From: Pseudaquabacterium terrae
Lineage (GTDB): Bacteria > Pseudomonadota > Gammaproteobacteria > Burkholderiales > Burkholderiaceae_C
DNA: 64,000 nt
Assembly (NCBI RefSeq): GCF_013266755.1
Contig: NZ_JABRWJ010000003.1
Coordinates: 620,001 to 684,000 of the forward strand
Direction: 5' to 3'
Of this stretch, positions 1 through 64,000 are shown piece after piece; position 1 is the stretch's first letter, and each line of letters opens with the position of its first letter. The notes under the pieces were generated by a model. That model ran no database searches. It had not been told where the DNA came from and saw only the letters and a list, made by a program, of their open reading frames with translations. Both the position numbers and the translations under genes were made by a program.

Positions 1-190
1 GGCCGGGCCCGGCGAGCCGCCCTACGTGGCCGCGGGCCAGGCGGTGCGGGCGGGCCAGACGCTGTGCGTGATCGAGGCGATGAAGGTCTTCAACGAAGTG
101 CGCGCCGAGGCCGACGCCGTGGTCGACGCCGTGCTGGTCCGCTCGGGCCAGGAAGTCGACGCCGGCCAGCCGCTGCTGCGCCTGCGCTGA
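1..190 (+). CDS. Biotin carboxyl carrier protein, C-terminal part (5' truncated by window)
   Basis: Only the last 62 or so residues are visible, read from base 2 to the TGA at 188-190. They contain the biotin attachment motif EAMKVFNEV, with the lysine that biotin protein ligase modifies, followed by the usual second half of a biotinyl/lipoyl barrel (VRSGQEVDAGQPLLRLR). The protein should carry carboxybiotin between the biotin carboxylase encoded 9 bases downstream and an acceptor subunit. It begins a run of tightly packed genes with pxpB, pxpC and pxpA, so it probably serves that complex rather than housekeeping acetyl-CoA carboxylase. The N-terminus and start lie outside the window. Confidence 0.9.
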   Translation, partial: AGPGEPPYVAAGQAVRAGQTLCVIEAMKVFNEVRAEADAVVDAVLVRSGQEVDAGQPLLRLR

Positions 191-199
191 AGGACAGCG

Positions 200-1545
<1,346 letters not shown>

Positions 1546-1549
<4 letters not shown>

Positions 1550-2208
1550 GCCGCGTCGATGCAGCATCGGTCAGCCTGCTGGGCACGAGTGCCCTGCTGT
1601 TCGAGGCCCCGGGCGACACCACGCTGCCGACGCAGCAGCGCATCTGGGCGCTCGCCCGCGAGGCCGAGACCTGGCCCGAGGTGCGCGAAGCCATTCCCGG
1701 CATGAACAACCTGATGCTCAGCTTCGCGCGGCCGCCGCTGACGCCGCACGCACTCGAAGCACGGCTGCACAGCGCGTGGCAGACGATCGAGCCGCTGGCG
1801 CTGCGCGGGCGCATCGTCGAGCTGCCGGTGCGATACGGCGGTGACAGTGGGCCGCACATGAACGACGTTATCGAGCACACCGGTCTCGGCATCGACGAGA
1901 TCGTCGAGCGCCACAGCGCGCCGCTCTACCCGGTCTACGCGCTCGGCAGCCACCCGGGCTACTGCTACCTCGGCGGCATGGACCCGAGCCTGGCGACACC
2001 GCGCCGCAAGGTGCCGGTGCTGCGCATTCCCGGCGGCGCGGTGTCGATCGGCGGCGCGCAGACCGGCGTCTCGGCATCCGACGGGCCGAGCGGCTGGAAC
2101 ACCATCGGCTGCACGTCGATGGCCTTCTTCGACCCGACGCGCGACCCGCCCGCGCTGCTGCAGCCCGGTGACAGCATCCGCTTCCGTGTCGAGCAGGTGA
2201 TCCGATGA
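1546..2208 (+). CDS. pxpB: 5-oxoprolinase subunit PxpB (KipI / AHS1 family)
   Basis: This 220-residue protein matches the KipI/allophanate-hydrolase-subunit-1 family across its length. It has the typical C-terminal block [19 protein letters not shown] followed by the GGAQTG and SGWNTIGCT segments. In the PxpABC enzyme it works with PxpC and PxpA to open 5-oxoproline with ATP; homologous domains form part of the carboxyltransferase module of urea carboxylase. The ATG at 1546 overlaps the accC stop, and the stop overlaps the pxpC start at 2205, which fits a stoichiometric complex. A longer in-frame reading upstream exists but runs through accC in another frame, so I reject it. Confidence 0.92.
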
Positions 2209-3197
2209 TCCAGATCCTGTCGACGGGCGCGCTGGCGACGGTGCAGGACCTCGGCCGGGAAGGCGCCTTGCGCTGGGGCGTCGGCAGCTCGGGGGCGATG
2301 GATCCGCTGGCGCTGGCCGCCGGCAACATCCTGCTCGGCAACGACGACGGCGCGGCCGGCATCGAGGTTCCCGTCTTTCCGCTGCGGCTGCGCTTCGACG
2401 CCGATGGCGCGTTCGCGGTCACCGGCGCCGATGTCGATGCGCGCCTGGACGACCGGCCGCTGCTGCCCTGGAGTGCCGTGCGAGCCCGCGCCGGGCAGGT
2501 GCTGCAGCTCGGGCTGCCACGCCGCGGCGGCCACTGGCCCGCGAGCCGCGCCTACGTGTGCCTGGCCGGCGGCATCGACGTGCCGCCGGTGCTGGGCTCG
2601 CGCAGCACGCAGATGCGCGGGGCCTTCGGCGGCCTCGACGGGCGTGCGCTGCGCGCGGCCGACACACTGCGCGCGGGCCGCGCGAGCGGCGAGCCGCCGG
2701 TCGAGGGCCTCGGGCTCCTGCCGCCGGCCTTGAGCCTGCCGCTGCAGGTCGACGGCCTGCCCGCGATGCGGGTGCTGCCGGCGGCGGAATACCACCACTA
2801 CACCGCGGCCTCGCGCGCCGCGTTCTGGGCCGAGCCCTGGAAGATCACCGCGCAAAGCGATCGTTACGGCTACCGACTCGAGGGCCGCCCACTCGAAGCG
2901 GTAGCGGCGATCGAGATGCGCTCGCACGGCATCGTGCCGGGCGTGATCCAGGTGCCGCCGGGCGGCCAGCCGATCGTGCAGATGCGCGACGCGCAGCCGT
3001 CGGGCGGCTACCCGAAGCTGGGCACCGTGATCGAGGCCGACCTGTGGCGCCTGGGCCAGGCCCCCGTCGGCAGCCGCGTGCGCTTCATCGAATGCGACTG
3101 GGACGGCGCACTGGCCGCGCTGGCCGAGACCCGGCGCTGGCTCGACGAGGCGCGCCGCCTGGTCGGGCTGCAGCGCCTGCAGCACACGAGGCAGTGA
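2205..3197 (+). CDS. pxpC: 5-oxoprolinase subunit PxpC (KipA / AHS2 family)
   Basis: A 330-residue member of the KipA/allophanate-hydrolase-subunit-2 family. The N-terminal signature DLGREGALRWGVGSSGAMDP, the middle LAGGIDVPPVLGSRST and the late block GVIQVPPGGQPIVQMRDAQP are all typical. It pairs with PxpB, and the two resemble the fused carboxyltransferase region of urea carboxylase. Its start overlaps the pxpB stop by four bases and its end overlaps or abuts the next gene, so the cluster is translationally coupled. Family assignment is secure. Whether the complex acts on 5-oxoproline or another amide is open, because a biotin carboxylase and carrier are encoded alongside. Confidence 0.92.
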   Translation: MIQILSTGALATVQDLGREGALRWGVGSSGAMDPLALAAGNILLGNDDGAAGIEVPVFPLRLRFDADGAFAVTGADVDARLDDRPLLPWSAVRARAGQVLQLGLPRRGGHWPASRAYVCLAGGIDVPPVLGSRSTQMRGAFGGLDGRALRAADTLRAGRASGEPPVEGLGLLPPALSLPLQVDGLPAMRVLPAAEYHHYTAASRAAFWAEPWKITAQSDRYGYRLEGRPLEAVAAIEMRSHGIVPGVIQVPPGGQPIVQMRDAQPSGGYPKLGTVIEADLWRLGQAPVGSRVRFIECDWDGALAALAETRRWLDEARRLVGLQRLQHTRQ

Positions 3198-3202
3198 GCG
3201 GC

Positions 3203-3622
3203 ATGCGCCCCGACCAGATCCAACAGATCGCCGGCTGGCTGGCGGCCACCGACATCGCGCTGCTCGAGCTGCGCGGCCCCGGCCACACGCTGCTGCTGCG
3301 TCACGACGGTGCTGCGGTCGAGCGCATCACGCCCGGCGACGAGGCGCCGATCGACGTGCCTGCGGCGCCGGACCCGCTGACGGTCAGCGCGCCCTCGCTC
3401 GGCGTCTTCCTGCACCGCCACCCGCTGCGCGCCGAAGCCCTGGCCGCTGCCGGCAGCGCCGTGCAGGCCGGCCAGGTGCTGGGACTGCTGCAGATCGGAC
3501 CGCTGCTGCTGCCGGTGGCGGCACCTGCCGACGCATGCGTGATCGAACTGCTGGCCGACGACGGTGCGGTCGTGGGCTACGGCACGCCGCTGATGGTCTT
3601 GCAGCTCGACACGCCGGCCTGA
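3203..3622 (+). CDS. Biotin-carrier-like protein lacking the biotinyl lysine
   Basis: This 139-residue protein looks like a small biotin carboxyl carrier protein: an N-terminal helical stretch, then VSAPSLGVF (compare V-S-P-x-x-G-T-F in true carriers), then a hammerhead-like barrel ending GYGTPLMVLQ. Where the EAMKM motif should be it reads LLQIGPLLLP, so the biotinylated lysine is replaced by Pro at about residue 100. It therefore cannot carry biotin and may be structural or regulatory. I chose the ATG at 3203; a GTG at 3194 overlapping the pxpC stop is a credible alternative. It sits between pxpC and pxpA. The family call is fairly sure; the role is unknown. Confidence 0.75.
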   Translation: MRPDQIQQIAGWLAATDIALLELRGPGHTLLLRHDGAAVERITPGDEAPIDVPAAPDPLTVSAPSLGVFLHRHPLRAEALAAAGSAVQAGQVLGLLQIGPLLLPVAAPADACVIELLADDGAVVGYGTPLMVLQLDTPA

Positions 3623-3641
3623 CCCCTGGAGGACCCCGACG

Positions 3642-4430
3642 ATGGACATCGATCTCAACGCGGACCTCGGCGAGGGCTTCGGTCCCTGGCGCATGGGCGA
3701 CGACGAGGCGCTGCTCGGCGTGGTGTCCTCGGCCAACGTGGCCTGCGGCTTCCATGCCGGCGACCCGGTGATCATGGAGCGCACGATCCGCATCGCCGGC
3801 GCGCGCGGCGTCGACATCGGCGCGCATGTCGGCTTCCCCGACCGCCAGGGCTTCGGCCGGCGCGTGATGCAGATCGACGCCGGCGAGCTGGCCGCGATGG
3901 TCACCTACCAGCTCGGCGCGCTCGGCGGCATGGCACGCGCGGCCGGCCAGCGCATGACGCACATGAGCTTCCATGGCGCGCTGGGCAACCTGGTCGCGGC
4001 CGATGCCGCCTTGGCCGCGGTGCTGGTGCGCGCGGTGGCGGCCTACGACCCGGCGCTGATCATCAGCTCGTCGAGCAGCTTGGCGATCGAGGGCGCCGCG
4101 GCGGAGAACGGCCTGCGTGTCGCCACCGCCTTCTTGGCCGACCGCGCCTGCGACGACGCGGGCCTGCTGGTGCCGCGCCGCGTGCCGAATTCGGTGATCC
4201 ACGACGAAGCCGCGGTGCTGGCGCGCGTGCGCCAGCTGCTCGCCGACGGCACGGTCACCACCTGGAGCGGCAAGCTGATCGCGATGCGGCCGCGCTCGAT
4301 CCTGGTTCATGGCGACACGCCGGGCGCGCTGGCGCTGGCGCGCAGCTTGCGCAGCGAGATCGAAGGGGCCGGCGGACGCATCGTGCCGATCTCGCAGCAG
4401 CTGGCCGAACAAGGGGCCGCCCAGACATAA
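3642..4430 (+). CDS. pxpA: 5-oxoprolinase subunit PxpA (LamB/YcsF family)
   Basis: This 262-residue protein has the LamB/YcsF hallmarks: the N-terminal MDIDLNADLGEGFG, then SSANVACGFHAGDP, the GAHVGFPD segment and the C-terminal ILVHGDTPGAL. The family has a deacetylase-like barrel and is the catalytic or ring-opening partner of PxpB/PxpC in ATP-dependent 5-oxoprolinase, which yields glutamate from pyroglutamate. The ATG at 3642 follows a purine-rich ribosome site (tggagga) near 3627. It ends the pxp block; an SDR gene starts 83 bases later. Length and motifs are complete. Confidence 0.92.
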   Translation: MDIDLNADLGEGFGPWRMGDDEALLGVVSSANVACGFHAGDPVIMERTIRIAGARGVDIGAHVGFPDRQGFGRRVMQIDAGELAAMVTYQLGALGGMARAAGQRMTHMSFHGALGNLVAADAALAAVLVRAVAAYDPALIISSSSSLAIEGAAAENGLRVATAFLADRACDDAGLLVPRRVPNSVIHDEAAVLARVRQLLADGTVTTWSGKLIAMRPRSILVHGDTPGALALARSLRSEIEGAGGRIVPISQQLAEQGAAQT

Positions 4431-4513
4431 GTGCTGCCTATCGCACCACACCCATTCCGTCTTGGCGCGCCGAGCCCGCGATCGATAGATTTGAATCCAA
4501 CCCGAGGACTCAC

Positions 4514-5266
4514 ATGCCCTTCTCCGACTACAAGACCGCTCTCGTCACCGGCGCCTCGTCGGGCATCGGCGCAGCCGTCGTCGAGCGCCTGTGCAGCGAA
4601 GGCCTGCAGGTGCATGCGCTGGCGCGCAATGCGAAGTCGCTGGCGGCGCTGTCCGAACGCACCGGCTGCATCGCGCACACGCTCGACGTGACCGACCTGG
4701 CCGGCATCACCCGCCTGACGCAGCAGGTGCCGTTCGACGTGCTCGTCAACAACGCCGGTGTCGATCGGCCCAAGTCGTTCCTCCATGCCGACGCCGAGGA
4801 CATCGACCTGCTGGTCGACGTGAACCTGCGCGCGGTGCTGCACCTGTGCCGGCTGGTGGTGCCGGGCATGGTGGCGCGCGACCGCGGTCATGTGGTGAAC
4901 ATCAGCTCGATCGCCGGGGCCTACAACTTCGGCGGCAACTCGACCTACCACGCCACCAAGGCGGCAGTCAGCATGCTGTCGCGCCAGCTGCGCATCGATG
5001 CCTTCGGCAAGCGCGTGCGGGTGACCGAGATCTGCCCCGGCCGCGTGGCCACCGACATCTTCGCGCATGTGCACGGCGACTCGGCCGACACCTACGAGCG
5101 CTTCGTCAAGGGCTTCGAGCTGCCGCAGGCCGCCGACATCGCCAACGCCATCGCCTTCGCCATCGCGGCCCCGGTGGCGGTGAACATCGGCCACATCGAG
5201 ATCACGCCGACTCTGCAGGTGCCCGGCGGACTGCAGACCACGCGCCCGGCTGCGGCGCAGGCCTGA
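4514..5266 (+). CDS. SDR-family NAD(P)-dependent oxidoreductase
   Basis: A 250-residue classical short-chain dehydrogenase. It has the nucleotide-binding TGASSGIG near residue 13, the NNAG motif, the catalytic serine in NISSIAGAY and the YHATK active-site pair. The cofactor preference and substrate cannot be read from the sequence. It is on the same strand as the pxp genes and the amino-acid-type transporter that follows 34 bases later, which suggests it oxidises or reduces a hydroxy or keto compound in that pathway. The ATG at 4514 follows ccgagga at a good distance. The 83 bases before it show no clear promoter. Confidence 0.88.
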   Translation: MPFSDYKTALVTGASSGIGAAVVERLCSEGLQVHALARNAKSLAALSERTGCIAHTLDVTDLAGITRLTQQVPFDVLVNNAGVDRPKSFLHADAEDIDLLVDVNLRAVLHLCRLVVPGMVARDRGHVVNISSIAGAYNFGGNSTYHATKAAVSMLSRQLRIDAFGKRVRVTEICPGRVATDIFAHVHGDSADTYERFVKGFELPQAADIANAIAFAIAAPVAVNIGHIEITPTLQVPGGLQTTRPAAAQA

Positions 5267-5300
5267 GACACCCGGGCGCAGCCGGCACGGAGCACGTCGC

Positions 5301-6002
5301 ATGAAAGGCTTCGACCTGTGGGCGATCCTCTCGAACCCCGAGTTCGGGGCGATGCTGCTGCACGGCGTGAAGTTGACGCTGGTCGTCGCGCTGGCGTCGT
5401 GGCTGCTCGCGATGACGCTGGCGCTGATCCTGCTGGCGCTGCGCCTGGCGCCCAGCCGCATCGCGCAGCGCGGCGTGATGGCCTACGTCTCGTACCACCG
5501 CAACGTGCCGACGCTGGTGCAGTTGATGCTGTGGTACTTCGGCATCGCCAGCCTGCTGCCGGGCCCGCTGCAGGCCTGGTTGTCCGAGCACAGCGCCGAA
5601 GCGGTGTTCGCGATCATCGGCCTCGGGCTGTGCCAGGCCGCGTACTTCAGCGAAGACCTGCGCTCCGGCCTGCGCGCGGTGCCGCCCGGCCAGGCCGAGG
5701 CCGCGCGCGCGCTCGGCCACAGCTTCATCGGCGCGATGCGCCACGTGCTCATGCCCCAGGCCGTGCGCAACGCCATTCCCGCGCTGGTGAACCACAGCGT
5801 CTCGCTGTTCAAGAACAGCAGCCTGGCGATGGCGATCGGTGTTGCCGAGCTGACCCATGCGGTCAAGGAGATCGAGAACCAGAGCTTCCGCACCTTCGAG
5901 ACCTACCTGCTGGCCTCGGTGATGTACCTGGGCTTCTCGCTGCTGATCATGGTCGCCGGCGCGATGCTGGCGCGCCGCGCGCGCATCGCGCAGGCGAGGT
6001 GA
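5301..6002 (+). CDS. Amino-acid-type ABC transporter permease (HisM/GltJ class)
   Basis: This 233-residue inner-membrane protein has about five hydrophobic segments and the EAA loop typical of polar amino-acid importers (EAARALGHSFIGAMRHV, near residue 135), which docks on the ATPase. It begins a four-gene set of two permeases, ATPase and binding protein. The next permease starts 4 bases after its stop. By family it should import a polar amino acid or a close relative. The pxp genes upstream make a lactam or a glutamate-like compound a plausible substrate, but that is inference. Confidence 0.9.
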   Translation: MKGFDLWAILSNPEFGAMLLHGVKLTLVVALASWLLAMTLALILLALRLAPSRIAQRGVMAYVSYHRNVPTLVQLMLWYFGIASLLPGPLQAWLSEHSAEAVFAIIGLGLCQAAYFSEDLRSGLRAVPPGQAEAARALGHSFIGAMRHVLMPQAVRNAIPALVNHSVSLFKNSSLAMAIGVAELTHAVKEIENQSFRTFETYLLASVMYLGFSLLIMVAGAMLARRARIAQAR

Positions 6003-6005
6003 GCG

Positions 6006-6764
6006 ATGGGCGCCGTGTTCGAGATCCTGCGCGACAACTGGCTGCTGCTGCTGGTCGGCCAGTACCCCAACGGCCCGCTGGGCGGCATCGCCTGCACGCT
6101 GATCCTGTCGGTGCTCGGCATCGCGCTGGCGTTCCCGCTCAGCGTCGCGCTGGCGCTGGCGCGCATCTCGCGCTGGCGCTGGCTCAACTGGCCGGCCACG
6201 GCGCTGATCTACGTGGCGCGCGGCGTGCCGCTGCTGATGATCATCCTGTGGGTCTACTTCCTGGTGCCGCTGCTGATCGGCCACAACGTCTCCGGCTTCG
6301 TGACGATGCTGGTGACGCTGGTGCTCTACGAGGGCTGCTACCTGGCCGAGGTGGTGCGCGCCGGCATCGAGGCGCTGCCCAAGGGCCAGATGGAAGCCGC
6401 GCGGGCGCTGGGCCACAGCCACCTCGGCGCGATGCGGCTGGTGATCCTGCCGCAGGCGCTGTTCAACATGCTGCCCAGCATGCTCAGCCAGTTCGTCTCG
6501 ACGATCAAGGAGACGACGCTGGGCTATGTGATCAACGTGCCCGAGCTGACCTTCGCCGCGAACCAGATCAACAACCAGCTGCTGACCAAGCCGTTCCAGG
6601 TGTTCTTCATCCTGGCCGTCATCTACTTCGTCGTCTGCTGGAGCCTGACCTGGGCCGCCACCTGGCTGGAGCGCCGCATCGAGGCCAAGCGCGCCGGCGC
6701 CGGCGGCACGCGCAAGACCGCTGCGAAGCCCGTGCCGGTCGAGCCGCTGGCCGCCGAACCCTGA
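6006..6764 (+). CDS. Amino-acid-type ABC transporter permease (second subunit)
   Basis: A 252-residue integral membrane protein paired with the upstream permease. The periplasmic N-terminus is followed by hydrophobic helices and the coupling loop EAARALGHSHLGAMRLV near residue 132. The segment FVSTIKETTLGYVINVPELT is characteristic of the polar amino-acid transporter family. A charged C-terminal tail rich in Lys, Arg and Ala extends beyond the usual end. It lies 4 bases after the first permease and 18 bases before the ATPase, so the set forms one operon. Confidence 0.9.
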   Translation: MGAVFEILRDNWLLLLVGQYPNGPLGGIACTLILSVLGIALAFPLSVALALARISRWRWLNWPATALIYVARGVPLLMIILWVYFLVPLLIGHNVSGFVTMLVTLVLYEGCYLAEVVRAGIEALPKGQMEAARALGHSHLGAMRLVILPQALFNMLPSMLSQFVSTIKETTLGYVINVPELTFAANQINNQLLTKPFQVFFILAVIYFVVCWSLTWAATWLERRIEAKRAGAGGTRKTAAKPVPVEPLAAEP

Positions 6765-6782
6765 AGTCATTCGAGGCACCCC

Positions 6783-7517
6783 ATGATCAGCTTCAGCAAC
6801 GTCAACAAGTGGTACGGCGACTACCGGGCCCTCACCGACATCAATGCCGAGGTCGCCAAGGGCCAGGTGGTGGTGGTCTGCGGGCCGTCGGGCTCCGGCA
6901 AGTCGACGCTGATCCGCACCGTGAACCGGCTCGAGGAGATTCGGTCCGGTCATATCACGGTCGACGGCAAGGACATGCACGCGCCGATGGGCAGCGCGCA
7001 GCTCAATCGCCTGCGCAGCCGCATCGGCTTCGTCTTCCAGAGCTTCAATCTGTTCCCGCACCTGTCGGCACTCGACAACGTGATGCTCTCGCCGATGCAC
7101 GTCAACGGCGTCAAGCGCGCCGAGGCGCGCGACAAGGCGATGCAGCTGCTCGAGCGTGTCGGCCTCGCGGCCAAGGCGCTGTCGTTCCCCGCGCAACTGT
7201 CCGGTGGCCAGCAGCAGCGCGTGGCAATCGCCCGCGCGCTGGCCATGGAGCCGCCGGCGATGCTGTTCGACGAGCCGACCAGCGCGCTCGACCCGGAGAT
7301 GGTCGGCGAGGTGCTGGCCGTCATGCGCAGCCTGGCCAGCGACGGCATGACGATGATGTGCGTGACCCACGAGATGGGCTTCGCGCGCGAGGTGGCCGAC
7401 CGCGTCTGGTTCATGGACGCCGGCTGCATCCTCGAGTCGGCCGATCCCGAGACCTTCTTTCTCAAGCCGCAGCACCCGCGCGCGCAGCGCTTCCTGTCCG
7501 ATCTGCGTTCGCACTGA
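6783..7517 (+). CDS. Amino-acid-type ABC transporter ATP-binding protein (GlnQ class)
   Basis: This 244-residue cytoplasmic ATPase has Walker A (GPSGSGKST, near residue 37), the signature [15 protein letters not shown], Walker B ([19 protein letters not shown]) and the switch histidine in [15 protein letters not shown]. The wording of the signature and of [16 protein letters not shown] is that of the GlnQ/HisP group serving polar amino-acid importers. It sits directly after the two permeases and 27 bases before the binding protein. All catalytic residues are present. Confidence 0.94.
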
Positions 7518-7544
7518 ACGCGCCCTGCCCCCAAGGAGTCCGTG

Positions 7545-8390
7545 ATGTCGATCCAACGTTCCCTCTTCTCCATCGCCGTTCCCGCGCTGTGCATGGGACT
7601 GGCCAGCGTCGCGGCCAACGCCGACCAGCTGCAGGACATCCAGCAGCGCAAGGAGCTGCGTTGCGGCACGTTTGCCGACGTGCCGCCCTTCGCCGCGCCG
7701 GACCCGAAGACGCGCGAGATGGTCGGCTTCGACGTCGACATGTGCCAGGCGATCGCCAAGCGCCTCGGTGTCGCCGCGAAGATCACGCCGCTATCGGTCG
7801 AAGCGCGCGTGCCCGAGGTCAAGATGGGCCGCGTCGACATCACCGTCGCCAACCTCGCCTACACCCTCGGGCGGGCCGAGCAGATCCAGTTCAGCGATCC
7901 GTACTACCTGGCCAAGGAGATGCTCGCCGTCAAGGCCAGCGACCCGTCGAACAGCAAGGCCGACTACAAGGGCAAGCGGCTGGCATCGACCAAGGGCTCG
8001 ACCTCGGAGCTGTCGATCAAGATGAACGGCTCCGAGCCGGTGACCTTCCAGGACACCGGCTCCGCGTACATGGCCGTGCAGCAGAACAAGGCGCTGGGCA
8101 TGGTGGCCAACACGATGACGATCACCAAGCTCGTCAACCAGTCCAAGGCGGGCGGCATCGAGCTGAAGATGATTCCCGAACCGATGGCCTTCCAGCCGAT
8201 CGGCGTGGGCATGAAGAAGGACGAACCGGCGTTGCTGGCCAAGATCAACGAGACCCTGCTGGCGATGGACAAGGCCGGCGAGATCAATCAGATCTGGGCC
8301 AAGTGGCTGGGGCCGAACACCGAGTTCAAGATGGTCCGCGAAGACAAGGTCGTGCCGTTGACGGAGCTGAAGTTCACGCCCTTGCCTTGA
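7545..8390 (+). CDS. Periplasmic amino-acid-type binding protein (SBP family 3)
   Basis: A 281-residue secreted protein. A signal peptide of about 27 residues ends near ANA-DQ, and the mature part opens with the family 3 pattern (RKELRCGTFADVPPFA, then GFDVDMCQAIAKRLG). It captures substrate for the transporter just upstream. I prefer the ATG at 7545 over the GTG at 7542 because it lies about 6 bases from the aaggag ribosome site at 7533-7538. Its substrate is not readable from sequence. It is the last gene of the plus-strand run; the next genes are convergent. Confidence 0.9.
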   Translation: MSIQRSLFSIAVPALCMGLASVAANADQLQDIQQRKELRCGTFADVPPFAAPDPKTREMVGFDVDMCQAIAKRLGVAAKITPLSVEARVPEVKMGRVDITVANLAYTLGRAEQIQFSDPYYLAKEMLAVKASDPSNSKADYKGKRLASTKGSTSELSIKMNGSEPVTFQDTGSAYMAVQQNKALGMVANTMTITKLVNQSKAGGIELKMIPEPMAFQPIGVGMKKDEPALLAKINETLLAMDKAGEINQIWAKWLGPNTEFKMVREDKVVPLTELKFTPLP

Positions 8391-8407
8391 GCGCAGGAAG
8401 GCCGTGT

Positions 8408-8422
8408 CGCTTCAAGGAAGCG
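8408..8422. terminator. Short hairpin between convergent genes, possible terminator
   Basis: CGCTTC-AAG-GAAGCG is a perfect 6-bp stem with a 3-base loop, lying between the stop of the binding protein (8390) and the stop of the convergent GFA-family gene (8456). No T tract follows on either strand, so it may only weaken read-through. Confidence 0.3.
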
Positions 8423-8455
8423 GGCCGAGCATCCGCATGCGAACCGCTCCGACGC

Positions 8456-8842
8456 TCAGTCGAGGAAGGTCCAGGTGTCCGCGCCATCGAGATGGCGCAC
8501 CGTCACCGACCTGCGCAGCTCGGGCGGAAAGTTCAGCAGGTTCACGCCGTGCTTGCCGCCGGGTTCCGGGTTCAGCGGCTCCCAGTGGGTCGCGCAGCCG
8601 CAGTGCCGGCAGCGCACGGTGCGCAGGGTCTTGTCGCCCCACATGTACTCCTGTGTCTCGCCGGGATGCCCCGTGACCTCGACCGTGCCGAACTCGTAGT
8701 AGACCCACAGCCCGCCCAGGCGCCGGCAGAGCGAGCAGTTGCAGCTCGTCGCCTTCTCGGGCACAGCGGGCAGCGTGAGCCGCACGGCGCCGCAGTGGCA
8801 GGAGCCCTGGAGAAGCGAAGCGGGATCAGCGTTATCGGTCAT
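8456..8842 (-). CDS. GFA-family (Mss4-like) zinc protein
   Basis: A 128-residue protein of the glutathione-dependent formaldehyde-activating (GFA) fold. It has the metal motifs CHCGAVRL near residue 15, CNCSLCRR near residue 34 and CRHCGCATHWEPL near residue 80. Family members bind zinc and range from S-hydroxymethylglutathione-related proteins to proteins of unknown role, so no specific reaction can be assigned. The ATG at 8842 overlaps the stop of the MaoC-family gene (8839), so the two are co-translated. I rejected a longer N-terminal reading because it runs back into that gene. Confidence 0.82.
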   Translation of the reverse strand: MTDNADPASLLQGSCHCGAVRLTLPAVPEKATSCNCSLCRRLGGLWVYYEFGTVEVTGHPGETQEYMWGDKTLRTVRCRHCGCATHWEPLNPEPGGKHGVNLLNFPPELRRSVTVRHLDGADTWTFLD

Positions 8843-9294
8843 GGCGTTCCGTTCTGGAGTGGATGGCGCAGCCGGACCAACACGGTATCGAGGTGGGTCA
8901 TGACGGTGACGCCGGTCTGGTTGATGAGCGAAAAGCGGATTGTCACGATGCCGCGGTCGGGCTTGGAGCTCGACAGGCGCCGGCTGAGCCACTCCAGCTT
9001 CAGGACCACCGAGTCCCCCGGACGCAGGGGCGCGAGGAAGCGAACCTCATCGTAGCCGAGCGAGGCGATCACGGCCTGCCGCTGCGGCAGGCCGTGCACC
9101 AGCCGCTGCTTGACCGCCAGCATGTACAGGCCCGGCGCGGTGATGCTGCCGAAGGCCTCGACGCCGGCCTCGTCGTCGATGTGAAAAGGCATCGGATCCC
9201 AGCGACGGGCGAAGTGAATCAACTCGTCACGATCGATCGCCTGCGGCGGGCTGACGAGGCTTTCGCCCGGATTCATGTCCTCGTAGAAGAGCAC
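8839..9294 (-). CDS. MaoC-family dehydratase (hot-dog fold)
   Basis: This 151-residue protein matches MaoC-like hydratases that act on acyl-CoA thioesters: FYEDMNPGES at the start, FARRWDPMPFHIDDEAG containing the hydratase-type Asp/His pair near residues 33-38, and RPGDSVVLKLEWL later. The start is GTG at 9294 with a good aaggaa ribosome site upstream on this strand. It is divergent from the aldehyde dehydrogenase at 9383, and the shared intergenic region holds one GntR-type operator, so it may belong to the same regulon. Substrate unknown. Confidence 0.85.
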   Translation of the reverse strand: MLFYEDMNPGESLVSPPQAIDRDELIHFARRWDPMPFHIDDEAGVEAFGSITAPGLYMLAVKQRLVHGLPQRQAVIASLGYDEVRFLAPLRPGDSVVLKLEWLSRRLSSSKPDRGIVTIRFSLINQTGVTVMTHLDTVLVRLRHPLQNGTP

Positions 9295-9338
9295 GGGGTT
9301 CCTTCACGTCAAGGTTCAAATAATATGCCTTAAACCGT

Positions 9339-9352
9339 TTTTGTGCATAAAC
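9339..9352. promoter_or_regulatory. Putative GntR operator, aldehyde dehydrogenase / MaoC divergent region
   Basis: The core TTGTGCATAA starts at about 9341 and is part of TTTTGTGCATAAAC. It is about 40 bases before the aldehyde dehydrogenase start and about 45 from the MaoC-family start. The same 12-base word, or its reverse complement, occurs in front of four other units of this region, including the GntR gene. Coordinates may be off by one or two bases. Confidence 0.65.
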
Positions 9353-9382
9353 TTGGGCGCTATCCCACTTCCTGGAGACAGC

Positions 9383-10813
9383 ATGCGCCCGAACCTCATC
9401 GGCGGCCGTTGGGTGGACGGCCCGCGCGCCCGCCCGAACATCAACCCGTCGGACCTGAGCGACGTCATCGGCCACTATGCCGAGGCGGACGAGGCCCAGG
9501 CCGCGGCGGCCGTTGCGGCCGCGGCCGCGGCGGCCCCGGCCTGGGCGCTGTCCGGCCCGCAGGCGCGCGCCGATGCGCTGGAGCAGGTGGCCGCCGAGCT
9601 GCTGGCGCGCCGCGCCGAGCTGGGCGACCTGCTCGCGCGGGAGGAAGGCAAGACGCTGCCGGAGGCCGTGGCCGAGGTGGTGCGCGCCGGCCAGATCTTC
9701 CGCTTCTTCGCCGGCGAGGCGCTGCGCCAGGCCGGTGACCGCCTGCCGTCGGTGCGGCCCGGCGTCGATGTGGAGGTCACGCGCGAGCCAGTCGGCGTGG
9801 TGGCGCTGATCACGCCCTGGAATTTTCCGATCGCCATTCCCGCCTGGAAGATCGCGCCGGCCCTGGCCTGGGGCAACTGCGTCGTCTTCAAGCCCGCCGA
9901 CGGCGTGCCGGGCTCGGCCTGGGCGCTGGCCGAAGTCATCCACCGCGCCGGCTTCGGGCCGGGCGTGTTCAACCTGGTGATGGGCCGCGGCAGCCGGGTC
10001 GGCCAGGTCTTCATCGACCACCCGGCGGTGGATGCGATCAGCTTCACCGGCTCGTCGGCCACCGGCGCGCGCGTGCTCGCCGGCGCCAGCGCCCGCCGCG
10101 CCAGGGTGCAGCTGGAGATGGGCGGCAAGAACCCGCTGGTGGTGCTCGACGATGCCGACCTGGCCACCGCGCTCGACTGCGCGGTGCAGGGCGCGTACTT
10201 CTCCACCGGGCAGCGCTGCACGGCCACCAGCCGGCTGATCGTGCACAAGGCCATCCTGCCGCGCTTCACCGCGGCGCTGCGCGAGCGGATCGAGGCGCTG
10301 GTGGTCGACGATGCGCGCAGCGCCGGCACGCAGATCGGCCCGGTGGCCGATGCCGCGCAGCTGGAGACCGACCTGGCCTACATCGACATCGGCCGCAGCG
10401 AGGGCGCGAAGCTGGTCTGCGGCGGCCAGAGGCTGCGCCGGGAGCGCGAGGGGTACTACCTGGCGCCGGCGCTCTTCACCGAGGCCGACCCTGGCATGCG
10501 CCTCGCGCGCGAGGAGATCTTCGGGCCGGTGGCCTGCGTCATCGCCGCCGACGACTACGCGCATGCACTGGCGCTGGCCAATGACAGCGAGTTCGGGCTC
10601 ACCGCCGGCATCTGCACCACGTCGCTCAAACATGCCACGCACTTCAAGCGTTACGCGCAGGCGGGCATGGTGATGGTCAACGTGCCCACCGCCGGCGTGG
10701 ACTACCACGTGCCCTTCGGCGGCCGCAAGGCATCGAGCCACGGGCCGCGCGAGCAGGGGCGGCAGGCGGTGGAGTTCTTCACCACGGTGAAGACGGCGTA
10801 CACGGCCGCGTAG
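9383..10813 (+). CDS. NAD(P)-dependent aldehyde dehydrogenase
   Basis: A 476-residue aldehyde dehydrogenase. It has the cofactor/oxyanion segment ITPWNFPIAIPAWK, the FTGSSATGARV loop, the general base in LEMGGKNPLVVLDDAD and the catalytic cysteine at about residue 279 in STGQRCTATSR. The C-terminal VPFGGRKASSHGPREQG resembles the succinate- and ketoglutarate-semialdehyde dehydrogenase branch. The start is the ATG at 9383, which has a tggaga site; an upstream TTG lies inside the operator. It is monocistronic, apparently under GntR control, and likely oxidises an aldehyde produced late in the pathway encoded downstream. Confidence 0.9.
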   Translation: MRPNLIGGRWVDGPRARPNINPSDLSDVIGHYAEADEAQAAAAVAAAAAAAPAWALSGPQARADALEQVAAELLARRAELGDLLAREEGKTLPEAVAEVVRAGQIFRFFAGEALRQAGDRLPSVRPGVDVEVTREPVGVVALITPWNFPIAIPAWKIAPALAWGNCVVFKPADGVPGSAWALAEVIHRAGFGPGVFNLVMGRGSRVGQVFIDHPAVDAISFTGSSATGARVLAGASARRARVQLEMGGKNPLVVLDDADLATALDCAVQGAYFSTGQRCTATSRLIVHKAILPRFTAALRERIEALVVDDARSAGTQIGPVADAAQLETDLAYIDIGRSEGAKLVCGGQRLRREREGYYLAPALFTEADPGMRLAREEIFGPVACVIAADDYAHALALANDSEFGLTAGICTTSLKHATHFKRYAQAGMVMVNVPTAGVDYHVPFGGRKASSHGPREQGRQAVEFFTTVKTAYTAA

Positions 10814-10897
10814 CCGGCCGCCGGCACCGCCGCGAGGCCGCTGCCAGTCTGCAGGCCGCACCTGGCATGCGGGCTTCCACCTATGCTTTATCCTGTG

Positions 10898-10909
10898 TTT
10901 GTGCATAAA
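10898..10909. promoter_or_regulatory. Putative GntR operator before the liv-type operon
   Basis: TTTGTGCATAAA, 64 bases before the binding-protein start at 10973. It is the exact reverse complement of the site at 15514-15525. It lies in an A/T-richer stretch (tatgctttat just before it) that probably holds the promoter. Confidence 0.72.
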
Positions 10910-10972
10910 GTATTGTTCATGCATTTGCAAGGAGCGCCCGAACGATTCGGCGCCCTACCACCGGAGACACGC

Positions 10973-12211
10973 ATGAGCACCAAGCCCTGGCCCCGTCTAC
11001 CCCATGCGGCCGCTGTCGCATTCGCCGCACTGGCCACCGCGGTCGCCGCCTCGCTGGCGACGGCGCAGGAAGTGCCCACGAGCGTGCGCATCGGCTGGTC
11101 GCTCGCCAAGAGCGGCCCCAATGCGGCACTGACCGACGTCACGATCCGCCCGAACTACGACATGTGGGTCAAGGAGGTCAACGCCGCCGGCGGCCTGATG
11201 CTCAAGGCCCACGGCAAGCGCGTGCCGATCGAGGTGGTGGAGTACGACGACCGCTCGAACACCGAGGAAACGGTGCGCGCGCTGGAGCGGCTGATCACGC
11301 AGGACAAGGTTCACTTCGTGCTGCCGCCCGCCGGCACCGCGGCCAACATCGCGGCCGCCCCCACCTTCGCCAAGCACGGCCTGCCGCTGCTGGGCACCAC
11401 GGTGCAGACCGAACGCGCGCCCGAGCTTTCCAAGCGCTGGCCCAACCTGTTCTTCCTGCTCGGCGACAACCGGCGTTATGCCGACGCGCTGATGAACCTG
11501 CTGGAGGCCGCGCGCAAGGCCGGCCGCATCGGCGACAAGGTGGCGATGATCCACGTGGCCGACGCCTTCGGTGTCGAGAACGCCTCGGCCGCGCGCAAGC
11601 AGGCGCTGGAGCACGGCTTCAAGCTCGTCGTCGACAAGAGCTACCCGCCCGGCTCGCAGGACCTGTCGCCGCTGCTCAACGAGATCAAGGCCCAGGCACC
11701 CGACGTCTTCATCGCCTTCTCTTACCCGCCGGACACCGTGCTGCTGAGCGACCAGGCGCGCGTCGCCGGCCTGAACACGAAGGTCTTCTTCACCGGCATC
11801 GGCACGCAGTTCCCGTTCTTCCGCGCGAAGTACGGTGCCGGCGCCGAAGGGCAGATGGGCTTCGGCGGCATCGACGGCGATTCCCCGCGCATGAAGGACT
11901 ACCTCGCCCGCTTCAAGGCCGCCAACGGCAAGGACGCGGAGAACTGGGCCAGCCCGGTCACCTACGCCTCGCTGCAGGTGCTGCAGCAGGCGATCGAGCG
12001 GGTCGGCACGCTGGACCGCGAGGCCGTGCTGAAGGACATCAGGAGCGGCAGCTTCGACACCGTGCTCGGCACGATCCGGCTCGGCAACCCGGTGCTCAAC
12101 GGCGCGACCTTCATGATCGGCCAGTGGCAGAACGGCGTGTTCCAGGGCATCGCCCCCGAGAGCAAGCCGGGCGCCAAGCCGCCGCTGATCCCGAAGCCGG
12201 CCTGGCAGTGA
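10973..12211 (+). CDS. Branched-chain-amino-acid-type ABC substrate-binding protein
   Basis: A 412-residue secreted protein of the Peripla_BP_6/Liv family. The signal peptide ends near ATAQ-EV, and the mature part starts VRIGWSLAKSGPNA and continues through EVVEYDDRSNTEETVRALERLI, the usual Liv pattern. In Burkholderiales such proteins often carry aromatic acids or other catabolic substrates rather than leucine. It is the first gene of a five-gene transporter operon and is preceded by the GntR-type operator at 10898. I chose the ATG at 10973 (site ccggagac) over the upstream reading because it places the signal peptide at the N-terminus. Confidence 0.9.
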   Translation: MSTKPWPRLPHAAAVAFAALATAVAASLATAQEVPTSVRIGWSLAKSGPNAALTDVTIRPNYDMWVKEVNAAGGLMLKAHGKRVPIEVVEYDDRSNTEETVRALERLITQDKVHFVLPPAGTAANIAAAPTFAKHGLPLLGTTVQTERAPELSKRWPNLFFLLGDNRRYADALMNLLEAARKAGRIGDKVAMIHVADAFGVENASAARKQALEHGFKLVVDKSYPPGSQDLSPLLNEIKAQAPDVFIAFSYPPDTVLLSDQARVAGLNTKVFFTGIGTQFPFFRAKYGAGAEGQMGFGGIDGDSPRMKDYLARFKAANGKDAENWASPVTYASLQVLQQAIERVGTLDREAVLKDIRSGSFDTVLGTIRLGNPVLNGATFMIGQWQNGVFQGIAPESKPGAKPPLIPKPAWQ

Positions 12212-12239
12212 CGGCGCCGCGCGCGCCCTGGAGCACGCC

Positions 12240-13118
12240 ATGCTGATCGTCGAAGTTCTCGCCGGCGCGCTGACGCTGGGCGGCATCTACGCGCTGATCG
12301 CGCTCGGCCTCACGCTGCAGTACGGCGTGGCCCGCATCATGAACCTGGCCCACGGCGAGGTGATGGTGGCCGCGTCCTTTGCCACCTATGCGCTGTTCGG
12401 CGCCGGCGTGCTGAACCCGCTGGCCGCCTTCGCGCTGGCGCTGCCGGTGGGCTTTGCGCTGCAGTGGCTGCTGTACCGCGGGCTGCTGGCACCGCTGGTG
12501 CGGCGCGCCGCCACGCCCGCGGCGCTGGAGGTCGACAGCATCCTCGCCACCTTCGGCCTGCTGTTCGTGATCGAGGGCGTGCTGCTGGTGCTGTTCGGCG
12601 GCGGCTACCAGAGCTACGGCTACCTGGCGCAGGGCGTCAGCCTGGGCGGCACCGCGGTGGCGGCCAACCGGCTGCTGGCGGCCGGCATCGCCGCGGCGCT
12701 GTGCGTGGCCGTGTACGCCACGCTGGCGCGGTCGCGCTGGGGCACGGCGATGCGCGCGATGGCCAATGCGCCGCGCTTCGCGCACCTGGTGGGCATCGAC
12801 CCGAAGTCGATGGCCGCGCTGGCCTTCGCGCTCGGCGGCGCGCTGGTGATCGGCGCGGGCGTGCTGGTCAGCATGTTCCTGCCCTTCAGCGCCTCGCAGG
12901 GCGTGGTGTTCACGATGAAGGCGCTGGTCATCGTCATCCTCGGCGGCGTGGGCAACGTGATGGGCTGCCTGGCCGCGGCGCTGCTGCTGGCCTTCGTCGA
13001 GACGCTGGTGGCGCGCTTCATCGACCCCGGGCTGACGCTGGCAGCCACCTTCGGGATCTTCCTGCTCGCGCTGCTGCTGCGGCCGCGCGGGCTCTTCGGC
13101 GGGAGCGCCAAAACATGA
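12240..13118 (+). CDS. Liv-type ABC transporter permease (LivH class)
   Basis: A 292-residue, strongly hydrophobic inner-membrane protein. The N-terminal GGIYALIALGLTLQYGV and MNLAHGEVMV, and the C-terminal coupling region GVVFTMKALVIVILGGVGN, are standard for LivH. It forms the channel together with the LivM-type protein, whose start overlaps its stop (ATGA at 13115-13118). It follows the binding protein by 28 bases. Substrate specificity rests with the binding protein and is unknown. Confidence 0.92.
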   Translation: MLIVEVLAGALTLGGIYALIALGLTLQYGVARIMNLAHGEVMVAASFATYALFGAGVLNPLAAFALALPVGFALQWLLYRGLLAPLVRRAATPAALEVDSILATFGLLFVIEGVLLVLFGGGYQSYGYLAQGVSLGGTAVAANRLLAAGIAAALCVAVYATLARSRWGTAMRAMANAPRFAHLVGIDPKSMAALAFALGGALVIGAGVLVSMFLPFSASQGVVFTMKALVIVILGGVGNVMGCLAAALLLAFVETLVARFIDPGLTLAATFGIFLLALLLRPRGLFGGSAKT

Positions 13119-14074
13119 CCCGCACCCTCGACAAACCCGCGCTGGCGGTGGCCGCCGGCCTGCTCGTGATGGCGGCGCTGCCGCTGCTGCTGCGCAACGA
13201 CTACCTGCTGTCCTTCGGCATCAACCTGCTGCAGTTCGCCACGCTGGCCACCGCCTGGGCGCTGTTCTCCGGCCCGACGCGCTACATCTCGCTGGCCACC
13301 ACGGCGTTCTACGGCATCGGCGCCTACACGGTGGCCGTGCTCGGCGAGTTGCTGCCGTGGCCGCTGGTGCTGGCCACGGCGCTGGGCATCGGCTCGCTGA
13401 TCGCGCTGGGCGTCGGGCTGGCCACGCTGCGGCTGTCGGGCGTGTACTTCGTGATCTTCACCTTCGGCCTGGCCGAGCTGGTCAAGCAGCTCGTCACCTG
13501 GTTCGAGGTCAACATCAGCAAGAGCAGCGGCCGCTACGTGTTCCTGGACATCCCGCAGCAAGCCATCTACTGGCAGCTGCTGGCGCTGCTGGCGCTGGCG
13601 CTGGCCACCGGCTGGCTGATCCGCCGCTCGCGGCTGGGGCTGGCGCTGCGCGTCATCGGCGAGGACGAAACCGCGGCGCGCCACCTCGGCATCGACACCA
13701 CGCGCACCAAGGTGCTGCTGTTCGTGCTGAGCGCGGGCTTCATGAGCCTGACCGGCGCGGTGATCGCGCCGCGCTGGACCTACATCGACCCCGGCATCGT
13801 CTTCAACGCCAACGTCTCGTTCCAGGTGCTGATCATGGCGCTGCTGGGCGGCGCCGGCCACTGGCTCGGGCCGCTGGCCGGCGTGGTGCCGCTGGTGCTG
13901 CTGTTCGAGCTGCTGTCGGTGAACTTTCCGAACTACTTCGCGGTGCTGCTGGGGGCCACCTTCCTGGCCATCGTGTTCCTGGTGCCCGGCGGCATCGTGG
14001 CGCTGGCGGGGCGCTGGCCGCAACGCTGGCGCCGGCCCGCGGCCACCCCGTCGCTGAAGGAATCCCGTCCATGA
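13115..14074 (+). CDS. Liv-type ABC transporter permease (LivM class)
   Basis: A 319-residue membrane protein with LivM features: GPTRYISLATTAFYGIGAY near residue 50, RLSGVYFVIFTFGLAEL, and the loop ALRVIGEDETAARHLGID that contacts the ATPase. The ATG at 13115 overlaps the LivH stop and the stop overlaps the first ATPase start at 14071, so the operon is tightly coupled. The C-terminus is Arg/Pro-rich and cytoplasmic. Confidence 0.92.
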   Translation: MTRTLDKPALAVAAGLLVMAALPLLLRNDYLLSFGINLLQFATLATAWALFSGPTRYISLATTAFYGIGAYTVAVLGELLPWPLVLATALGIGSLIALGVGLATLRLSGVYFVIFTFGLAELVKQLVTWFEVNISKSSGRYVFLDIPQQAIYWQLLALLALALATGWLIRRSRLGLALRVIGEDETAARHLGIDTTRTKVLLFVLSAGFMSLTGAVIAPRWTYIDPGIVFNANVSFQVLIMALLGGAGHWLGPLAGVVPLVLLFELLSVNFPNYFAVLLGATFLAIVFLVPGGIVALAGRWPQRWRRPAATPSLKESRP

Positions 14075-14805
14075 TGACGACCGCCCTGCTCGAGGTCGAG
14101 GATCTGCAGAAGTCCTTCGGCGGCCTGCGCGCCGTCGGGGGCTTGAGCTTCAGCGTGCAGCGTGGCGAGGTGCTGGGCCTGCTCGGTCCCAACGGCTCGG
14201 GCAAGACCACGGCGCTGAACCTCGTCTCCGGCGCACTGGCCGCCAGCGGCGGGCGCATTCACTTCGACGGCCGTCGCATCGATGGCCAGGCGCCGCACCA
14301 CATCGCGCGGGCCGGCGTCGCGCGCACCTTCCAGCTGGTGCGCGTGCTGCCCGGCATGACGGCGCTGGACAACGTGCAGGTCGGCATGGCCTTCCGCACG
14401 GCGCCGGCATTCGGTGCCGCCGCCCGCGACGAGGCGATGGCGCTGCTCGAGCGCGTGGGCCTGGCCCCGCGCGCGCAGTTGCCGGCTGGCGAGCTGACCT
14501 ACATCGACCAGAAGCGCCTGGAGCTGGCCCGCGCACTGGCGCTGCGGCCGCGCCTGCTGCTGCTGGACGAGTGGCTGGCAGGCCTGAACCCCACCGAGCT
14601 GCGCCAGGGCATCGGGCTGATCGAGGCCTTGCGCCGCGACGGCCTGACCATCGTGCTGGTCGAGCACGTGATGGAGGCCGTGCGCGCGCTGTGCGACCGC
14701 TGCGTCGTGATGAGCGCGGGCCTGCGCCTGGCCGTCGGCCGCACGGCCGAGGTGCTGGCCGACCCGGCGGTGGTCGACGTCTACCTGGGGCGCGCTCATG
14801 CTTGA
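14071..14805 (+). CDS. Liv-type ABC transporter ATP-binding protein (LivG class)
   Basis: A 244-residue ATPase with Walker A GPNGSGKTT near residue 36 and Walker B LLLLDEWLAGLNP. The signature region reads GELTYIDQKRLELARAL, which departs from LSGGQ as in several catabolic LivG proteins, and DEW replaces the usual DEP. Both are subfamily features rather than signs of decay, because the H-switch segment LVEHVMEAV is intact. The start at 14071 overlaps the LivM stop (an ATG at 14074 is also possible). It overlaps LivF at its end. Confidence 0.9.
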   Translation: MMTTALLEVEDLQKSFGGLRAVGGLSFSVQRGEVLGLLGPNGSGKTTALNLVSGALAASGGRIHFDGRRIDGQAPHHIARAGVARTFQLVRVLPGMTALDNVQVGMAFRTAPAFGAAARDEAMALLERVGLAPRAQLPAGELTYIDQKRLELARALALRPRLLLLDEWLAGLNPTELRQGIGLIEALRRDGLTIVLVEHVMEAVRALCDRCVVMSAGLRLAVGRTAEVLADPAVVDVYLGRAHA

Positions 14806-15508
14806 CGTCAGCGGACTGACCGTGCACTACGGCAAGCACCGCGCGCTCGATGCGGTGGCCCTCGCGCTGCGCCCGGCGGAGCTGGTGGTGATGCTGGGCG
14901 CCAACGGCGCCGGCAAGTCGACGCTGCTGCGCGCGCTGGGCGGCATGTTGAAGCCGGCACCGGGCGCGCGCGCCACGCTCGACGGGCACGACCTGCTGGC
15001 GCTGCCGCCGCACCGCCTGGTCGAGGCCGGCGTTGCGCTGGTGCCCGAAGGACGCGGCCTCTTTCCCGACCTGAGCGTGCAGGACAACCTGCGCCTGGGC
15101 GCCCTGCCGCCGCGGGCGCGCGCCGGCGAGCGGCGCAACTTCGAGCGCCTGCTCAGCCTGTTCCCGCGCCTGGCCGAACGGCTGAAGCAGGCCGTCGGCA
15201 CGATGAGCGGCGGCGAGCAGCAGATGGTGGCGCTGGGCCGCGCGTTGATGTCCGATCCGCGCGTGCTGCTGCTCGACGAACCGACGCTGGGCCTGAGCCC
15301 GCTGATGGCGCAGGAGCTCTTCGCCGCGGTGCGCCAGGTCAAGACGCTGGGCGTGGGCATCCTGCTCGCGGAGCAGAACGCGCACGCCAGCCTCGCCATC
15401 GCCGACCGCGGCTACGTGCTGGCCACCGGCCGCATCGTCGGCGCGGGCACGGCCCAGGACCTGCGCGAAGACCGCGCCGTGCAGCGCGCCTACCTCGGCG
15501 GCGACTAG
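14798..15508 (+). CDS. Liv-type ABC transporter ATP-binding protein (LivF class)
   Basis: A 236-residue ATPase with Walker A GANGAGKST, the signature TMSGGEQQMVALGRALM and Walker B VLLLDEPTLGLSPLMAQ, all in canonical LivF form. The H-switch segment appears as LLAEQNAHASLAIADRGYVL. It overlaps the LivG gene by 8 bases and ends the transporter operon. The FAH-family gene begins 88 bases later behind its own operator. Confidence 0.92.
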   Translation: MLDVSGLTVHYGKHRALDAVALALRPAELVVMLGANGAGKSTLLRALGGMLKPAPGARATLDGHDLLALPPHRLVEAGVALVPEGRGLFPDLSVQDNLRLGALPPRARAGERRNFERLLSLFPRLAERLKQAVGTMSGGEQQMVALGRALMSDPRVLLLDEPTLGLSPLMAQELFAAVRQVKTLGVGILLAEQNAHASLAIADRGYVLATGRIVGAGTAQDLREDRAVQRAYLGGD

Positions 15509-15513
15509 GTCTT

Positions 15514-15525
15514 TTTATGCACAAA
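15514..15525. promoter_or_regulatory. Putative GntR operator before the FAH-family gene
   Basis: TTTATGCACAAA, the exact reverse complement of the site at 10898-10909, 71 bases before the start at 15597. It begins 5 bases after the LivF stop, so the catabolic genes from 15597 onward have their own controlled promoter. A weaker related word (tagtgcgtacact) follows at about 15533. Confidence 0.72.
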
Positions 15526-15596
15526 ATCATTTTAGTGCGTACACTCAACCCATTGCACCGGCAGCCGCCGGCTGCTGCCCTCACGGAGCCCACCCC

Positions 15597-16460
15597 ATGA
15601 AACTGCTCACCTACCGCCATGCCGGCCGCGAAACCTTCGGAGCCGTCGTCGGAGACGGCGTGGTCGACCTCTCGCCCTGGCGCGATGGCGTAGCCACGCT
15701 GCGCGACTACATCGCCTGCGGCGGCTGGCGCGAAGCCGCCCAGCATGTCGAAGGCCTGCCGATCGCCGCGAAACTGTCGGAGATCGAGTACCTGCCGGTG
15801 ATCCCGCAGCCCGAGAAGATCGTCTGCGCGGTGCGCAACTACCTCGATCACCACAACGAGGCGCTGGCCTCCGGCCTGCAGCGCGAGCTGTCGGACTTTC
15901 CGCCGATCTTCTTTCGCGTCTGGCGCACGCAGGTCGGCCACAACCAGCCGGTCGTGCGGCCGCGCGTGTCCGAGACGCTGGACTGGGAAGGCGAGCTGGC
16001 CGTGATCATCGGCACCGGCGGGCGCGACATCGCGGCGGCCGATGCCTGGCAGCACATTGCCGGCTACAGCATCTACAACGACGTCAGCGTGCGCGAGTGG
16101 CAGTTCCACGCCAAGCAGATCGCCGCCGGCAAGAACTTCCAGGACACCGGCCCGTTCGGCCCGTGGATGGTCACCGCCGACGAGATCGCGCCCGGCCGCA
16201 CGCTCAAGCTGCAGACGCGCCTGAACGGCGAGGTGGTGCAGTCCAGCGACACCAGCCACCTGATCTTCTCGATCCCGCGGCTGATCAACTACGCCTCGAC
16301 GATGGTCACGCTGTCGCCGGGCGACGTCATCGTCACCGGCACGCCCGCCGGCGTCGGCTTCGGCCGCAAGCCGCCGCTGTACATGAAGCCGGGCGACGTG
16401 GTCGAGGTCGAGATCGAGGCCATCGGCGTGCTGCGCAACCCGGTCGTGGCGCAGGCGTGA
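15597..16460 (+). CDS. Fumarylacetoacetate hydrolase (FAH) family protein
   Basis: A 287-residue member of the FAH superfamily, which cleaves or isomerises beta-diketo and oxo-acid products of ring fission using a divalent metal. The core is intact: KIVCAVRNYLDHHNEAL, the metal-binding LDWEGELAVIIG, GYSIYNDVSVREWQ, GPFGPWMVTADEI, and TGTPAGVGFGRKPP near the C-terminus. It is the first gene of an operon with a VOC dioxygenase-like protein and a flavin monooxygenase, so acting on a ring-cleavage product is the natural reading. Exact reaction not assignable. Confidence 0.9.
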   Translation: MKLLTYRHAGRETFGAVVGDGVVDLSPWRDGVATLRDYIACGGWREAAQHVEGLPIAAKLSEIEYLPVIPQPEKIVCAVRNYLDHHNEALASGLQRELSDFPPIFFRVWRTQVGHNQPVVRPRVSETLDWEGELAVIIGTGGRDIAAADAWQHIAGYSIYNDVSVREWQFHAKQIAAGKNFQDTGPFGPWMVTADEIAPGRTLKLQTRLNGEVVQSSDTSHLIFSIPRLINYASTMVTLSPGDVIVTGTPAGVGFGRKPPLYMKPGDVVEVEIEAIGVLRNPVVAQA

Positions 16461-17479
16461 TGAAGGCCGCCGCGTCCCGGGGTGCTCATGGGCATCCGCC
16501 GGCGCTGCAGCGCCGCACGCTGCTCGCCGGCGCGCTGGCGTCCGGCGCGGCACTGGCCGCGCCCTCTGTCTTCGCACAGGCCGTCTATCCGAATCGGCCG
16601 ATCCGCGCGCTGCAGGGTTTCGCGGTCGGCGGCAACGCCGATGCCATCGCCCGGCTGGTCGGCGCGGAAATGAGCAAGGTGCTCGGCCAGCCGATCGTCG
16701 TCGAATCGCTCGCCGGCGCCGGCGGCACCAAGGCCGCCGGCGAGGTGGCCCGCGCCGCGCCCGATGGCTACACGCTGCTGCTGGCCACCGGCGGCCACTC
16801 GGTGGCCGGCGCGCTGCAGTCGAAGCTGCCCTACGACACCGTGGCCAGCTTCCAGGCGGTGTCGACCATCACCTTCTTCCCCTTCCTGATCGTCGTGCGG
16901 GCCGACTCGCCGTGGCGCAGCCTGGCCGACCTGCTGCCGGCCGCGCGCCACGCCGCCGAGGGCGTGGCCTGGGGCAGCGCGGGCGTCGGCACCACGCACC
17001 ACCTGGCCGGCGAGCTGCTGGCGAAGTCCGCGGGGCTCAAGCTGCTGCACGTGCCCTACCGCGGCGACGCGATGGCCACCACCGCGCTGCTCGGCGGCGA
17101 GGTGCCGTTCATCATCGCCCCGGCCACCGCGGTGGAGGCGCACGTGCGCGCCGGCAAGCTGCGCGCGCTGGCCGTCACCGGCGCGCAGCGCTGGCTCGGC
17201 ATGCCCGAAGTGCCGACCGTGGCGCAACAGGGCGTGGCCGGCTACGACGTCCGTTCCTGGGCCGGCTGGCTGCTGCCCGCCGGCGCGCCGAAGTCGGTGG
17301 TCCAGCGCCTGAACGAGGCCACGCGGCTGGCGCTGCTATCACCTGATGTGCGCGGCCGCCTGCGGCAGATGGGCGGCGAGGCCCAAGCCGGCACGCCCGA
17401 CGACATGCACACACTCGTCGCGCAGGAGCTGCGAAAGTGGACGCAGCTGGCGCGCGACGCCGGCATCCCCAAGTTGTGA
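16460..17479 (+). CDS. Bug-type (tripartite tricarboxylate transporter) substrate-binding protein
   Basis: A 339-residue secreted protein. The signal region RRTLLAGALASGAALAAP includes a twin-arginine-like pair, and cleavage is likely near VFAQ-AV. The mature part has YPNRPIRALQGFAVGGNADAIAR and later PDGYTLLLATGGHSV and LLHVPYRGDA, all classic Bug motifs. The family binds carboxylates, aromatic acids and amides. No TctA/TctB membrane subunits are encoded nearby, as is common for Bug genes. Its start overlaps the FAH stop by one base. Confidence 0.9.
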   Translation: MKAAASRGAHGHPPALQRRTLLAGALASGAALAAPSVFAQAVYPNRPIRALQGFAVGGNADAIARLVGAEMSKVLGQPIVVESLAGAGGTKAAGEVARAAPDGYTLLLATGGHSVAGALQSKLPYDTVASFQAVSTITFFPFLIVVRADSPWRSLADLLPAARHAAEGVAWGSAGVGTTHHLAGELLAKSAGLKLLHVPYRGDAMATTALLGGEVPFIIAPATAVEAHVRAGKLRALAVTGAQRWLGMPEVPTVAQQGVAGYDVRSWAGWLLPAGAPKSVVQRLNEATRLALLSPDVRGRLRQMGGEAQAGTPDDMHTLVAQELRKWTQLARDAGIPKL

Positions 17480-17486
17480 GAACGCC

Positions 17487-18068
17487 ATGAGCCTGATCCA
17501 GATCCGCAAGCGCAGCCTGACGATCGAGACCGTCTACCACGAGGGCGGCCCGCCGCCGGCGCAGCCGCTGCGCCTGGCCGCCGCCTGCGCCGTCGTGCGC
17601 AACCCGTATGCCGGCCGCTACGAGCCCGACCTGCTGCCGTTCATGGCCGAGCTGCGGGGTCTGGGCACCTTGCTCGCCGAGGAAGTGGTGGCCGCGCTCG
17701 GCGGCGCCGACCGCGTGCAGGCCTACAGCAAGGCCGCGATCGTCGGCACCAGCGGCGAGCTCGAGCACGGCGCCGTGTGGCATGAAGCCGGCGGCTGGGC
17801 CATGCGCCAGGTGCTGGGCGAGCCCAAGGCCATCGTGCCGGCGGCCAAGGCCGTCGCCCACACCGGCTACCGGCTGATGGTGCCGCTGCACTACATCCAC
17901 GCCGCCTACGTGCGCAGCCACTTCAACAGCTTCGAGGTCGGCATCCAGGATGCGCCGCGGCCCGACGAGATCCTGTTTGCGCTGGTGATGGCCGACGGCG
18001 GCCGCATCCATTCGCGCCTGGGCGGCCTGACGAAGGACCAGGTCTCGGTGCATGACGGCCAGCGCTGA
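17487..18068 (+). CDS. Amino acid synthesis family protein (DUF1185-like)
   Basis: This 193-residue protein resembles the so-called amino-acid-synthesis family (PF06684, DUF1185). It starts IRKRSLTIETVYHEGG and has AACAVVRNPYAGRYEPDL, a central KAAIVGTSGELEHGAVWH and the end QDAPRPDEILFALVMADGGR. Structures exist for the family but the reaction is not established, and the name should not be taken literally. Here it lies between a Bug binding protein and oxidoreductases of a degradative operon, which argues for a catabolic role, perhaps hydrolytic. The start is the ATG at 17487. Confidence 0.78.
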   Translation: MSLIQIRKRSLTIETVYHEGGPPPAQPLRLAAACAVVRNPYAGRYEPDLLPFMAELRGLGTLLAEEVVAALGGADRVQAYSKAAIVGTSGELEHGAVWHEAGGWAMRQVLGEPKAIVPAAKAVAHTGYRLMVPLHYIHAAYVRSHFNSFEVGIQDAPRPDEILFALVMADGGRIHSRLGGLTKDQVSVHDGQR

Positions 18069-18082
18069 AGCGGAGCAACACG

Positions 18083-19072
18083 ATGAAGCAGATCCAACTC
18101 GACGCGCCCGGCGGCCCCGAGGTGCTCACGCTGGTCGAGCGCCCGCTGCCGGAGCCCGGGCCGGGCGAGGTGCGGGTGAGCGCGCGCGCCATCGGCGCCG
18201 GCGGCCCGGACGTGCTGATCCGCAACGGCAGCTACAAGTGGATGCCGCCGCTGCCCGCGGTGCCCGGCAACGAGATGGCCGGCATCGTCGATGCCGTCGG
18301 CGCCGGCGTGACGCGCCTGCAGCCGGGCCAGCGCGTGCTGGTCAGCGCGCGCGAGCTGCCGCAGCGCGGCGGCTGCTATGCCGAGGCGATCTGCGTGCCC
18401 GAGGGCGCGCCCTTCGTGCTGCCCGACAGCATCGGCTTCGACGATGCGGTGAGCCTGGGCAACTTCCAGCTCGCGCTGGCGCTGCTGGCCAGCAACGGCC
18501 AGTTGCCGGCGCAAGCCATCCTGGTGCCCGGCGCCGCCGGCGGCGTGGCCACGGCGCTGATCCAGGTCGCGCGCGAGCGCGGCCTGCGCGTGATCGGCAC
18601 GGCATCCAGCGCCGCCAAGCGCAACTTCGCGCTGGAGAACGGCGCGCACGAGGTGATCGACGGCGACCCGCGCACGCTCACTTCAGAGGTCATGCGGCTG
18701 ACCGGCGGCCGCGGCGTCGACCTGGCGTTCGACCACGTCGGCGGCGCGCTCTTCATCGCCTGCCTGCGCGCGCTGGCGCCCTGCGGCATGGCGGTGTCCT
18801 ACAACATCCTCGGCGGTCCGCCCGAGGGCGACGTCTTCGCCGAGATGCGCCAGCTGCTCGGCCGCAGCCTGGCCATCCGCACCTTCTCGATCCATGCGAT
18901 CGACGCCGACCCGGTGCAACGCCGCGGTCTGATGGACAGCGCGATCGCGCTGCTCGCCAGCGGCCGCGTGCGCGCGCCGAAGGCCACGCGCTTCAAGCTG
19001 GCCGAGGCGCGCCGCGTGCACGAGCTGCTGGACAGCGGCGGCACGCTCGGCAAGATCGTGCTCCAACCCTAG
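18083..19072 (+). CDS. Zinc-independent quinone oxidoreductase-like MDR protein
   Basis: A 329-residue medium-chain reductase. It has the N-terminal groES-like fold (LPEPGPGEVRVSARAIG), PAVPGNEMAGIVDAVG, and a Rossmann motif VPGAAGGVATALIQVA near residue 150. The zinc-ligand cysteines and histidines of alcohol dehydrogenases are absent, so it belongs to the quinone/enoyl reductase side and probably uses NADPH on a conjugated carbonyl. It is 14 bases after the DUF1185-like gene and 10 bases before the VOC gene, within one operon. Confidence 0.88.
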   Translation: MKQIQLDAPGGPEVLTLVERPLPEPGPGEVRVSARAIGAGGPDVLIRNGSYKWMPPLPAVPGNEMAGIVDAVGAGVTRLQPGQRVLVSARELPQRGGCYAEAICVPEGAPFVLPDSIGFDDAVSLGNFQLALALLASNGQLPAQAILVPGAAGGVATALIQVARERGLRVIGTASSAAKRNFALENGAHEVIDGDPRTLTSEVMRLTGGRGVDLAFDHVGGALFIACLRALAPCGMAVSYNILGGPPEGDVFAEMRQLLGRSLAIRTFSIHAIDADPVQRRGLMDSAIALLASGRVRAPKATRFKLAEARRVHELLDSGGTLGKIVLQP

Positions 19073-19082
19073 GCGATTCCCC

Positions 19083-19625
19083 ATGACCGCTTCCTTCGCC
19101 CCACGCCTGTCCCACTTCGGCATGTTCTGCCGCGACATCGACGCGCAGGCGGCCTTCTACCGCCAGGTGTTCGGCATGGTCGAGACCGACCGCGGCCAGG
19201 GCATCACCTTCCGCATGGACCTGGTGTTCCTCAGCAGCAGCCCCGAGCAGCACCACCAGCTGGCGCTGGCCTCGGGCCGCGCGGCCGACGGCCCGAGCAC
19301 CGTCATGCAGCTGTCGTTCAAGGTCGACACGCTCGACCAGCTGCGCGAGGCGCGTCGCCGCGCGCTGGCGCACGGCGCGATGAAGCTGCGCGGGCTGAAC
19401 CATGGCAATGCGCTGTCGATCTACTTCAGCGACCCCGAGGACAACACCGTCGAGGTCTACCTCGACACGCCCTGGTACGTGACGCAGCCGCACGGCGATG
19501 CGCTGGACCTGGACCGTCCGGACGAAGAGATCTGGGCCGAGACCGAACGCGCCTGCCGCGCCGATCCGAGCTTCGCCCCGGCCGACGAGTGGCGCCGCGC
19601 CACGTTCGGCCCGCGCCCGGCCTGA
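19083..19625 (+). CDS. VOC-family protein, extradiol-dioxygenase-like
   Basis: A 180-residue vicinal-oxygen-chelate protein with two beta-alpha-beta-beta-beta modules. Candidate metal ligands are the His in RLSHFGMF near residue 11, a His in PEQHHQLAL and the Glu in DNTVEVYLDTPW, the two-His-one-Glu set of type I extradiol dioxygenases and glyoxalases. At this length it resembles single-domain ring-cleavage enzymes. With a flavin hydroxylase next door and an FAH hydrolase upstream, ring fission of a hydroxylated aromatic is the best guess, but glyoxalase-like chemistry cannot be excluded. Confidence 0.8.
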   Translation: MTASFAPRLSHFGMFCRDIDAQAAFYRQVFGMVETDRGQGITFRMDLVFLSSSPEQHHQLALASGRAADGPSTVMQLSFKVDTLDQLREARRRALAHGAMKLRGLNHGNALSIYFSDPEDNTVEVYLDTPWYVTQPHGDALDLDRPDEEIWAETERACRADPSFAPADEWRRATFGPRPA

Positions 19626-19639
19626 CATTCGAGACGCCC

Positions 19640-21223
19640 ATGAAAGAAACCGACGTCATCATCGTGGGCCTCGGCCCCACCGGCGCCACGCTGGCCGGCC
19701 TGCTCGGCCAGCGCGGCCTGAGCGTGACCGTGTTCGACCGCCTGCCCGACCTGTTTCCGCTGCCGCGCGCGGCCGGCCTCGACCACGAGGTGATGCGCAT
19801 CGCGCAGGAGCTGCAGGTGGCCGACCGCCTGGCCGCCCACATCGCGCCTTATCGGCCCAGCGAGTACCGCGGCATGCAGGGCCAGCTGATCAAGCGGCTG
19901 GATGCCGCGCCGCCGCCGCACCGGCTGGGCTGGGCGCCCAACTACGTCTTCGAGCAGCCGGCGTTCGAGCGCATCCTGCGCGCGCGGCTGGCCGAGCTGC
20001 CGAACGTGCACGTCGCCACCAGCGCCGAGGTGCGCGAGGTGGGCCAGGACGACCAGCACGCGTGGGCCGACGTGGTGTTGCCCGGCGACGCCGAACCGAC
20101 GCGCCATGTCGCGCGCTGGCTCATCGCCTGCGACGGCGGCTCCAGCCCGGTGCGCAAGCGCCTGGGGCTGACGCTGGAAGACCTCGGCTTCGACGAACCC
20201 TGGCTGGTGGTGGACGCCATCGTCTCCGAGGCCAAGCTCGCCGAGCTGCCGCAGACGCAGGTGCAGTACTGCGAGGCCGAGCGCCCCTGCACCTACGTGG
20301 TCGGCGTGGGCCGGCACCGGCGCTGGGAGATCATGCTGCTGCCGGGCGACAGCCTGTCATCGGACTTTCCGGACGAGCAGCTGTGGCCGCTGCTCGAGCG
20401 CTGGCTCAAGCCCGGCGAGGCGCAGATCTGGCGCGCCGCGGCCTACCGCTTCCACGGGCTGGTCGCCAACCAGTGGCGGCGCGACCGCATCCTGCTGGCC
20501 GGCGATGCGGCGCACATGACGCCGCCCTTCATGGCCCAGGGCATGGTGCAGGGCATGCGCGATGCGCTGAACCTGGCCTGGAAGCTCGACGACGTGCACC
20601 GCGGCCGCGCCTCGCACCGGCTGCTCGACAGCTACCAGGCCGAACGCCGCCCGCAGGTGGTCGCGACCACCCGCGTCGCGATGGAGCTGGGCCGCGTGAT
20701 CTGCGAACGCGACCCCGAGCGGGCCCGCGAGCGCGATGCGCGGCTGCTGGCCGAACAAGGCGGCCAGGTCAGCACGCGCTTCCGGCAGGACATGATCCCC
20801 GGCATCGCCGACGGCCTGATCGAAACCGCCACGCCGGGCGCCGGCAGCATCGTGCCGCAGCCGCTGGTGCGCGACGGCGAACGTTTCGTGCGCCTGGACG
20901 ACGTGAGCGGGCGCGGCGTGCGGCTGGTGGCGATCGAGGCGCTGCGGCCCGACGAGGTCCGCGCGGCCCGGCAGGCGCTCGCGCCGTTGGGCGGCACGCT
21001 GGTCGTTCTAACTAATGAAATGAGCGCCGACGTGCCCGCCGATGGCGTGCCGGTGATCCACGCGGCCGAAGACGTGCCGGTGATGGCGCCGTGGCTCGCG
21101 AAGCTGGAACGCCGCTTCGCGCTGGTCCGTCCCGACCACTGCGTCTACGGCACCGCCGCGTCGCTCGACGAAGCGCTGACCCTGATCGCGCGGCTGCAGC
21201 AGAGTTTTCAGGAGGGCTTTTGA
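19640..21223 (+). CDS. MhpA-like FAD-dependent aromatic monooxygenase
   Basis: A 527-residue group A flavoprotein hydroxylase. It has the FAD-binding GLGPTGATLAGLLG near residue 10, the DG motif in ACDGGSSPVRKRLG, the GD motif in RILLAGDAAHMTPPFMAQGM and a C-terminal thioredoxin-like region as in MhpA/PheA-type enzymes. It should hydroxylate an aromatic ring with NAD(P)H and O2. The VOC gene precedes it by 14 bases, and its stop shares a base with the FMN-reductase start (TGATG), indicating coupling. An MhpA-type enzyme reduces its own flavin, so the adjacent FMN reductase is not strictly needed. Confidence 0.9.
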   Translation: MKETDVIIVGLGPTGATLAGLLGQRGLSVTVFDRLPDLFPLPRAAGLDHEVMRIAQELQVADRLAAHIAPYRPSEYRGMQGQLIKRLDAAPPPHRLGWAPNYVFEQPAFERILRARLAELPNVHVATSAEVREVGQDDQHAWADVVLPGDAEPTRHVARWLIACDGGSSPVRKRLGLTLEDLGFDEPWLVVDAIVSEAKLAELPQTQVQYCEAERPCTYVVGVGRHRRWEIMLLPGDSLSSDFPDEQLWPLLERWLKPGEAQIWRAAAYRFHGLVANQWRRDRILLAGDAAHMTPPFMAQGMVQGMRDALNLAWKLDDVHRGRASHRLLDSYQAERRPQVVATTRVAMELGRVICERDPERARERDARLLAEQGGQVSTRFRQDMIPGIADGLIETATPGAGSIVPQPLVRDGERFVRLDDVSGRGVRLVAIEALRPDEVRAARQALAPLGGTLVVLTNEMSADVPADGVPVIHAAEDVPVMAPWLAKLERRFALVRPDHCVYGTAASLDEALTLIARLQQSFQEGF

Positions 21224-21798
21224 TGACCGACATCCGTCGCGTGCTCGGCCTCTGCGGCAGCCTGCGCGAGCGCTCCTATAACCGCGCGGCGCTCGACGCC
21301 GCCGGCGAGCTGATGCCCGAAAGCGCCATCCTCGCCATCGGCGACTTCAGCGACGTGCCGGTCTACAACGCCGACCACCAGGCCGCCGGCTGGCCGGCGG
21401 CCGTGCTGGCGCTGGGCGATGCCGTGCGCCACGCCGACGCGGTGCTGATCGCCAGCCCCGAATACAACTTCAGCATCCCGGGCGGGCTGAAGAACGCGCT
21501 CGACTGGTTGTCGCGCCTGCCGGAGCAGCCCTTCAAGGGCAAGCCGGTGGCCATCATGGGCGCCGCCACCGGTCCGGTGGGCACCGCGCGCATGCAGTAC
21601 GACCTGCGCCGGGTGCTGCAATTCCTGGATGCCGAGGTGCTGCAGAAGCCCGAGATCTTCATCGCGCACGCGGCGACGAAGGTGAACGCCGACGGCCGGC
21701 TCGTCGACGAGACGACACGCCGCTTCATCGGCGACCAGATGCGGGCCTTGGTCGAGCTGACCGCGCGCACGCGAAGCGCGCGCCCGATCACTTCCTGA
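21223..21798 (+). CDS. NADPH-dependent FMN reductase
   Basis: A 191-residue flavodoxin-fold protein with the family marks LGLCGSLRERSYNRA at the N-terminus and ASPEYNFSIPGGLKNALDWL in the middle. Such enzymes reduce free FMN or small quinones with NADPH. It is translationally coupled to the flavin monooxygenase upstream and closes the operon begun at 15597. It may supply reduced flavin or reduce a quinone by-product formed after ring hydroxylation. The convergent GntR gene ends 8 bases away, with no clear terminator between them. Confidence 0.9.
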   Translation: MTDIRRVLGLCGSLRERSYNRAALDAAGELMPESAILAIGDFSDVPVYNADHQAAGWPAAVLALGDAVRHADAVLIASPEYNFSIPGGLKNALDWLSRLPEQPFKGKPVAIMGAATGPVGTARMQYDLRRVLQFLDAEVLQKPEIFIAHAATKVNADGRLVDETTRRFIGDQMRALVELTARTRSARPITS

Positions 21799-21806
21799 GT
21801 TGGGAG

Positions 21807-22493
21807 TCAGGCCGCCTCGGCGGCCGCGGCGTCGAACGCCGACTGCACGTTGCGCAGCGTGCCGCGGATGTGCTCGGTGAGCAACGCGCAGGCGGTGTCG
21901 CCATCGCGGCGCAGCGTGGCGTCCATCAGCTTCTTGTGCTCTGTGGACTTGCGGCGCGCGGCCTTGCGAAAACGCGCCGAGAAACGCCGGTAGCGCTCGG
22001 CCTGGTCAAACAGGCTCGCGCTCCAGGCCAGCTGGCGCTGCGACGGGCAGGCGGCCACCAGCGCGGAATGGAAATCGCGGTGCAGGCCGCTCCATTCGTC
22101 GTCCAGGATGACCGGGCCGTCGGGCAGGCGCGATTCCACCTTCTCGAGCCGGTAGTAGGCGGCGACGATCGCCGCTTCCCAGGCGTCGTCGCCGTGCTCG
22201 ATGGCTTCGCGCAGCGCTGGCACGTCGAGCATCAGCCGCATGCGCGTGATGTCGTGCAGGTCGTCGGGCGTCAGCGCCGCGACGCGGAAGCCGCGGCGCT
22301 CGTCGGCGCGCACCAGCCCTTCCTGCGACAGCCGGCTCAGCGCCTCGCGCAGCGGGCTGCTGGAAAAGCCGTAGGCGGACTGCAGCTCCTCGACCTTGAG
22401 CTTGACGCCGGCGGCGAAGGCGCCGGTCAGCACGTCCTTGCGCAGGCGCTGGAACGCCTGGTCGACCAGGGGCGGGGCATGCTCGGACATCAT
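21807..22493 (-). CDS. GntR-family (FCD) transcriptional regulator, probable pathway regulator
   Basis: A 228-residue regulator. The N-terminal winged helix spans about residues 15-72 (LQSAYGFSSSPLREALSRLS, then LVRADERRGFRVA), and the C-terminal all-helical FCD ligand domain has Asp/His-type metal positions in LHRDFHSALV and EHIRGTL. FCD proteins usually bind an organic-acid inducer and repress. A TTCTATGCACAGAA palindrome lies about 26 bases before its start, and matching words precede four other units here, so it very likely controls them and itself. Tandem ATGs at 22493 and 22490; aaagga precedes. Confidence 0.9.
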   Translation of the reverse strand: MMSEHAPPLVDQAFQRLRKDVLTGAFAAGVKLKVEELQSAYGFSSSPLREALSRLSQEGLVRADERRGFRVAALTPDDLHDITRMRLMLDVPALREAIEHGDDAWEAAIVAAYYRLEKVESRLPDGPVILDDEWSGLHRDFHSALVAACPSQRQLAWSASLFDQAERYRRFSARFRKAARRKSTEHKKLMDATLRRDGDTACALLTEHIRGTLRNVQSAFDAAAAEAA

Positions 22494-22518
22494 GGAATCC
22501 TTTCCTGCGTAGCGGCAA

Positions 22519-22532
22519 TTCTATGCACAGAA
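22519..22532. promoter_or_regulatory. Putative GntR operator at its own gene
   Basis: TTCTATGCACAGAA, a near-perfect dyad, lies about 26 bases upstream of the GntR start on the minus strand and suggests autoregulation. It shares RTGCAY with the four other sites. Confidence 0.68.
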
Positions 22533-22567
22533 GGCGCGATGTCCAACGGCCGACCCCGCGGCAGCGT

Positions 22568-23107
22568 TCATCCTCGCCGCGTCCCCATCAACACGAACAG
22601 CATCGTCGCCGGCCGGGCGCTGCGGTTGCGCCAGGCGTGGCGCGTGCCGTGCTGCACCACCACGTCGTGGCGCCGCAGGATCACCTCGCGGCCATCGTCG
22701 AGCTCGAGCACGATCTCGCCGTCGAGCACGACGTCGTAGTCGATGCTGTCGGTGGTGTGCATGCCCGGGTGCTCCATCTCGAAAGTCTCGGCCAGCCCCG
22801 GCGCGTTCTTCGCGAACTCGGCGCCGAAGGCGGCGCCGTCGAACTCGGGCCGCATCATCACCGCATCCGGCGGGAAGGTGACGAACATCAGCCGCGTCTG
22901 GCCCGGCCCGGGCACGAACGAGACCTGCGGCGTATCGTCCTTCGGTGTGCCCGCGCCGACGCGGCCCTCCGCCGCGGTGGACCAGATCAATGCCGACGCG
23001 AAGCCGGGCACGCTGTCGTACACGGCGCTGCGCGGCGCCGGCCCATCGGAAACCACGCCGCCGCGCCCTTCGGGGCCGACGCCGGTGACCACTCGCCTGA
23101 CCTGCAT
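22568..23107 (-). CDS. Cupin-domain protein
   Basis: A 179-residue protein with one cupin barrel toward the C-terminus. MHTTDSIDYDVVLDGEIVL and VVVQHGTRHAWRNRS match the two cupin motifs with their His/Glu-type metal positions. The N-terminal half (RRVVTGVGPEGRGGVVSDG) resembles proteins found with aromatic degradation genes and annotated only as cupins. It could be a dioxygenase, an isomerase or a small-molecule sensor. The start is the ATG at 23107, 17 bases after the stop of the alcohol-dehydrogenase-like gene, so the two form an operon under the 24260-24288 operator. Longer upstream readings cross that gene. Confidence 0.85.
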   Translation of the reverse strand: MQVRRVVTGVGPEGRGGVVSDGPAPRSAVYDSVPGFASALIWSTAAEGRVGAGTPKDDTPQVSFVPGPGQTRLMFVTFPPDAVMMRPEFDGAAFGAEFAKNAPGLAETFEMEHPGMHTTDSIDYDVVLDGEIVLELDDGREVILRRHDVVVQHGTRHAWRNRSARPATMLFVLMGTRRG

Positions 23108-23124
23108 GGCCGGCTCCTTCTCGT

Positions 23125-24243
23125 TCAGGGGTTGATGACGAAGTTGCTGAAGCCGCCGTTGCGCTGGGCGATGCCCGAGATCGCTTCGTTGACCTGGTCC
23201 AGCGGCGTGCACACGTGCTCGAAGACGGAAAGGTCCAGCGTGCCGGACTCGGCCATGTCGGCCATGGTCTGGCCTTCGGCGGCGGTGAACCAGGCCGAGC
23301 CTTCGATGCTCTGCTGATCGTCCATCATCGTGTGCAGGTCCATGCCGACCAGGCCCATGATCGCGCCGATGTTGACCGCGCGGCCGCCGCGCTTGAGCGC
23401 ACGCACGCCCTGCTGCAGCGTTTCGTGCTGCGCGCCGGGGCCCAGCGCGTCGATGAACACGTCGACGCCGAGGCCCGCGGTGTGCTGCTTCGCCCACACG
23501 TCCAGCGGCTCCTTGTCGGTGATCGAGAAGACCTCGATGCGATCGGGCGCCAGCGCCTTCACGCGCTCGAGCAGCTTCTTGTCGCGCCCGGTGCCGAGGA
23601 TCTTCGGCACGCCCATCGCCAGGCCGAACAGCGCGCCCCCGATGCCCAGCGTGCCGCTGATGCCGTTGACCAGCATCGTCTTGCCCGGCCCGAGGCCCGC
23701 CTTGCGCATCGCCGAATACATCGTGCCCAGGTAGCCGAAGCGGGCGGCCTGGTTGAAGCTGACGCGATCGGGCAGCTTCACCAGCGCGTACTGCGGTGCC
23801 ACCATGTACTCCGCCAGCCCGCCGCCGGGATAGTTCTTGTACAGCTTCAGCGAGTTCTGCGAGAAGCCGAAGTAGCCGCTGAACGCGTAGTGCGTGCAGT
23901 TGATCAGGTCGCCCGCGCGGCAGGCGCGGCAACCGCCGCAGTACAGGCCCGGGTTCACGTAGACGCGGTCGCCGGGCGACCAGCAGTGCACGTGCGAGCC
24001 GACCTTGACGATCTCGCCCGCCGGGTCGAGGCCGAACACCGCCGGCAGCGGCGGCAGCGGCAGCTCCGGGAACCAGGTGGTCCAGTTGGCCAGGATGTTG
24101 CCCAGGTTGGGCACGATGCCGCAGGCGCGCACCCGCACCAGCACGTCGTTCTGCCCGGGCTCGGGAATCGGCAGCTGCTCGATCCGCATCGGTTCGCCGA
24201 CTCGGTGCAGGCGGGCTGCTTTCATCGTGTTGATGGTACTCAT
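23125..24243 (-). CDS. MDR alcohol-dehydrogenase-like protein without the catalytic zinc histidine
   Basis: A 372-residue medium-chain dehydrogenase. The structural-zinc cysteines are present (CGGCRACRAGDLINC) and the Rossmann part is VNGISGTLGIGGALFGLAMG. The catalytic-zinc site is altered: the usual GHE reads GLD (in FGLDPAGEIVKVG), and the later Cys-containing segment reads FGYLGTMYSAM. It may be a zinc-independent reductase or bind metal differently. The start at 24243 follows a good taggagag site; an ATG six codons later is possible. It is transcribed with the cupin gene from a region holding two GntR-type half-palindromes. Confidence 0.85.
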   Translation of the reverse strand: MSTINTMKAARLHRVGEPMRIEQLPIPEPGQNDVLVRVRACGIVPNLGNILANWTTWFPELPLPPLPAVFGLDPAGEIVKVGSHVHCWSPGDRVYVNPGLYCGGCRACRAGDLINCTHYAFSGYFGFSQNSLKLYKNYPGGGLAEYMVAPQYALVKLPDRVSFNQAARFGYLGTMYSAMRKAGLGPGKTMLVNGISGTLGIGGALFGLAMGVPKILGTGRDKKLLERVKALAPDRIEVFSITDKEPLDVWAKQHTAGLGVDVFIDALGPGAQHETLQQGVRALKRGGRAVNIGAIMGLVGMDLHTMMDDQQSIEGSAWFTAAEGQTMADMAESGTLDLSVFEHVCTPLDQVNEAISGIAQRNGGFSNFVINP

Positions 24244-24259
24244 GGGGGTGCTCTCCTAG

Positions 24260-24288
24260 TGATGCACAGACCGAATTTTGTGCATACT
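24260..24288. promoter_or_regulatory. Two putative GntR sites before the alcohol-dehydrogenase-like/cupin operon
   Basis: TGATGCACAGA (24260-24270) and TTTTGTGCATAC (24277-24288) carry the TGTGCAT core in opposite orientations, 17-33 bases upstream of the minus-strand start at 24243. This is the only locus in the window with two copies close together. Confidence 0.65.
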
Positions 24289-24414
24289 TTAAGAACTACC
24301 CACGGAGCCGCCATCAGGTCAAACCCGTGTCCCGGTCCGATCGCGAACCGGTGCCCGGCACTCCCTGGCACGCGTAGACTGCTTTCAAACCCAGCCCGAG
24401 CGGTGAAGCAGTCG

Positions 24415-25566
24415 ATGGCGGCAAACGCGCAGAGCGCCGAGCACAGGCCGGCGCAGTCCATCCTGATCGTCGACGACGTGTCGGCCAACCTGCAGGTCAT
24501 CACGCGCCAGCTGGAAGCGCGCGGCTACGTCGTGCTGGTGGCGCGCAGCGGCCTCGAGGCGATCCAGCGCGCCGAGCTCACGCATCCCGACCTGATCCTG
24601 CTGGACGTGGTGATGCCGGGCCTGGACGGCTTCGAAACCTGCCGGCGCCTGAAGCAGCGCGCCGTGACGCGCGACATCCCGGTGATCTTCATGACGGCGC
24701 TCACCGCCACCGACGACAAGGTCGAGGGCTTTCGTGTCGGTGCGGTGGACTACGTGACCAAGCCGCTGAATGCCGACGAAGTGGTGGCCCGCGTGGCCAC
24801 GCACCTGACGCTGGATGCGCTGCGGCAGCAACTGCAATCCTCGAACGCCGAGCTGCAGCAGCTCACCGCGGCGCTACGCCGATCGAATGCCGAGCTCGAG
24901 CAGCTCGCCTACGTGGCCTCGCACGACATGCAGGAACCCCTGCGCATGGTCGCCAGCTACCTGCAGCTGGTGGCCCAGCGTTATGGCGACCGGCTCGATG
25001 CGGATGGCCATGAGTTCATCGGCTACGCGGTCGACGGCGCCAAGCGGATGCAGGCGATGATCAACGACCTGCTGACGCTGTCGCGCGTCAGCACCAAGGC
25101 CCGGCCGTTCGCGCCGACCGACTGCGCGAAGTGTGTCTCGACCGCCCGGATCCAGCTGCAGGTCGCGATCGCGGAAAGCGGCGCCACGATCACCACGGAC
25201 ACGCTGCCGATCGTGCAGGGTGATCCGACGCAGCTGCTGCAGCTGTTCCAGAACCTGATCGCCAACGCGATCAAGTTCCGCGGCGAGCTGGCGCCGCAGG
25301 TGCACGTGGGTGCTCAGGCCACCGAAGAAGGCTGGCACTTCTCGGTCAGCGACAACGGCATCGGCATCGCGCCCGAGCACTTCGAGCGCATCTTCGTGCT
25401 GTTCCAGCGCCTGCACGGGCGCAACCAGTATCCGGGCACCGGCATCGGCCTGGCGCTGTGCAAGCGCATCGTCGAGCGCCACGGCGGGCACATCTGGGTC
25501 GAGTCGGCACCGGGACGCGGCTCGACGTTCAGGTTTACCCTGCCGCGCGCGGCGGCGAAGGGGTAA
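24415..25566 (+). CDS. Response regulator-histidine kinase fusion (Cph1-type kinase)
   Basis: A 383-residue cytoplasmic protein. A receiver domain (about 15-130; phospho-acceptor Asp64 in LILLDVVMPG, Lys116 in VTKP) is followed by a coiled segment, a HisKA domain with His170 in VASHDMQEPLRM, and a HATPase with NLIANAIKFRG, DNGIGIAPEH and GTGIGLALCK. The DMQEPL H-box is typical of bacteriophytochrome-like kinases. With no membrane segment or input domain, the receiver itself is probably the input. It closely resembles the protein at 29918. The start is the ATG at 24415 or the GTG at 24403; codons upstream belong to noncoding sequence. Confidence 0.9.
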   Translation: MAANAQSAEHRPAQSILIVDDVSANLQVITRQLEARGYVVLVARSGLEAIQRAELTHPDLILLDVVMPGLDGFETCRRLKQRAVTRDIPVIFMTALTATDDKVEGFRVGAVDYVTKPLNADEVVARVATHLTLDALRQQLQSSNAELQQLTAALRRSNAELEQLAYVASHDMQEPLRMVASYLQLVAQRYGDRLDADGHEFIGYAVDGAKRMQAMINDLLTLSRVSTKARPFAPTDCAKCVSTARIQLQVAIAESGATITTDTLPIVQGDPTQLLQLFQNLIANAIKFRGELAPQVHVGAQATEEGWHFSVSDNGIGIAPEHFERIFVLFQRLHGRNQYPGTGIGLALCKRIVERHGGHIWVESAPGRGSTFRFTLPRAAAKG

Positions 25567-25647
25567 GGCGATCCGCCTGCCCTTCTCCGCCGGACCCGGA
25601 GCGCACAGAATCGGTGCCCGACCCTCTCGGTCACGAAGGAGGCCGCC

Positions 25648-27243
25648 ATGATGCTCAGCAGCTTCGTCCGCACGTGCGTGGTGCTGATGGTCGCCGGCGT
25701 CCCGCCGGCATTCGCCGCCGACCCGCCTGACGCGAAAGCCCCACCTCGGCCCGAGAGCACCACCGTCACCGTGGTTCAGCCCAGCGACGTGCCGGTGCCG
25801 CGCGTCTTGCCGCCCTGCGCCCCGGGCAAGTGCCTGTTTGCGGGCCAGAAGGTGACTGTGATCGCCACCAAGAGCGCGATCAGCATCGCACTGCTCGAGG
25901 TGGAGGAGGAATTCGAGGCGGCCACCGGGGCCGAGCTCGACATCGTTCGCATGCCCGGTATCGAGCACTTCCCGACCATCATCTCCGACATGACCAACCG
26001 CATCGGCAAGTACGACGCGTCGATCGCCGGCGGCTGGTGGATCGGCGACATGGTCGCCGGCGGGCACCTGCTGTCCTACGACCAGTGGTACGACGACCCG
26101 CGCTTCCCGAAGTGGAGCGTCGACGACGTGCTGCCCGGCCCGCGCAACCTGCTGTCCTACGGCGGCAAGAAGTACATGGTCGCCTACGACCACGACGGCC
26201 AGGTGATGTACTTCCGCCGCGACCTGCTCGCCGATGCCCGGCACCAGGCGGCCTTCCGGCAGAAGTACGGCTACGCGCTGGCCGTGCCGCAGACCTGGGC
26301 GCAGTTCCGCGATGCGGCCGAGTACTTCACGGGTCAGGACCTGAACGGCGACGGCGTGCCGGACCACGGCATCGTGCTGGCGCTCAAGCCCGGCAGCCAG
26401 GGCATGTTCAACTACATGTCGCTGTCGGCCTCGTTCGTCATCGGCCCCACCAACGCACGGCTGTACTGGTTTGATCCGCAGACGATGAAGCCGCTGATCG
26501 AGAGCCCCGGCCACGTGCGGGCGCTCGAGGTGTTCGTCGACCTGGTGAAGTTCGGGCCGCGCGAGATGCTGACCTGGGACCACGGCCGCGGCTGGGACCA
26601 CTTCCTTGCCGGCCGCGCGGCCTTCGCGCTGACCTGGGGCGACCTGGGCGCGCTGGCGCAGCAGACCGGCAGCAAGGTCAAAGGCAAGACCGGCGCCGCC
26701 CAGATCCCCGGCACCCACGAGTACTACGACCTGGTGCAGGGCAAGTGGGTGAAGACCGACGCCATCAACCGGGTCGGCAATACGACCGGCGCGTCCTGGG
26801 CCGGCGTGATCTCCAAATACTCGAAGGCCCCTGAAGCCACCTACTTCCTGTTGTCGCTGCTGGCGGCGAAGGAGAAGTCGCAGGTGTATGCCGCGCGCGG
26901 CTCCGACGGCATCGACCCGGGACGGCGCTTTCACTTCCTGCCGCCCGAAGGCACCGGCACCACCGAGCCCTACCTGCGCGCCGGCTGGGACGCCGCCGAC
27001 ATCCGCGACTACCTCGGCGCGTTCCAGCGCACCTTCAGCGACAAGCAGCAATTCCCCTATCTGCGCATACCGGGCGCCTACAGCTACTGGCTGGCGCTGG
27101 ACCTGCACCTCGTCGAGGCGGCCAGCGGGCAGTTGAGTCCGGCGGCGGCGCTGAAAGCCGCCGTGGTCGATTTCGAGGAGATCACGATCCGGCTCGGCCG
27201 CGAGCGGCAACGCGAGGCCTATCGGACGTCGCTGGGCTTTTAG
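25648..27243 (+). CDS. Periplasmic solute-binding protein (ABC sugar-type), no permease nearby
   Basis: A 531-residue secreted protein; the signal peptide ends near AFA-AD. It has the fold of extracellular solute-binding family 1: GQKVTVIATKSAISIALLEV, then EEFEAATGAELDIVRMPG, with later NRVGNTTGASWAGVISKYSK. Such proteins normally deliver carbohydrates to an ABC importer, but no permease or ATPase is encoded within 10 kb on either side. Instead the gene sits 10 bases before a membrane-bound hybrid kinase, so it probably presents a ligand to that sensor. The start is ATG at 25648, after aaggagg. Confidence 0.85.
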   Translation: MMLSSFVRTCVVLMVAGVPPAFAADPPDAKAPPRPESTTVTVVQPSDVPVPRVLPPCAPGKCLFAGQKVTVIATKSAISIALLEVEEEFEAATGAELDIVRMPGIEHFPTIISDMTNRIGKYDASIAGGWWIGDMVAGGHLLSYDQWYDDPRFPKWSVDDVLPGPRNLLSYGGKKYMVAYDHDGQVMYFRRDLLADARHQAAFRQKYGYALAVPQTWAQFRDAAEYFTGQDLNGDGVPDHGIVLALKPGSQGMFNYMSLSASFVIGPTNARLYWFDPQTMKPLIESPGHVRALEVFVDLVKFGPREMLTWDHGRGWDHFLAGRAAFALTWGDLGALAQQTGSKVKGKTGAAQIPGTHEYYDLVQGKWVKTDAINRVGNTTGASWAGVISKYSKAPEATYFLLSLLAAKEKSQVYAARGSDGIDPGRRFHFLPPEGTGTTEPYLRAGWDAADIRDYLGAFQRTFSDKQQFPYLRIPGAYSYWLALDLHLVEAASGQLSPAAALKAAVVDFEEITIRLGRERQREAYRTSLGF

Positions 27244-27253
27244 AAGACGGCTC

Positions 27254-29881
27254 ATGCGCCGCTTCTTTCGAGCTGCGCAGCCGGGCATCGGCACCAGGCT
27301 GACCATCGGCTTCGGCATCCTGGTCGGGCTGACGCTGCTGGTCGTGGCGCTCGCCTTCGTGGCCGGCCGCGACGCAACGCGCGACATCGAATCGAGCGAG
27401 GCGGTGCGCGCCCCGGCCTCGCTGGCATCGGCCCAGGCGCAGGAGGCGCTGCTGCGCATGCAGCTTCACCTGCGCGGCTACCTGGTGCTTTCGGATGCCA
27501 GCGACATCGAGCAGTACGACGCGGCGCGCCAGGCGTTCGAAAAGGCACTGGCCTCCCTGCAGCGCCTGACCGACGGCTGGCAGCAGGATGAACGCAGCCG
27601 CGTGCAGGCGCTGACCGACGGTTATGCGCGCTGGAAGCTGCTGCCGCCGAAGCTGTTCGCGCTGCACGAGGACACGCTGCGCAACCGGCCGGCGCTGAAG
27701 CTGTCGCGCATCGACGTGCAGGCGCGGCGCGTGCGTGCGCTGGCCGAAACCGAGGCGATGATCGAACTGCAGAAGGCGCGCCCCGGCGATGCGGTCAATC
27801 GCGAGACCTTGGCGGCCATGCTCTCGTTCCAGAGCTCCTTCGACGCGCTGGCCACCAACGTGATGGCGTTCGGCGCATCGGGCGAGAGCAACTTCAAGCT
27901 CAACTACGCGCCGCAGCTGGTGGCCAATGCCTCGGACTGGAATGCGCTCGGTGCGCGGCGGCCCGCGCTCACCGCAGCGCAGCGCCAGCAGCTGGACAGC
28001 ATCGCCGCGGCGCGCGCCGAGCTGACCGAGCTCGCGCTGCAGGTGCGCGCCATCCTCGACGGCGAGCGGGCCTACGAAGATCTGTACCTGTACCGCACCG
28101 AGCTCGTACCGCAAGCCCGGGCGCTGCTCGACCTGCTGCAGCAGATCACCGCGAAGCAGCAGCTCGATCTGCAGGCCGGCCTGGCACGCGCCCGCGACAG
28201 CCTGGGCCGCTCGCGCGCGCAGACGGTCGCCGGCGGCCTGGTGGCGATCGCCTTCGGCGTGGCGATGGCGTTCCTGCTCCGGCGCAGCATCGTCGGGCCG
28301 GTGCAGCGCCTGACCCACGTCGCCGGCCGGATCGCCGGCGGCGACCTGGCCGCGCGCGCCCGCGCCGAGGCGCACGACGAGATCGGCATGCTCTCGGCGA
28401 GCTTCAACACGATGACCGCGCGCCTGGCCGAGACGATCGGAAACCTGGAGTCCGCCTACGCCGAAGCGCAGCAAGCCAAGACCGCCGCGGAGTCGGCGAG
28501 CCGCGCGAAGAGCGGCTTCCTCGCCAACATGAGCCATGAGCTGCGCACGCCGCTGAACGCGATCCTCGGTTACTCGCAGATCCTGCGCAGCACCGCCGAT
28601 CTGGACGAGCGCCATGCCGCCGGGCTCGACACGATCCAGCGCAGCGGCGAGCACCTGCTGCTGCTGATCAACGACATGCTCGACCTGGCGCGCATCGAAG
28701 CCGGCAAGGTCGAGCTGTTCGTCGACGACATGGATCTGCGCAACCTGCTGCGCACGGTCACCGACATCGCCGGCATCGAGGTCCAGCGCAAGGAGCTGCA
28801 CCTCGACCGCGAGGTCATCGGCGAGCTGCCGGCCGCGCTGCGCGCCGACGAGAAGCGCCTGCGCCAGGTGCTGCTGAACCTGCTGAACAACGCGGTCAAG
28901 TTCACCCAGCGCGGCCGCGTCGGCCTGCGCGTCACCGTGCTCGACGCCGATGCGCAGCGCGTGCGCTTGCGCTTCGCGGTCGAGGACACCGGCATCGGCA
29001 TCGACGCCGAACAGCTCGAACGCATCTTTCGCCCGTTCGAGCAGGCGGCCGATGTGCAGCGGCGCTTCGGCGGCGCCGGTCTCGGGCTCGCGATCAGCGG
29101 GCAGCTGGTGGCGCTGATGGGCAGCGAGATTCACGTCGAAAGCCGTGTCGGCAGCGGCAGCCGGTTCTGGTTCGACCTCGACCTGCCGCTGGCGACGCAG
29201 CGGCTGCAGCCGCCGCTGTCGGCCCTCGCCGGCATCGCGGGCTACGAAGGACCGCGGCGCAAGGTGCTGATCGTCGACGACATCGATGCCAACCGCGCAC
29301 CGATCGTGCAGTTCCTCGGCCGCCTCGGCTTCGAGACGCTCGAGGCCGAGAACGGCGAGGTCGCCCTGCGCCGCGTGCAGGCGGCCCTGCCCGACCTGGT
29401 GCTGATGGACCGGGTGATGCCGGTGATGGATGGCGCTGAGGCCATCCGCCGGCTGCGCCGCATGCCGGGCTTGCGCGATTTGCCGATCCTGGTCGTGTCG
29501 GCCAATGCATCGATGGCCGACCAGCAGGAAAGCCTGGCCCTCGGGGCCAACGGCTTCCTGCCCAAGCCGATCGACTTCGGCCGCCTGCTATCGGAGATCG
29601 AACGCCTGCTCGGCCTGACGTGGCAGCGGGCCGTCGTCGAAGCAGCGGCCGGTGACAACGGCGCGGCGGGGCCGCTGGTGGCGCCGCCGCCGCAGGCGCT
29701 CGAGGCCCTGTTGCGCCTGGCCCACATCGGCAACATGCGCAGCATCCGCGCCCATGCCGAGCAGCTGGCGACGGCCGATGCGGTGTATCGCCCGCTCGCC
29801 GCGCGCTTGTGCCGGCTGACCGACGACTTCGAGTCGGCCGCGATCGTCGAGCTGCTCACGTCGCTGCAGGCCACCGGCTAG
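27254..29881 (+). CDS. Membrane hybrid sensor kinase (HAMP-HisKA-HATPase-REC-C-terminal helical module)
   Basis: An 875-residue sensor. TM1 lies at about residues 15-37, followed by a helical periplasmic domain of about 290 residues, TM2 near 325-345 and HAMP (IAGGDLAARARAEAHDEIG). HisKA has His428 in NMSHELRTPLNAILGY, the HATPase has NLLNNAVKFTQ and DTGIGIDAEQ, and the receiver has Asp719 in LVLMDRVMP. The last 60 residues (LAHIGNMRSIRAHAEQL) form a helical module also found at the end of the kinase at 41465. It lies 10 bases after the binding-protein gene, which likely supplies its signal. It probably passes phosphate to one of the receivers encoded next. Confidence 0.92.
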   Translation: MRRFFRAAQPGIGTRLTIGFGILVGLTLLVVALAFVAGRDATRDIESSEAVRAPASLASAQAQEALLRMQLHLRGYLVLSDASDIEQYDAARQAFEKALASLQRLTDGWQQDERSRVQALTDGYARWKLLPPKLFALHEDTLRNRPALKLSRIDVQARRVRALAETEAMIELQKARPGDAVNRETLAAMLSFQSSFDALATNVMAFGASGESNFKLNYAPQLVANASDWNALGARRPALTAAQRQQLDSIAAARAELTELALQVRAILDGERAYEDLYLYRTELVPQARALLDLLQQITAKQQLDLQAGLARARDSLGRSRAQTVAGGLVAIAFGVAMAFLLRRSIVGPVQRLTHVAGRIAGGDLAARARAEAHDEIGMLSASFNTMTARLAETIGNLESAYAEAQQAKTAAESASRAKSGFLANMSHELRTPLNAILGYSQILRSTADLDERHAAGLDTIQRSGEHLLLLINDMLDLARIEAGKVELFVDDMDLRNLLRTVTDIAGIEVQRKELHLDREVIGELPAALRADEKRLRQVLLNLLNNAVKFTQRGRVGLRVTVLDADAQRVRLRFAVEDTGIGIDAEQLERIFRPFEQAADVQRRFGGAGLGLAISGQLVALMGSEIHVESRVGSGSRFWFDLDLPLATQRLQPPLSALAGIAGYEGPRRKVLIVDDIDANRAPIVQFLGRLGFETLEAENGEVALRRVQAALPDLVLMDRVMPVMDGAEAIRRLRRMPGLRDLPILVVSANASMADQQESLALGANGFLPKPIDFGRLLSEIERLLGLTWQRAVVEAAAGDNGAAGPLVAPPPQALEALLRLAHIGNMRSIRAHAEQLATADAVYRPLAARLCRLTDDFESAAIVELLTSLQATG

Positions 29882-29917
29882 ACTGACCCGCATCGCAGCC
29901 CCCCCGCACTTCGTGCC

Positions 29918-31099
<1,182 letters not shown>

Positions 31100-31105
31100 G
31101 ATGAA

Positions 31106-31165
31106 GCCCCCACGCTCACTTCGTTCGCTGCCCCCCGAGGGGGCGCTCAGTCCCTTCGGGACGGC
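31106..31165. repeat. GC-rich intergenic repeat, copy 1
   Basis: This stretch between two kinase genes holds GCCCCCACGCTC followed by CGCTGCCCCCCGAGGGGGC. The last part folds into a 6-bp stem (GCCCCC-CGA-GGGGGC, 31130-31144). A second hairpin GTCCC-TTC-GGGAC follows (near 31150-31162). A similar sequence occurs inverted at 48931-48973. It resembles a dispersed element I associate with Rubrivivax/Leptothrix-like genomes; its role, possibly termination or mRNA stability, is unproven. Confidence 0.6.
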
Positions 31166-31185
31166 CGGGCGGTACTGAGGTCTCG

Positions 31186-32376
31186 ATGCCCGCGCTGCGC
31201 TCCCACCTGCTGCTGATCGAGGACAACCCCGGCGACGCACGCCTGCTCGGCGCGCTGCTGCAGGACGCGGCGGCGTTTGGCCTGGTGGCCGCGCTGGAGG
31301 CGGTTCAGACGCTGGCCGCCGGCGTCGAGCGGCTGCGCGCCGGCGGCGTCGACCTGGTGCTGCTCGATCTCGGCCTGCCCGAAAGCAGCGGCCTCGAGAC
31401 CGTGCAACGCCTGCGCACGGCAGTGCCGCGGCTGCCGCCGCTGGTCGTGCTGAGCGGCCTGAACGACGAGGACGTCGCCGTGCAGGCGCTGCAGGCCGGC
31501 GCGCAGGACTACCTGGTCAAGGGCCGCGTCGAGCCGAGCGCGCTGGCGCGCACGATCCGCTATGCGATCGGCCGCCACCAGGCCGAGGAAGTGCTGAAGA
31601 ACGAGCTCGAGCGCTCGCGCGAGCTGGCCGACGAGCGCGCGATCCGCCGCCGCGCCGAAGGTGAATCGGAAAGCCTGCGCCGCCTGCTCGACGAGCGCGA
31701 GCAGCTGCTGCGGCTGCTCGCGCACGAGGTGCGCCAGCCGCTGCACAACGCCGCCGCGGCGCTGCAGAGCGCGCTCAACACCCTCGCCGGGCCGAGCGCC
31801 GCGGTGCCGCCGGGCGTGCGAGCCCCGCTGGAACACGCGCAGCAGGTGATGACGCACGTGATCGGCACGCTGAACAACGCGCTGGCCGCCGCGCTGCTGC
31901 TGACCAGCGGCGGCCACGGCGAGCCGACCGACACCGACCTCGACACGCTCATCGCGCTGGTGCTCGGCGACATCGGCCCGGAGGACCGCGCGCGCATCGT
32001 CGTCGCCAACCACAGCGAGCTGCGCACCGCGCAGCTGCAGCCGATGCTGATGCGGCTGGCACTGTGCAACCTGCTGGTCAACGCGCTGAAGTACTCGCCC
32101 CCGGCCGCGCCGGTGCAGCTGCGCATCGCCGACGGCGACGATCCGCCGGCGCTGTGCTTCGAGGTCGCCGACGCAGGCGCCGGCATCGAGGCCGCCCTGC
32201 TGCCGACGGTGTTCGAGCGCGGCACGCGCGGGCCGCGCGCGCGCCCCGGCACCGGTGCTGGGCTCGGGCTGTACATCGTGCGGCAGGTGGTGCAGATGCA
32301 CCGCGGCAGCATCACGATCGATGCCAACGTGCCGCACGGTACGATCGTGCGGGTGCACATTCCGCAAGGCATCTGA
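31186..32376 (+). CDS. Response regulator-histidine kinase fusion
   Basis: A 396-residue cytoplasmic protein. The receiver (about 1-120) has LLIEDNPGDARLL, phospho-acceptor Asp61 and Lys112 in a YLVKG context rather than the usual KP. A coiled-coil from 132 to 170 leads to an H-box with His180 in LLAHEVRQPL, then a HATPase with NLLVNALKYSP and GTGAGLGLYIV. No membrane or sensory domain is present. It is separated from the previous kinase by the repeat and followed 8 bases later by an OmpR-type regulator, its likely phosphorylation partner. Its receiver is closest to that of the 37804 product. Confidence 0.88.
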   Translation: MPALRSHLLLIEDNPGDARLLGALLQDAAAFGLVAALEAVQTLAAGVERLRAGGVDLVLLDLGLPESSGLETVQRLRTAVPRLPPLVVLSGLNDEDVAVQALQAGAQDYLVKGRVEPSALARTIRYAIGRHQAEEVLKNELERSRELADERAIRRRAEGESESLRRLLDEREQLLRLLAHEVRQPLHNAAAALQSALNTLAGPSAAVPPGVRAPLEHAQQVMTHVIGTLNNALAAALLLTSGGHGEPTDTDLDTLIALVLGDIGPEDRARIVVANHSELRTAQLQPMLMRLALCNLLVNALKYSPPAAPVQLRIADGDDPPALCFEVADAGAGIEAALLPTVFERGTRGPRARPGTGAGLGLYIVRQVVQMHRGSITIDANVPHGTIVRVHIPQGI

Positions 32377-32384
32377 CCCTCACG

Positions 32385-33074
32385 ATGGCCCTTCCCGCCA
32401 CCCTGGCGATCATCGACGACGACGCCGACCACGCGGCCTACCTGGCGCAGTTCCTCGAGCAGCGCGGCGTCGCGGTCACCGTGTTCCACGACAGCGACGA
32501 GTTCCTGACCTCGCCGGCCGCGTTCGAATTCGATTTCTACGTCATCGACCTGATGCTGCCGGGCATCGACGGCGTCGACCTGATCCGCCTGGTGCGGCGG
32601 CGCGGCAATGCCGGCATCGTCGTCGTCTCGGGCCGCATGGATGCCGACGTCTTCGAATCGGTGATGCGCACCGGCGCCGACATGCACCTGATGAAGCCGG
32701 TGCGCATGGAACAGGTGGCGCTGGCGATCGAGGCGGTGCAGCGCCGCATCGAGGGCGGTCGCGCGCAGGCCGGTGCGTGGCGGCTGGACCGCAAGGCGCG
32801 CCAGCTGATCGCGCCCGAGGGCACGCGCATCGAGTTGAGCGACAACAACCTGGCGGTGATCGAGTGCTTCGTCGATGCCAACGGCGCGACCGTGACGCAC
32901 GCGATGCTGTGCGAGCGCCTCGGCCGCGACGCGGCGCAGGAGGCCGACAACCTGCTGCACGCCGCCATCTATCGCCTGCGCCGCCGCATCGAACGCGCGA
33001 CGCCGGCCAGCGTGCCGCTGCACGTCGAGCCGCGCGTCGGCTACGCGTTCCGCGGCACGCTGACGGCCATTTGA
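32385..33074 (+). CDS. OmpR-type DNA-binding response regulator
   Basis: A 229-residue regulator: a receiver with acidic pocket IIDDDADH, phospho-acceptor in VIDLMLPGIDG near residue 52 and Lys in LMKP, then a winged-helix transcription domain from about 130 (RIELSDNNLAVIECFV, ending HVEPRVGYAFRG). It is the only classical DNA-binding output encoded among the many receivers of this region, so signals of the neighbouring kinases may converge on it. The ATG at 32385 lies 8 bases after the upstream kinase stop. Targets are unknown; the TGATCA array at 37133 is one candidate. Confidence 0.9.
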   Translation: MALPATLAIIDDDADHAAYLAQFLEQRGVAVTVFHDSDEFLTSPAAFEFDFYVIDLMLPGIDGVDLIRLVRRRGNAGIVVVSGRMDADVFESVMRTGADMHLMKPVRMEQVALAIEAVQRRIEGGRAQAGAWRLDRKARQLIAPEGTRIELSDNNLAVIECFVDANGATVTHAMLCERLGRDAAQEADNLLHAAIYRLRRRIERATPASVPLHVEPRVGYAFRGTLTAI

Positions 33075-33078
33075 CGCG

Positions 33079-35166
33079 TCAGGCGAAGCTCGGCGCCGCC
33101 TCGTCGTGGCATTCGTGCAGCCAGACCTCGAGCTGCGTCGCCGGCACCGGCGCCTGGAACAGGAAGCCCTGCGCCAGCGTGCAGCCCAGCGCGAGCAGCT
33201 GGCGCGCCTGCGCCGTGGTCTCCACCCCCTCGGCGACGACCTCCAGCCGCAGTGCCCGCGCGACCGCGACGAAGGCCTTGACCAGCTCGGCCTGGCGCGG
33301 ATCGGCATCGATGCGGCTGATGAAGCAGCGGTCGAACTTCAGCCGGTCGACGTCGAAGCTCGCCAGGTAGCCGAGCGCCGAGTAGCCGGTGCCGAAGTCG
33401 TCGATCGCCACCTGCAGGCCGAGTGCGCGCAGCGCCGCCAGCGCGTGCTGCACGCGGTCGCTGTCCTCGAGCAGCAGGCTCTCGGTGACCTCGATGCCCA
33501 GCCACTCGCCGCGGCAGCCGCTGGACGCCAGCGTGTACTCGACCAGCGAGGGCAGGTCGTCGTCGAGGAACTGCCGCGTCGAGACGTTGAGCGTCACGCG
33601 CAGCGGCTCGGCTCGCCCTGCGTTCCAGCGCCGCGCGGCCAAGGCCACCTGCTCCAGCACCCAGCGGCCGATCGGCACGATCAGCCCGGTCTCCTCGGCC
33701 AGCGGCACGAAGCGTTCGGGCGCCAGCAGGCCGAGCTCGGGATGGCGCCAGCGCAGCAGCGCCTCGGCGCCGACGATCCGGCCTTCGCTCAGGCTGACCA
33801 CCGGCTGGTACATCAGCTCCAGCCCGGCGCCGTGCTGCGCCTCGGCCAGCGCCTGCGCCAGCGCGAGGCGCTCGTGCGCGCGCAGGCTGAATTCGGCACG
33901 GTAGAACGCATGGCGCAGGCCGCCGCCGCGCTTGGCCTGGTACATCGCGATGTCGGCATGCGCCAGCAGCGCGTCCAGCGTCGTGCCGTCGGCCGGACAC
34001 AGCGCGATGCCGATGCTGCCGCCGGGCACCACCGTGCGGCCGCCGAGCGGCACCGGCTGGCGCACCGCCTCGAGCAGCTTGCCCGCCACCGCCGCCAGCG
34101 CCGACGGATGCTCGACGTTGCCGACGATCACCGCGAACTCGTCGCCGCCCAGCCGCACCAGCAGGTCGCCCGCGCGCACGCACTGCACGAAGCGCTGCGC
34201 CAGCGCGCGCAGCAGCTCGTCGCCGGCGGCATGGCCGAGCGAATCGTTGACGTCCTTGAAGCGGTCGAGGTCGAGGATCAGCACGCCGAGCCCGCGCCCG
34301 GCGGCGAGCGCCTGGTGGATCATCTCCGGCACCGATTCGTACAAGGCCTGGCGGTTGTGCAGCCGCGTCAGCGGGTCCGTCAGCGCCAGCGCGCGAATGC
34401 GCTCGCGCTGCTCGACGCCCAACGTGATGTCACGGCTGATCGATAACGCGCCTTCGACGCGGCCGTCGTCGGTGCGCACCGGCACGATGCGCGCCTGGTG
34501 CACCTCGAAGCGGCCGGATTCGCCGCGCAGCCGCAGCTCCATCTCGTCGGGCTTGCCGCGCTCGAGCACGCGCAGCACGACGCACTCGTAGGCCGCCAGC
34601 GCCGCCTCGTTGCCGGGCGGCAGCAGCTGCTGCGGCAGCCGGCCGAGCAGCTTGTCGACCGGCGCGTTCAGCCGCCGCGTCAGCACCGGGTTGGCGTAGA
34701 CCAGCCGGGCGTCGGCATCGAACAGCACGATCGTGTCGGGCGAGCACTCGGCGAGCGAGCGGAACTCGCGCTCGCGCGCCGCCAGCGCGCTTTCGGCCCG
34801 CTTGCGCGCGGTGATGTCGGTGGCCACCATCAGCAGCCCGCGCGGCAGGCCGGCGGCGTCGCGCTCGACCGCCACGCGCACGCCGTGCCACAGCGCGCGG
34901 CCGTCGGCGGCGCGCCACTCGATGTCGAGCTCCTGCAGCCGGCCGGTCGCCAGCGCGGCGCGCAGGCACTGCTCGAGCGGCAGTGCAAGCGCGCCGATCG
35001 GCGAGGCTTCGCTCGGGCGCCGGCCCAGGTAGTGCTCCGGCTTCAGCCCCGTCAGTTCCTCGAAGCGCGGATTGGCGTAGACGCGCCGCAGCTCCAGGTC
35101 GAAGCGCACGATCAAGTCCGGCGAGCTGCGCAGCACCGCCTCGGCGACGTTCACCAGATCGCTCAT
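33079..35166 (-). CDS. PAS-PAS-GGDEF-EAL cyclic-di-GMP enzyme
   Basis: A 695-residue soluble protein: PAS 1 (about 5-120), PAS 2 (about 130-250), GGDEF domain (about 255-420) and EAL domain (about 430-685). The cyclase motif GGDEF is intact at 340-344, with an inhibitory site RAGD at 331-334. The phosphodiesterase motif EALLRW starts at 468 and the loop IDDFGTGYSALGYL is present, so both activities are possible and the net direction cannot be read. The start at 35166 overlaps the small gene before it (35163). It is the last gene of a minus-strand trio with the chemoreceptor. Confidence 0.92.
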   Translation of the reverse strand: MSDLVNVAEAVLRSSPDLIVRFDLELRRVYANPRFEELTGLKPEHYLGRRPSEASPIGALALPLEQCLRAALATGRLQELDIEWRAADGRALWHGVRVAVERDAAGLPRGLLMVATDITARKRAESALAAREREFRSLAECSPDTIVLFDADARLVYANPVLTRRLNAPVDKLLGRLPQQLLPPGNEAALAAYECVVLRVLERGKPDEMELRLRGESGRFEVHQARIVPVRTDDGRVEGALSISRDITLGVEQRERIRALALTDPLTRLHNRQALYESVPEMIHQALAAGRGLGVLILDLDRFKDVNDSLGHAAGDELLRALAQRFVQCVRAGDLLVRLGGDEFAVIVGNVEHPSALAAVAGKLLEAVRQPVPLGGRTVVPGGSIGIALCPADGTTLDALLAHADIAMYQAKRGGGLRHAFYRAEFSLRAHERLALAQALAEAQHGAGLELMYQPVVSLSEGRIVGAEALLRWRHPELGLLAPERFVPLAEETGLIVPIGRWVLEQVALAARRWNAGRAEPLRVTLNVSTRQFLDDDLPSLVEYTLASSGCRGEWLGIEVTESLLLEDSDRVQHALAALRALGLQVAIDDFGTGYSALGYLASFDVDRLKFDRCFISRIDADPRQAELVKAFVAVARALRLEVVAEGVETTAQARQLLALGCTLAQGFLFQAPVPATQLEVWLHECHDEAAPSFA

Positions 35167-35456
35167 GAGGCGTCTCCGCCGGACACCGGCCGCCGTGGCG
35201 GCCGCGTCGGCTGCAGGCCGCTGCCGAGTGTCTCGGTCACCACCGCGATGTCTCGCGCGACGCCGGACACCGTCTCGACCGTCGCCTCCAGCAGCGCGGC
35301 GGTCGGCTGCAGGCGCGGCTCCTGGCGCAGCAGGCGCAGCAGCGGCTCGAGCTCGTCGCACATCATCTGCAGTTGTTCACCCTGCACCGCGACGATCGCC
35401 AGCCGCGCCACGATGCGCCGCATCACCTGGGCCTCGGTCTCGTCAGCCGCCCACAT
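35163..35456 (-). CDS. Small protein between chemoreceptor and c-di-GMP enzyme, unknown function
   Basis: A 97-residue protein with no recognised domain. It is mostly predicted helical ([20 protein letters not shown], then [16 protein letters not shown]) with a basic proline-rich tail (PTRPPRRP). Its start overlaps the end of the chemoreceptor gene by 14 bases and its end overlaps the GGDEF-EAL start by 4, and such overlaps on both sides favour a real, co-translated gene. It may be an adaptor or a helical-bundle partner of the chemoreceptor; this is inference. No signal peptide or transmembrane helix. Confidence 0.68.
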
Positions 35457-37029
35457 GCACCGGCTCCTGCAGGCGGAAGGCGCCGATCACGCGGGTCAGC
35501 CCCTCGGCCTGCTGGCGCAGGCTCTCGGCGGCCGCGGCGCTCTCCTCGACCAGCGCGGCGTTCTGCTGCGTGCCGTTGTCGAGCGAGACGACCGCCTGGT
35601 TGACCTGCGTGATGCCGGTGCTCTGCTCGGTGGTCGCGGCATCGATCTCGCTGATCAGGTCGGTGACGCGGCCGACCTGCTGCACGATCTCGGCCATCGT
35701 CGCGCCGGCCTGGTCGACCAGCGCGCTGCCGCCGTGCACCTTCTCGACCGAGTTGCCGATCAGCACCTTGATCTCGCGCGCCGCCTGTGCGCTGCGCTGC
35801 GCCAGCGTGCGCACCTCGCCGGCGACGACGGCGAAGCCGCGGCCCTGCTCGCCGGCGCGTGCCGCCTCCACCGCGGCGTTCAAGGCCAGGATGTTGGTCT
35901 GGAACGCGATGCCGTCGATCACGCCGATGATGTCGGCGATCTGCGTGCTGGCGTCGCTGATCTGCTTCATCGTCGCCACCACTTCCTGGACCACCGCGCC
36001 GCCGCGGCCGGCCACCGCGGCCGCCGCGCTGGCCAGCTGGTTGGCCTGGCGCGCGCTGTCGGCATTGGTGCGCACGGTCGCGGTCATCTGCTGCATCGAC
36101 GCGGCGGTCTCCTGCAGCGCGCTGGCCTGCTGCTCGGTGCGGCCCGACAGGTCGGCATTGCCAGTGGCGATCTGCGCCGACGCGGTGGCGATGCAATCGG
36201 CGCTGCGCCGCACCTGGCCGATCAGCGTGACGAGGTTGCGCTGCATCTGTCCCATCGACGCCAGCACGCAGCCGGCGCGGGCGCGGTCGGCCCCCGGCAC
36301 CGGGCTCAGGTCGCCGGCGGCGACCTGCTGCGCGGCGGCGCTCAGCTCGGCCGGCTCGGCGCCCAGCGCACCGGCCAGGCCGCGCGTGATCAGCACGCCC
36401 AGCAGCGCCGAGCCGCCGGCGGCGAGCGCGCAGACCAGCAGCAGCATCCAGCGGTTGGCGGCGTAGTGCGCCTCGGCGCCCTGCACCTCCTTCTTCGCCT
36501 GCTGCTCGATGTGCTCGCCGAAGTCGTTCGTCACCTTGCGCAAGGTTTCCAGCAGCGGCAAGCCCTGGCGCTTGAGCTGCGCGTACGCCGCATCGCGGTT
36601 GCCGGCGCTTGCCTGCTCGACGACCGCGCGCGCCACCGGCGCGTAGGCGGTTTCGATGCGCTCCATCTCGGTCACCATGTCGCGCGGGCGCGAGTCGCTG
36701 TCCTGCCCGGCGCGCACGCGCTGGCCCAGCTTGTTCAGCGCCTTCTGCAGGTCCTCCTGGGCTGCGCCGACCGACTTGACGTCGGCGGCGCGCTCGGCCG
36801 GCTCGTCGGCCAGCAGCACGTTGCGGATCGCGATCGCGCGCCGGTTCGCCGCCAGGCGCACCTCGGTCGCCAGCCCATCCTGTTCCACCTGCTCGTGCAC
36901 GAAGTGGCTGAAGTCGGCGTTGGCCTCGCCCAGAGCGCGCAGGCACAGCAGCGACACCAGCACCATCAGCGCCGTCAGCGCGCCGAACGCCAGCCCGAGC
37001 TGCATGCGCACCGTCATCGTCCTAACCAT
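35443..37029 (-). CDS. Methyl-accepting chemotaxis protein
   Basis: A 528-residue chemoreceptor. TM1 spans about residues 12-31, followed by a four-helix-bundle periplasmic domain, TM2 near 198-217, a HAMP-like region and a long cytoplasmic signalling coil. The hairpin tip is the invariant [20 protein letters not shown] with [19 protein letters not shown]. There is no C-terminal NWETF-type pentapeptide for CheR/CheB docking, and no che genes are nearby, so it probably works through kinases encoded elsewhere. The start has aaggagat five bases before it. It is divergent from the response regulator at 37337. Confidence 0.93.
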
Positions 37030-37336
37030 CAGGGATCTCCTTCAGTGCGGCCGCAGTCATTCCCCCCGGGCGGCGGTCGCAACCCGCACCGGAAGGCCGG
37101 CCCGAACAACAACGTCCGGCTCGACTGCAAAATGATCCATTGAATCAGATCTGATCAAAGACTAGAATTATGATCAAATACATGCTCTATTGATCATGTC
37201 AACGAACAAGCGGCGATCTCTGGCCAACGCAACCTCGGCACCGACACGCGGGGGGCTGGTCGTTGCCCTATCCCGGTGCGCTCAAGGGCCGTCCTATAGT
37301 TGCTTCGAGGCGCTGCCTGCGCCTGGGAGCACGCAC
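37030..37336. other. Intergenic region between divergent chemoreceptor and response-regulator genes
   Basis: About 306 bases with no convincing gene. The outer parts have normal high GC. The centre (about 37125-37200) is A/T-rich and holds the TGATCA array described separately, plus TAGAAT at 37163-37168 that could act as a -10 element. A reading frame from 37190 into the response regulator exists, but the first 49 codons look noncoding. Confidence 0.6.
37133..37196. promoter_or_regulatory. Array of four TGATCA/TGATCC words, likely operators
   Basis: TGATCC at 37133, then TGATCA at 37152, 37171 and 37191. The spacing is 19, 19 and 20 bases, close to two helical turns, so a protein could line up on one face of the DNA. 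The two middle copies share a longer context (TGATCAAAGAC and TGATCAAATAC). The array sits where both divergent promoters should be. Confidence 0.55.
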
Positions 37337-37792
37337 ATGCCGGGGTTCGAGAACATGCGCGCCATCGAGATTCTGATGGTCGAGGACAACCCGGGCGACG
37401 TGCGCCTGACGCGCGAGGCGTTCAAGGACGGCCGCGTCTGGAACCGGCTGCACGTCGTCGAGGACGGGCTCGCGGCGCTGGATTTCCTGCACCGCCGGCC
37501 GCCGTTCGACGACGCGCCGCGCCCGGACATCATCCTGCTCGACCTGAACCTGCCGCGCATGGACGGGCGCGAGGTGCTGGCGCACATCAAGGCCGACGAG
37601 GCGCTGCGCATCATCCCGGTCGTCGTGCTGACGACCTCGCAGGCCGAGGAAGACGTGCTGCGGGCCTACCACCTGAACGCCAACTGCTACGTCACCAAGC
37701 CGGTCGACCTCGAGCAGTTCATCCGCATCGTGCAGGCGATCGAGGACTTCTGGTTCACCGTCGTGCGATTGCCGCCGTCGTCGTCCCCCTGA
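37337..37792 (+). CDS. Single-domain response regulator (Rcp1-like)
   Basis: A 151-residue receiver with no output domain. [16 protein letters not shown], the phospho-acceptor in [17 protein letters not shown] and the Lys in [12 protein letters not shown] mark the Rcp1/CheY-like group that partners with phytochrome-type and hybrid kinases. It starts an operon with a receiver-kinase fusion (12 bases later), a TonB-dependent receptor and a TPR sensor kinase. The ATG at 37337 follows tgggagc; an ATG six codons later is also possible. Confidence 0.88.
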
Positions 37793-37803
37793 AAGGAGGC
37801 CCC

Positions 37804-38895
37804 ATGTCCGCTCCGATCCGCGTGCTGATGATCGAGGACAACCCGGCCGACGCCCGGCTGCTGGCCGAGATGGTCGGCGACATGGGCGCCGAGGGCCTGG
37901 ATTGCGAGCTGGTCTGGAGCGAAACGCTGGAGTCGGGCCGGCAGCGGCTCGACGCCAACGAGGTCGACGTCGTGCTGCTCGACCTGGGCCTGCCGGGCAG
38001 CAACGGCCTGCCGACCTTGCACCGGCTGCTGGCCGACGGCCCGTGCCGCGCCGCGCTGGTGATCTTCAGCGGCCAGGGCGACGAGGAGCTCGCACTGCAG
38101 GCGCTGCAAGCGGGCGCGCAGGACTACCTGGTCAAGGGCCAGATCGATGCACCGGCGCTGGCGCGCACGATCCGCCGCGCGATCGGCCGCGCGCAGGCCG
38201 ACCATGCGAAGAGCCGCTTCCTCGCCGGCATCAGCCACGAGCTGCGCGCACCGCTGAACGGCATCCTCGGCTTCGCCCAGCTGATGCAGCTGGACGACAC
38301 GCTGAGCGACCGGCATCGCCGCTCCGCCGGGCTGATCAGGAACAGCGGCGAGCACTTGCTGCGGCTGATCAACGACATCCTCGACCTGGCCAAGGACGAG
38401 GCCGGCCGGCTGGAGCTCGATCCGCGACCGTTCGAGCTCGAGCCGCTGGTGCAGATCGTCACCAGCATCGCGCGCGTCAAGGCGGCGCAGAAGCCGGGCC
38501 TGGCGCTGCAGGTCGAGCTCGCGCCGGAGCTGCCGCGCCAGATGCACGGCGACGACCAACGGCTGCGCCAGGTGCTGTTGAACCTGCTGGACAACGCGGT
38601 CAAGTTCACCGAGGCCGGCGCCGTGACCTTGCGCCTGCGCGCCGCGACACCGGGTCGCCTGTGCTGCGAGGTCGACGACACCGGCCCCGGCCTGACCGAC
38701 GAGCAGCGCGCGCGCCTGTTCCAGCCCTTCGAACAGGTCGGCGAGCGCCTGCAGCGCTGCCAGGGCACCGGGCTCGGGCTGGTGATCTCGCGCCAGCTGG
38801 TGCGGCTGATGGGCGGCGAGCTGCGCGCGTCTGCGCGTGAAGGCGGCGGCAACCGCTTCGCCTTCGAGGTCGACCTCGCGCCGGTGGCGGCATGA
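37804..38895 (+). CDS. Response regulator-histidine kinase fusion
   Basis: A 363-residue cytoplasmic protein with a receiver (VLMIEDNPADARLL, Asp60 in VVLLDLGLPG, Lys111 in YLVKG), a short linker, HisKA with His145 in GISHELRAPLNGILGF and a HATPase with NLLDNAVKFTE and GTGLGLVISRQ. The receiver matches that of the 31186 product but the kinase half is of another class, so the domains have been shuffled. The start follows gaaaggagg. Its stop overlaps the start of the TonB-dependent receptor gene (ATGA at 38892), an unusual coupling of a cytoplasmic kinase with an outer-membrane protein. Confidence 0.9.
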   Translation: MSAPIRVLMIEDNPADARLLAEMVGDMGAEGLDCELVWSETLESGRQRLDANEVDVVLLDLGLPGSNGLPTLHRLLADGPCRAALVIFSGQGDEELALQALQAGAQDYLVKGQIDAPALARTIRRAIGRAQADHAKSRFLAGISHELRAPLNGILGFAQLMQLDDTLSDRHRRSAGLIRNSGEHLLRLINDILDLAKDEAGRLELDPRPFELEPLVQIVTSIARVKAAQKPGLALQVELAPELPRQMHGDDQRLRQVLLNLLDNAVKFTEAGAVTLRLRAATPGRLCCEVDDTGPGLTDEQRARLFQPFEQVGERLQRCQGTGLGLVISRQLVRLMGGELRASAREGGGNRFAFEVDLAPVAA

Positions 38896-41468
38896 GGCGG
38901 TGGCCGTCGCCGCGCCGGCGCCGCTACCGGCTGCTGCCGGCGCTGGCGCTGGCCGCCGTCGCACCGGACGGCAAGACGCAGGAACCGGCCGCCAGCGTCG
39001 TCGTGATCGGCAAGCGCGAGAGCCTCTCCGCGGGCCTGGCGCTCAAGCGCCAGCGCGACGAGGTCAGCGATGCCATCGTCGCCGACGAGATCGGCAAGCT
39101 GCCGGACTTCAACCTGACCGAGGCCCTGCAGCGCATCACCGGCGTGCAGGCCACGCGCGACCGCGGCGAAGGGTTCGGTCTGACGGTGCGCGGGCTGACG
39201 CAGGTCGAGACCACGCTGAACGGGCGCGAGATCTTCACCGCCGGCACCGGCCGCACGCTCGACTTCGCCGACCTGCCGGCCGAGATGATCGCCTCGGCCA
39301 CGGTCTTCAAGTCGGCCTCGGCCGAGCAGCTCGAAGGCGGCATCGGCGGGCTGGTCGACCTGCGCACGCGGCGGCCGTTCGACTTCCCTGGCGCGGCCAC
39401 GGTGCTGTCGGCGCGCGCCATCCACGGCGACCTGGTGCAGCGTGGCGAGGCCCAAGGCTCGGTGCTGGTCAGCCGGCGCTGGCCGCTCGGCGGCGGGCAC
39501 CAGCTCGGACTGCTGTTCAACGGCTCGCTGCAGGAGCGCGCGTTCCGCGAGGACAGCAAGGGCACCGGCGCGCCGCAGCTGCGGCGCGACCTGCTGCCGG
39601 ACCGCGCGGTGACCGTGCCGGGCTCGACCAGCGAGACCAGCAGCGTCGGCACGCGCCGCCGCGGCGCCGGCACGCTGATCGCGCAATGGCGGCTGCCCGA
39701 GGGCCTGGAGCTGCAGGCCGAGGCCCACCTGGTCGAGTTCCACACGCGGCAGGACTCGCAGCAGATCAACGTCGCCGCCGGCACCGGAGTCGAGCCCGGC
39801 AGCGTGCAGCTGTTCGACGGCAGCAGCGACGTGCGCCGCATCACCTGGCTCGACGCGCCGGTGTCGGTCCTCAGCTTCGCGCGCGACACGGTCGACCGCC
39901 TGCAGCAGGCGGCGATCGGCGTGCGGCACAGCGGCCCCGTCTTGAGCTGGAGCGCCGATGTCAGCCACACGCGCAGCTTCAACAGCCTCTACTTCAGCGG
40001 CCCCGGTTTCGGCGGCCGGGCGGCGCGCTTCACGCACGACCTGTCGGGCAGCGTGCCGGCGACCCGCATCAGCGGCACCGACCTGCTCGACCCGAACGCG
40101 CTGCGCTACACGCTGCTCGCCTACCGCACGCGGGTGTTCGAGGGCACGCTCGATGCGGCGCGGGTCGACCTGGCCTGGCAGCGTCCCGACGCCTGGTGGC
40201 AGCGTTTCAGTGCCGGCCTGCGCAGCGCGCGCCGCGAAGCCGGCAACACGCCCGGGCTGATCTTTGCCGACGCCCCCCTGAACGGCCCGGCCGCCGCCGC
40301 CACGCCGGCGCGGGTGCAGCCGAACCCTTACGACGACTTCATGCCCGGCTCGACCAGCATCGGCCGCTACCTGACCGGCCGGCTCGACGGCGCGCGTGAT
40401 GCGCAGGCGCTGCGCGAGGCCTTCGGCATCACGACGCCGCTGCCGACCAGCGCCGCGGCGCTGAGCCTGTGGCAGATCCGCGAGCACGGCGATGCCGGCT
40501 ACGTGATGGGCCGCTTCAGCGCCGACACGCTCGACGGCCAGCTCGGGCTGCGCCTGCTGCACACGCGCAGCAGCGTGTCCGGCAGCCGCACCGTGCAGCC
40601 CAGCGGCCGCATCGAGCCGCTGCAGCTCGAGCACCGCACGACCGATCTGCTGCCGAGCCTGAACCTGCGCTGGGCCTGGCGGCCCGAGCTGCTGCTGCGG
40701 CTGGCGGCGTCGCGCACGCTGACGCGACCGGGCTTCGACCAGCTGTCGCCCTCGCTGTCGCTGCTGCGCAATCCGATCACGCCGTCGCTGAACCAGGGCA
40801 TGGCCGGCAACCCCGAGCTGCGGCCGATGCGCTCGAAGAACCTCGACCTGGCCATCGAGCACTACGCCGGGCCGTCGAGCGCGCTGCACGCGACGCTGTT
40901 CGCCAAGCGCGTCGACGGCTTTCCGGCGACCCACAGCGCGCCGGAAACCCACGACGGCGAGACCTACCAGGTCAGCCGCCCGCGCAACAGCGACGCCGCC
41001 CGCATCGATGGCCTCGAGCTCGGCGGCCAGCACTTCTTCGATCGTCTGCCGGGCGCCTGGCGCGGCCTCGGCGTGCAGGCCAACGTCACGTGGATCGACA
41101 GCCGCACCAACGACCGCCTGCTCGGCACCGGCGTGCCGCTGCAGAACCTGTCGCGCCGCAGCGCGAACCTGATCGGCCTGTACGAGCATGGGCCCTGGTC
41201 GGCGCGGCTGGCATGGAACCGGCGCAGCAGCTTCGTCAGCGGCACGACCAGCGTCGTCGGCCTCGGCGTGCTGGCGAACACCACCCAGGGTTACGGCTGG
41301 CTCGACGCGTCGATCGGGCTGCGTCTGACCGACAAAGTGAGCGTCGCGCTCGAAGGCACCAACCTGCTGCGCACGCGGCGCGACGCGTATTTCGGCGTGC
41401 CGACGCGCCCCCAGGCCAGCCTGCTCAACGACCGCCAGCTCGGCGCCCGCGTCACATTGCAGTTATGA
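38892..41468 (+). CDS. TonB-dependent outer-membrane receptor
   Basis: An 858-residue receptor with an Arg-rich signal sequence, a TonB-box-like SVVVIGKRESL near residue 35, a plug (LPDFNLTEALQRITGVQATR, then VRGLTQVETTLNGREIFT) and a large beta-barrel ending with a hydrophobic C-terminal strand (QLGARVTLQL). The plug wording resembles the Xanthomonas/Caulobacter class that imports carbohydrates and other large nutrients. It overlaps the kinase upstream and the kinase downstream (41465) by four bases each, so it is made together with two sensors. No ExbB/ExbD/TonB genes are nearby. Substrate unknown. Confidence 0.9.
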   Translation: MRRWPSPRRRRYRLLPALALAAVAPDGKTQEPAASVVVIGKRESLSAGLALKRQRDEVSDAIVADEIGKLPDFNLTEALQRITGVQATRDRGEGFGLTVRGLTQVETTLNGREIFTAGTGRTLDFADLPAEMIASATVFKSASAEQLEGGIGGLVDLRTRRPFDFPGAATVLSARAIHGDLVQRGEAQGSVLVSRRWPLGGGHQLGLLFNGSLQERAFREDSKGTGAPQLRRDLLPDRAVTVPGSTSETSSVGTRRRGAGTLIAQWRLPEGLELQAEAHLVEFHTRQDSQQINVAAGTGVEPGSVQLFDGSSDVRRITWLDAPVSVLSFARDTVDRLQQAAIGVRHSGPVLSWSADVSHTRSFNSLYFSGPGFGGRAARFTHDLSGSVPATRISGTDLLDPNALRYTLLAYRTRVFEGTLDAARVDLAWQRPDAWWQRFSAGLRSARREAGNTPGLIFADAPLNGPAAAATPARVQPNPYDDFMPGSTSIGRYLTGRLDGARDAQALREAFGITTPLPTSAAALSLWQIREHGDAGYVMGRFSADTLDGQLGLRLLHTRSSVSGSRTVQPSGRIEPLQLEHRTTDLLPSLNLRWAWRPELLLRLAASRTLTRPGFDQLSPSLSLLRNPITPSLNQGMAGNPELRPMRSKNLDLAIEHYAGPSSALHATLFAKRVDGFPATHSAPETHDGETYQVSRPRNSDAARIDGLELGGQHFFDRLPGAWRGLGVQANVTWIDSRTNDRLLGTGVPLQNLSRRSANLIGLYEHGPWSARLAWNRRSSFVSGTTSVVGLGVLANTTQGYGWLDASIGLRLTDKVSVALEGTNLLRTRRDAYFGVPTRPQASLLNDRQLGARVTLQL

Positions 41469-44401
41469 AGCAACGCTGGTGGTGTCGATTCGCCCCGGCG
41501 CTGCTGGCGCTGGCCGGTGCCGCCGCAGGCCCCGGCGCGTCGGCCGGGCCGCTCGAGGACTGGCGCGCCGAGGCCGCCCGCGTGCGCCTGCTGGCCGACA
41601 ACGACGTGCCGCGCGCCCTCGACGAAGCGAGGCGGCTGCAGGCGACGCTGCCGCCGACGGCGACCCCGGCCGATCGCGTTCGCGCGCTCAACGTGCTGAC
41701 GCGCGCCGAGACCTACATGGGCCTGACCGAACCGGCCGAGCAGCATGCGGCCGAGGCCTTCGCGCTGGCCTCGCGGCACGACGACCGCATCGGCCAGGCC
41801 GAGTCGGACTTGAGCATGGTGCTGAACTCGGTCAACCAGGGCCGGCTCGACGAGCTGGTCAAGGCGACGCAGCGTGCGGTCGTCACCCTCGAAGGCACCG
41901 ACCGGCCGGATTTGCTCGCCGAGGCGATGCTGCGGCTGACGGTGATGTACCGCCGCTTCGAGCAGATGGACGAATCAGTGCAGGTCGCCGTGCAGGCGAT
42001 GGAGATCGCGCGCCGCTCCGGCCACCCGCTGGCGCTGGCCTATGCGCACCAGGGCCTGGCGCTGGCCTTCGGGCAGAGCGGGCGGCAGACGGAAGCGCTC
42101 GAGCATCTGGAGCAGGTGGCCGCCCAGGCGCGCCGCGTGCCCTCGCGCATGCTCGAGGCCTTCGCCATCGCCGGCATGGGCGGCGACCTGGCCAACAAGG
42201 GCGAACACGCGCGGGCCGAGCAGCTGGCGCGCCAGGCGCTGGCGATGCATCGCGAGGTCGGCGCGCCGTTCGCGATCAGCTTCGGCCTGTACGGCGTGGC
42301 CAACGCGCTGACCGCCGCCGGCCGGCATGCGCAGGCGCTGCCGCCGCTCGACGAATCGATCGCCATCTACGCGCGTCATCCGAACCCGATCGGGCTGTGG
42401 TTCTCGCTGAATGCCCGCAGCAGCGTCTACCAGAAGCTCGGCGACATGGCCCGCGCCCGCATCGATGCGCAACAGGCCCACGCTCAGGCCAAACGCGTGA
42501 ACCATCCGATCTACCTGAGCGGCAGCGCAACGCGGCTGTCGTCGATCGCCGCCGCGAGCGGCGACCACCGCCGCGCCTACGAGCTGGCCGTCGAGGCCGC
42601 CGAGATGACCCGCAAGTCGGTGCACGACAAGGCCGGCGCGCGCATGCTGCAGCTGACGCAGCGCTACGAGAGCGAGAGCAAGCAGCGCGCGATCGACCGG
42701 CTGACGCGCCAGACCGAGCAGCAGCAGGCCCAGCTGCTGCAGCACGACCTGCAGCAGCGCTGGCTCGGCACGCTGCTGGTCGCCGTGGGCCTGGCGCTGG
42801 TCGGCACGGCCGTGGTCGTGCACCGCTCGCGGCAGGCGCATCGCCAGCTGCAGCGCCTGAACGCGCAGCTGCAGTCGTCGGAGAACGCGGTGCGCGTGCT
42901 GAACGCCGAGCTCGAGCAGCGCGTCAGCGACCGCACCGCGGCGCTGCGGCAGCAGGCGCGCTACCTGCGCACGCTGATCGACATGCTGCCGATGTGGGCC
43001 TGGTTCAAGGACACGAAGAGCCGCTACCTGGTGACCAACCGCGCGCACGCGCAGGCGCAGCGGCTCGAGGTCGACGCCGTCGTCGGCCGCACCGACGTCG
43101 AGCTGCAGCCCGGTGCCGCGGCCGAAGCGTCGCTGCTCGACGATGCGCAGGTGATGGCCTCGGGCGAGCGCACGGTGATCGAGCAGGCCTTCGACGATGC
43201 GCAGGGCACGCGCTGGATGGAGGTCTTCAAGGCACCGGTCAACGACGAGGACGGCAGCCTGCTCGGCACCGTCGGCGTGGCGCAGGACATCAGTGAGCGC
43301 AAGGCGACCGAAGCGGCGCGCGAGGTCGCGCTGGCCGAGGCCGAGCGCCTGGCGCAGCTGCGCAGCGACTTCCTGGCGCAGATGAGCCACGAGCTGCGCA
43401 CGCCGCTGTCGGGCATCCTCGGTTTCGCCGAGATGCTGACCGCCGAGTCGGTGCTGACCGAGCGGCAGGAGCGCTGCGTTCGCATCATCCAGCAGAGCGG
43501 TCAGCACCTGCTGAACCTGATCAACGACCTGCTCGACATGTCGCGCATCGACGCCGGCCGGCTCGAGCTGAGCCCGACGCCGGTGCGGCTGACCGAGTAC
43601 CTGCACGAAGTCAGCGAGATGATCGCCGTCAAGGCCGAGCAGAAGGGGCTGCAGCTCGAGCGTGTGCTGGCGCCGGACCTGCCGCCGGCGCTGCGACTGG
43701 ACGATCTGCGCCTGCGCCAGGTGCTGCTGAACCTGCTGTCCAACGCGGTGAAGTTCAGCGACTCGGGGCAGGTCACGCTGCGCGTGGGTCTGGCCGGAAC
43801 GCGCCAGCCGCGCAACGGCGCGCGCCTGCGCTTCGAGGTCGAGGACACCGGCATCGGCATGTCGGGCTTGCAGCTGGCCAAGCTGTTCCAGCCCTTCGAG
43901 CAGGTCGCCGAAGACCGCCGCCGCCAGGGCGGCGCGGGGCTCGGGCTGGCAATCAGCCGGCAGCTGGTGCGCCTGATGGGCGGCGACATCCAGGTCGACA
44001 GCCGGCTCGGCGTCGGCAGCCGGTTCTGGTTCGAGCTGGAGCTCATGCGCTGCGATCCGCCGGAGACGGCTGCCGCAGCGGCGCGCGAGACCGCAGCGCC
44101 GCGCGAGCCGCTGGCGCCGGCGCAGGCACAGTCCGCAGCGCAGCAGTGGACCGTGCCGCCGCTCGAAGAGCTGGAGCGCCTGCAAGGGCTGGCGCGCATC
44201 GGCGACATGCGCCAGATCCGCGAACAAGCGCAGGACCTCGAGCAGGCCGATCCGCGCTTCGCTGCGTTCGCGCAGCACCTGCGCGGCCTGGCGCTCGATT
44301 TCCGCTCGCAGGCGGTGAGCGAATTCATCGGCTTCCATGCCGCGCAGCTGCAGGGTCAGCCGGCGGCCGATGCCGAGACGGCCGAGTCCGACAAGAACTG
44401 A
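41465..44401 (+). CDS. TPR-containing membrane sensor kinase (TPR-TM-PAS-HisKA-HATPase)
   Basis: A 978-residue kinase. A signal peptide (about 1-27) is followed by a periplasmic region of about 400 residues made of TPR-like helical repeats (HARAEQLARQALAMHREVG and similar), one TM near 433-453, a coiled-coil, a PAS domain (about 505-625), HisKA with His642 in QMSHELRTPLSGILGF and a HATPase (NLLSNAVKFSD, DTGIGMSGLQ). After an Ala/Pro-rich linker comes a helical module (LARIGDMRQIREQAQDL) shared with the 27254 kinase, here without a receiver. It overlaps the TonB receptor stop and probably senses substrate or receptor state in the periplasm. Confidence 0.9.
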   Translation: MKQRWWCRFAPALLALAGAAAGPGASAGPLEDWRAEAARVRLLADNDVPRALDEARRLQATLPPTATPADRVRALNVLTRAETYMGLTEPAEQHAAEAFALASRHDDRIGQAESDLSMVLNSVNQGRLDELVKATQRAVVTLEGTDRPDLLAEAMLRLTVMYRRFEQMDESVQVAVQAMEIARRSGHPLALAYAHQGLALAFGQSGRQTEALEHLEQVAAQARRVPSRMLEAFAIAGMGGDLANKGEHARAEQLARQALAMHREVGAPFAISFGLYGVANALTAAGRHAQALPPLDESIAIYARHPNPIGLWFSLNARSSVYQKLGDMARARIDAQQAHAQAKRVNHPIYLSGSATRLSSIAAASGDHRRAYELAVEAAEMTRKSVHDKAGARMLQLTQRYESESKQRAIDRLTRQTEQQQAQLLQHDLQQRWLGTLLVAVGLALVGTAVVVHRSRQAHRQLQRLNAQLQSSENAVRVLNAELEQRVSDRTAALRQQARYLRTLIDMLPMWAWFKDTKSRYLVTNRAHAQAQRLEVDAVVGRTDVELQPGAAAEASLLDDAQVMASGERTVIEQAFDDAQGTRWMEVFKAPVNDEDGSLLGTVGVAQDISERKATEAAREVALAEAERLAQLRSDFLAQMSHELRTPLSGILGFAEMLTAESVLTERQERCVRIIQQSGQHLLNLINDLLDMSRIDAGRLELSPTPVRLTEYLHEVSEMIAVKAEQKGLQLERVLAPDLPPALRLDDLRLRQVLLNLLSNAVKFSDSGQVTLRVGLAGTRQPRNGARLRFEVEDTGIGMSGLQLAKLFQPFEQVAEDRRRQGGAGLGLAISRQLVRLMGGDIQVDSRLGVGSRFWFELELMRCDPPETAAAAARETAAPREPLAPAQAQSAAQQWTVPPLEELERLQGLARIGDMRQIREQAQDLEQADPRFAAFAQHLRGLALDFRSQAVSEFIGFHAAQLQGQPAADAETAESDKN

Positions 44402-44424
44402 GGCGAGGCCGCTCTAATAGCAAG

Positions 44425-45375
44425 TTAGACGCCTGGCAGTGCCAGCGCGTCGCGCACGGCCAGCCCGAACTGGCGCTGCGCCTGGCGCGCGGCGGTGATG
44501 CCACCGGCCATCACGATGAAGCCATGGGCCAGGCCGTGCCACTCGACCAGTTGCACAGGAGTGCCAGCAGCGAGCAGCGCATCGGCGAATGCCACGCCTT
44601 CGTCGCGCAGCGGGTCGTGCCCGGCCAGCACCAGCAGCGTCGGCGGCAGGCCGGCGAGCGAGCGCGCCAGCAGCGGCGCGCCGCGGAAATCGGCGGCGCG
44701 GCCGCTCGCACCGAACGCATGGGCGCTGAAGTGCGCCATCGTGCGCAGGGTCAGCGTCGGGCCGGCCGCGTGCCGCGCGCGCGACGGGTAGTCGCCGTCG
44801 TGCCCGCCCGCGGCCGGCGGGTACAGCAGCGCCTGCAAGCGAATCGCCGGAAACCCCGCATCGCGCGCCAGCAGCGCGACCGTGCTCGCCAGCACCGCGC
44901 CCGCGCTGTCGCCGGCCACCGCCAGCCGCGCCGGGTCGGCGCCGAGCGAGCGCGCATGTTCGGCCGCCCAGCCGAGCGCGGCCCAGGCGTCGTCGGCCGC
45001 CGCCGGGAAGGCATGCTCGGGCGCCAGCCGGTACTCGACCGAGACCACCACCGCGCCGCTGTCTTCGCAGAGCTGGCGGCATACGTTGTCGTAGGCCGCG
45101 ATGTCGCCGAGCATGTAGCCGCCGCCGTGGTAGTAGACGACGATGCCGTGCGGGCCGGCAGCGCGGGGCGTGTACACGCGCAGCGGGATCGCCGGCAGCG
45201 CGCCGGCCGCCGGCACCGCATGGTCGGCAACGCCGACGTCGGCCGGTGGGCGGTCGGCGGCCGCACAGATCTGGCGATAGAGGTCGCGGCTGGCCGGCAG
45301 CGGCAGGTCGCACAGGTCGGGCATGCCGGCGGCGTGGGCCGCCTTCATCATCGCGGCGAGTTGCAGGTCGAGCAT
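44425..45375 (-). CDS. Alpha/beta hydrolase, hormone-sensitive-lipase family esterase
   Basis: A 316-residue hydrolase with the oxyanion motif YYHGGGYMLGD near residue 80, nucleophile Ser in AVAGDSAGAVLAS near residue 155, acid in LAGHDPLRDEG and His in HGLAHGFIVM, the complete triad of the HSL esterase group. No signal peptide. It is the last gene of the eight-gene minus-strand cluster whose other enzymes oxidise an aromatic-type alcohol and aldehyde, so an aryl ester substrate is likely by context. It starts 22 bases after the RND gene stop and has aggagat before the ATG at 45375. Confidence 0.9.
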   Translation of the reverse strand: MLDLQLAAMMKAAHAAGMPDLCDLPLPASRDLYRQICAAADRPPADVGVADHAVPAAGALPAIPLRVYTPRAAGPHGIVVYYHGGGYMLGDIAAYDNVCRQLCEDSGAVVVSVEYRLAPEHAFPAAADDAWAALGWAAEHARSLGADPARLAVAGDSAGAVLASTVALLARDAGFPAIRLQALLYPPAAGGHDGDYPSRARHAAGPTLTLRTMAHFSAHAFGASGRAADFRGAPLLARSLAGLPPTLLVLAGHDPLRDEGVAFADALLAAGTPVQLVEWHGLAHGFIVMAGGITAARQAQRQFGLAVRDALALPGV

Positions 45376-45397
45376 GGGAGATCTCCTTCGGGAAGTT

Positions 45398-47803
45398 TCA
45401 GGCGCCGGCGGGCTGCAGCGCCGCGGCGGGTTCGGCCATCGGCCGCAACAGGAAATGCGCCAGCGCCGGCAGCAGCACCAGCGCGCCGACCATGTTCCAG
45501 ACGAACATGAAGGCGAGCAGGATGCCCATGTCGGCCTGGAACTTGATGGGCGAGAAGGCCCAGGTGCCGACGGCCAGCGCGAGCGTGATGCCGGTCAGCA
45601 GCACGACGCGCCCGGTGAACTGCAGCGCGTGCAGGTAGGCGGCGGACAGCGAGTCGCCGGCGCGCAACCGCGCCAGCATCACGCTCAGCACGTACAGCGC
45701 GTAGTCGACGCCGATGCCGACGCCGAGCGCGATCACCGGCAGCGTCGCGACCTTGACGCCCATGCTCAAGGCCACCATCAGCGCCTCGCACAGGATCGAG
45801 GTCAGCACCAGCGGCAGCACCGCGCAGGCCACCGCGCGCCACGAGCGGAAGGTCACGAAGCACAGCACGACGACGGCCCCGTAGACCCACAGCAGCATCT
45901 CGCGCATCGCCTGCTGCACGACGATGTTCGTCGCCGCGGCGATGCCGGCCGATCCGGCGGCCAGCATGAAGCGCGTATCGCCACGTTTTTCAGACGTTAT
46001 GAACGCCTCCGCCTCGCCGACCACCCGCGCCAGCGTCTCGGCCTTGTGATCCTTCAGGTAGACGTAGAGCGACAGGAACGAGCAGCCCTGGTTGAACAGC
46101 TCACGCGGCGCGCGCGTCTGCACGCCGCCGAGCGCCGCCGCATTGGGGATCAGCTCGAACCACTTCAGGTTGCCCTCGTTGTAGCCGACCATCGCCAGCT
46201 TCGACAGCGCGGCCATCGAGTGCGTCGCCTCGACCCCCGGCAGCTGCTCGAGCCGCCAGGCCAGCCGGTCGACCTGCGCCAGCGTGTCGTAGCGCGTGCA
46301 CTGGTCCTCGGGCGTCGCGACCATCACCACCAGGATGTCGGCGCTGGCCGCGTAGTGGCGCGTCAGGTAGTCGTTGTCGCGGTTGTAGCGCGAGTCGGCG
46401 CGCAGCTCGGGCGCGCCGGGGTCGAGGTCGCCGACCTGCAGCTGCAGGCTGGCGACGTAGCCGGCGCCGGCCAGCAGCGCGCCGGCCGCGATCGCGGCGA
46501 GCGCCGGCCCGCGCTGCGTGAAGCGATCGAGCTGGCGCCACAGCCCGGTCGGCGCCGCGCCGGCCGCTTCGGCGCGCAGGCTGCGTTCCGCGGCGCGCCG
46601 GCCGACGCCCAGGTACGACAGCAGCACCGGCAGCAGCACCAGGTTCGTGAACACCAGCACCGCGACGCCGATGCTGGCAACCGCGGCCAGGTCCTGGATC
46701 GCCTCGATGCGGATCAGCGCCAGCACCGCGAAGCCGACCGCATCGCACAGCAGGGCAGTCAGGCCGGCCACGAACAGGCGCCGGAACGTGTAGCGCGCGG
46801 CGACCACGCGGTGCGTGCCGCGGCCGACGTCCTGCATGATGCCGTTCATCTTCTGCGCGCCATGGCTCATGCCGATCGCGAACACCAGGAACGGCACCAG
46901 CACCGAGTACGGGTCGAGCGCATAGCCGCTGAGCGCGAGCAGGCCGAACTGCCAGACCACCGCGACCAGCGAGCAGGCGACGACCAGCAGCGTCGAGCGC
47001 GCGCAGCGCGTGTAGCCGAACAGCACCGCCGTGCAGATCACCAGCGCGGCGGCGAAGAAGGCCAGCACCTGGCGCATGCCGTCGATCAGGTCGCCCATCA
47101 CCTTCGCAAAGCCGGTGACGTGGATGCGCACGCGGTCGCTCTCGTACTTCGCGCGCAGGGCTTCGATCTGGCGGCCGAGCTCGCCATAGTCGAGCGCCTC
47201 CCCGGTCTTCGGGTGCTTGTCGAGCAGCGGCACGAAGACGATGCTCGACTTGAAGTCGCCGGCAATCAGCTGGCCGATCTCACCCGAGCGCTCGACGTTG
47301 GCGCGCACCTCGGTGAGGGCGCGGGCCGATCCGTCGTAGCTGTCGCCCATCACCGTATTGCCCTCGAGCCCTTCCTCGGTCACCGCGACCCAGCGGGTGT
47401 TGCTGGTCCACAGCGACTTCATGAACGGCCGGTCGACGCCCGGCAGCAGGTAGAGCTCGTCGCTCAGCTGCTGCAGCGTGCGCAGGTAGTCCTTGTCGAA
47501 GATCGACTCGCCCGTCGTCTCGACGGCGATGCGCAAGGCATTGCCCTGCCCCGCCAGATTCCCCTGGTTCGCCAGATAGTTCGCGATGTACGCGTGCTGG
47601 ACGGGAATGGTCTTCTCGAAGCTCGCGTTGAGCTGCAGCTTCGTCGCCTGCCAGCCGAACAGCGCGCTCAGCACCAGGCACAGCGCCAGCACCCACGGCC
47701 GGTGGTTGAACAGCAGCCGCTCGGCGGGCGAGCCCGAGGCGGCATCGAAGTCTTCGAGGCGGGCGACGACGGGCTGGTCGTCGAGCGTGGAGGAGGCGTG
47801 CAT
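45398..47803 (-). CDS. RND/MMPL-family membrane transporter
   Basis: An 801-residue protein of the RND superfamily with two repeated halves: one TM near residue 35, a periplasmic loop, then six TMs, and the same again. Typical pieces are VPFLVFAIGMSHGAQKMN and, in the second half, LGVGIGVDYALYVLSVM. It is the short type without adaptor proteins, related to predicted lipid and hydrophobic-compound exporters or importers. DUF1302, DUF1329 and a YCF48-like protein are encoded just upstream, a set I recognise from gene clusters for hydrophobic aromatic or terpenoid/steroid compounds. Transport direction unknown. Confidence 0.9.
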   Translation of the reverse strand: MHASSTLDDQPVVARLEDFDAASGSPAERLLFNHRPWVLALCLVLSALFGWQATKLQLNASFEKTIPVQHAYIANYLANQGNLAGQGNALRIAVETTGESIFDKDYLRTLQQLSDELYLLPGVDRPFMKSLWTSNTRWVAVTEEGLEGNTVMGDSYDGSARALTEVRANVERSGEIGQLIAGDFKSSIVFVPLLDKHPKTGEALDYGELGRQIEALRAKYESDRVRIHVTGFAKVMGDLIDGMRQVLAFFAAALVICTAVLFGYTRCARSTLLVVACSLVAVVWQFGLLALSGYALDPYSVLVPFLVFAIGMSHGAQKMNGIMQDVGRGTHRVVAARYTFRRLFVAGLTALLCDAVGFAVLALIRIEAIQDLAAVASIGVAVLVFTNLVLLPVLLSYLGVGRRAAERSLRAEAAGAAPTGLWRQLDRFTQRGPALAAIAAGALLAGAGYVASLQLQVGDLDPGAPELRADSRYNRDNDYLTRHYAASADILVVMVATPEDQCTRYDTLAQVDRLAWRLEQLPGVEATHSMAALSKLAMVGYNEGNLKWFELIPNAAALGGVQTRAPRELFNQGCSFLSLYVYLKDHKAETLARVVGEAEAFITSEKRGDTRFMLAAGSAGIAAATNIVVQQAMREMLLWVYGAVVVLCFVTFRSWRAVACAVLPLVLTSILCEALMVALSMGVKVATLPVIALGVGIGVDYALYVLSVMLARLRAGDSLSAAYLHALQFTGRVVLLTGITLALAVGTWAFSPIKFQADMGILLAFMFVWNMVGALVLLPALAHFLLRPMAEPAAALQPAGA

Positions 47804-47835
47804 CGTGGCGGGTGGTGAGGAGCGTTCGGGGGTGT

Positions 47836-48894
47836 TCAGCGAGCGCTCGGAGGCGTTGAGGGCGCGCTCTGGCGGCGCAGGCCGCGCAGGCTGCTGAGCA
47901 CGAGGTGGCCGTCGCCGGTGACGGCGAGGCCGGTGGCCGGCAAGGCGGCGGCGGCCGGCTGCTTGTGGAACTGCAGGCCGTCGTCGCGGCTGATCAGCAG
48001 GTCGCCGCTCTGGCCGAGCAGCGCCAGCGTGCCGGGCGCGACCTCGACGCCGGCGCTGATCGACACCGGCACGCCGCTGTCGATGGCCTGCCAGCTCGCG
48101 CCGCCGTCGGCGGAGCGGAAGACGCGGCCACGCAGGCCGTACGCGACCAGCGTGCCGGAGCGCGCGGCGACGAGGCCGAACCAGCTGCCCTTGTACGGCG
48201 AGGCCAGCGCGCTGAAAGTCCCGCCGGCGTCCGCCGACTTCAGCAGCAGCCCCTGCTCACCGGCGATCACCCACTGGCCGCCGGCCCAGCGCACCGCGTA
48301 CAGGTGCAGGCTCTTCGGGTTCGGCAGCCGGCCGACCAGCGGCGTCCAGTGCGCGCCGCCGTCGCTGGTGGCGAAGGCGATGCCGTAGGCGCCGACCGCG
48401 ACGCCGTTCTGCGCATCGGCGAAGTCGACGTCGAAGAACGGCTTGTCCGGGCCCTCGTCGACGAAGTGCGCGGCCAGCTTCTGCGCGCGCTCGTCGCCGG
48501 AGCGCGCGGCGTCGGCGATGCGCGCGGCCGCGCTGATGCCGTCGAGCTGGCGCACCCAGCGTTCGCCGCCGTCTTCCGTCTTCAGAATCACGCCGAGGTG
48601 GCCGACGGCCCAGCCGGTGCGCTCGTCGACGAAGCGCAGCGCGGTCAGCGTGGCCTGCACCGGCACAGCCGCCTGCCGCCAGCGCTGGCCGTCGTCGTCC
48701 GACAAGAGCACGATGCCACGTTCGCCGGCGGCGACCAGCCGCCGCCCGGCGCGCGCGACGGTGAGCATCGCGGCACCCGCGGCTTTCGGTGTCTGAATCG
48801 AAGCCTGTTGCAGCACTTCAGGCGGCGCAGCTGCGACACCGCACGCAGCCGCGGCTGCCGCGAACAAGAGAGTGCGCAAGACGGTCTTGGCCAA
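47836..48894 (-). CDS. YCF48/BNR-repeat periplasmic protein
   Basis: About 352 residues. A signal-like N-terminus (RTLLFAAAAAACGVAAAPP) is followed by repeated beta-propeller blades with the pattern of YCF48/photosystem-II-assembly-like proteins: SDDDGQRW, KTEDGGERWVRQL, ATSDGGAHWTPLV, KSADAGGTFSAL and RSADGGASWQAI. It probably works in the periplasm with the RND transporter and the DUF1302/DUF1329 pair. No photosynthetic role is implied. The start is uncertain: I chose a TTG at 48894 that gives a clean signal peptide. A GTG at about 48977 would place the start inside the neighbouring repeat. Confidence 0.8.
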   Translation of the reverse strand: MAKTVLRTLLFAAAAAACGVAAAPPEVLQQASIQTPKAAGAAMLTVARAGRRLVAAGERGIVLLSDDDGQRWRQAAVPVQATLTALRFVDERTGWAVGHLGVILKTEDGGERWVRQLDGISAAARIADAARSGDERAQKLAAHFVDEGPDKPFFDVDFADAQNGVAVGAYGIAFATSDGGAHWTPLVGRLPNPKSLHLYAVRWAGGQWVIAGEQGLLLKSADAGGTFSALASPYKGSWFGLVAARSGTLVAYGLRGRVFRSADGGASWQAIDSGVPVSISAGVEVAPGTLALLGQSGDLLISRDDGLQFHKQPAAAALPATGLAVTGDGHLVLSSLRGLRRQSAPSTPPSAR

Positions 48895-48930
48895 GGCTCG
48901 GCGCGGATCCGGCTCTGCCGGGCCGCTGCC

Positions 48931-48973
48931 GAAGCCCCCTCGGGGGGCAGCGACCGGTAGGGAGCGTGGGGGC
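48931..48973. repeat. GC-rich intergenic repeat, copy 2 (inverted)
   Basis: Read on the minus strand: GCCCCCACGCTC, a short variable part, then CGCTGCCCCCCGAGGGGGC. It matches copy 1 at 31106 over both blocks and has the same GCCCCC-CGA-GGGGGC stem. It separates the DUF1329 gene from the YCF48-like gene. Confidence 0.6.
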
Positions 48974-48977
48974 CTCA

Positions 48978-50345
48978 CTATCTCGTGCCCTCGTTGGCCA
49001 GCTCCTCGGCGCTGAAGAAGGCGCGCGGAATCGGCGCCACCGGCTTGTACTGCACCGGCAGCTCGTTCGACGCCATGTTCAGGTAGTAGGCGCCGGTGTG
49101 CAGGTCGTAGCCGCCCCACATCATGTTGCCGACGACGGCCGGGATGTCCGGTGCCAGCAGCATCAGCGTGTAGTTCGTGCGCCAGAGCTCGCCCTTCGCG
49201 TCCCAGCCGTCGAACATCACGATCTGCCAGGTGTCTTCGTCGAGGTAGTACTTGCGCTTGGGCACGACGTGGCGCTTGCCGTCGGCCAGCGTCGCCTCGA
49301 CCTCCCAGACGCGGTGCAGCTCCCAGCGCACCAGCGCCGGGTTCAGCGTCTTCGGCGTCACCAGGTCGGCCACCTTCGCGCTGGCGGCGCGGTTGTTGTT
49401 GTAGGGGATGTAGAGCTCGCGTTTGCCGACCAGCTTCAGCTGGTGCTTGTCGATCGGCCCGAACAGCATGAACGCTTCGTCGAACAGACCGATGCCCGAG
49501 GTCACCGAGTCCGGCGTGTCATAGGCCACCGACGGCGCCTTGCGCACGCGGCGCTGGCCGACCAGGTACTGCCACAGCCCGCGCGGCTGGCTGGCGTTCA
49601 GGTTGTCGTGCGCGAGGATCGCCTCGCCGGCCTTCGAGCCCGGCTCGGTGACCGCGAACTTGCCGAGCTGGTAGTAGCCGTCGAACTTCTCGATCGAGCC
49701 GTCGGGGTCGTAGTACGGCTTGCGCAGGCTCTGCACGCCGCCCGAGGCCAGCGCGCGCCGGCCGTCTGCCGTGACGACCCACACCCGCACCGGCGCCTGC
49801 ACGTTGCTGCCGGTCCAGGCCAGGCGATGGTTCTGCAGCAGCTCGCCGCCGTCCTTCGGGATCGGGAACGGCGTGCCGCCGTACGCGTTCTCGGTGCCGT
49901 GGCCGCCGTCGACGAGCTTGGCGCGCGTCGCATTGCGCAGCGTGTTGTCGTAGACCCACTGCGGCGCCGCGGCGCTGCGGTGCGTCGGATAGACGTCGAT
50001 GCGGAAGTCGGGGTACTTCTTCATCAGCGCCTTCACGCCGTCGCTCAACTTCGCGGCGTGCTGGTCCATGCTCTTCGCGTCGATCGAGAACAGCGGCTTC
50101 TCGGCGGCGTACGGGTCGGGCCGCGGGTCGCCGCTCTTGTAGCCGGCGGGTGCCCTGGTCAGGCCACCGTCCCACGCCGGAATGCTGCCGTCCTTGTTGG
50201 CGGCGCGTTCGGCGCCGAGCGGTGTCAGCGTGGTCTTCAGCTTGGCGGCCTCGTCGGCGCCGACGGCCGCGTGGGTGCTCAAGGGGGCGATGAACGGGGC
50301 GGCGCAGGCCAGGGCCAGCGCGGCCCGCAGGGGCTTGTTCAGCAT
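48978..50345 (-). CDS. DUF1329 outer-membrane-associated protein
   Basis: A 455-residue secreted protein. The signal peptide ends near THA-AV. The mature part matches DUF1329 (EAAKLKTTLTPLGAERAANK, GSIPAWDGGLT, later DEDTWQIVMFDGWDAKGELW and a C-terminal GGYDLHTGAYYLNMASNE). The fold is thought to be related to LolB/LppX-like lipid carriers. It almost always occurs beside a DUF1302 protein, as here (16 bases after its stop), and both are associated with uptake of hydrophobic substrates. The start is ATG at 50345 with ggagac before it; the longer N-terminus is rejected. Confidence 0.9.
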   Translation of the reverse strand: MLNKPLRAALALACAAPFIAPLSTHAAVGADEAAKLKTTLTPLGAERAANKDGSIPAWDGGLTRAPAGYKSGDPRPDPYAAEKPLFSIDAKSMDQHAAKLSDGVKALMKKYPDFRIDVYPTHRSAAAPQWVYDNTLRNATRAKLVDGGHGTENAYGGTPFPIPKDGGELLQNHRLAWTGSNVQAPVRVWVVTADGRRALASGGVQSLRKPYYDPDGSIEKFDGYYQLGKFAVTEPGSKAGEAILAHDNLNASQPRGLWQYLVGQRRVRKAPSVAYDTPDSVTSGIGLFDEAFMLFGPIDKHQLKLVGKRELYIPYNNNRAASAKVADLVTPKTLNPALVRWELHRVWEVEATLADGKRHVVPKRKYYLDEDTWQIVMFDGWDAKGELWRTNYTLMLLAPDIPAVVGNMMWGGYDLHTGAYYLNMASNELPVQYKPVAPIPRAFFSAEELANEGTR

Positions 50346-50361
50346 CTGGGGTCTCCGAATG

Positions 50362-52098
50362 TCAGAAAGTGCGCGATGCGTTGAAGGCGACGTGGGCACG
50401 GTCCCTCATCGTTTGCGCGAAGCTCAGCTGGCGCGGCGAGCCGGCGCCCGTCACCAGCGTCTCGGTGAAGGTCTTCTCGGCGCCGAAGAAGCCGTTGAAG
50501 GTCAGTGCGACGTTCCAGGCGTTCTGGTACTTGCCCTTCACGCCGATGCTGTAGTCGCCGGCCTTCGAGGCACCGCCGGCGAAGTTGCCGATCGCCGACG
50601 AACGGCCGCCGAAGTTCCAGCCCAGGCCGATCGGCAGCGAGAGGTCCAGCGCCGGCAGCACCTGGAAGTACTGCGGCTCGAACAGCAGCCGCAGCGCGAA
50701 GGCGCCCTTGGTCGTGTTCGGATCCAGACCGCCCAAGCCGGCGCTGCGGCCGCCGGGGCCGATCGCGAAGATGTCCTTCGTGATCGCGAGCCGCCGGTTG
50801 TAGGCCAGCTCGGCCAGCAGCGCGCCGCCGCCCCACAGCGGGCCGGGCTGCAGCACGTAGATGCCGGAGACCTGCAGGTGGCCGGTGCGGCCGACGGCAT
50901 AACACGGATCGCCGCTGGAGCCGCCGCACGACAGGATCGGGCCGAGGCCGAGCACCGCGGGGTCGCTGTTGAGCGGCGCGTTGCTGCGCACCGAGCCTTC
51001 GACGGCCCAGTTCAGCTGGCCGACCGACGAGGTGACGCTGGCGCCGACGGTGCGGATGTTGCTCGCGTAGGCCAGGTGCACGTTGCCGCCGACGAAGTCG
51101 AACACCGGCGCCGCCGGCGTCTTGTCGTGGTACTGCGCGGCGTAGACGCCGAACTCGAAATCGCTGCCGGTGGGGCTCCAGCGCAGCTGCACGCCGCCCT
51201 GCCCGCTGTCCTTCGGGCGCAGGTCGTGGCGCTGGTCATAGGCCAGCACGATCGGCGTGCCATCCGGCGCATTGCCGAAGCCGACGGTGCCGGTGCCCAC
51301 GTAGTCCTGGTTCGAGAAGTAGCTGCCGACGCCGGGGATCTTGCTCGGCCGCCACTTGAGCTGGTAGTACGCACCGAGCGACAGGCCTTCGGCCAACTGC
51401 AGCGAGCCGGAGAGCTGCTCGACCGGCAGCAGCACCTCCTTGAACTGCCAGCCCGGCACCGAGACGATCTTGGCGATGTCGACCGGGCCCTGCGCGTGGG
51501 CGATGCCGTTCTGGCCGAAGAACAGGCTTTCGCCCCACTGCAGCGTGTGCTTGCCCACGCGCAGCGTGCCCTTCATCGCGCCGAGCTCGCCCTTGAGATA
51601 CACGAAGGCATCGAGCAGCTCACCGCCGCGGCCGTGCTGGCGTCGCGTGGCCGGCAGGAACTCGTTCGAGGCCTGGCCGGGAAAGTTGTTCGAGGTCGAC
51701 ACCGTCGGCCCCAGCGGCATGCCGCCGGCCAGCAGCGGCGTGCCGGCGTAGTCGCTGCGGCCGAGATAGGCGCTGTCGCGCCAGGCGGTGCCGCTCAGGC
51801 GGCCGCCGAACGACTTCGTCGTCACGTCCAGCTCGCCCAGCAGGTCCCAGCGGTTCGAGACCAGGCCCTTGTTGAAGTTGTGGTCACCATCGTCCTCGTT
51901 CGAGATGCCCGGGTCGTTCGCGACGTCGAGCCGCGTCAATGCCGGTGACGCGTTCTTCAGGCGATAGGCTGCGCTGTATTTCGGCGTCAGGTCGGCGCGG
52001 ATTTTCAGATCGGGGTTGCCCGAATCGATGTCGAAGGCCTGGGCGGCGGGCAGCGCGAGCGCTGCCGCCGCCGCCAGCAGGCTGCGGCGGTGGTCCAT
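50362..52098 (-). CDS. DUF1302 beta-barrel-like outer-membrane protein
   Basis: A 578-residue secreted protein. The signal peptide ends near AQA-FD, and the mature part begins NPDLKIRADLTPKYSAAYRL, a first-strand pattern of DUF1302. It has many alternating-hydrophobic segments and ends with Phe (HVAFNASRTF), as expected for an outer-membrane barrel. Family members accompany degradation of aromatic and steroid-like compounds and may act as a pore for them. It is followed by its usual DUF1329 partner. The start has ggagac before the ATG at 52098. The exact function is not established for the family. Confidence 0.88.
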   Translation of the reverse strand: MDHRRSLLAAAAALALPAAQAFDIDSGNPDLKIRADLTPKYSAAYRLKNASPALTRLDVANDPGISNEDDGDHNFNKGLVSNRWDLLGELDVTTKSFGGRLSGTAWRDSAYLGRSDYAGTPLLAGGMPLGPTVSTSNNFPGQASNEFLPATRRQHGRGGELLDAFVYLKGELGAMKGTLRVGKHTLQWGESLFFGQNGIAHAQGPVDIAKIVSVPGWQFKEVLLPVEQLSGSLQLAEGLSLGAYYQLKWRPSKIPGVGSYFSNQDYVGTGTVGFGNAPDGTPIVLAYDQRHDLRPKDSGQGGVQLRWSPTGSDFEFGVYAAQYHDKTPAAPVFDFVGGNVHLAYASNIRTVGASVTSSVGQLNWAVEGSVRSNAPLNSDPAVLGLGPILSCGGSSGDPCYAVGRTGHLQVSGIYVLQPGPLWGGGALLAELAYNRRLAITKDIFAIGPGGRSAGLGGLDPNTTKGAFALRLLFEPQYFQVLPALDLSLPIGLGWNFGGRSSAIGNFAGGASKAGDYSIGVKGKYQNAWNVALTFNGFFGAEKTFTETLVTGAGSPRQLSFAQTMRDRAHVAFNASRTF

Positions 52099-52133
52099 CG
52101 GTTTGTCTCCTGTTTGTTGTGAGTCGGAAGGGA

Positions 52134-52901
52134 TCAGAGGTAGGTCGACGCCAGCCCGCCGTCGACGGGCAGGTTGACGCCGCTGACCCAGCGCGCGGCG
52201 TCGGAGCAGAGGAAGGCGATCACCGGCGCCACCTCGTCGGCCAGCGCCGGGCGCTTCATGCGGTGCGCGTCGCGCTCGACGCGGCCGGCGCCGAGCATCG
52301 TCACGAAGTCACCGAGGATCGGCGTGAACACCGGCCCCGGCGCGACGCAGTTCATGCGCACGCCACGCTCCAGGAACCAGCGCTGCGACTGCGTGACCGA
52401 CCAGACGATCAGCGCTTCCTTGAAGTACTGGTAGCAGGTGTCCTGCGGCACCGGGTGCTTGGCCAGCCAGGCCAGCCCGGCCTCGAAGTGCGGCGTCTCG
52501 GCGAGCGCCTTGTGCGTATCGACGCGCTGCGGCCATTCGGCGCCGAGGATCGACGCGATGTTGACGATGCTGCCGCCGGCGGGCATCCGTTCCAGCAGCT
52601 TCTGGCAGAGGTGGCGCAGGCCGAGGTAGTTGACGCGGGCGACTGAGTCGGCGTTCGCGGTGCCCGGCACGCCGGCGATGTTGCACAGCGCATCGATGCG
52701 CTCGGGCAGCTGGCGCACGGCGGCGTCGATCGCCGCCTGCTCCGACAGGTCGGCCTTGACGAAGCCGTCGAGCGTCAGCATCGGCTCGTTGCGGTCGACG
52801 CCGATCACGCGCGCGCCCTGGAAGCGCAGCAGCCGCGCGGTCTCGGCGCCGATGCCCGAGCTGACGCCGGTGATGACGATGGTCTTGCCTTGCAGGCTCA
52901 T
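52134..52901 (-). CDS. SDR alcohol dehydrogenase, coniferyl-alcohol-dehydrogenase (CalA)-like
   Basis: A 255-residue short-chain dehydrogenase. It has TGVSSGIGAETARLL at the N-terminus, acidic Asp of NAD preference in VIGVDRNEP, CNIAGVPG in place of NNAG, Ser in NIASILGAEWP and the active-site YQYFK. The long insert between Ser and Tyr (DTHKALAETPHFEAGLAWLA) and the overall length match coniferyl-alcohol dehydrogenase, which oxidises aryl-allyl alcohols. The encoded partner aldehyde dehydrogenase lies two genes upstream in the operon. The specific substrate is inference. Confidence 0.82.
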   Translation of the reverse strand: MSLQGKTIVITGVSSGIGAETARLLRFQGARVIGVDRNEPMLTLDGFVKADLSEQAAIDAAVRQLPERIDALCNIAGVPGTANADSVARVNYLGLRHLCQKLLERMPAGGSIVNIASILGAEWPQRVDTHKALAETPHFEAGLAWLAKHPVPQDTCYQYFKEALIVWSVTQSQRWFLERGVRMNCVAPGPVFTPILGDFVTMLGAGRVERDAHRMKRPALADEVAPVIAFLCSDAARWVSGVNLPVDGGLASTYL

Positions 52902-52927
52902 GGGGATCTCCGGAGTTATTGAAAAAT

Positions 52928-54067
52928 TCAGGGCAGCAGCTCGAAGCGGCCATCGGCGATGCGCAGCATCACGACGCCGCGGCCGTCGAAGCCGCTGTGG
53001 TCGGTGGGCGAGAAATTGACGACGCCGTGCGCGAGCGCGATCTCCTTCTCGCTCTCCAGCGCATCACGCAGCGCGCGCCGGAACGCCGCGGTGCCGGGCG
53101 CGGAGCCCTTCAGCGCCGGCGGCAGCGCGCGCTGCAGCAGCAGCAGCGCATCCCAGGCGTGGGCGCCGAACTGCGTGCGCGTGTTCGCGCCGTGCTGCTT
53201 CTCGAAGCCGCTGACGTAAGTCAGCGCAACGGGCCGCACCGGGCTCGCCGCCGGCAGCTGCTCGGCAACGAGCATCGGCCCGGCCGGCAGCACCGTGCCG
53301 TTCATGCGCGGGCCGCCGACGCGCACCAGGTCCGGCGACGCTGCGCCGTGCGTCTGGTAGATCGGCCCGCTCCAGCCGCGTTCGCGCAGCGTGATCTGCG
53401 GCATCGCCGCGGCCGAGCCGGCGCCGACGATCAGCACCGCGTCGGGCTTTGCGGCGACCACCTTCAGCGCCTGCGCCGTGATCGAGGTGTCGATCGGCGC
53501 GAAACGCTCGGTGGCCACGACCGTCAGCCCGGCCGCCTTGGCCGACGCGCCGAAGGCCTGCAGCCACATCTCGCCGTAACCCTCGTTCCAGCCGAGGAAG
53601 GCGACCTTGCGCACCTTATCGGCGACCATGCGGCGCGCCAATGCATCGGACATCAGCGACACCGGCTGCGCGAGCGCGAAGGTCCAGCTGTCCGGGCCCG
53701 CGGCCAGCGGCAGCGGCGCGAACGCGAGCTGCACCGTCTTCGCCTCGGTCGCGACCTGCGCCACCGCCAGGCCCTGCGGCACGCCTGAGGGCCCGAGCAG
53801 CACATCGACCTGATGCTCGGTGACGAAGCGGCGCGCGTTGCGTGTCGCGGCCGTCGGGTCCGACGCATCGTCGAGCACGACCAGCCGGACCTTCTCGCCG
53901 CCGATGCGCTCGGGCCACAGCGCGAGCGATGCCTTCTGCGGCAGCCCCAGCGACGACAGCGGGCCGGTCAGCGACAGGTTGACGCCGATCGTGATGTCGG
54001 CCTGCGCGCCGCCGGCGGCGGCGATGAGGGCCAGCGCGGCGGCCAGGCGGGTGAATGGGCGATTCAT
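52928..54067 (-). CDS. Liv-type ABC substrate-binding protein, orphan
   Basis: A 379-residue secreted protein of the Peripla_BP_6 group. The signal peptide ends near AQA-DI; the mature part has ITIGVNLSLTGPLSSLG and later ARRFVTEHQVDVLLGPSG. It binds a small molecule in the periplasm. The operon has no permease or ATPase gene, so it must share membrane components encoded elsewhere or act as a scavenger. It lies between the aldehyde dehydrogenase and the SDR gene with gaps of 22 and 26 bases and has aggagat before its ATG. Confidence 0.88.
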   Translation of the reverse strand: MNRPFTRLAAALALIAAAGGAQADITIGVNLSLTGPLSSLGLPQKASLALWPERIGGEKVRLVVLDDASDPTAATRNARRFVTEHQVDVLLGPSGVPQGLAVAQVATEAKTVQLAFAPLPLAAGPDSWTFALAQPVSLMSDALARRMVADKVRKVAFLGWNEGYGEMWLQAFGASAKAAGLTVVATERFAPIDTSITAQALKVVAAKPDAVLIVGAGSAAAMPQITLRERGWSGPIYQTHGAASPDLVRVGGPRMNGTVLPAGPMLVAEQLPAASPVRPVALTYVSGFEKQHGANTRTQFGAHAWDALLLLQRALPPALKGSAPGTAAFRRALRDALESEKEIALAHGVVNFSPTDHSGFDGRGVVMLRIADGRFELLP

Positions 54068-54089
54068 GGAATCTCCTGTGCGGTGGCCG

Positions 54090-55565
54090 TCAGAACGGGA
54101 ATTGCGGCGGCGTGTCCTTCACGGTCAGCCACTGCCAGGCCGTGAAGCACTCCCAGTCGCCGGGGCCGCCGTGCGAGTGGCCGTTGCCGGCGATGCCGGG
54201 GCCGCCGAAGGGATTGACGGCGTCGTCGTTCACCGTCTGGTCGTTGATGTGCACCATGCCGGCCTTGAGCCGGTTGCCGATCGCCAGCGCGCGGCCGACC
54301 GACTTCGAGATCACCGCCGCGGCCAGGCCGCCATGGCCGTGGTTGGCGATCGCCACCGCCTCGTCGTCGGTGCTGAAGGTCGCGAGGTTGACCACCGGGC
54401 CGAAGGTCTCGTCGTCGAAGCTCGGCATGCCGGGCTTCACGCCGGTGAGCACGGTGGGCTTGTAGAAGAGCCCCTCGTAGCTGCCGCCGGCCAGCAGCGT
54501 GGCGCCGGCCATCACGCTGGCCATCACGGTGGCATGCACGCGGTCGCGCTGGCGTTGATCGATCAGCGGCCCGAGCGCGACCTGGCCGGTGGCGCCATCG
54601 CCGACCGGCAGACGATCCGCCTTGGCGACCAGCCGCTGGATCAGCGCCGGCGCGATCGCCTCGTGCACCAGCACGCGGTTCGACGCCATGCAGATCTGGC
54701 CCTGGTGCAGCCAGGCGCCCCAGGCGACGTTCGACGCCGCGAGATCGAGGTCGGCGTCGCTGGCCATGTCGTCGAGCACGATCAGCGCATTGCTGCCGCC
54801 GAGCTCGAGCGAGACCTTCTTCAGGTGCCTGCCGGCCAGCTCGCCGATGCGCCGGCCGACACCGGCCGAGCCGGTGAAGGAGATCATCGCGACGTTCGCA
54901 TCGCCGACCAGCGCCTCGCCGACATCGGCGCCGCCGGGCAGCACGTGCAGCAGACCAGCCGGCAGCCCGGCCTGTTCGAAGATGCGCGCGATCAGCAGGC
55001 CGCCGCTCACCGGCGTGCGCGGGTCGGGCTTGATGATCACCGCGTTGCCGGTGGCCAGCGCCGGCGCGACGACGCGCAAGGTCAGGATCAGCGGGAAGTT
55101 GAACGGCGAGATCACGCCAACCACGCCCAAGGGCACGCGGCGCGCGATCGACATCCGGCCCGGCCCGCTGGGCAGCACCTGGCCCTGCGCCTGCATCGGC
55201 ATCGCGGCGGCCAGCTGGCAGAACATCACGGCCTCGCGCAGCTCGTGCTGGCCCTTCGGCAGGATCGCGCCGGTTTCGCGCGTCACGTACAGCGCCAGCT
55301 CGTCGAAGTGCTGCTGGAACAGCGCCGCGGCGCGCTGGAACACCGCCGCACGCTCGCGCGGACCGAGCGCGGCCCACGCGGGCTGCGCGGCGGCGGCTGC
55401 AGCCGCGGCGGTCGCGACATCGGCCGCCACCGCACGGCCGGTGCGCGCCAGCACCTGGCCGGTCGCCGGCTCGATCACATCGGCGGCTTGCGAGGCGGCG
55501 CGCCAGCCGTTGCTGAAGAGGTTGTCGCGCCACAGCGCGTGGTCGAGAAACGGAGGTGTGCTCAT
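54090..55565 (-). CDS. Aromatic aldehyde dehydrogenase (benzaldehyde/vanillin dehydrogenase group)
   Basis: A 491-residue NAD(P)-dependent dehydrogenase. It has [28 protein letters not shown], the general base in [15 protein letters not shown] and catalytic Cys at about residue 292 in [12 protein letters not shown]. The opening [20 protein letters not shown] and the C-terminal [13 protein letters not shown] are typical of aromatic aldehyde dehydrogenases. It is the first gene of the minus-strand operon. I chose the ATG at 55565, about 23 bases after the predicted sigma-54 start point. It would convert the SDR's aldehyde product to an aromatic acid. Confidence 0.9.
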
Positions 55566-55598
55566 CGGCGGTCTCGGGGTTGGTCTGGCCTGCCTTGC

Positions 55599-55612
55599 GC
55601 AACGCCCGTGCC
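55599..55612 (-). promoter_or_regulatory. Sigma-54 (-24/-12) promoter of the aromatic operon
   Basis: On the minus strand the sequence is GGCACGGGCGTTGC: GG and GC separated by exactly ten bases, matching the GGCAC-N5-TTGC consensus at every key position. It lies 34 bases upstream of the aldehyde dehydrogenase start and faces away from the sigma-54 activator gene, as expected for its target. Confidence 0.78.
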
Positions 55613-55746
55613 GCGGCGCCGTGCCGGGCTGCGGTTGAGGGCCAACCACCACGCGCCGTCACCGAGGGAAAGACACCCACCGACTCCGGACTTTCCCGGG
55701 GGTCGATTGCTGCGCTGCAGCTTCGGGTTCACCCGAAGGCTTGGCG

Positions 55747-55799
55747 TTCATCAACTGAGAACAAAATCGCCCGCCGCTCGGCGATCGATTCATCAAATC
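55747..55799. promoter_or_regulatory. Two candidate upstream activator sites for the XylR-type regulator
   Basis: TTCATCAA occurs at 55747-55754 (inside GTTCATCAACTGAGAAC) and 55789-55796 (inside GATTCATCAAATC), 42 bases or four helical turns apart. On the other strand each reads TTGATGAA, similar to XylR/DmpR binding words. They lie 135-190 bases upstream of the sigma-54 promoter and just before the regulator gene, so they could serve both activation and autoregulation. Confidence 0.45.
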
Positions 55800-55807
55800 A
55801 GAAACTC

Positions 55808-57601
55808 ATGACCAAGGCCGACTCCCGCATCTCGCTCGCCGAGGTGGCCCGCCAGACCGGCGCGATGCTGCGCCGCGGCGACAGCGCGCACTACCGCGAC
55901 GGCCTGCCGCCGAGCCTGGCCGACCTGACCGAATCGCTGTTCTTCTCGCCCGGCGACGGCCGCATCTGGCTCAACGACCAACGCATGCTGCTGTGGCACT
56001 GCTCGGCGATGGGTCACCTGCGGCGCGAGCTGATCGACACGCTGGGCCTGGAGCGTGCACGCGGCCTGCTGACGCGCGCCGGCTACGTCTCCGGCGCGCG
56101 CGACGCGCAACTGGTGCGCGAGCGCTGGCCCGACGGCGACGCCGCGAGCGTCTTCATGGCCGGCACGCGGCTGCATGCGCTCGAAGGCGTCGTCAAGGTC
56201 ACGCCGCTGGCCTTCGACTTCGACATCGACCGCGGCACCTACGAAGGCGAGTTCCTGTGGGAGCACTCGAGCGAGGACGACGAGCACATCGCCGCCTACG
56301 GCATCGGCACCGAAGCCGCGTGCTGGTCGCAGGTGGGCTACGCCACCGGCTACGTGACCAGCCTGTTCGGCCAGCTCGTCGTCTTCCGCGAAGTCGAGTG
56401 CCGCTCGATGGGCGCCAGCGTCTGCCGCGTGATCGGCCGCCATGCCGCGGCCTGGGGCGACGTCAGCGAGGACCTGCGCTACCTGCAGGCGCGCGACTTC
56501 CGCAGCCTTGCCGAGGCGCCGGCGGCGCACGCGGCGGTCGCCACGCCGGTGCTCGACCCAACGCCTGAAGTGAGCGGCGCGCGGCACGAGATCGTCGGCG
56601 CGTCGTCGGCCTTCAACTCGGCCTGCCACCAGCTCGACCGCGTCGCGCGCACGCAGGCAACGGTGCTCTTCACCGGCGAGTCGGGCGTCGGCAAGGAGGC
56701 CTTCGCGCGAAGGCTGCACCGCATCAGCGCGCGCGCCGACAAACCCTTCGTCGCCGTCAACTGCGCGGCGATTCCGGAGACGCTGATCGAGTCGGAGCTG
56801 TTCGGCGTCGAGCGCGGCGCCTTCACCGGCGCCAGCAGCTCGCGCCCGGGCCGCTTCGAACGCGCCGACGGCGGCACGCTGTTCCTCGACGAGGTCGGCA
56901 CGCTGTCGCTGCCCGGCCAGGGCAAGCTGCTGCGCGTGCTGCAGGAGGGCGAGGTCGAGCGTGTGGGCGGCACGCGCACGCTGACGGTGGATGTGCGCGT
57001 CGTCGCCGCGACCAACGTCGACCTGCAGGCCGAGGTGCGTGCCGGGCGCTTTCGCGAGGACCTCTACTACCGCCTGAACGTCTACCCGATGCACCTGCCG
57101 CCGCTGCGCGAGCGGCGCGACGACGTGCCGCTGCTGATGAACCATTTCCTGCGCCGCGAGTCGGCGCGCCACGGCCGCTCGCCCACCGGCTTCACGCCGC
57201 GTGCGGTGCGCGCGCTGCTGCACTACGCCTACCCCGGCAACATCCGCGAGCTGCAGAACCTGATCGAGCGCGGCGTGATCTCGGCCGACGACGGCGCGCC
57301 GATCGACGTGCGCCACCTGTTCCGCCGCGAGCAGCTGTCGGACGAGACGCTGCTGGCGATCGGCGCCAGCGGCGCGCTGATGCCCAGCCACGACCCGGGC
57401 CGCGTGCCCAACCTGCTGCAGCACCTGCAGCAGACGCTGGGCGCCGACACGCTGGCGCTGGGCGAGCTGGAAGCCCGCCTGCTGCGCGAGGCCGTGGCCG
57501 CGGCCGACGGCAACCTGGCGGCCGCGGCGCGGCAGCTCGGGCTGACGCGGGCGCAGCTGGCGTATCGGCTGGAGAAGGCGCCGGGCCGCGCCGACGCGTG
57601 A
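55808..57601 (+). CDS. Sigma-54-dependent activator, XylR/DmpR type (XylR_N-V4R-AAA+-HTH)
   Basis: A 597-residue activator. The effector-binding XylR_N domain covers about residues 25-135 ([20 protein letters not shown]), the V4R domain about 145-205 with the Cys-containing [18 protein letters not shown], and a linker leads to the AAA+ domain. That has Walker A GESGVGKE near 289, the sigma-54 contact loop GAFTGA near 337 and [12 protein letters not shown]. The Fis-type HTH is at the end ([20 protein letters not shown]). Aromatic effectors relieve inhibition by the N-terminus. It is divergent from the operon with the consensus sigma-54 promoter and is its obvious regulator. It ends one base before a convergent gene. 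Confidence 0.94.
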
Positions 57602-58318
57602 TCAGCTTGTGCGCTGCGTGAGCGCCCGCTGTTCGGCGCTCTCGCGCCGCAGCGCTTCCTCGAAGCTCGCCAGCCCGATCTGATTGAGCACGCGCTTGTA
57701 GCGCGCGGCCACGTCCGCATCCAGGGCGGCGAGACGCTGCGCGATGGCTCGCGATGCCGTGCCCAGCGTGTCATCGTCGACCAGCTTCCACACCAGGCCC
57801 CAACCCAGCGCCTGCTCCGCAGAGAACTCCTCGCCGAGCAGCATCAGGGCCTTGGCGCGGGCCAGGCCGGCGGCCGCCGGCAAGGTGGCGACCAGGCCGC
57901 CGGTGACGAAGACACCGAGCGAGGCTTCGGGCAACTTCAAGCGAGCGCTGCGCGCGGCGATCACGATGTCGGCGTCGAGCATCCATTCGAGCCCCGCCCC
58001 GAGCACCCAGCCGTGCACGGCGGCAACCACCGGCTTGCGACAGCCGACGATGGCCGCGGCCACGCGTTGCACACCCTCGAGCTCCGCCTCGGTGGGTGCT
58101 GCACTGACATCGCGACCGGCGCAGAAGGCGCGGCCCGCGCCCCGCAGCAGCACGGCCTTGACGGCAGCATCGGCATCGGCGTGCTCGAGCGCGCGCCACA
58201 GGTCCTGCGCCAGCGTGGCCGTGATCGCGTTCAGCTTGCGCGGCCGGTTCAGCGTCAGGGTCAGCACGCCGTCGTCGGAGAGCTCGCGCAGCAGCGGCGC
58301 TTCGGTCTCGAGGCTCAT
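57602..58318 (-). CDS. Enoyl-CoA hydratase/isomerase family protein
   Basis: A 238-residue crotonase-fold protein. It has LTLNRPRKLNAITATLA near residue 20, the oxyanion-hole segment GRAFCAGRDVSA near 65 and AAVHGWVLGAGLEWMLDADI near 100. At the usual catalytic positions GLEW and LPEASLGVFV are present (one Glu retained, the second variable), so it may be a hydratase, isomerase or related enzyme. It is 3 bases after the stop of the Bug-type gene and convergent with the activator gene. CoA-ester processing in a short operon is likely; substrate unknown. Confidence 0.86.
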   Translation of the reverse strand: MSLETEAPLLRELSDDGVLTLTLNRPRKLNAITATLAQDLWRALEHADADAAVKAVLLRGAGRAFCAGRDVSAAPTEAELEGVQRVAAAIVGCRKPVVAAVHGWVLGAGLEWMLDADIVIAARSARLKLPEASLGVFVTGGLVATLPAAAGLARAKALMLLGEEFSAEQALGWGLVWKLVDDDTLGTASRAIAQRLAALDADVAARYKRVLNQIGLASFEEALRRESAEQRALTQRTS

Positions 58319-58321
58319 CGT

Positions 58322-59302
58322 TCAATCCACCAGGAAACCCGAGGCCTTGATCACCGGGCCCCACTTGGCCAGCTCGTCGGCGATGAGCCTGCCCAGCTCG
58401 TCCGGCGTGGCCGGGTCGCTGTGCATGCCGATCTTCGCCAGCCCCGCCTTGATGTCGTTCATCGCCAGCACGCGGGCGAGGGCTGTCTGCAGCGGCTGCA
58501 GCGCGGCGCGCGGCGTGGCGGGCGGCGCGAACAGACCCACCCACTCGAGCGTGTCGAACTGGCGCAGGCCCATCTCGGCCAGCGTCGGTACGCCCGGCAG
58601 CAGCTCCGAGCGGCGCGCGCCGTTGACTGCCAGCACGCGCAACTTGCCGGCCTGGTGGTGCGCGGCGACGTCGGCGATCGGCAGGATGCCCGCCGCGATC
58701 TGGCCGCCCAGCAGGTCCTGCACCAGCGGCGCGCCGCCGCGGTAGGGCACCGGCAGCATGTCGGCATTCGCGTCCTTGCCGAGTCGATAGCCGATGAACT
58801 GCGAGATGCTGCCGGGTGCCGGCACGCCGAAGCTGCCGTCCTTGCGGTTCGCACGCGCCAGGTCGATCCATTGCGCGACGGTCGTGGCCGGCATCGCCGA
58901 CGGCACGGCGATCGCCTCGTAGAAGCTGCTGACGCGGCCGACCGGCTGGAAGTCCTTCACCGGGTCATACCGCACCACTTTGAAGGTCAGCGGAATCATC
59001 ACCATCATGTGCGTGTTGGCGATCAGCAGCGTGCGGCCGTCGGCCGGCGCGTTCTTGACATGCTCCGCGGCGATCGCGCCACCGGCCCCCGGCCGGTTGT
59101 CGACGATGACCGTCGTGTTCAGCTCATCCTTCAGTTTGTCCGCGAGCATGCGGGCCACCGCATCGGCCGACCCGCCGGCCGGATAGCCGACGATCAGCTT
59201 CAGCGGCTCCTGGCGTGTCGCGCCCTGCGCCTGCAGCGCGGGCGCCGCCAGCACGAACGTCGAGGTGGCGAGGGAAGCGAGCAGCAGGCGACGATGAATC
59301 AC
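58322..59302 (-). CDS. Bug-type (tripartite tricarboxylate transporter) substrate-binding protein
   Basis: A 326-residue secreted protein with a signal peptide ending near LQA-QG. Bug motifs are clear: LKLIVGYPAGGSADAVARM, VDNRPGAGGAIAAEHVK, a central LPVPYRGGAPLVQDLLGGQI and VNGARRSELLPGVPTLAEMG. The start is GTG at 59302. It forms a two-gene unit with the enoyl-CoA hydratase-like gene and is divergent from the dimethylformamidase-like gene, so it may bind that enzyme's substrate, for example an amide or carboxylate. No membrane components are nearby. Confidence 0.9.
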   Translation of the reverse strand: MIHRRLLLASLATSTFVLAAPALQAQGATRQEPLKLIVGYPAGGSADAVARMLADKLKDELNTTVIVDNRPGAGGAIAAEHVKNAPADGRTLLIANTHMMVMIPLTFKVVRYDPVKDFQPVGRVSSFYEAIAVPSAMPATTVAQWIDLARANRKDGSFGVPAPGSISQFIGYRLGKDANADMLPVPYRGGAPLVQDLLGGQIAAGILPIADVAAHHQAGKLRVLAVNGARRSELLPGVPTLAEMGLRQFDTLEWVGLFAPPATPRAALQPLQTALARVLAMNDIKAGLAKIGMHSDPATPDELGRLIADELAKWGPVIKASGFLVD

Positions 59303-59375
59303 GGGAGTCCTCGGTGGGCGGCGCCTTGACCGGCGTCAACGGCCAGTGTGGAAGCGCGGCCCGGCGCGCGGTAGA

Positions 59376-59405
59376 TGCACCGGCCGATGATCGGCCATGC
59401 GTGCA
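59376..59405. repeat. Nested inverted repeat in divergent promoter region
   Basis: GGCCGAT-G-ATCGGCC (59382-59396) is a perfect dyad, enclosed by TGCAC (59376-59380) and GTGCA (59401-59405). It is roughly midway between the Bug-type gene and the dimethylformamidase-like gene. The 12-base word CGGCCGATGATC is repeated at 59504-59515 across the ATG of the latter gene. A regulator site or RNA structure is possible. Confidence 0.5.
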
Positions 59406-59509
59406 CCGTATGAGCGGGCCGTTCGCGCCGCCGTTCATGCGCGGCGCGTATATCGCTACCGCGCTCGGCGGATCTACCGGCGCGGCTCCTGCCTGTCTAT
59501 CGTCGGCCG

Positions 59510-61699
59510 ATGATCTTCATCACCGGATACAGCGATCGCCTGTCGGCTTGCGCCGGCGAATCCATCGCCTTCAAGGTCTCGAGCCTGTCGTCACGGCCCT
59601 ACCGCGCGAAGCTGGTGCGCATCGCCCACGCGGATCCGAACCCGGCCGGTCCCGGCTTCAAGGTCGAGCCCCTGGCCGAGGTCTTCGCGACGGAGCGGCC
59701 CTCGGTCGCGCAGCCGCTGCGTTCCGGCTCCTGCGGCCGCGTGGCGCGGATGCCGCTGGTGGGCCTGGGCGGCGGCCTGTCGGTCAGCGTGCGCATCATG
59801 CCGACGGCGCCGTCGCGGGGTGAACAGTGCGTGCTGTCGCATGGCGACCCCGCGTCGGGCGGCTGGCGTCTGGCCATCGACGGCGCCGGTGTGTTGTTCA
59901 CGATCGCTGGCGCGCCGGCCCCCGTGCAGCTGCGCTGCGACCTGCCGCTGCCCGCGCGCTGGCTCGAACTGCAGCTCAGCGCCGATCCGGTGGTCGGCAC
60001 GCTGACCTTGCAGGTTAGCGATGTCGACACAATGGCCGAAGGCGCGCTTCGCCTGGCGAGCACGGCGCGCTGGCGTGTGCCGCCGCAGCCCAACTTGGCA
60101 GCGGATGCCGACCTGCTGATCGGCGCCTGCCTGGGCGATGACGGTGTGCCGCGCTGCCACTTCAATGGCCGCATCGAAGCGCCCACGATCAGCGCCGCGG
60201 CGCAGGCGCATCACCCGTCGAGGATCATGGCGGCCTGGGACTTTGCGCGTGGCATCGATACGGCAGACATCGTCGACACCGGCCCGCATCAGCGGCACGG
60301 GCGGCTGATCAACCTGCCGACGCGGGCCGTCGCGGGCAGCCGCTGGACCGGCCGCGAGCACTGCTGGCGCCACGCCCCCGAGCAGTACGCCGCGATCCAC
60401 TTCCACGACGACGACCTGCACGACGCCGGCTGGACGACCGGGTTTCAGTTCACGGTGCCGCAAACGCTGAAGAGCGGCGCCTACGCGATGCTGCTCGAAG
60501 CCGAGGGCCAGCGCGACTGGCTGCCGTTCTACGTCACGCCGGCGCCGGGTACATCGAGCGGCGCGCGCATCGCCTTCGTCGCGCCGACCTACACCTACGT
60601 CGCCTACGCCAACTATGCGCGCGGCAACTTCGACGCCGCGCTGCGGCGCCGGGTCGCCGACTGGCAGGCCTATCCGCACAACCCCGACGAGCATCCGGAG
60701 GTCGGACGCTCGACCTACAACCTGCACCCCGACGGCAGCGGCGTGTGCTTCTCGTCGCGCTGGCGGCCGCTGCTGACGATGCGGCCTGGCTTCCTCACCT
60801 TCGACGATCCGCGCGGTTCCGGCGTGCGCCACTACACCGCCGACAGCCACCTGCTCGACTGGCTCGAACACGAGGGCATGGCCTTCGACGTCTGGACCGA
60901 CGACGAGCTCGAACGCCATGGCAGCGCGGTGCTCGAGCCCTATGCCGTCGTGCTGACCGGCACGCATCCGGAGTACCACAGCACGCGCACGCTCGATGCG
61001 CTGCAGGGCTACCTGCGCAGCGGCGGCAACCTGGCCTACCTCGGCGGCAACGGGTTCTATTGGCGGGTGGGGCTGTCGCAGACCGTGCCCGGCGTGCTGG
61101 AAGTGCGCCGCGCCGGTGGCGGCACCCGCGCCTGGGCGCCATGCGCCGGCGAGAACGTGCATGCGCTCGACGGCGAGCTGGGTGGGCTGTGGCGCAGCAG
61201 CGGCCGCACGCCGCAGCAGCTGACGGGCGTCGGCTTCGTGTCGCAGGGGCCATTCGAAGGCGCCGTCTATCGCGTGAATGACGCGGCACGAAACGGCCGC
61301 GCCGGCTGGCTGCTCGAAGGTGTCGCGTCCGGGCCGATCGGCGGCTACGGCTTGTCCGGCGGTGGTGCCGCCGGCTTCGAGCTCGACGCCACCAGTGCCG
61401 CCGACGGCACCCCCGCCGGCACGCAGGTGCTGGCGCGGTCCGAAGGCCACGGACCCGGCTTCGGGCCCGCGCTGGACGCCGTGCTGTCGCACACGATGAC
61501 GCGAGATCGGGGCGCGGTCGAACCGTCGATTCGCGCCGAGATCACCTACCGTGACACGGCCTGGGGCGGATCGGTGTTCACGGTTGGCTCGATCACGTTC
61601 TGCGGCAGCCTGTCGCACGACGGCTACCGCAACGACATGAGCACCTTGTTGCGCAACTACCTGGTGCGCAAGACGATGCCGCGCTCGTCGGCCGGCTGA
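59510..61699 (+). CDS. N,N-dimethylformamidase large (beta) subunit-like protein
   Basis: A 729-residue protein resembling the large subunit of N,N-dimethylformamidase (usual length about 760). The N-terminal region has a jelly-roll/LamG-like look (FSVSVRIM-type strands, then IMAAWDFARGIDTADIVDT). The C-terminal domain has the family blocks YTYVAYANYARG, HLLDWLEHEGMAFDVWTDDE, TGTHPEYHSTRTLDALQGYL near 485 and GGNGFYWRVGL. The family enzyme uses a Tyr/Glu-bound iron to hydrolyse small amides. The matching small subunit gene (about 130 residues, normally adjacent) is absent here. Its end overlaps a convergent LysR gene by 43 bases. Confidence 0.83.
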   Translation: MIFITGYSDRLSACAGESIAFKVSSLSSRPYRAKLVRIAHADPNPAGPGFKVEPLAEVFATERPSVAQPLRSGSCGRVARMPLVGLGGGLSVSVRIMPTAPSRGEQCVLSHGDPASGGWRLAIDGAGVLFTIAGAPAPVQLRCDLPLPARWLELQLSADPVVGTLTLQVSDVDTMAEGALRLASTARWRVPPQPNLAADADLLIGACLGDDGVPRCHFNGRIEAPTISAAAQAHHPSRIMAAWDFARGIDTADIVDTGPHQRHGRLINLPTRAVAGSRWTGREHCWRHAPEQYAAIHFHDDDLHDAGWTTGFQFTVPQTLKSGAYAMLLEAEGQRDWLPFYVTPAPGTSSGARIAFVAPTYTYVAYANYARGNFDAALRRRVADWQAYPHNPDEHPEVGRSTYNLHPDGSGVCFSSRWRPLLTMRPGFLTFDDPRGSGVRHYTADSHLLDWLEHEGMAFDVWTDDELERHGSAVLEPYAVVLTGTHPEYHSTRTLDALQGYLRSGGNLAYLGGNGFYWRVGLSQTVPGVLEVRRAGGGTRAWAPCAGENVHALDGELGGLWRSSGRTPQQLTGVGFVSQGPFEGAVYRVNDAARNGRAGWLLEGVASGPIGGYGLSGGGAAGFELDATSAADGTPAGTQVLARSEGHGPGFGPALDAVLSHTMTRDRGAVEPSIRAEITYRDTAWGGSVFTVGSITFCGSLSHDGYRNDMSTLLRNYLVRKTMPRSSAG

Positions 61700-62601
61700 A
61701 AGCCCGGCATGGCGCTCAAGCGCTGCAGCAGCGCCGCGACGAAGGCCTTCACCCGCGCCGGGCGGTAGACGCCCGGCGGCATCGCCACCTGCACCGGAAT
61801 CGATTCCAGCCACCACGCCGGCAGCACGCGCTTCAGCCGCCCCGCGGCCAGGTCGGCATGGCACAGCCACGGCGATGCAGCGCCGATGCCCGCGCCGTTC
61901 AGGATGGCGCGGTAGCTCGCCAGCAGGTTGTCGGTCTGCAGCGGCGCATCCACGCTCACCGTGCGCAGCCGCCCTGCCCGGTCGAACAGGCGGATATCGC
62001 CCAACACGTGCGGCAGCAGGCCGACGAAGGGCGCACGCGCCAGCGTGGAGATCGTCACCGGCCCGATGCGCGTGAGCAGCTCGGGCGCGGCAATGAGCAT
62101 GCGCTCCATCGATCCGAGGCGCCGGACCACCAGCCCCGGATCGAGCACCGGCCCGACGAACAGCCAGCACTCCGCGCCCGAACCGAGCAGGTCGACGGCG
62201 CGGTCGGTCAGCGTGAGCTCGATGCGCAGCGCCGGGTATTGCGCACGCAGGTCGGTGATCGCGTCGGTGAGGAAGGACACGCCCCAGCCCGAGGGGCCGA
62301 TCACGCGCAAGGTGCCCTCCGGCCGGCTCTGAGCACCCGTGATGCGCTCGGCCAGCCCGGACCAGCGCTCCGTCAGCTCGCGCGCCTGCGCCAGCAGCGA
62401 GCGGCCTTCGTCGGTCAACGTGAAGCGGGTCGTGGTCCGCGTCGCGAGCCGGCAGCCGAGCATGCGCTCCAGATCCACGAGCCGGCGGCTGACGGTGGGC
62501 TGCGTCGTCTCGAGCACGCGCGCGGCCTTGCTCAGCGATCCGGTCTCGCCGATCTTGACGAAGGTGTCCAGCAGTTCGAGCCGATCGTGGGCGCGTTTCA
62601 T
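61657..62601 (-). CDS. LysR-family transcriptional regulator
   Basis: A 314-residue regulator. The N-terminal HTH is FVKIGETGSLSKAARVLETT then QPTVSRRLVDLERMLGCRL, followed by the LysR substrate-binding domain (ALRIELTLTDRAVDLLGSGA and similar). The group resembles the LysR proteins that act on neighbouring oxidoreductase genes. I placed the start at the ATG at 62601; a GTG six codons earlier (62619) is possible. Its 3' end overlaps the dimethylformamidase-like gene tail to tail, an unusual arrangement that may cause transcriptional interference. Confidence 0.87.
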   Translation of the reverse strand: MKRAHDRLELLDTFVKIGETGSLSKAARVLETTQPTVSRRLVDLERMLGCRLATRTTTRFTLTDEGRSLLAQARELTERWSGLAERITGAQSRPEGTLRVIGPSGWGVSFLTDAITDLRAQYPALRIELTLTDRAVDLLGSGAECWLFVGPVLDPGLVVRRLGSMERMLIAAPELLTRIGPVTISTLARAPFVGLLPHVLGDIRLFDRAGRLRTVSVDAPLQTDNLLASYRAILNGAGIGAASPWLCHADLAAGRLKRVLPAWWLESIPVQVAMPPGVYRPARVKAFVAALLQRLSAMPGFQPADERGIVLRTR

Positions 62602-62628
62602 TCCCTCGACGTATAGCACTTCATGCGT

Positions 62629-63546
62629 TCAATCGTCCCCGCGCACCCCGTCCCCGAGCCGCTCCACCAGGAATTCCACCGCCACCCGCACCTTCGGAAT
62701 ACGGTAGCGCGTCTGCAGGTACAGCAGGTAGATGCCCGCCTCCCCGCCGCGCCCGACCGACACCGGCTGGTCGAGCGTGACCTGCACCAGCTCGCCGCGG
62801 CTCAGCGGGCCCTTCAAGGCCCATTCCGACAGCAGCACCAGGCCACGGTGCTTGCAGGCCATCGCGAGCAGGCTGGCGCCGTCGTTGCTGATGAAGGCCG
62901 GCGTGACGGGCAGCTCGCGCCAGCCGTCGGCGTCCCGCCCCTGCCACTTGATCACCGTGTTCGGGCCTCGGTACAGCAGCGCGCGATGACTGGCCAGGTC
63001 GTCCAGCGTGCGCGGCGTGCCCATGTCCGCCAGGTACTGCGGCGACGCGGCGAGCACGAAGCGATTGGGGTCGAGCTTGCGCGCCACCACGCGGTCCTGC
63101 GGCTGGCGACCGCCGCGGATCGCGATGTCGACCTGGTCACGGCCGAGGTCGACCAGCGCGTCGCTCAGGTGCACGTCGAGCACGATGTCCGGGTAACGAT
63201 CGCTGAAGTCATGCAGCGCCGGCATCAGCAGCAGCTGGCCATAACCGGGCATCGTGCTGATGCGCAGCGTGCCGCTGGGCGTGCTGCTGCGCTGTCCGAC
63301 CAGCTCTTGCGCATCGTCCAGCTGGGCCATGCCCGGGCGCACCTGCTCCAGGTAGAGCGCGCCGATCTCGGTCAGCCGCACCGTGCGCGTCGTGCGGTGC
63401 AGCAGCTCCACGCCGAGCGACTGCTCCAGGTCCGAAATGCGGCGCGAGATCGACGAGGCCGGCACGCCGAAGGCCTTCGCGGCGCGCGAGAAGCTCAGCG
63501 TGTCCGCCACTTTCAGCAGGTATTGCAGTGCGCGCAGCTTGTCCAT
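62629..63546 (-). CDS. LysR-family transcriptional regulator
   Basis: A 305-residue regulator. The HTH region reads LLKVADTLSFSRAAKAFGVP then ASSISRRISDLEQSLG, with the effector domain TPSGTLRISTMPGYGQLLLMPAL and IVLDVHLSDALVDLG typical of the CrgA-like branch. It is divergent from the MDR gene at 63684, and the region between holds a T-N11-A LysR box and another palindrome. It probably controls that MDR gene, a common pairing for this branch. It is a different subgroup from the LysR gene 27 bases downstream. Confidence 0.9.
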   Translation of the reverse strand: MDKLRALQYLLKVADTLSFSRAAKAFGVPASSISRRISDLEQSLGVELLHRTTRTVRLTEIGALYLEQVRPGMAQLDDAQELVGQRSSTPSGTLRISTMPGYGQLLLMPALHDFSDRYPDIVLDVHLSDALVDLGRDQVDIAIRGGRQPQDRVVARKLDPNRFVLAASPQYLADMGTPRTLDDLASHRALLYRGPNTVIKWQGRDADGWRELPVTPAFISNDGASLLAMACKHRGLVLLSEWALKGPLSRGELVQVTLDQPVSVGRGGEAGIYLLYLQTRYRIPKVRVAVEFLVERLGDGVRGDD

Positions 63547-63576
63547 CGCGGGCCGCCGTCCAGCCGATTGTTGCCA

Positions 63577-63615
63577 TCAAGACAAAAGATTTTGACGAAT
63601 ACGACGGATTCCGTC
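63577..63615. promoter_or_regulatory. LysR box and palindrome between LysR and MDR genes
   Basis: TCAA-N11-TTGA at 63577-63595 fits the LysR T-N11-A rule with a 4-bp dyad. Just beside it GACGGA-T-TCCGTC (63603-63615) is a perfect dyad. Together they sit in the middle of the 137-base divergent region, where a LysR dimer pair would bind. Confidence 0.55.
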
Positions 63616-63683
63616 TTGAGCGATGAATCCCTAACATTCCGCCATCGCAAGACCAGCCGGCGACGGCGCAGAGGAAAACCACC

Positions 63684-64000
63684 ATGACCACGATGCTCAA
63701 AGCCCAGTACTCGGAACGCGGCCCGGTGCCGCAAGCCGTGATCGAGGCCCTGCCCTTCGACCGCCCCGTGCCGGCGCCGGGCCAGGCCCTGGTGGCGGTG
63801 CTGGCCGCGCCGATCAACCCCAGCGACGTGCTGATGCTCACCGGCCAATACGGCATGCTGCCGCCGCTGCCGGCGGTGGGTGGCAGCGAAGGCGTGGGCC
63901 GCGTCATCGAGCTGGGTCCGGACACGAAGGGCCCGGCCGTCGGCCAGACGGTGCTGTTGCCGGTCGGCGCCGGCACCTGGGCCACGCACGTGCTCGTGCC
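63684..64000 (+). CDS. Zinc-independent MDR oxidoreductase (2-enoyl reductase-like), N-terminal part (3' truncated by window)
   Basis: The first 105 residues of a medium-chain reductase, cut by the window end. AAPINPSDVLMLTGQYG, LPAVGGSEGVGRVIELGPDT and VLLPVGAGTWATHVLV match the 2-enoyl thioester reductase/quinone reductase group, which lacks zinc and uses NADPH. The start is ATG at 63684 with gaggaaa before it. It is divergent from the LysR gene at 62629 and likely its target. Confidence 0.88.
   Translation, partial: MTTMLKAQYSERGPVPQAVIEALPFDRPVPAPGQALVAVLAAPINPSDVLMLTGQYGMLPPLPAVGGSEGVGRVIELGPDTKGPAVGQTVLLPVGAGTWATHVLV

Follow-up and report, generated by a model that had tools for sequence, protein, structure and literature searches.

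The window analysed here is a 64-kb stretch of Pseudaquabacterium terrae DNA. In it, a set of eight minus-strand genes spans positions 44425–55565, opposite a divergent gene for a sigma-54-dependent activator. The features are as follows, with the best profile matches in brackets.

55808–57601, plus strand: XylR/DmpR-type sigma-54-dependent activator, divergent (PF06505, PF02830, PF00158, PF02954)
55747–55796, no strand assigned: two candidate XylR/DmpR-type upstream activator sites (55781–55796, 12/16; 55747–55762, 11/16)
55598–55613, minus strand: predicted sigma-54 −24/−12 promoter (10/12 consensus positions)
54090–55565, minus strand: aldehyde dehydrogenase (ALDH), first gene of the likely operon (PF00171, E 2.6e-146, on the longer ORF 54090–55652)
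52928–54067, minus strand: periplasmic solute-binding protein, Peripla_BP_6 (PF13458, E 3.2e-41)
52134–52901, minus strand: SDR of the CalA (coniferyl-alcohol dehydrogenase) subfamily (NF009092, 417.6 bits, cut-off 242)
50362–52098, minus strand: DUF1302 outer-membrane beta-barrel, AmeA-like (PF06980, E 1.8e-112)
48978–50345, minus strand: DUF1329 periplasmic LolA-like carrier, AmeB-like (PF07044, E 3.9e-126)
47836 to about 48894, minus strand: YCF48/BNR-repeat protein, AmeC-like, probably periplasmic (PF14870, E 5.6e-23)
45398–47803, minus strand: MMPL/HAE3-like RND-type inner-membrane transporter, AmeD-like (PF03176, E 8.7e-19)
44425–45375, minus strand: HSL-family esterase, Abhydrolase_3, last gene of the likely operon (PF07859, E 4.3e-65)

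Gaps between neighbours within the set are 16–35 bases, with about 80 before the YCF48-like gene, the start of which is uncertain (GTG at 48978 or TTG at 48894). Since the gaps are short, the eight genes are likely to form one operon. The Pfam and NCBIfam profiles recovered, in place and on the minus strand, every gene that a sequence-only reading of this DNA had called. A minus-strand ORF opposite the regulator (55793–57424) is without a Pfam match and was taken as spurious.

How might the operon be controlled? The activator has the XylR_N, V4R, sigma-54 AAA+ and Fis HTH domains and a GAFTGA motif. Its sensor aligns with PoxR (E 5.1e-55) and also with CapR/DmpR and MopR. It keeps His123 and Trp151, which correspond to His106 and Trp134 of MopR, together with four zinc ligands (Cys-Glu-Cys-Cys); the positions of the phenol OH-anchor and of the zinc site were taken from published work (PMC10715001, PMC7264223). 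Most of the regulators examined, whether inside or outside the pump clade described below, share the His and Trp, and the anchors therefore do not single out the operon's substrate. The predicted −24/−12 site lies 32 bases 5′ of the ALDH start codon. Both strands of the window together hold seven such sites scoring at least 10 and 48 scoring at least 9. A site scoring at least 9 is found in 14 of 15 related promoter pieces, the window included (13 of 14 without it); the exception, that of L062, matches 11 of 12 positions but has GT in place of the required GC at −12. The two candidate upstream sites are 34 bases apart. As described for XylR/DmpR factors, the usual spacing is 29–42 nt and the usual place 100–200 nt upstream (PMC6449761). 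In 300 block shuffles no score came up to that of the 12/16 site; the other site, at 11/16, is weaker. We conclude that the operon is probably under sigma-54 control and is apparently induced by an aromatic compound.

The enzymes point to a route from aryl ester to alcohol, aldehyde and acid. Among the best PDB relatives of the ALDH are 4-hydroxybenzaldehyde, benzaldehyde, salicylaldehyde and vanillin dehydrogenases. It carries the GQICM and LELGG motifs, and two homologues, 63% identical in L140 and 54% in L143, bear the annotation benzaldehyde dehydrogenase. Against this, the ALDH reaches no NCBIfam cut-off among the matches listed (25 of 44 rows). The SDR scores far above the cut-off of the CalA family and is the only copy in the host genome to exceed it. 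Its best solved relative, however, is the 3-alpha-hydroxysteroid dehydrogenase/carbonyl reductase 1fjh (E 3.4e-19), which came up at a looser threshold after no PDB match was found at 1e-20, and this too counts against an aryl substrate. The name of the NF009092 family alone is no proof of substrate, and oxidation of coniferyl alcohol by the SDR is a prediction. The esterase carries the HGGGY and GDSAG motifs and matches solved HSL esterases with E values down to 1.4e-63; inspected by eye it has no evident signal peptide, and it is predicted to be cytoplasmic. The solute-binding protein matches 3tx6/4f8j/4fb4 at E 4.4e-99 and 3ukj/4eyo/4eyq at E 4.3e-97 (residues 23–377). The 4FB4 entry is described as a Rhodopseudomonas palustris protein with caffeic acid (PMC10374108), and the window protein resembles this caffeate binder and its relatives, that is, the aromatic-acid-binding type. 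Its gene has no ABC permease in the same operon and is present in one of 80 loci (L060), these being the best 80 of at least 588 confirmed stretches. Comparison with relatives thus supports the aryl ester–alcohol–aldehyde–acid reading well. The proposal of a probably sigma-54-controlled operon of this kind, already made in the sequence-only reading, is supported by the domains, the promoter site, the ALDH relatives and the regulator anchors.

The same reading had drawn a parallel with the are genes of Acinetobacter for the use of benzyl esters, which comprise an esterase, a zinc-type (MDR) alcohol dehydrogenase, an aldehyde dehydrogenase and a sigma-54 activator and are not known to include an Ame-type cassette. 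In gene content the parallel stands: esterase, alcohol dehydrogenase and aldehyde dehydrogenase genes lie beside a sigma-54 activator in the window. It fails at the alcohol dehydrogenase, which is an SDR and not an MDR enzyme, and we therefore do not file the locus as an are operon. Two relatives with an MDR alcohol dehydrogenase (L088 and L091) are closer to are than the window is.

Which alcohol is oxidized? The host has none of 37 matches over the NF006588 cut-off for an Ech-type p-hydroxycinnamoyl-CoA hydratase/lyase (PHCH), and neither PcaG nor BenA over cut-off; it does have the 4-hydroxybenzoate hydroxylase PobA over cut-off and a VanA-like oxygenase. Because no PHCH exceeds the cut-off, a phenolic benzyl alcohol is at least as good a candidate as coniferyl alcohol. 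A firm assignment to phenylpropanoids is weakened accordingly, and we give the phenolic benzyl alcohol equal standing. Of the phenylpropanoid-type substrate proposed earlier, the phenolic or phenylpropanoid-like class is supported; a phenylpropanoid itself is one candidate.

The four envelope genes had been described as having no function known in any detail. This needs some qualification. Their order (DUF1302, DUF1329, YCF48/COG4447-like, MMPL/HAE3) is that of AmeABCD of Castellaniella defragrans, reported as a monoterpene exporter with a deletion phenotype (PMC6394551). As published, AmeABCD too lies within a group of catabolic genes and has these four families in the order given, and AmeA–D have 605, 451, 316 and 787 residues, compared with 578, 455, about 350 and 801 in the window. 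The neighbours differ: monoterpene genes for AmeABCD, as against a DmpR-type regulator, aryl alcohol and aldehyde enzymes and an esterase here. By domain content, order and size as published, the window genes match an AmeABCD-type cassette. The earlier view that an envelope transport set is linked to the oxidation genes is supported.

Structure models agree with this assignment. The DUF1302 protein was modelled with AlphaFold2 (pLDDT 87.2) from an alignment of 50 relatives out of 70 full-length matches, the DUF1329 protein (pLDDT 94.2) from 49 of 69. For the former, the first Foldseek rows are MOMP, general porins and AlgE; the best VIA-align rows are OprD/Occ-family porins at Z 22.7 (BenF-like, OccK2/OpdF, and OpdK with vanillate), followed by MOMP (22.0) and AlgE (21.4). 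FadL-like and TolC-like folds were absent among the Foldseek and VIA-align matches listed, which does not argue against such a fold. For the latter, LolA3 of P. gingivalis and solved proteins of the DUF1329/LolA superfamily head the Foldseek matches. The outer-membrane barrel and the LolA-superfamily carrier expected of an AmeABCD-type cassette are thus both found in the models. The best NCBIfam model of the pump is TIGR00921 (HAE3), although the score of 136.8 bits stays short of the 351.9-bit cut-off. A profile of the pump's relatives matches the structures of HpnN and MmpL3–5.

Pseudomonas, Massilia, Polaromonas and Variovorax also carry the operon. The loci named here are the best 80 of at least 588 confirmed stretches, and counts per 80 describe the nearest relatives only. 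Among these 80 the order regulator–ALDH–SDR–cassette is kept in six (L060, L062, L064, L067, L068 and L070), and an SDR with a divergent regulator is found in nine. L088, L091 and plasmid pAB510c (L140) keep the ALDH (61–63%), the cassette and the regulator and have the zinc-type MDR alcohol dehydrogenase instead of the SDR. L062 and L067, from two genera, have a PHCH over cut-off close to the operon. Neighbouring ORFs were called by script and a subset classified by Pfam or NCBIfam; L061 and L082 end at contig edges, with their upstream genes out of view.

Does the pump follow the enzymes beside it? We label a locus aryl-linked when a DmpR-type regulator and an ALDH, SDR, MDR or Rieske enzyme lie beside the cassette. 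In a tree of 106 pumps, the 14 aryl-linked rows fall inside a clade of 17 (support 94). In a tree of 42 rows hand-picked from these, without the near-copy L065, all 13 aryl-linked pumps fall in a clade of 16 (98% SH-aLRT). Outside the clade are loci with a DmpR-type regulator but other or unannotated enzymes, not labelled aryl-linked (e.g. L077, L084, L108, L110, L124 and L136); in L077 a phenol-hydroxylase-family protein lies beside the cassette. There are exceptions. L069 has a pump of the aryl-linked clade, yet no such neighbour lies within 10 kb of it; in L143 the regulator, ALDH and SDR are present but the cassette is missing; L086, from Herbaspirillum, has a cassette with ALDH (49%) and MDR alcohol dehydrogenase (51%) and a pump outside the clade, and was not labelled aryl-linked as its short contig gave no regulator match. 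The linkage of cassette and enzymes is therefore not obligate. Nevertheless the pump phylogeny appears largely to track the neighbouring aryl-alcohol enzymes, a relation that is new here. The host has four AmeABCD-type cassettes. A scan scoring the three best pump candidates per genome passed over the fourth pump, which was found at L054; a further scan scored up to seven candidates per genome. Two of the other cassettes have CoA-type or dehydrogenase catabolic genes nearby. Four cassettes in one host, together with a pump clade that follows the enzymes, suggest one transporter per substrate class, which is likewise new.

We think it probable that this locus is an inducible operon for the breakdown of a phenolic alcohol of the aryl-CH2OH type and its esters, with a co-transcribed AmeABCD-type cassette that moves the same class of compound. 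An aromatic effector would bind the DmpR-like activator, which would act from the two candidate upstream sites on the predicted sigma-54 promoter. The esterase would release the alcohol (of hydroxybenzyl, vanillyl or hydroxycinnamyl/coniferyl type) in the cytoplasm, the CalA-type SDR would oxidize it to the aldehyde and the ALDH would oxidize the aldehyde to the acid. The porin-like barrel, LolA-like carrier, YCF48 adaptor and HAE3-like pump would move this class of compound, which is poorly soluble or toxic, from one membrane of the envelope to the other. Gene content, families, synteny and the co-occurrence of pump clade and aryl enzymes come from sequence, structure models and phylogeny; we infer the exact substrate, the induction and the direction of transport.

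In which direction would the cassette move its substrate? Here the odds are about even, and of the import across the outer membrane proposed earlier, the linked transport set stands while import itself becomes one of two directions. As proposed for AmeABCD, the cassette may be an efflux or tolerance system that expels a toxic aromatic alcohol, aldehyde or ester while cytoplasmic enzymes detoxify, a view to which we give slightly less than an even chance. Deletion of AmeABCD is reported to lower tolerance to monoterpene hydrocarbons and to raise Nile Red accumulation in uncoupled cells (PMC6394551), a transport assay that speaks against uptake; proteins of COG4447, COG1033, PF07044 and DUF1302 also appear in a regulon study of 2019, where they are named as a possible means of dealing with toxic aromatics (PMC6449761). 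The solved relatives matched by the pump profile favour efflux too, MmpL3–5 being named exporters in several entries, and among the solved MMPL relatives those for which a direction is given are exporters. Yet the pump clade accompanies catabolic enzymes, and homologues elsewhere show growth phenotypes: P. putida is reported to need its homologues in order to metabolize Tween 20 (PMC10866462), and a DUF1329 mutant of Delftia is reported as impaired on phenanthrene (as cited in PMC13101534), neither being an obvious toxicity phenotype. Such phenotypes favour instead a route dedicated to taking up a hydrophobic ester or alcohol, which we likewise place just short of an even chance. With an esterase that lacks an evident signal peptide, the intact ester would have to enter. 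In the models, the LolA-like carrier and a porin-like barrel close to the BenF-like porin and to OpdK with vanillate are consistent with entry, although the exporter AlgE scores nearly as well as these OprD/Occ-type folds. Small aromatic alcohols may, however, cross membranes unaided, which weighs against uptake.

Might the substrate not be aromatic at all? The operon could act on a terpenoid or steroid-like hydrophobic alcohol, its aryl labels inherited from family names. The steroid dehydrogenase/carbonyl reductase nearest to the SDR would fit, as would the place of AmeABCD in monoterpene metabolism (PMC6394551) and the catabolic genes near two other host cassettes. We consider this quite improbable, given the XylR_N/V4R activator with phenol anchors, the aryl-aldehyde dehydrogenases among the ALDH relatives, the aromatic-acid-type binding protein and the PHCH near two relatives.

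The kind of cassette (AmeABCD) and its predicted XylR/DmpR-type control are already known, and the operon in the window is a further example. Control of DUF1302, PF07044, COG1033 and COG4447 genes by such regulators was predicted in 2019 (PMC6449761). In that prediction, AphR-linked genes of Burkholderia sp. 383 place a cassette under XylR/DmpR-type control beside operons that encode an aldehyde dehydrogenase and an esterase; they differ in forming several adjacent operons with other enzymes, and the passages on them mention neither a CalA-type SDR nor a binding protein. The phenol hydroxylase cluster of Zoogloea oleivorans shares a sigma-54 regulator and DUF1302 and DUF1329 genes; there, phenol hydroxylase replaces the alcohol and aldehyde enzymes, and the legend passage on it names no YCF48 or MMPL gene (PMC7012976). 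The P. putida proteins PP_0765, PP_0766, PP_2018 and PP_2019, those needed for Tween 20 metabolism, comprise a DUF1302 and a DUF1329 protein, a periplasmic protein and a pump, with contacts predicted among them; by gene number they occupy two loci, and the passages describing them name no aromatic substrate (PMC10866462). We met no description of the exact operon among the open-access papers listed, nor, judging from titles and the opening lines of abstracts, among those listed on coniferyl alcohol dehydrogenase together with sigma-54, RND or DUF1329.

A wider generalization can be put forward tentatively, and we regard it as doubtful: that cassettes of the AmeABCD type serve hydrophobic catabolic substrates in general as an RND-powered route, specific to a substrate class and used mainly for uptake, with a separate paralogue for each pathway, four of them in this host alone, that evolves together with the enzymes and regulator of that pathway. 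If true, this would be a new way for nutrients to enter the cell, with an RND-family pump driving uptake through a porin-like barrel and a LolA-like carrier. How Gram-negative bacteria import or exclude oily aromatics is poorly known. In this operon the cassette accompanies a single regulator and a single short pathway that can be assayed, and the pump subfamily largely follows the pathway across genera. The direction and specificity of the four-part system thereby become directly testable, and the system may be of use in lignin-aromatic conversion.

The sequence-only reading had proposed eight genes at 44425-55565, and all eight are borne out, closely packed on the minus strand:

44425-55565, minus strand: in order, aldehyde dehydrogenase (ALDH), solute-binding protein, CalA-subfamily short-chain dehydrogenase (SDR), DUF1302 protein, DUF1329 protein, YCF48-like protein, MMPL/HAE3 pump and HSL esterase
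55808-57601, plus strand: XylR_N/V4R/sigma-54 activator, running in the opposite direction to the operon

Esterase, SDR and ALDH all have intact catalytic motifs, and the activator's GAFTGA motif is intact too. The host assembly comprises 56 contigs totalling 8.04 Mb, and G+C runs at 67.5–74.4% across the window (2-kb steps). We conclude that the operon is real, conserved and well formed.

Between the divergent genes lies a −24/−12-like site (55598-55613) matching 10 of 12 positions; counting both strands, the 64-kb window has only seven sites that score 10 or more, and 48 that score 9 or more. Thirteen of 14 related upstream pieces carry a site scoring 9 to 12, placed 66–156 bases short of the end of the extracted piece. 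The piece from the Massilia locus L062 has none by the scan rule, its 11/12 site having GT instead of GC at −12. Two XylR/DmpR-like candidate upstream sequences, spaced 34 bases, occupy 55747-55796; for this family, paired sites spaced 29–42 nt and 100–200 nt upstream are described (PMC6449761). The better candidate scores 12/16, reached by 0 of 300 block shuffles. On the related pieces the best site was equalled in at least 10% of shuffles for four of 14 (L063, L066, L071 and L091) and in 9% for L065. Beyond the activator, at 57602-59302, genes for an enoyl-CoA hydratase and a TctC-type receptor run towards it, with no sign of operon membership. At 59510-63687 an N,N-dimethylformamidase large-subunit-like gene (PF20254) is followed by two open reading frames (252 and 354 aa) that found no match in a Pfam search.

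To what might the activator respond? Its sensor domain aligns with those of PoxR, CapR/DmpR and MopR. With residue roles as assigned in PMC10715001 and PMC7264223, it keeps all six key residues, namely the His and Trp anchoring the phenol hydroxyl, plus four zinc ligands. Among 23 homologous regulators covering the sensor (L042 and L108 share one sequence), the His is kept in 22, the Trp in 21 and the zinc ligands in 23; XylR, a toluene/xylene sensor, is reported to have Tyr in place of the His (PMC7264223). These residues point to a phenolic effector, but are too widespread among regulators to name it.

What substrate might the operon serve? Among the ALDH's relatives of known structure are 4-hydroxybenzaldehyde, benzaldehyde, salicylaldehyde and vanillin dehydrogenases, and the binding protein has a full-length match (E 4e-99) to a set of extracellular binding proteins with solved structures; both count for an aromatic substrate. 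One member of that set is an R. palustris protein solved with caffeic acid (PMC10374108); 4EYQ, another entry among the matches, is tabulated with caffeic acid (PMC8960963), and R. palustris proteins binding p-coumarate, ferulate and cinnamate are described (PMC3223731). A p-hydroxycinnamoyl-CoA hydratase/lyase is encoded in L062 and L067 (490.7 and 503.8 bits; cut-off 276), downstream of the pump by no more than about 4.5 kb, and had no match of at least 38% identity in the other loci compared (L040 upward). At L071 a VanA-type oxygenase takes the place held by ALDH and SDR in other loci. The host genome has no hydratase/lyase over the cut-off, which counts against a hydroxycinnamyl substrate here. 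Its 4-hydroxybenzoate hydroxylase exceeds the cut-off and a VanA-like oxygenase is present; searches for PcaG and BenA gave neither over cut-off. On this evidence we favour a phenolic aryl alcohol as the probable substrate, keeping both benzyl and cinnamyl types.

Loci were collected by pump alignment, and conservation was counted over the best 80 of at least 588. Regulator, ALDH, SDR and cassette (DUF1302, DUF1329, YCF48-like and pump genes) are kept together in six of these 80: L060 (Vitreoscilla MAG), L062 (Massilia), L064 (Polaromonas), L067 (P. frederiksbergensis), L068 (Variovorax) and L070 (P. brassicacearum). Three Pseudomonas loci (L063, L065, L066) have regulator, SDR and cassette, with an esterase and a different aldehyde dehydrogenase upstream, the latter MdlD-like, under cut-off and incomplete at the locus end. 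Of these same 80, L060 alone has the binding protein as well. In L060, L061, L068, L082, L088 and L091 the gene right after the pump encodes an esterase. L088 and L091 (Oceanospirillales, Amphritea MAGs) and L140 (Azospirillum plasmid pAB510c) have an MDR alcohol dehydrogenase and no SDR, with ALDH (61–63%), cassette and regulator retained; L143 (Neorhizobium) has regulator, ALDH and SDR and no cassette. The SDR is patchy, detected at E ≤ 1e-50 in one of 369 genomes sampled from the class, the host itself. Two alcohol dehydrogenase families thus swap beside a constant ALDH and pump, a useful addition of this analysis.

Two further loci may be recorded. On Comamonas sp. 7D-2 plasmid pBHB (L145), which also has a reductive dehalogenase gene, the pump gene lies near transposases; searches with the window proteins detected no DUF1302, DUF1329 or YCF48 at this locus. 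In Hydrocarboniphaga effusa AP103 (L077, 5802-20119) the surroundings of the cassette include a DmpR-type regulator and a protein of the phenol-hydroxylase family.

The cassette is of the AmeABCD type, a second useful identification: AmeABCD of C. defragrans comprises the same four families in the same order (PMC6394551). Its deletion is reported to reduce growth on monoterpene hydrocarbons and to make uncoupled cells accumulate more Nile Red; export is the role that the authors propose (PMC6394551). Published reports on relatives differ on role and transport direction. In P. putida, DUF1302, DUF1329 and two partner genes are described as essential for Tween 20 metabolism, with contacts among the four proteins predicted (PMC10866462). 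A DUF1329/YCF48/MMPL cluster is reported to be highly expressed in a benzene degrader, with a putative role in benzene transport (PMC13101534, which also refers to a Delftia DUF1329 mutant that is impaired on phenanthrene); the Delftia phenanthrene cluster contains DUF1302 and DUF1329 genes (PMC3110197). Elsewhere these two adjoin a sigma-54 regulator and phenol hydroxylase (PMC7012976), and in Burkholderia sp. 383 cassette-type genes are under predicted control of AphR (XylR/DmpR-type), with a role against toxicity suggested (PMC6449761). The DUF1302 model is a barrel (pLDDT 87.2), for which Foldseek lists first MOMP, general porins and AlgE, the alginate exporter. By VIA-align OprD/Occ porins are best (Z 22.7, rmsd 3.3–3.4, 308–322 residues), with MOMP (22.0) and AlgE (21.4) so close that the gaps are too small to tell uptake from export. 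The DUF1329 model (pLDDT 94.2) matches the LolA superfamily.

Is the cassette then a generic one? The host carries three further complete cassettes, making four paralogues in one genome:

C56:213432-219946: cassette L040
C23:78744-85207: cassette L041, with ALDH, MaoC and SDR genes in the vicinity
C8:45479-52084: cassette L054, with acyl-CoA dehydrogenase, CoA-transferase and SDR genes in the vicinity

We call a locus aryl-linked if a DmpR-type regulator and an ALDH, SDR, MDR or Rieske enzyme stand beside the cassette. In a 106-row pump tree all 14 aryl-linked rows fall inside one 17-row clade (support 94); in a 42-row maximum-likelihood tree of hand-picked rows, 13 of them form a clade with L061, L069 and L082 (98% SH-aLRT). 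L061 and L082 end at contig ends, and L069 is an exception within the clade. Outside it, L086 is another, as its cassette has an ALDH (49%) and an MDR alcohol dehydrogenase (51%) close by. Because the pump clade goes with aryl enzymes and the pumps of the host's three other cassettes lie outside it, the cassette does not look generic. Pump lineage appears largely to match the neighbouring genes, and this broad match of lineage to pathway is the third useful addition of the analysis.
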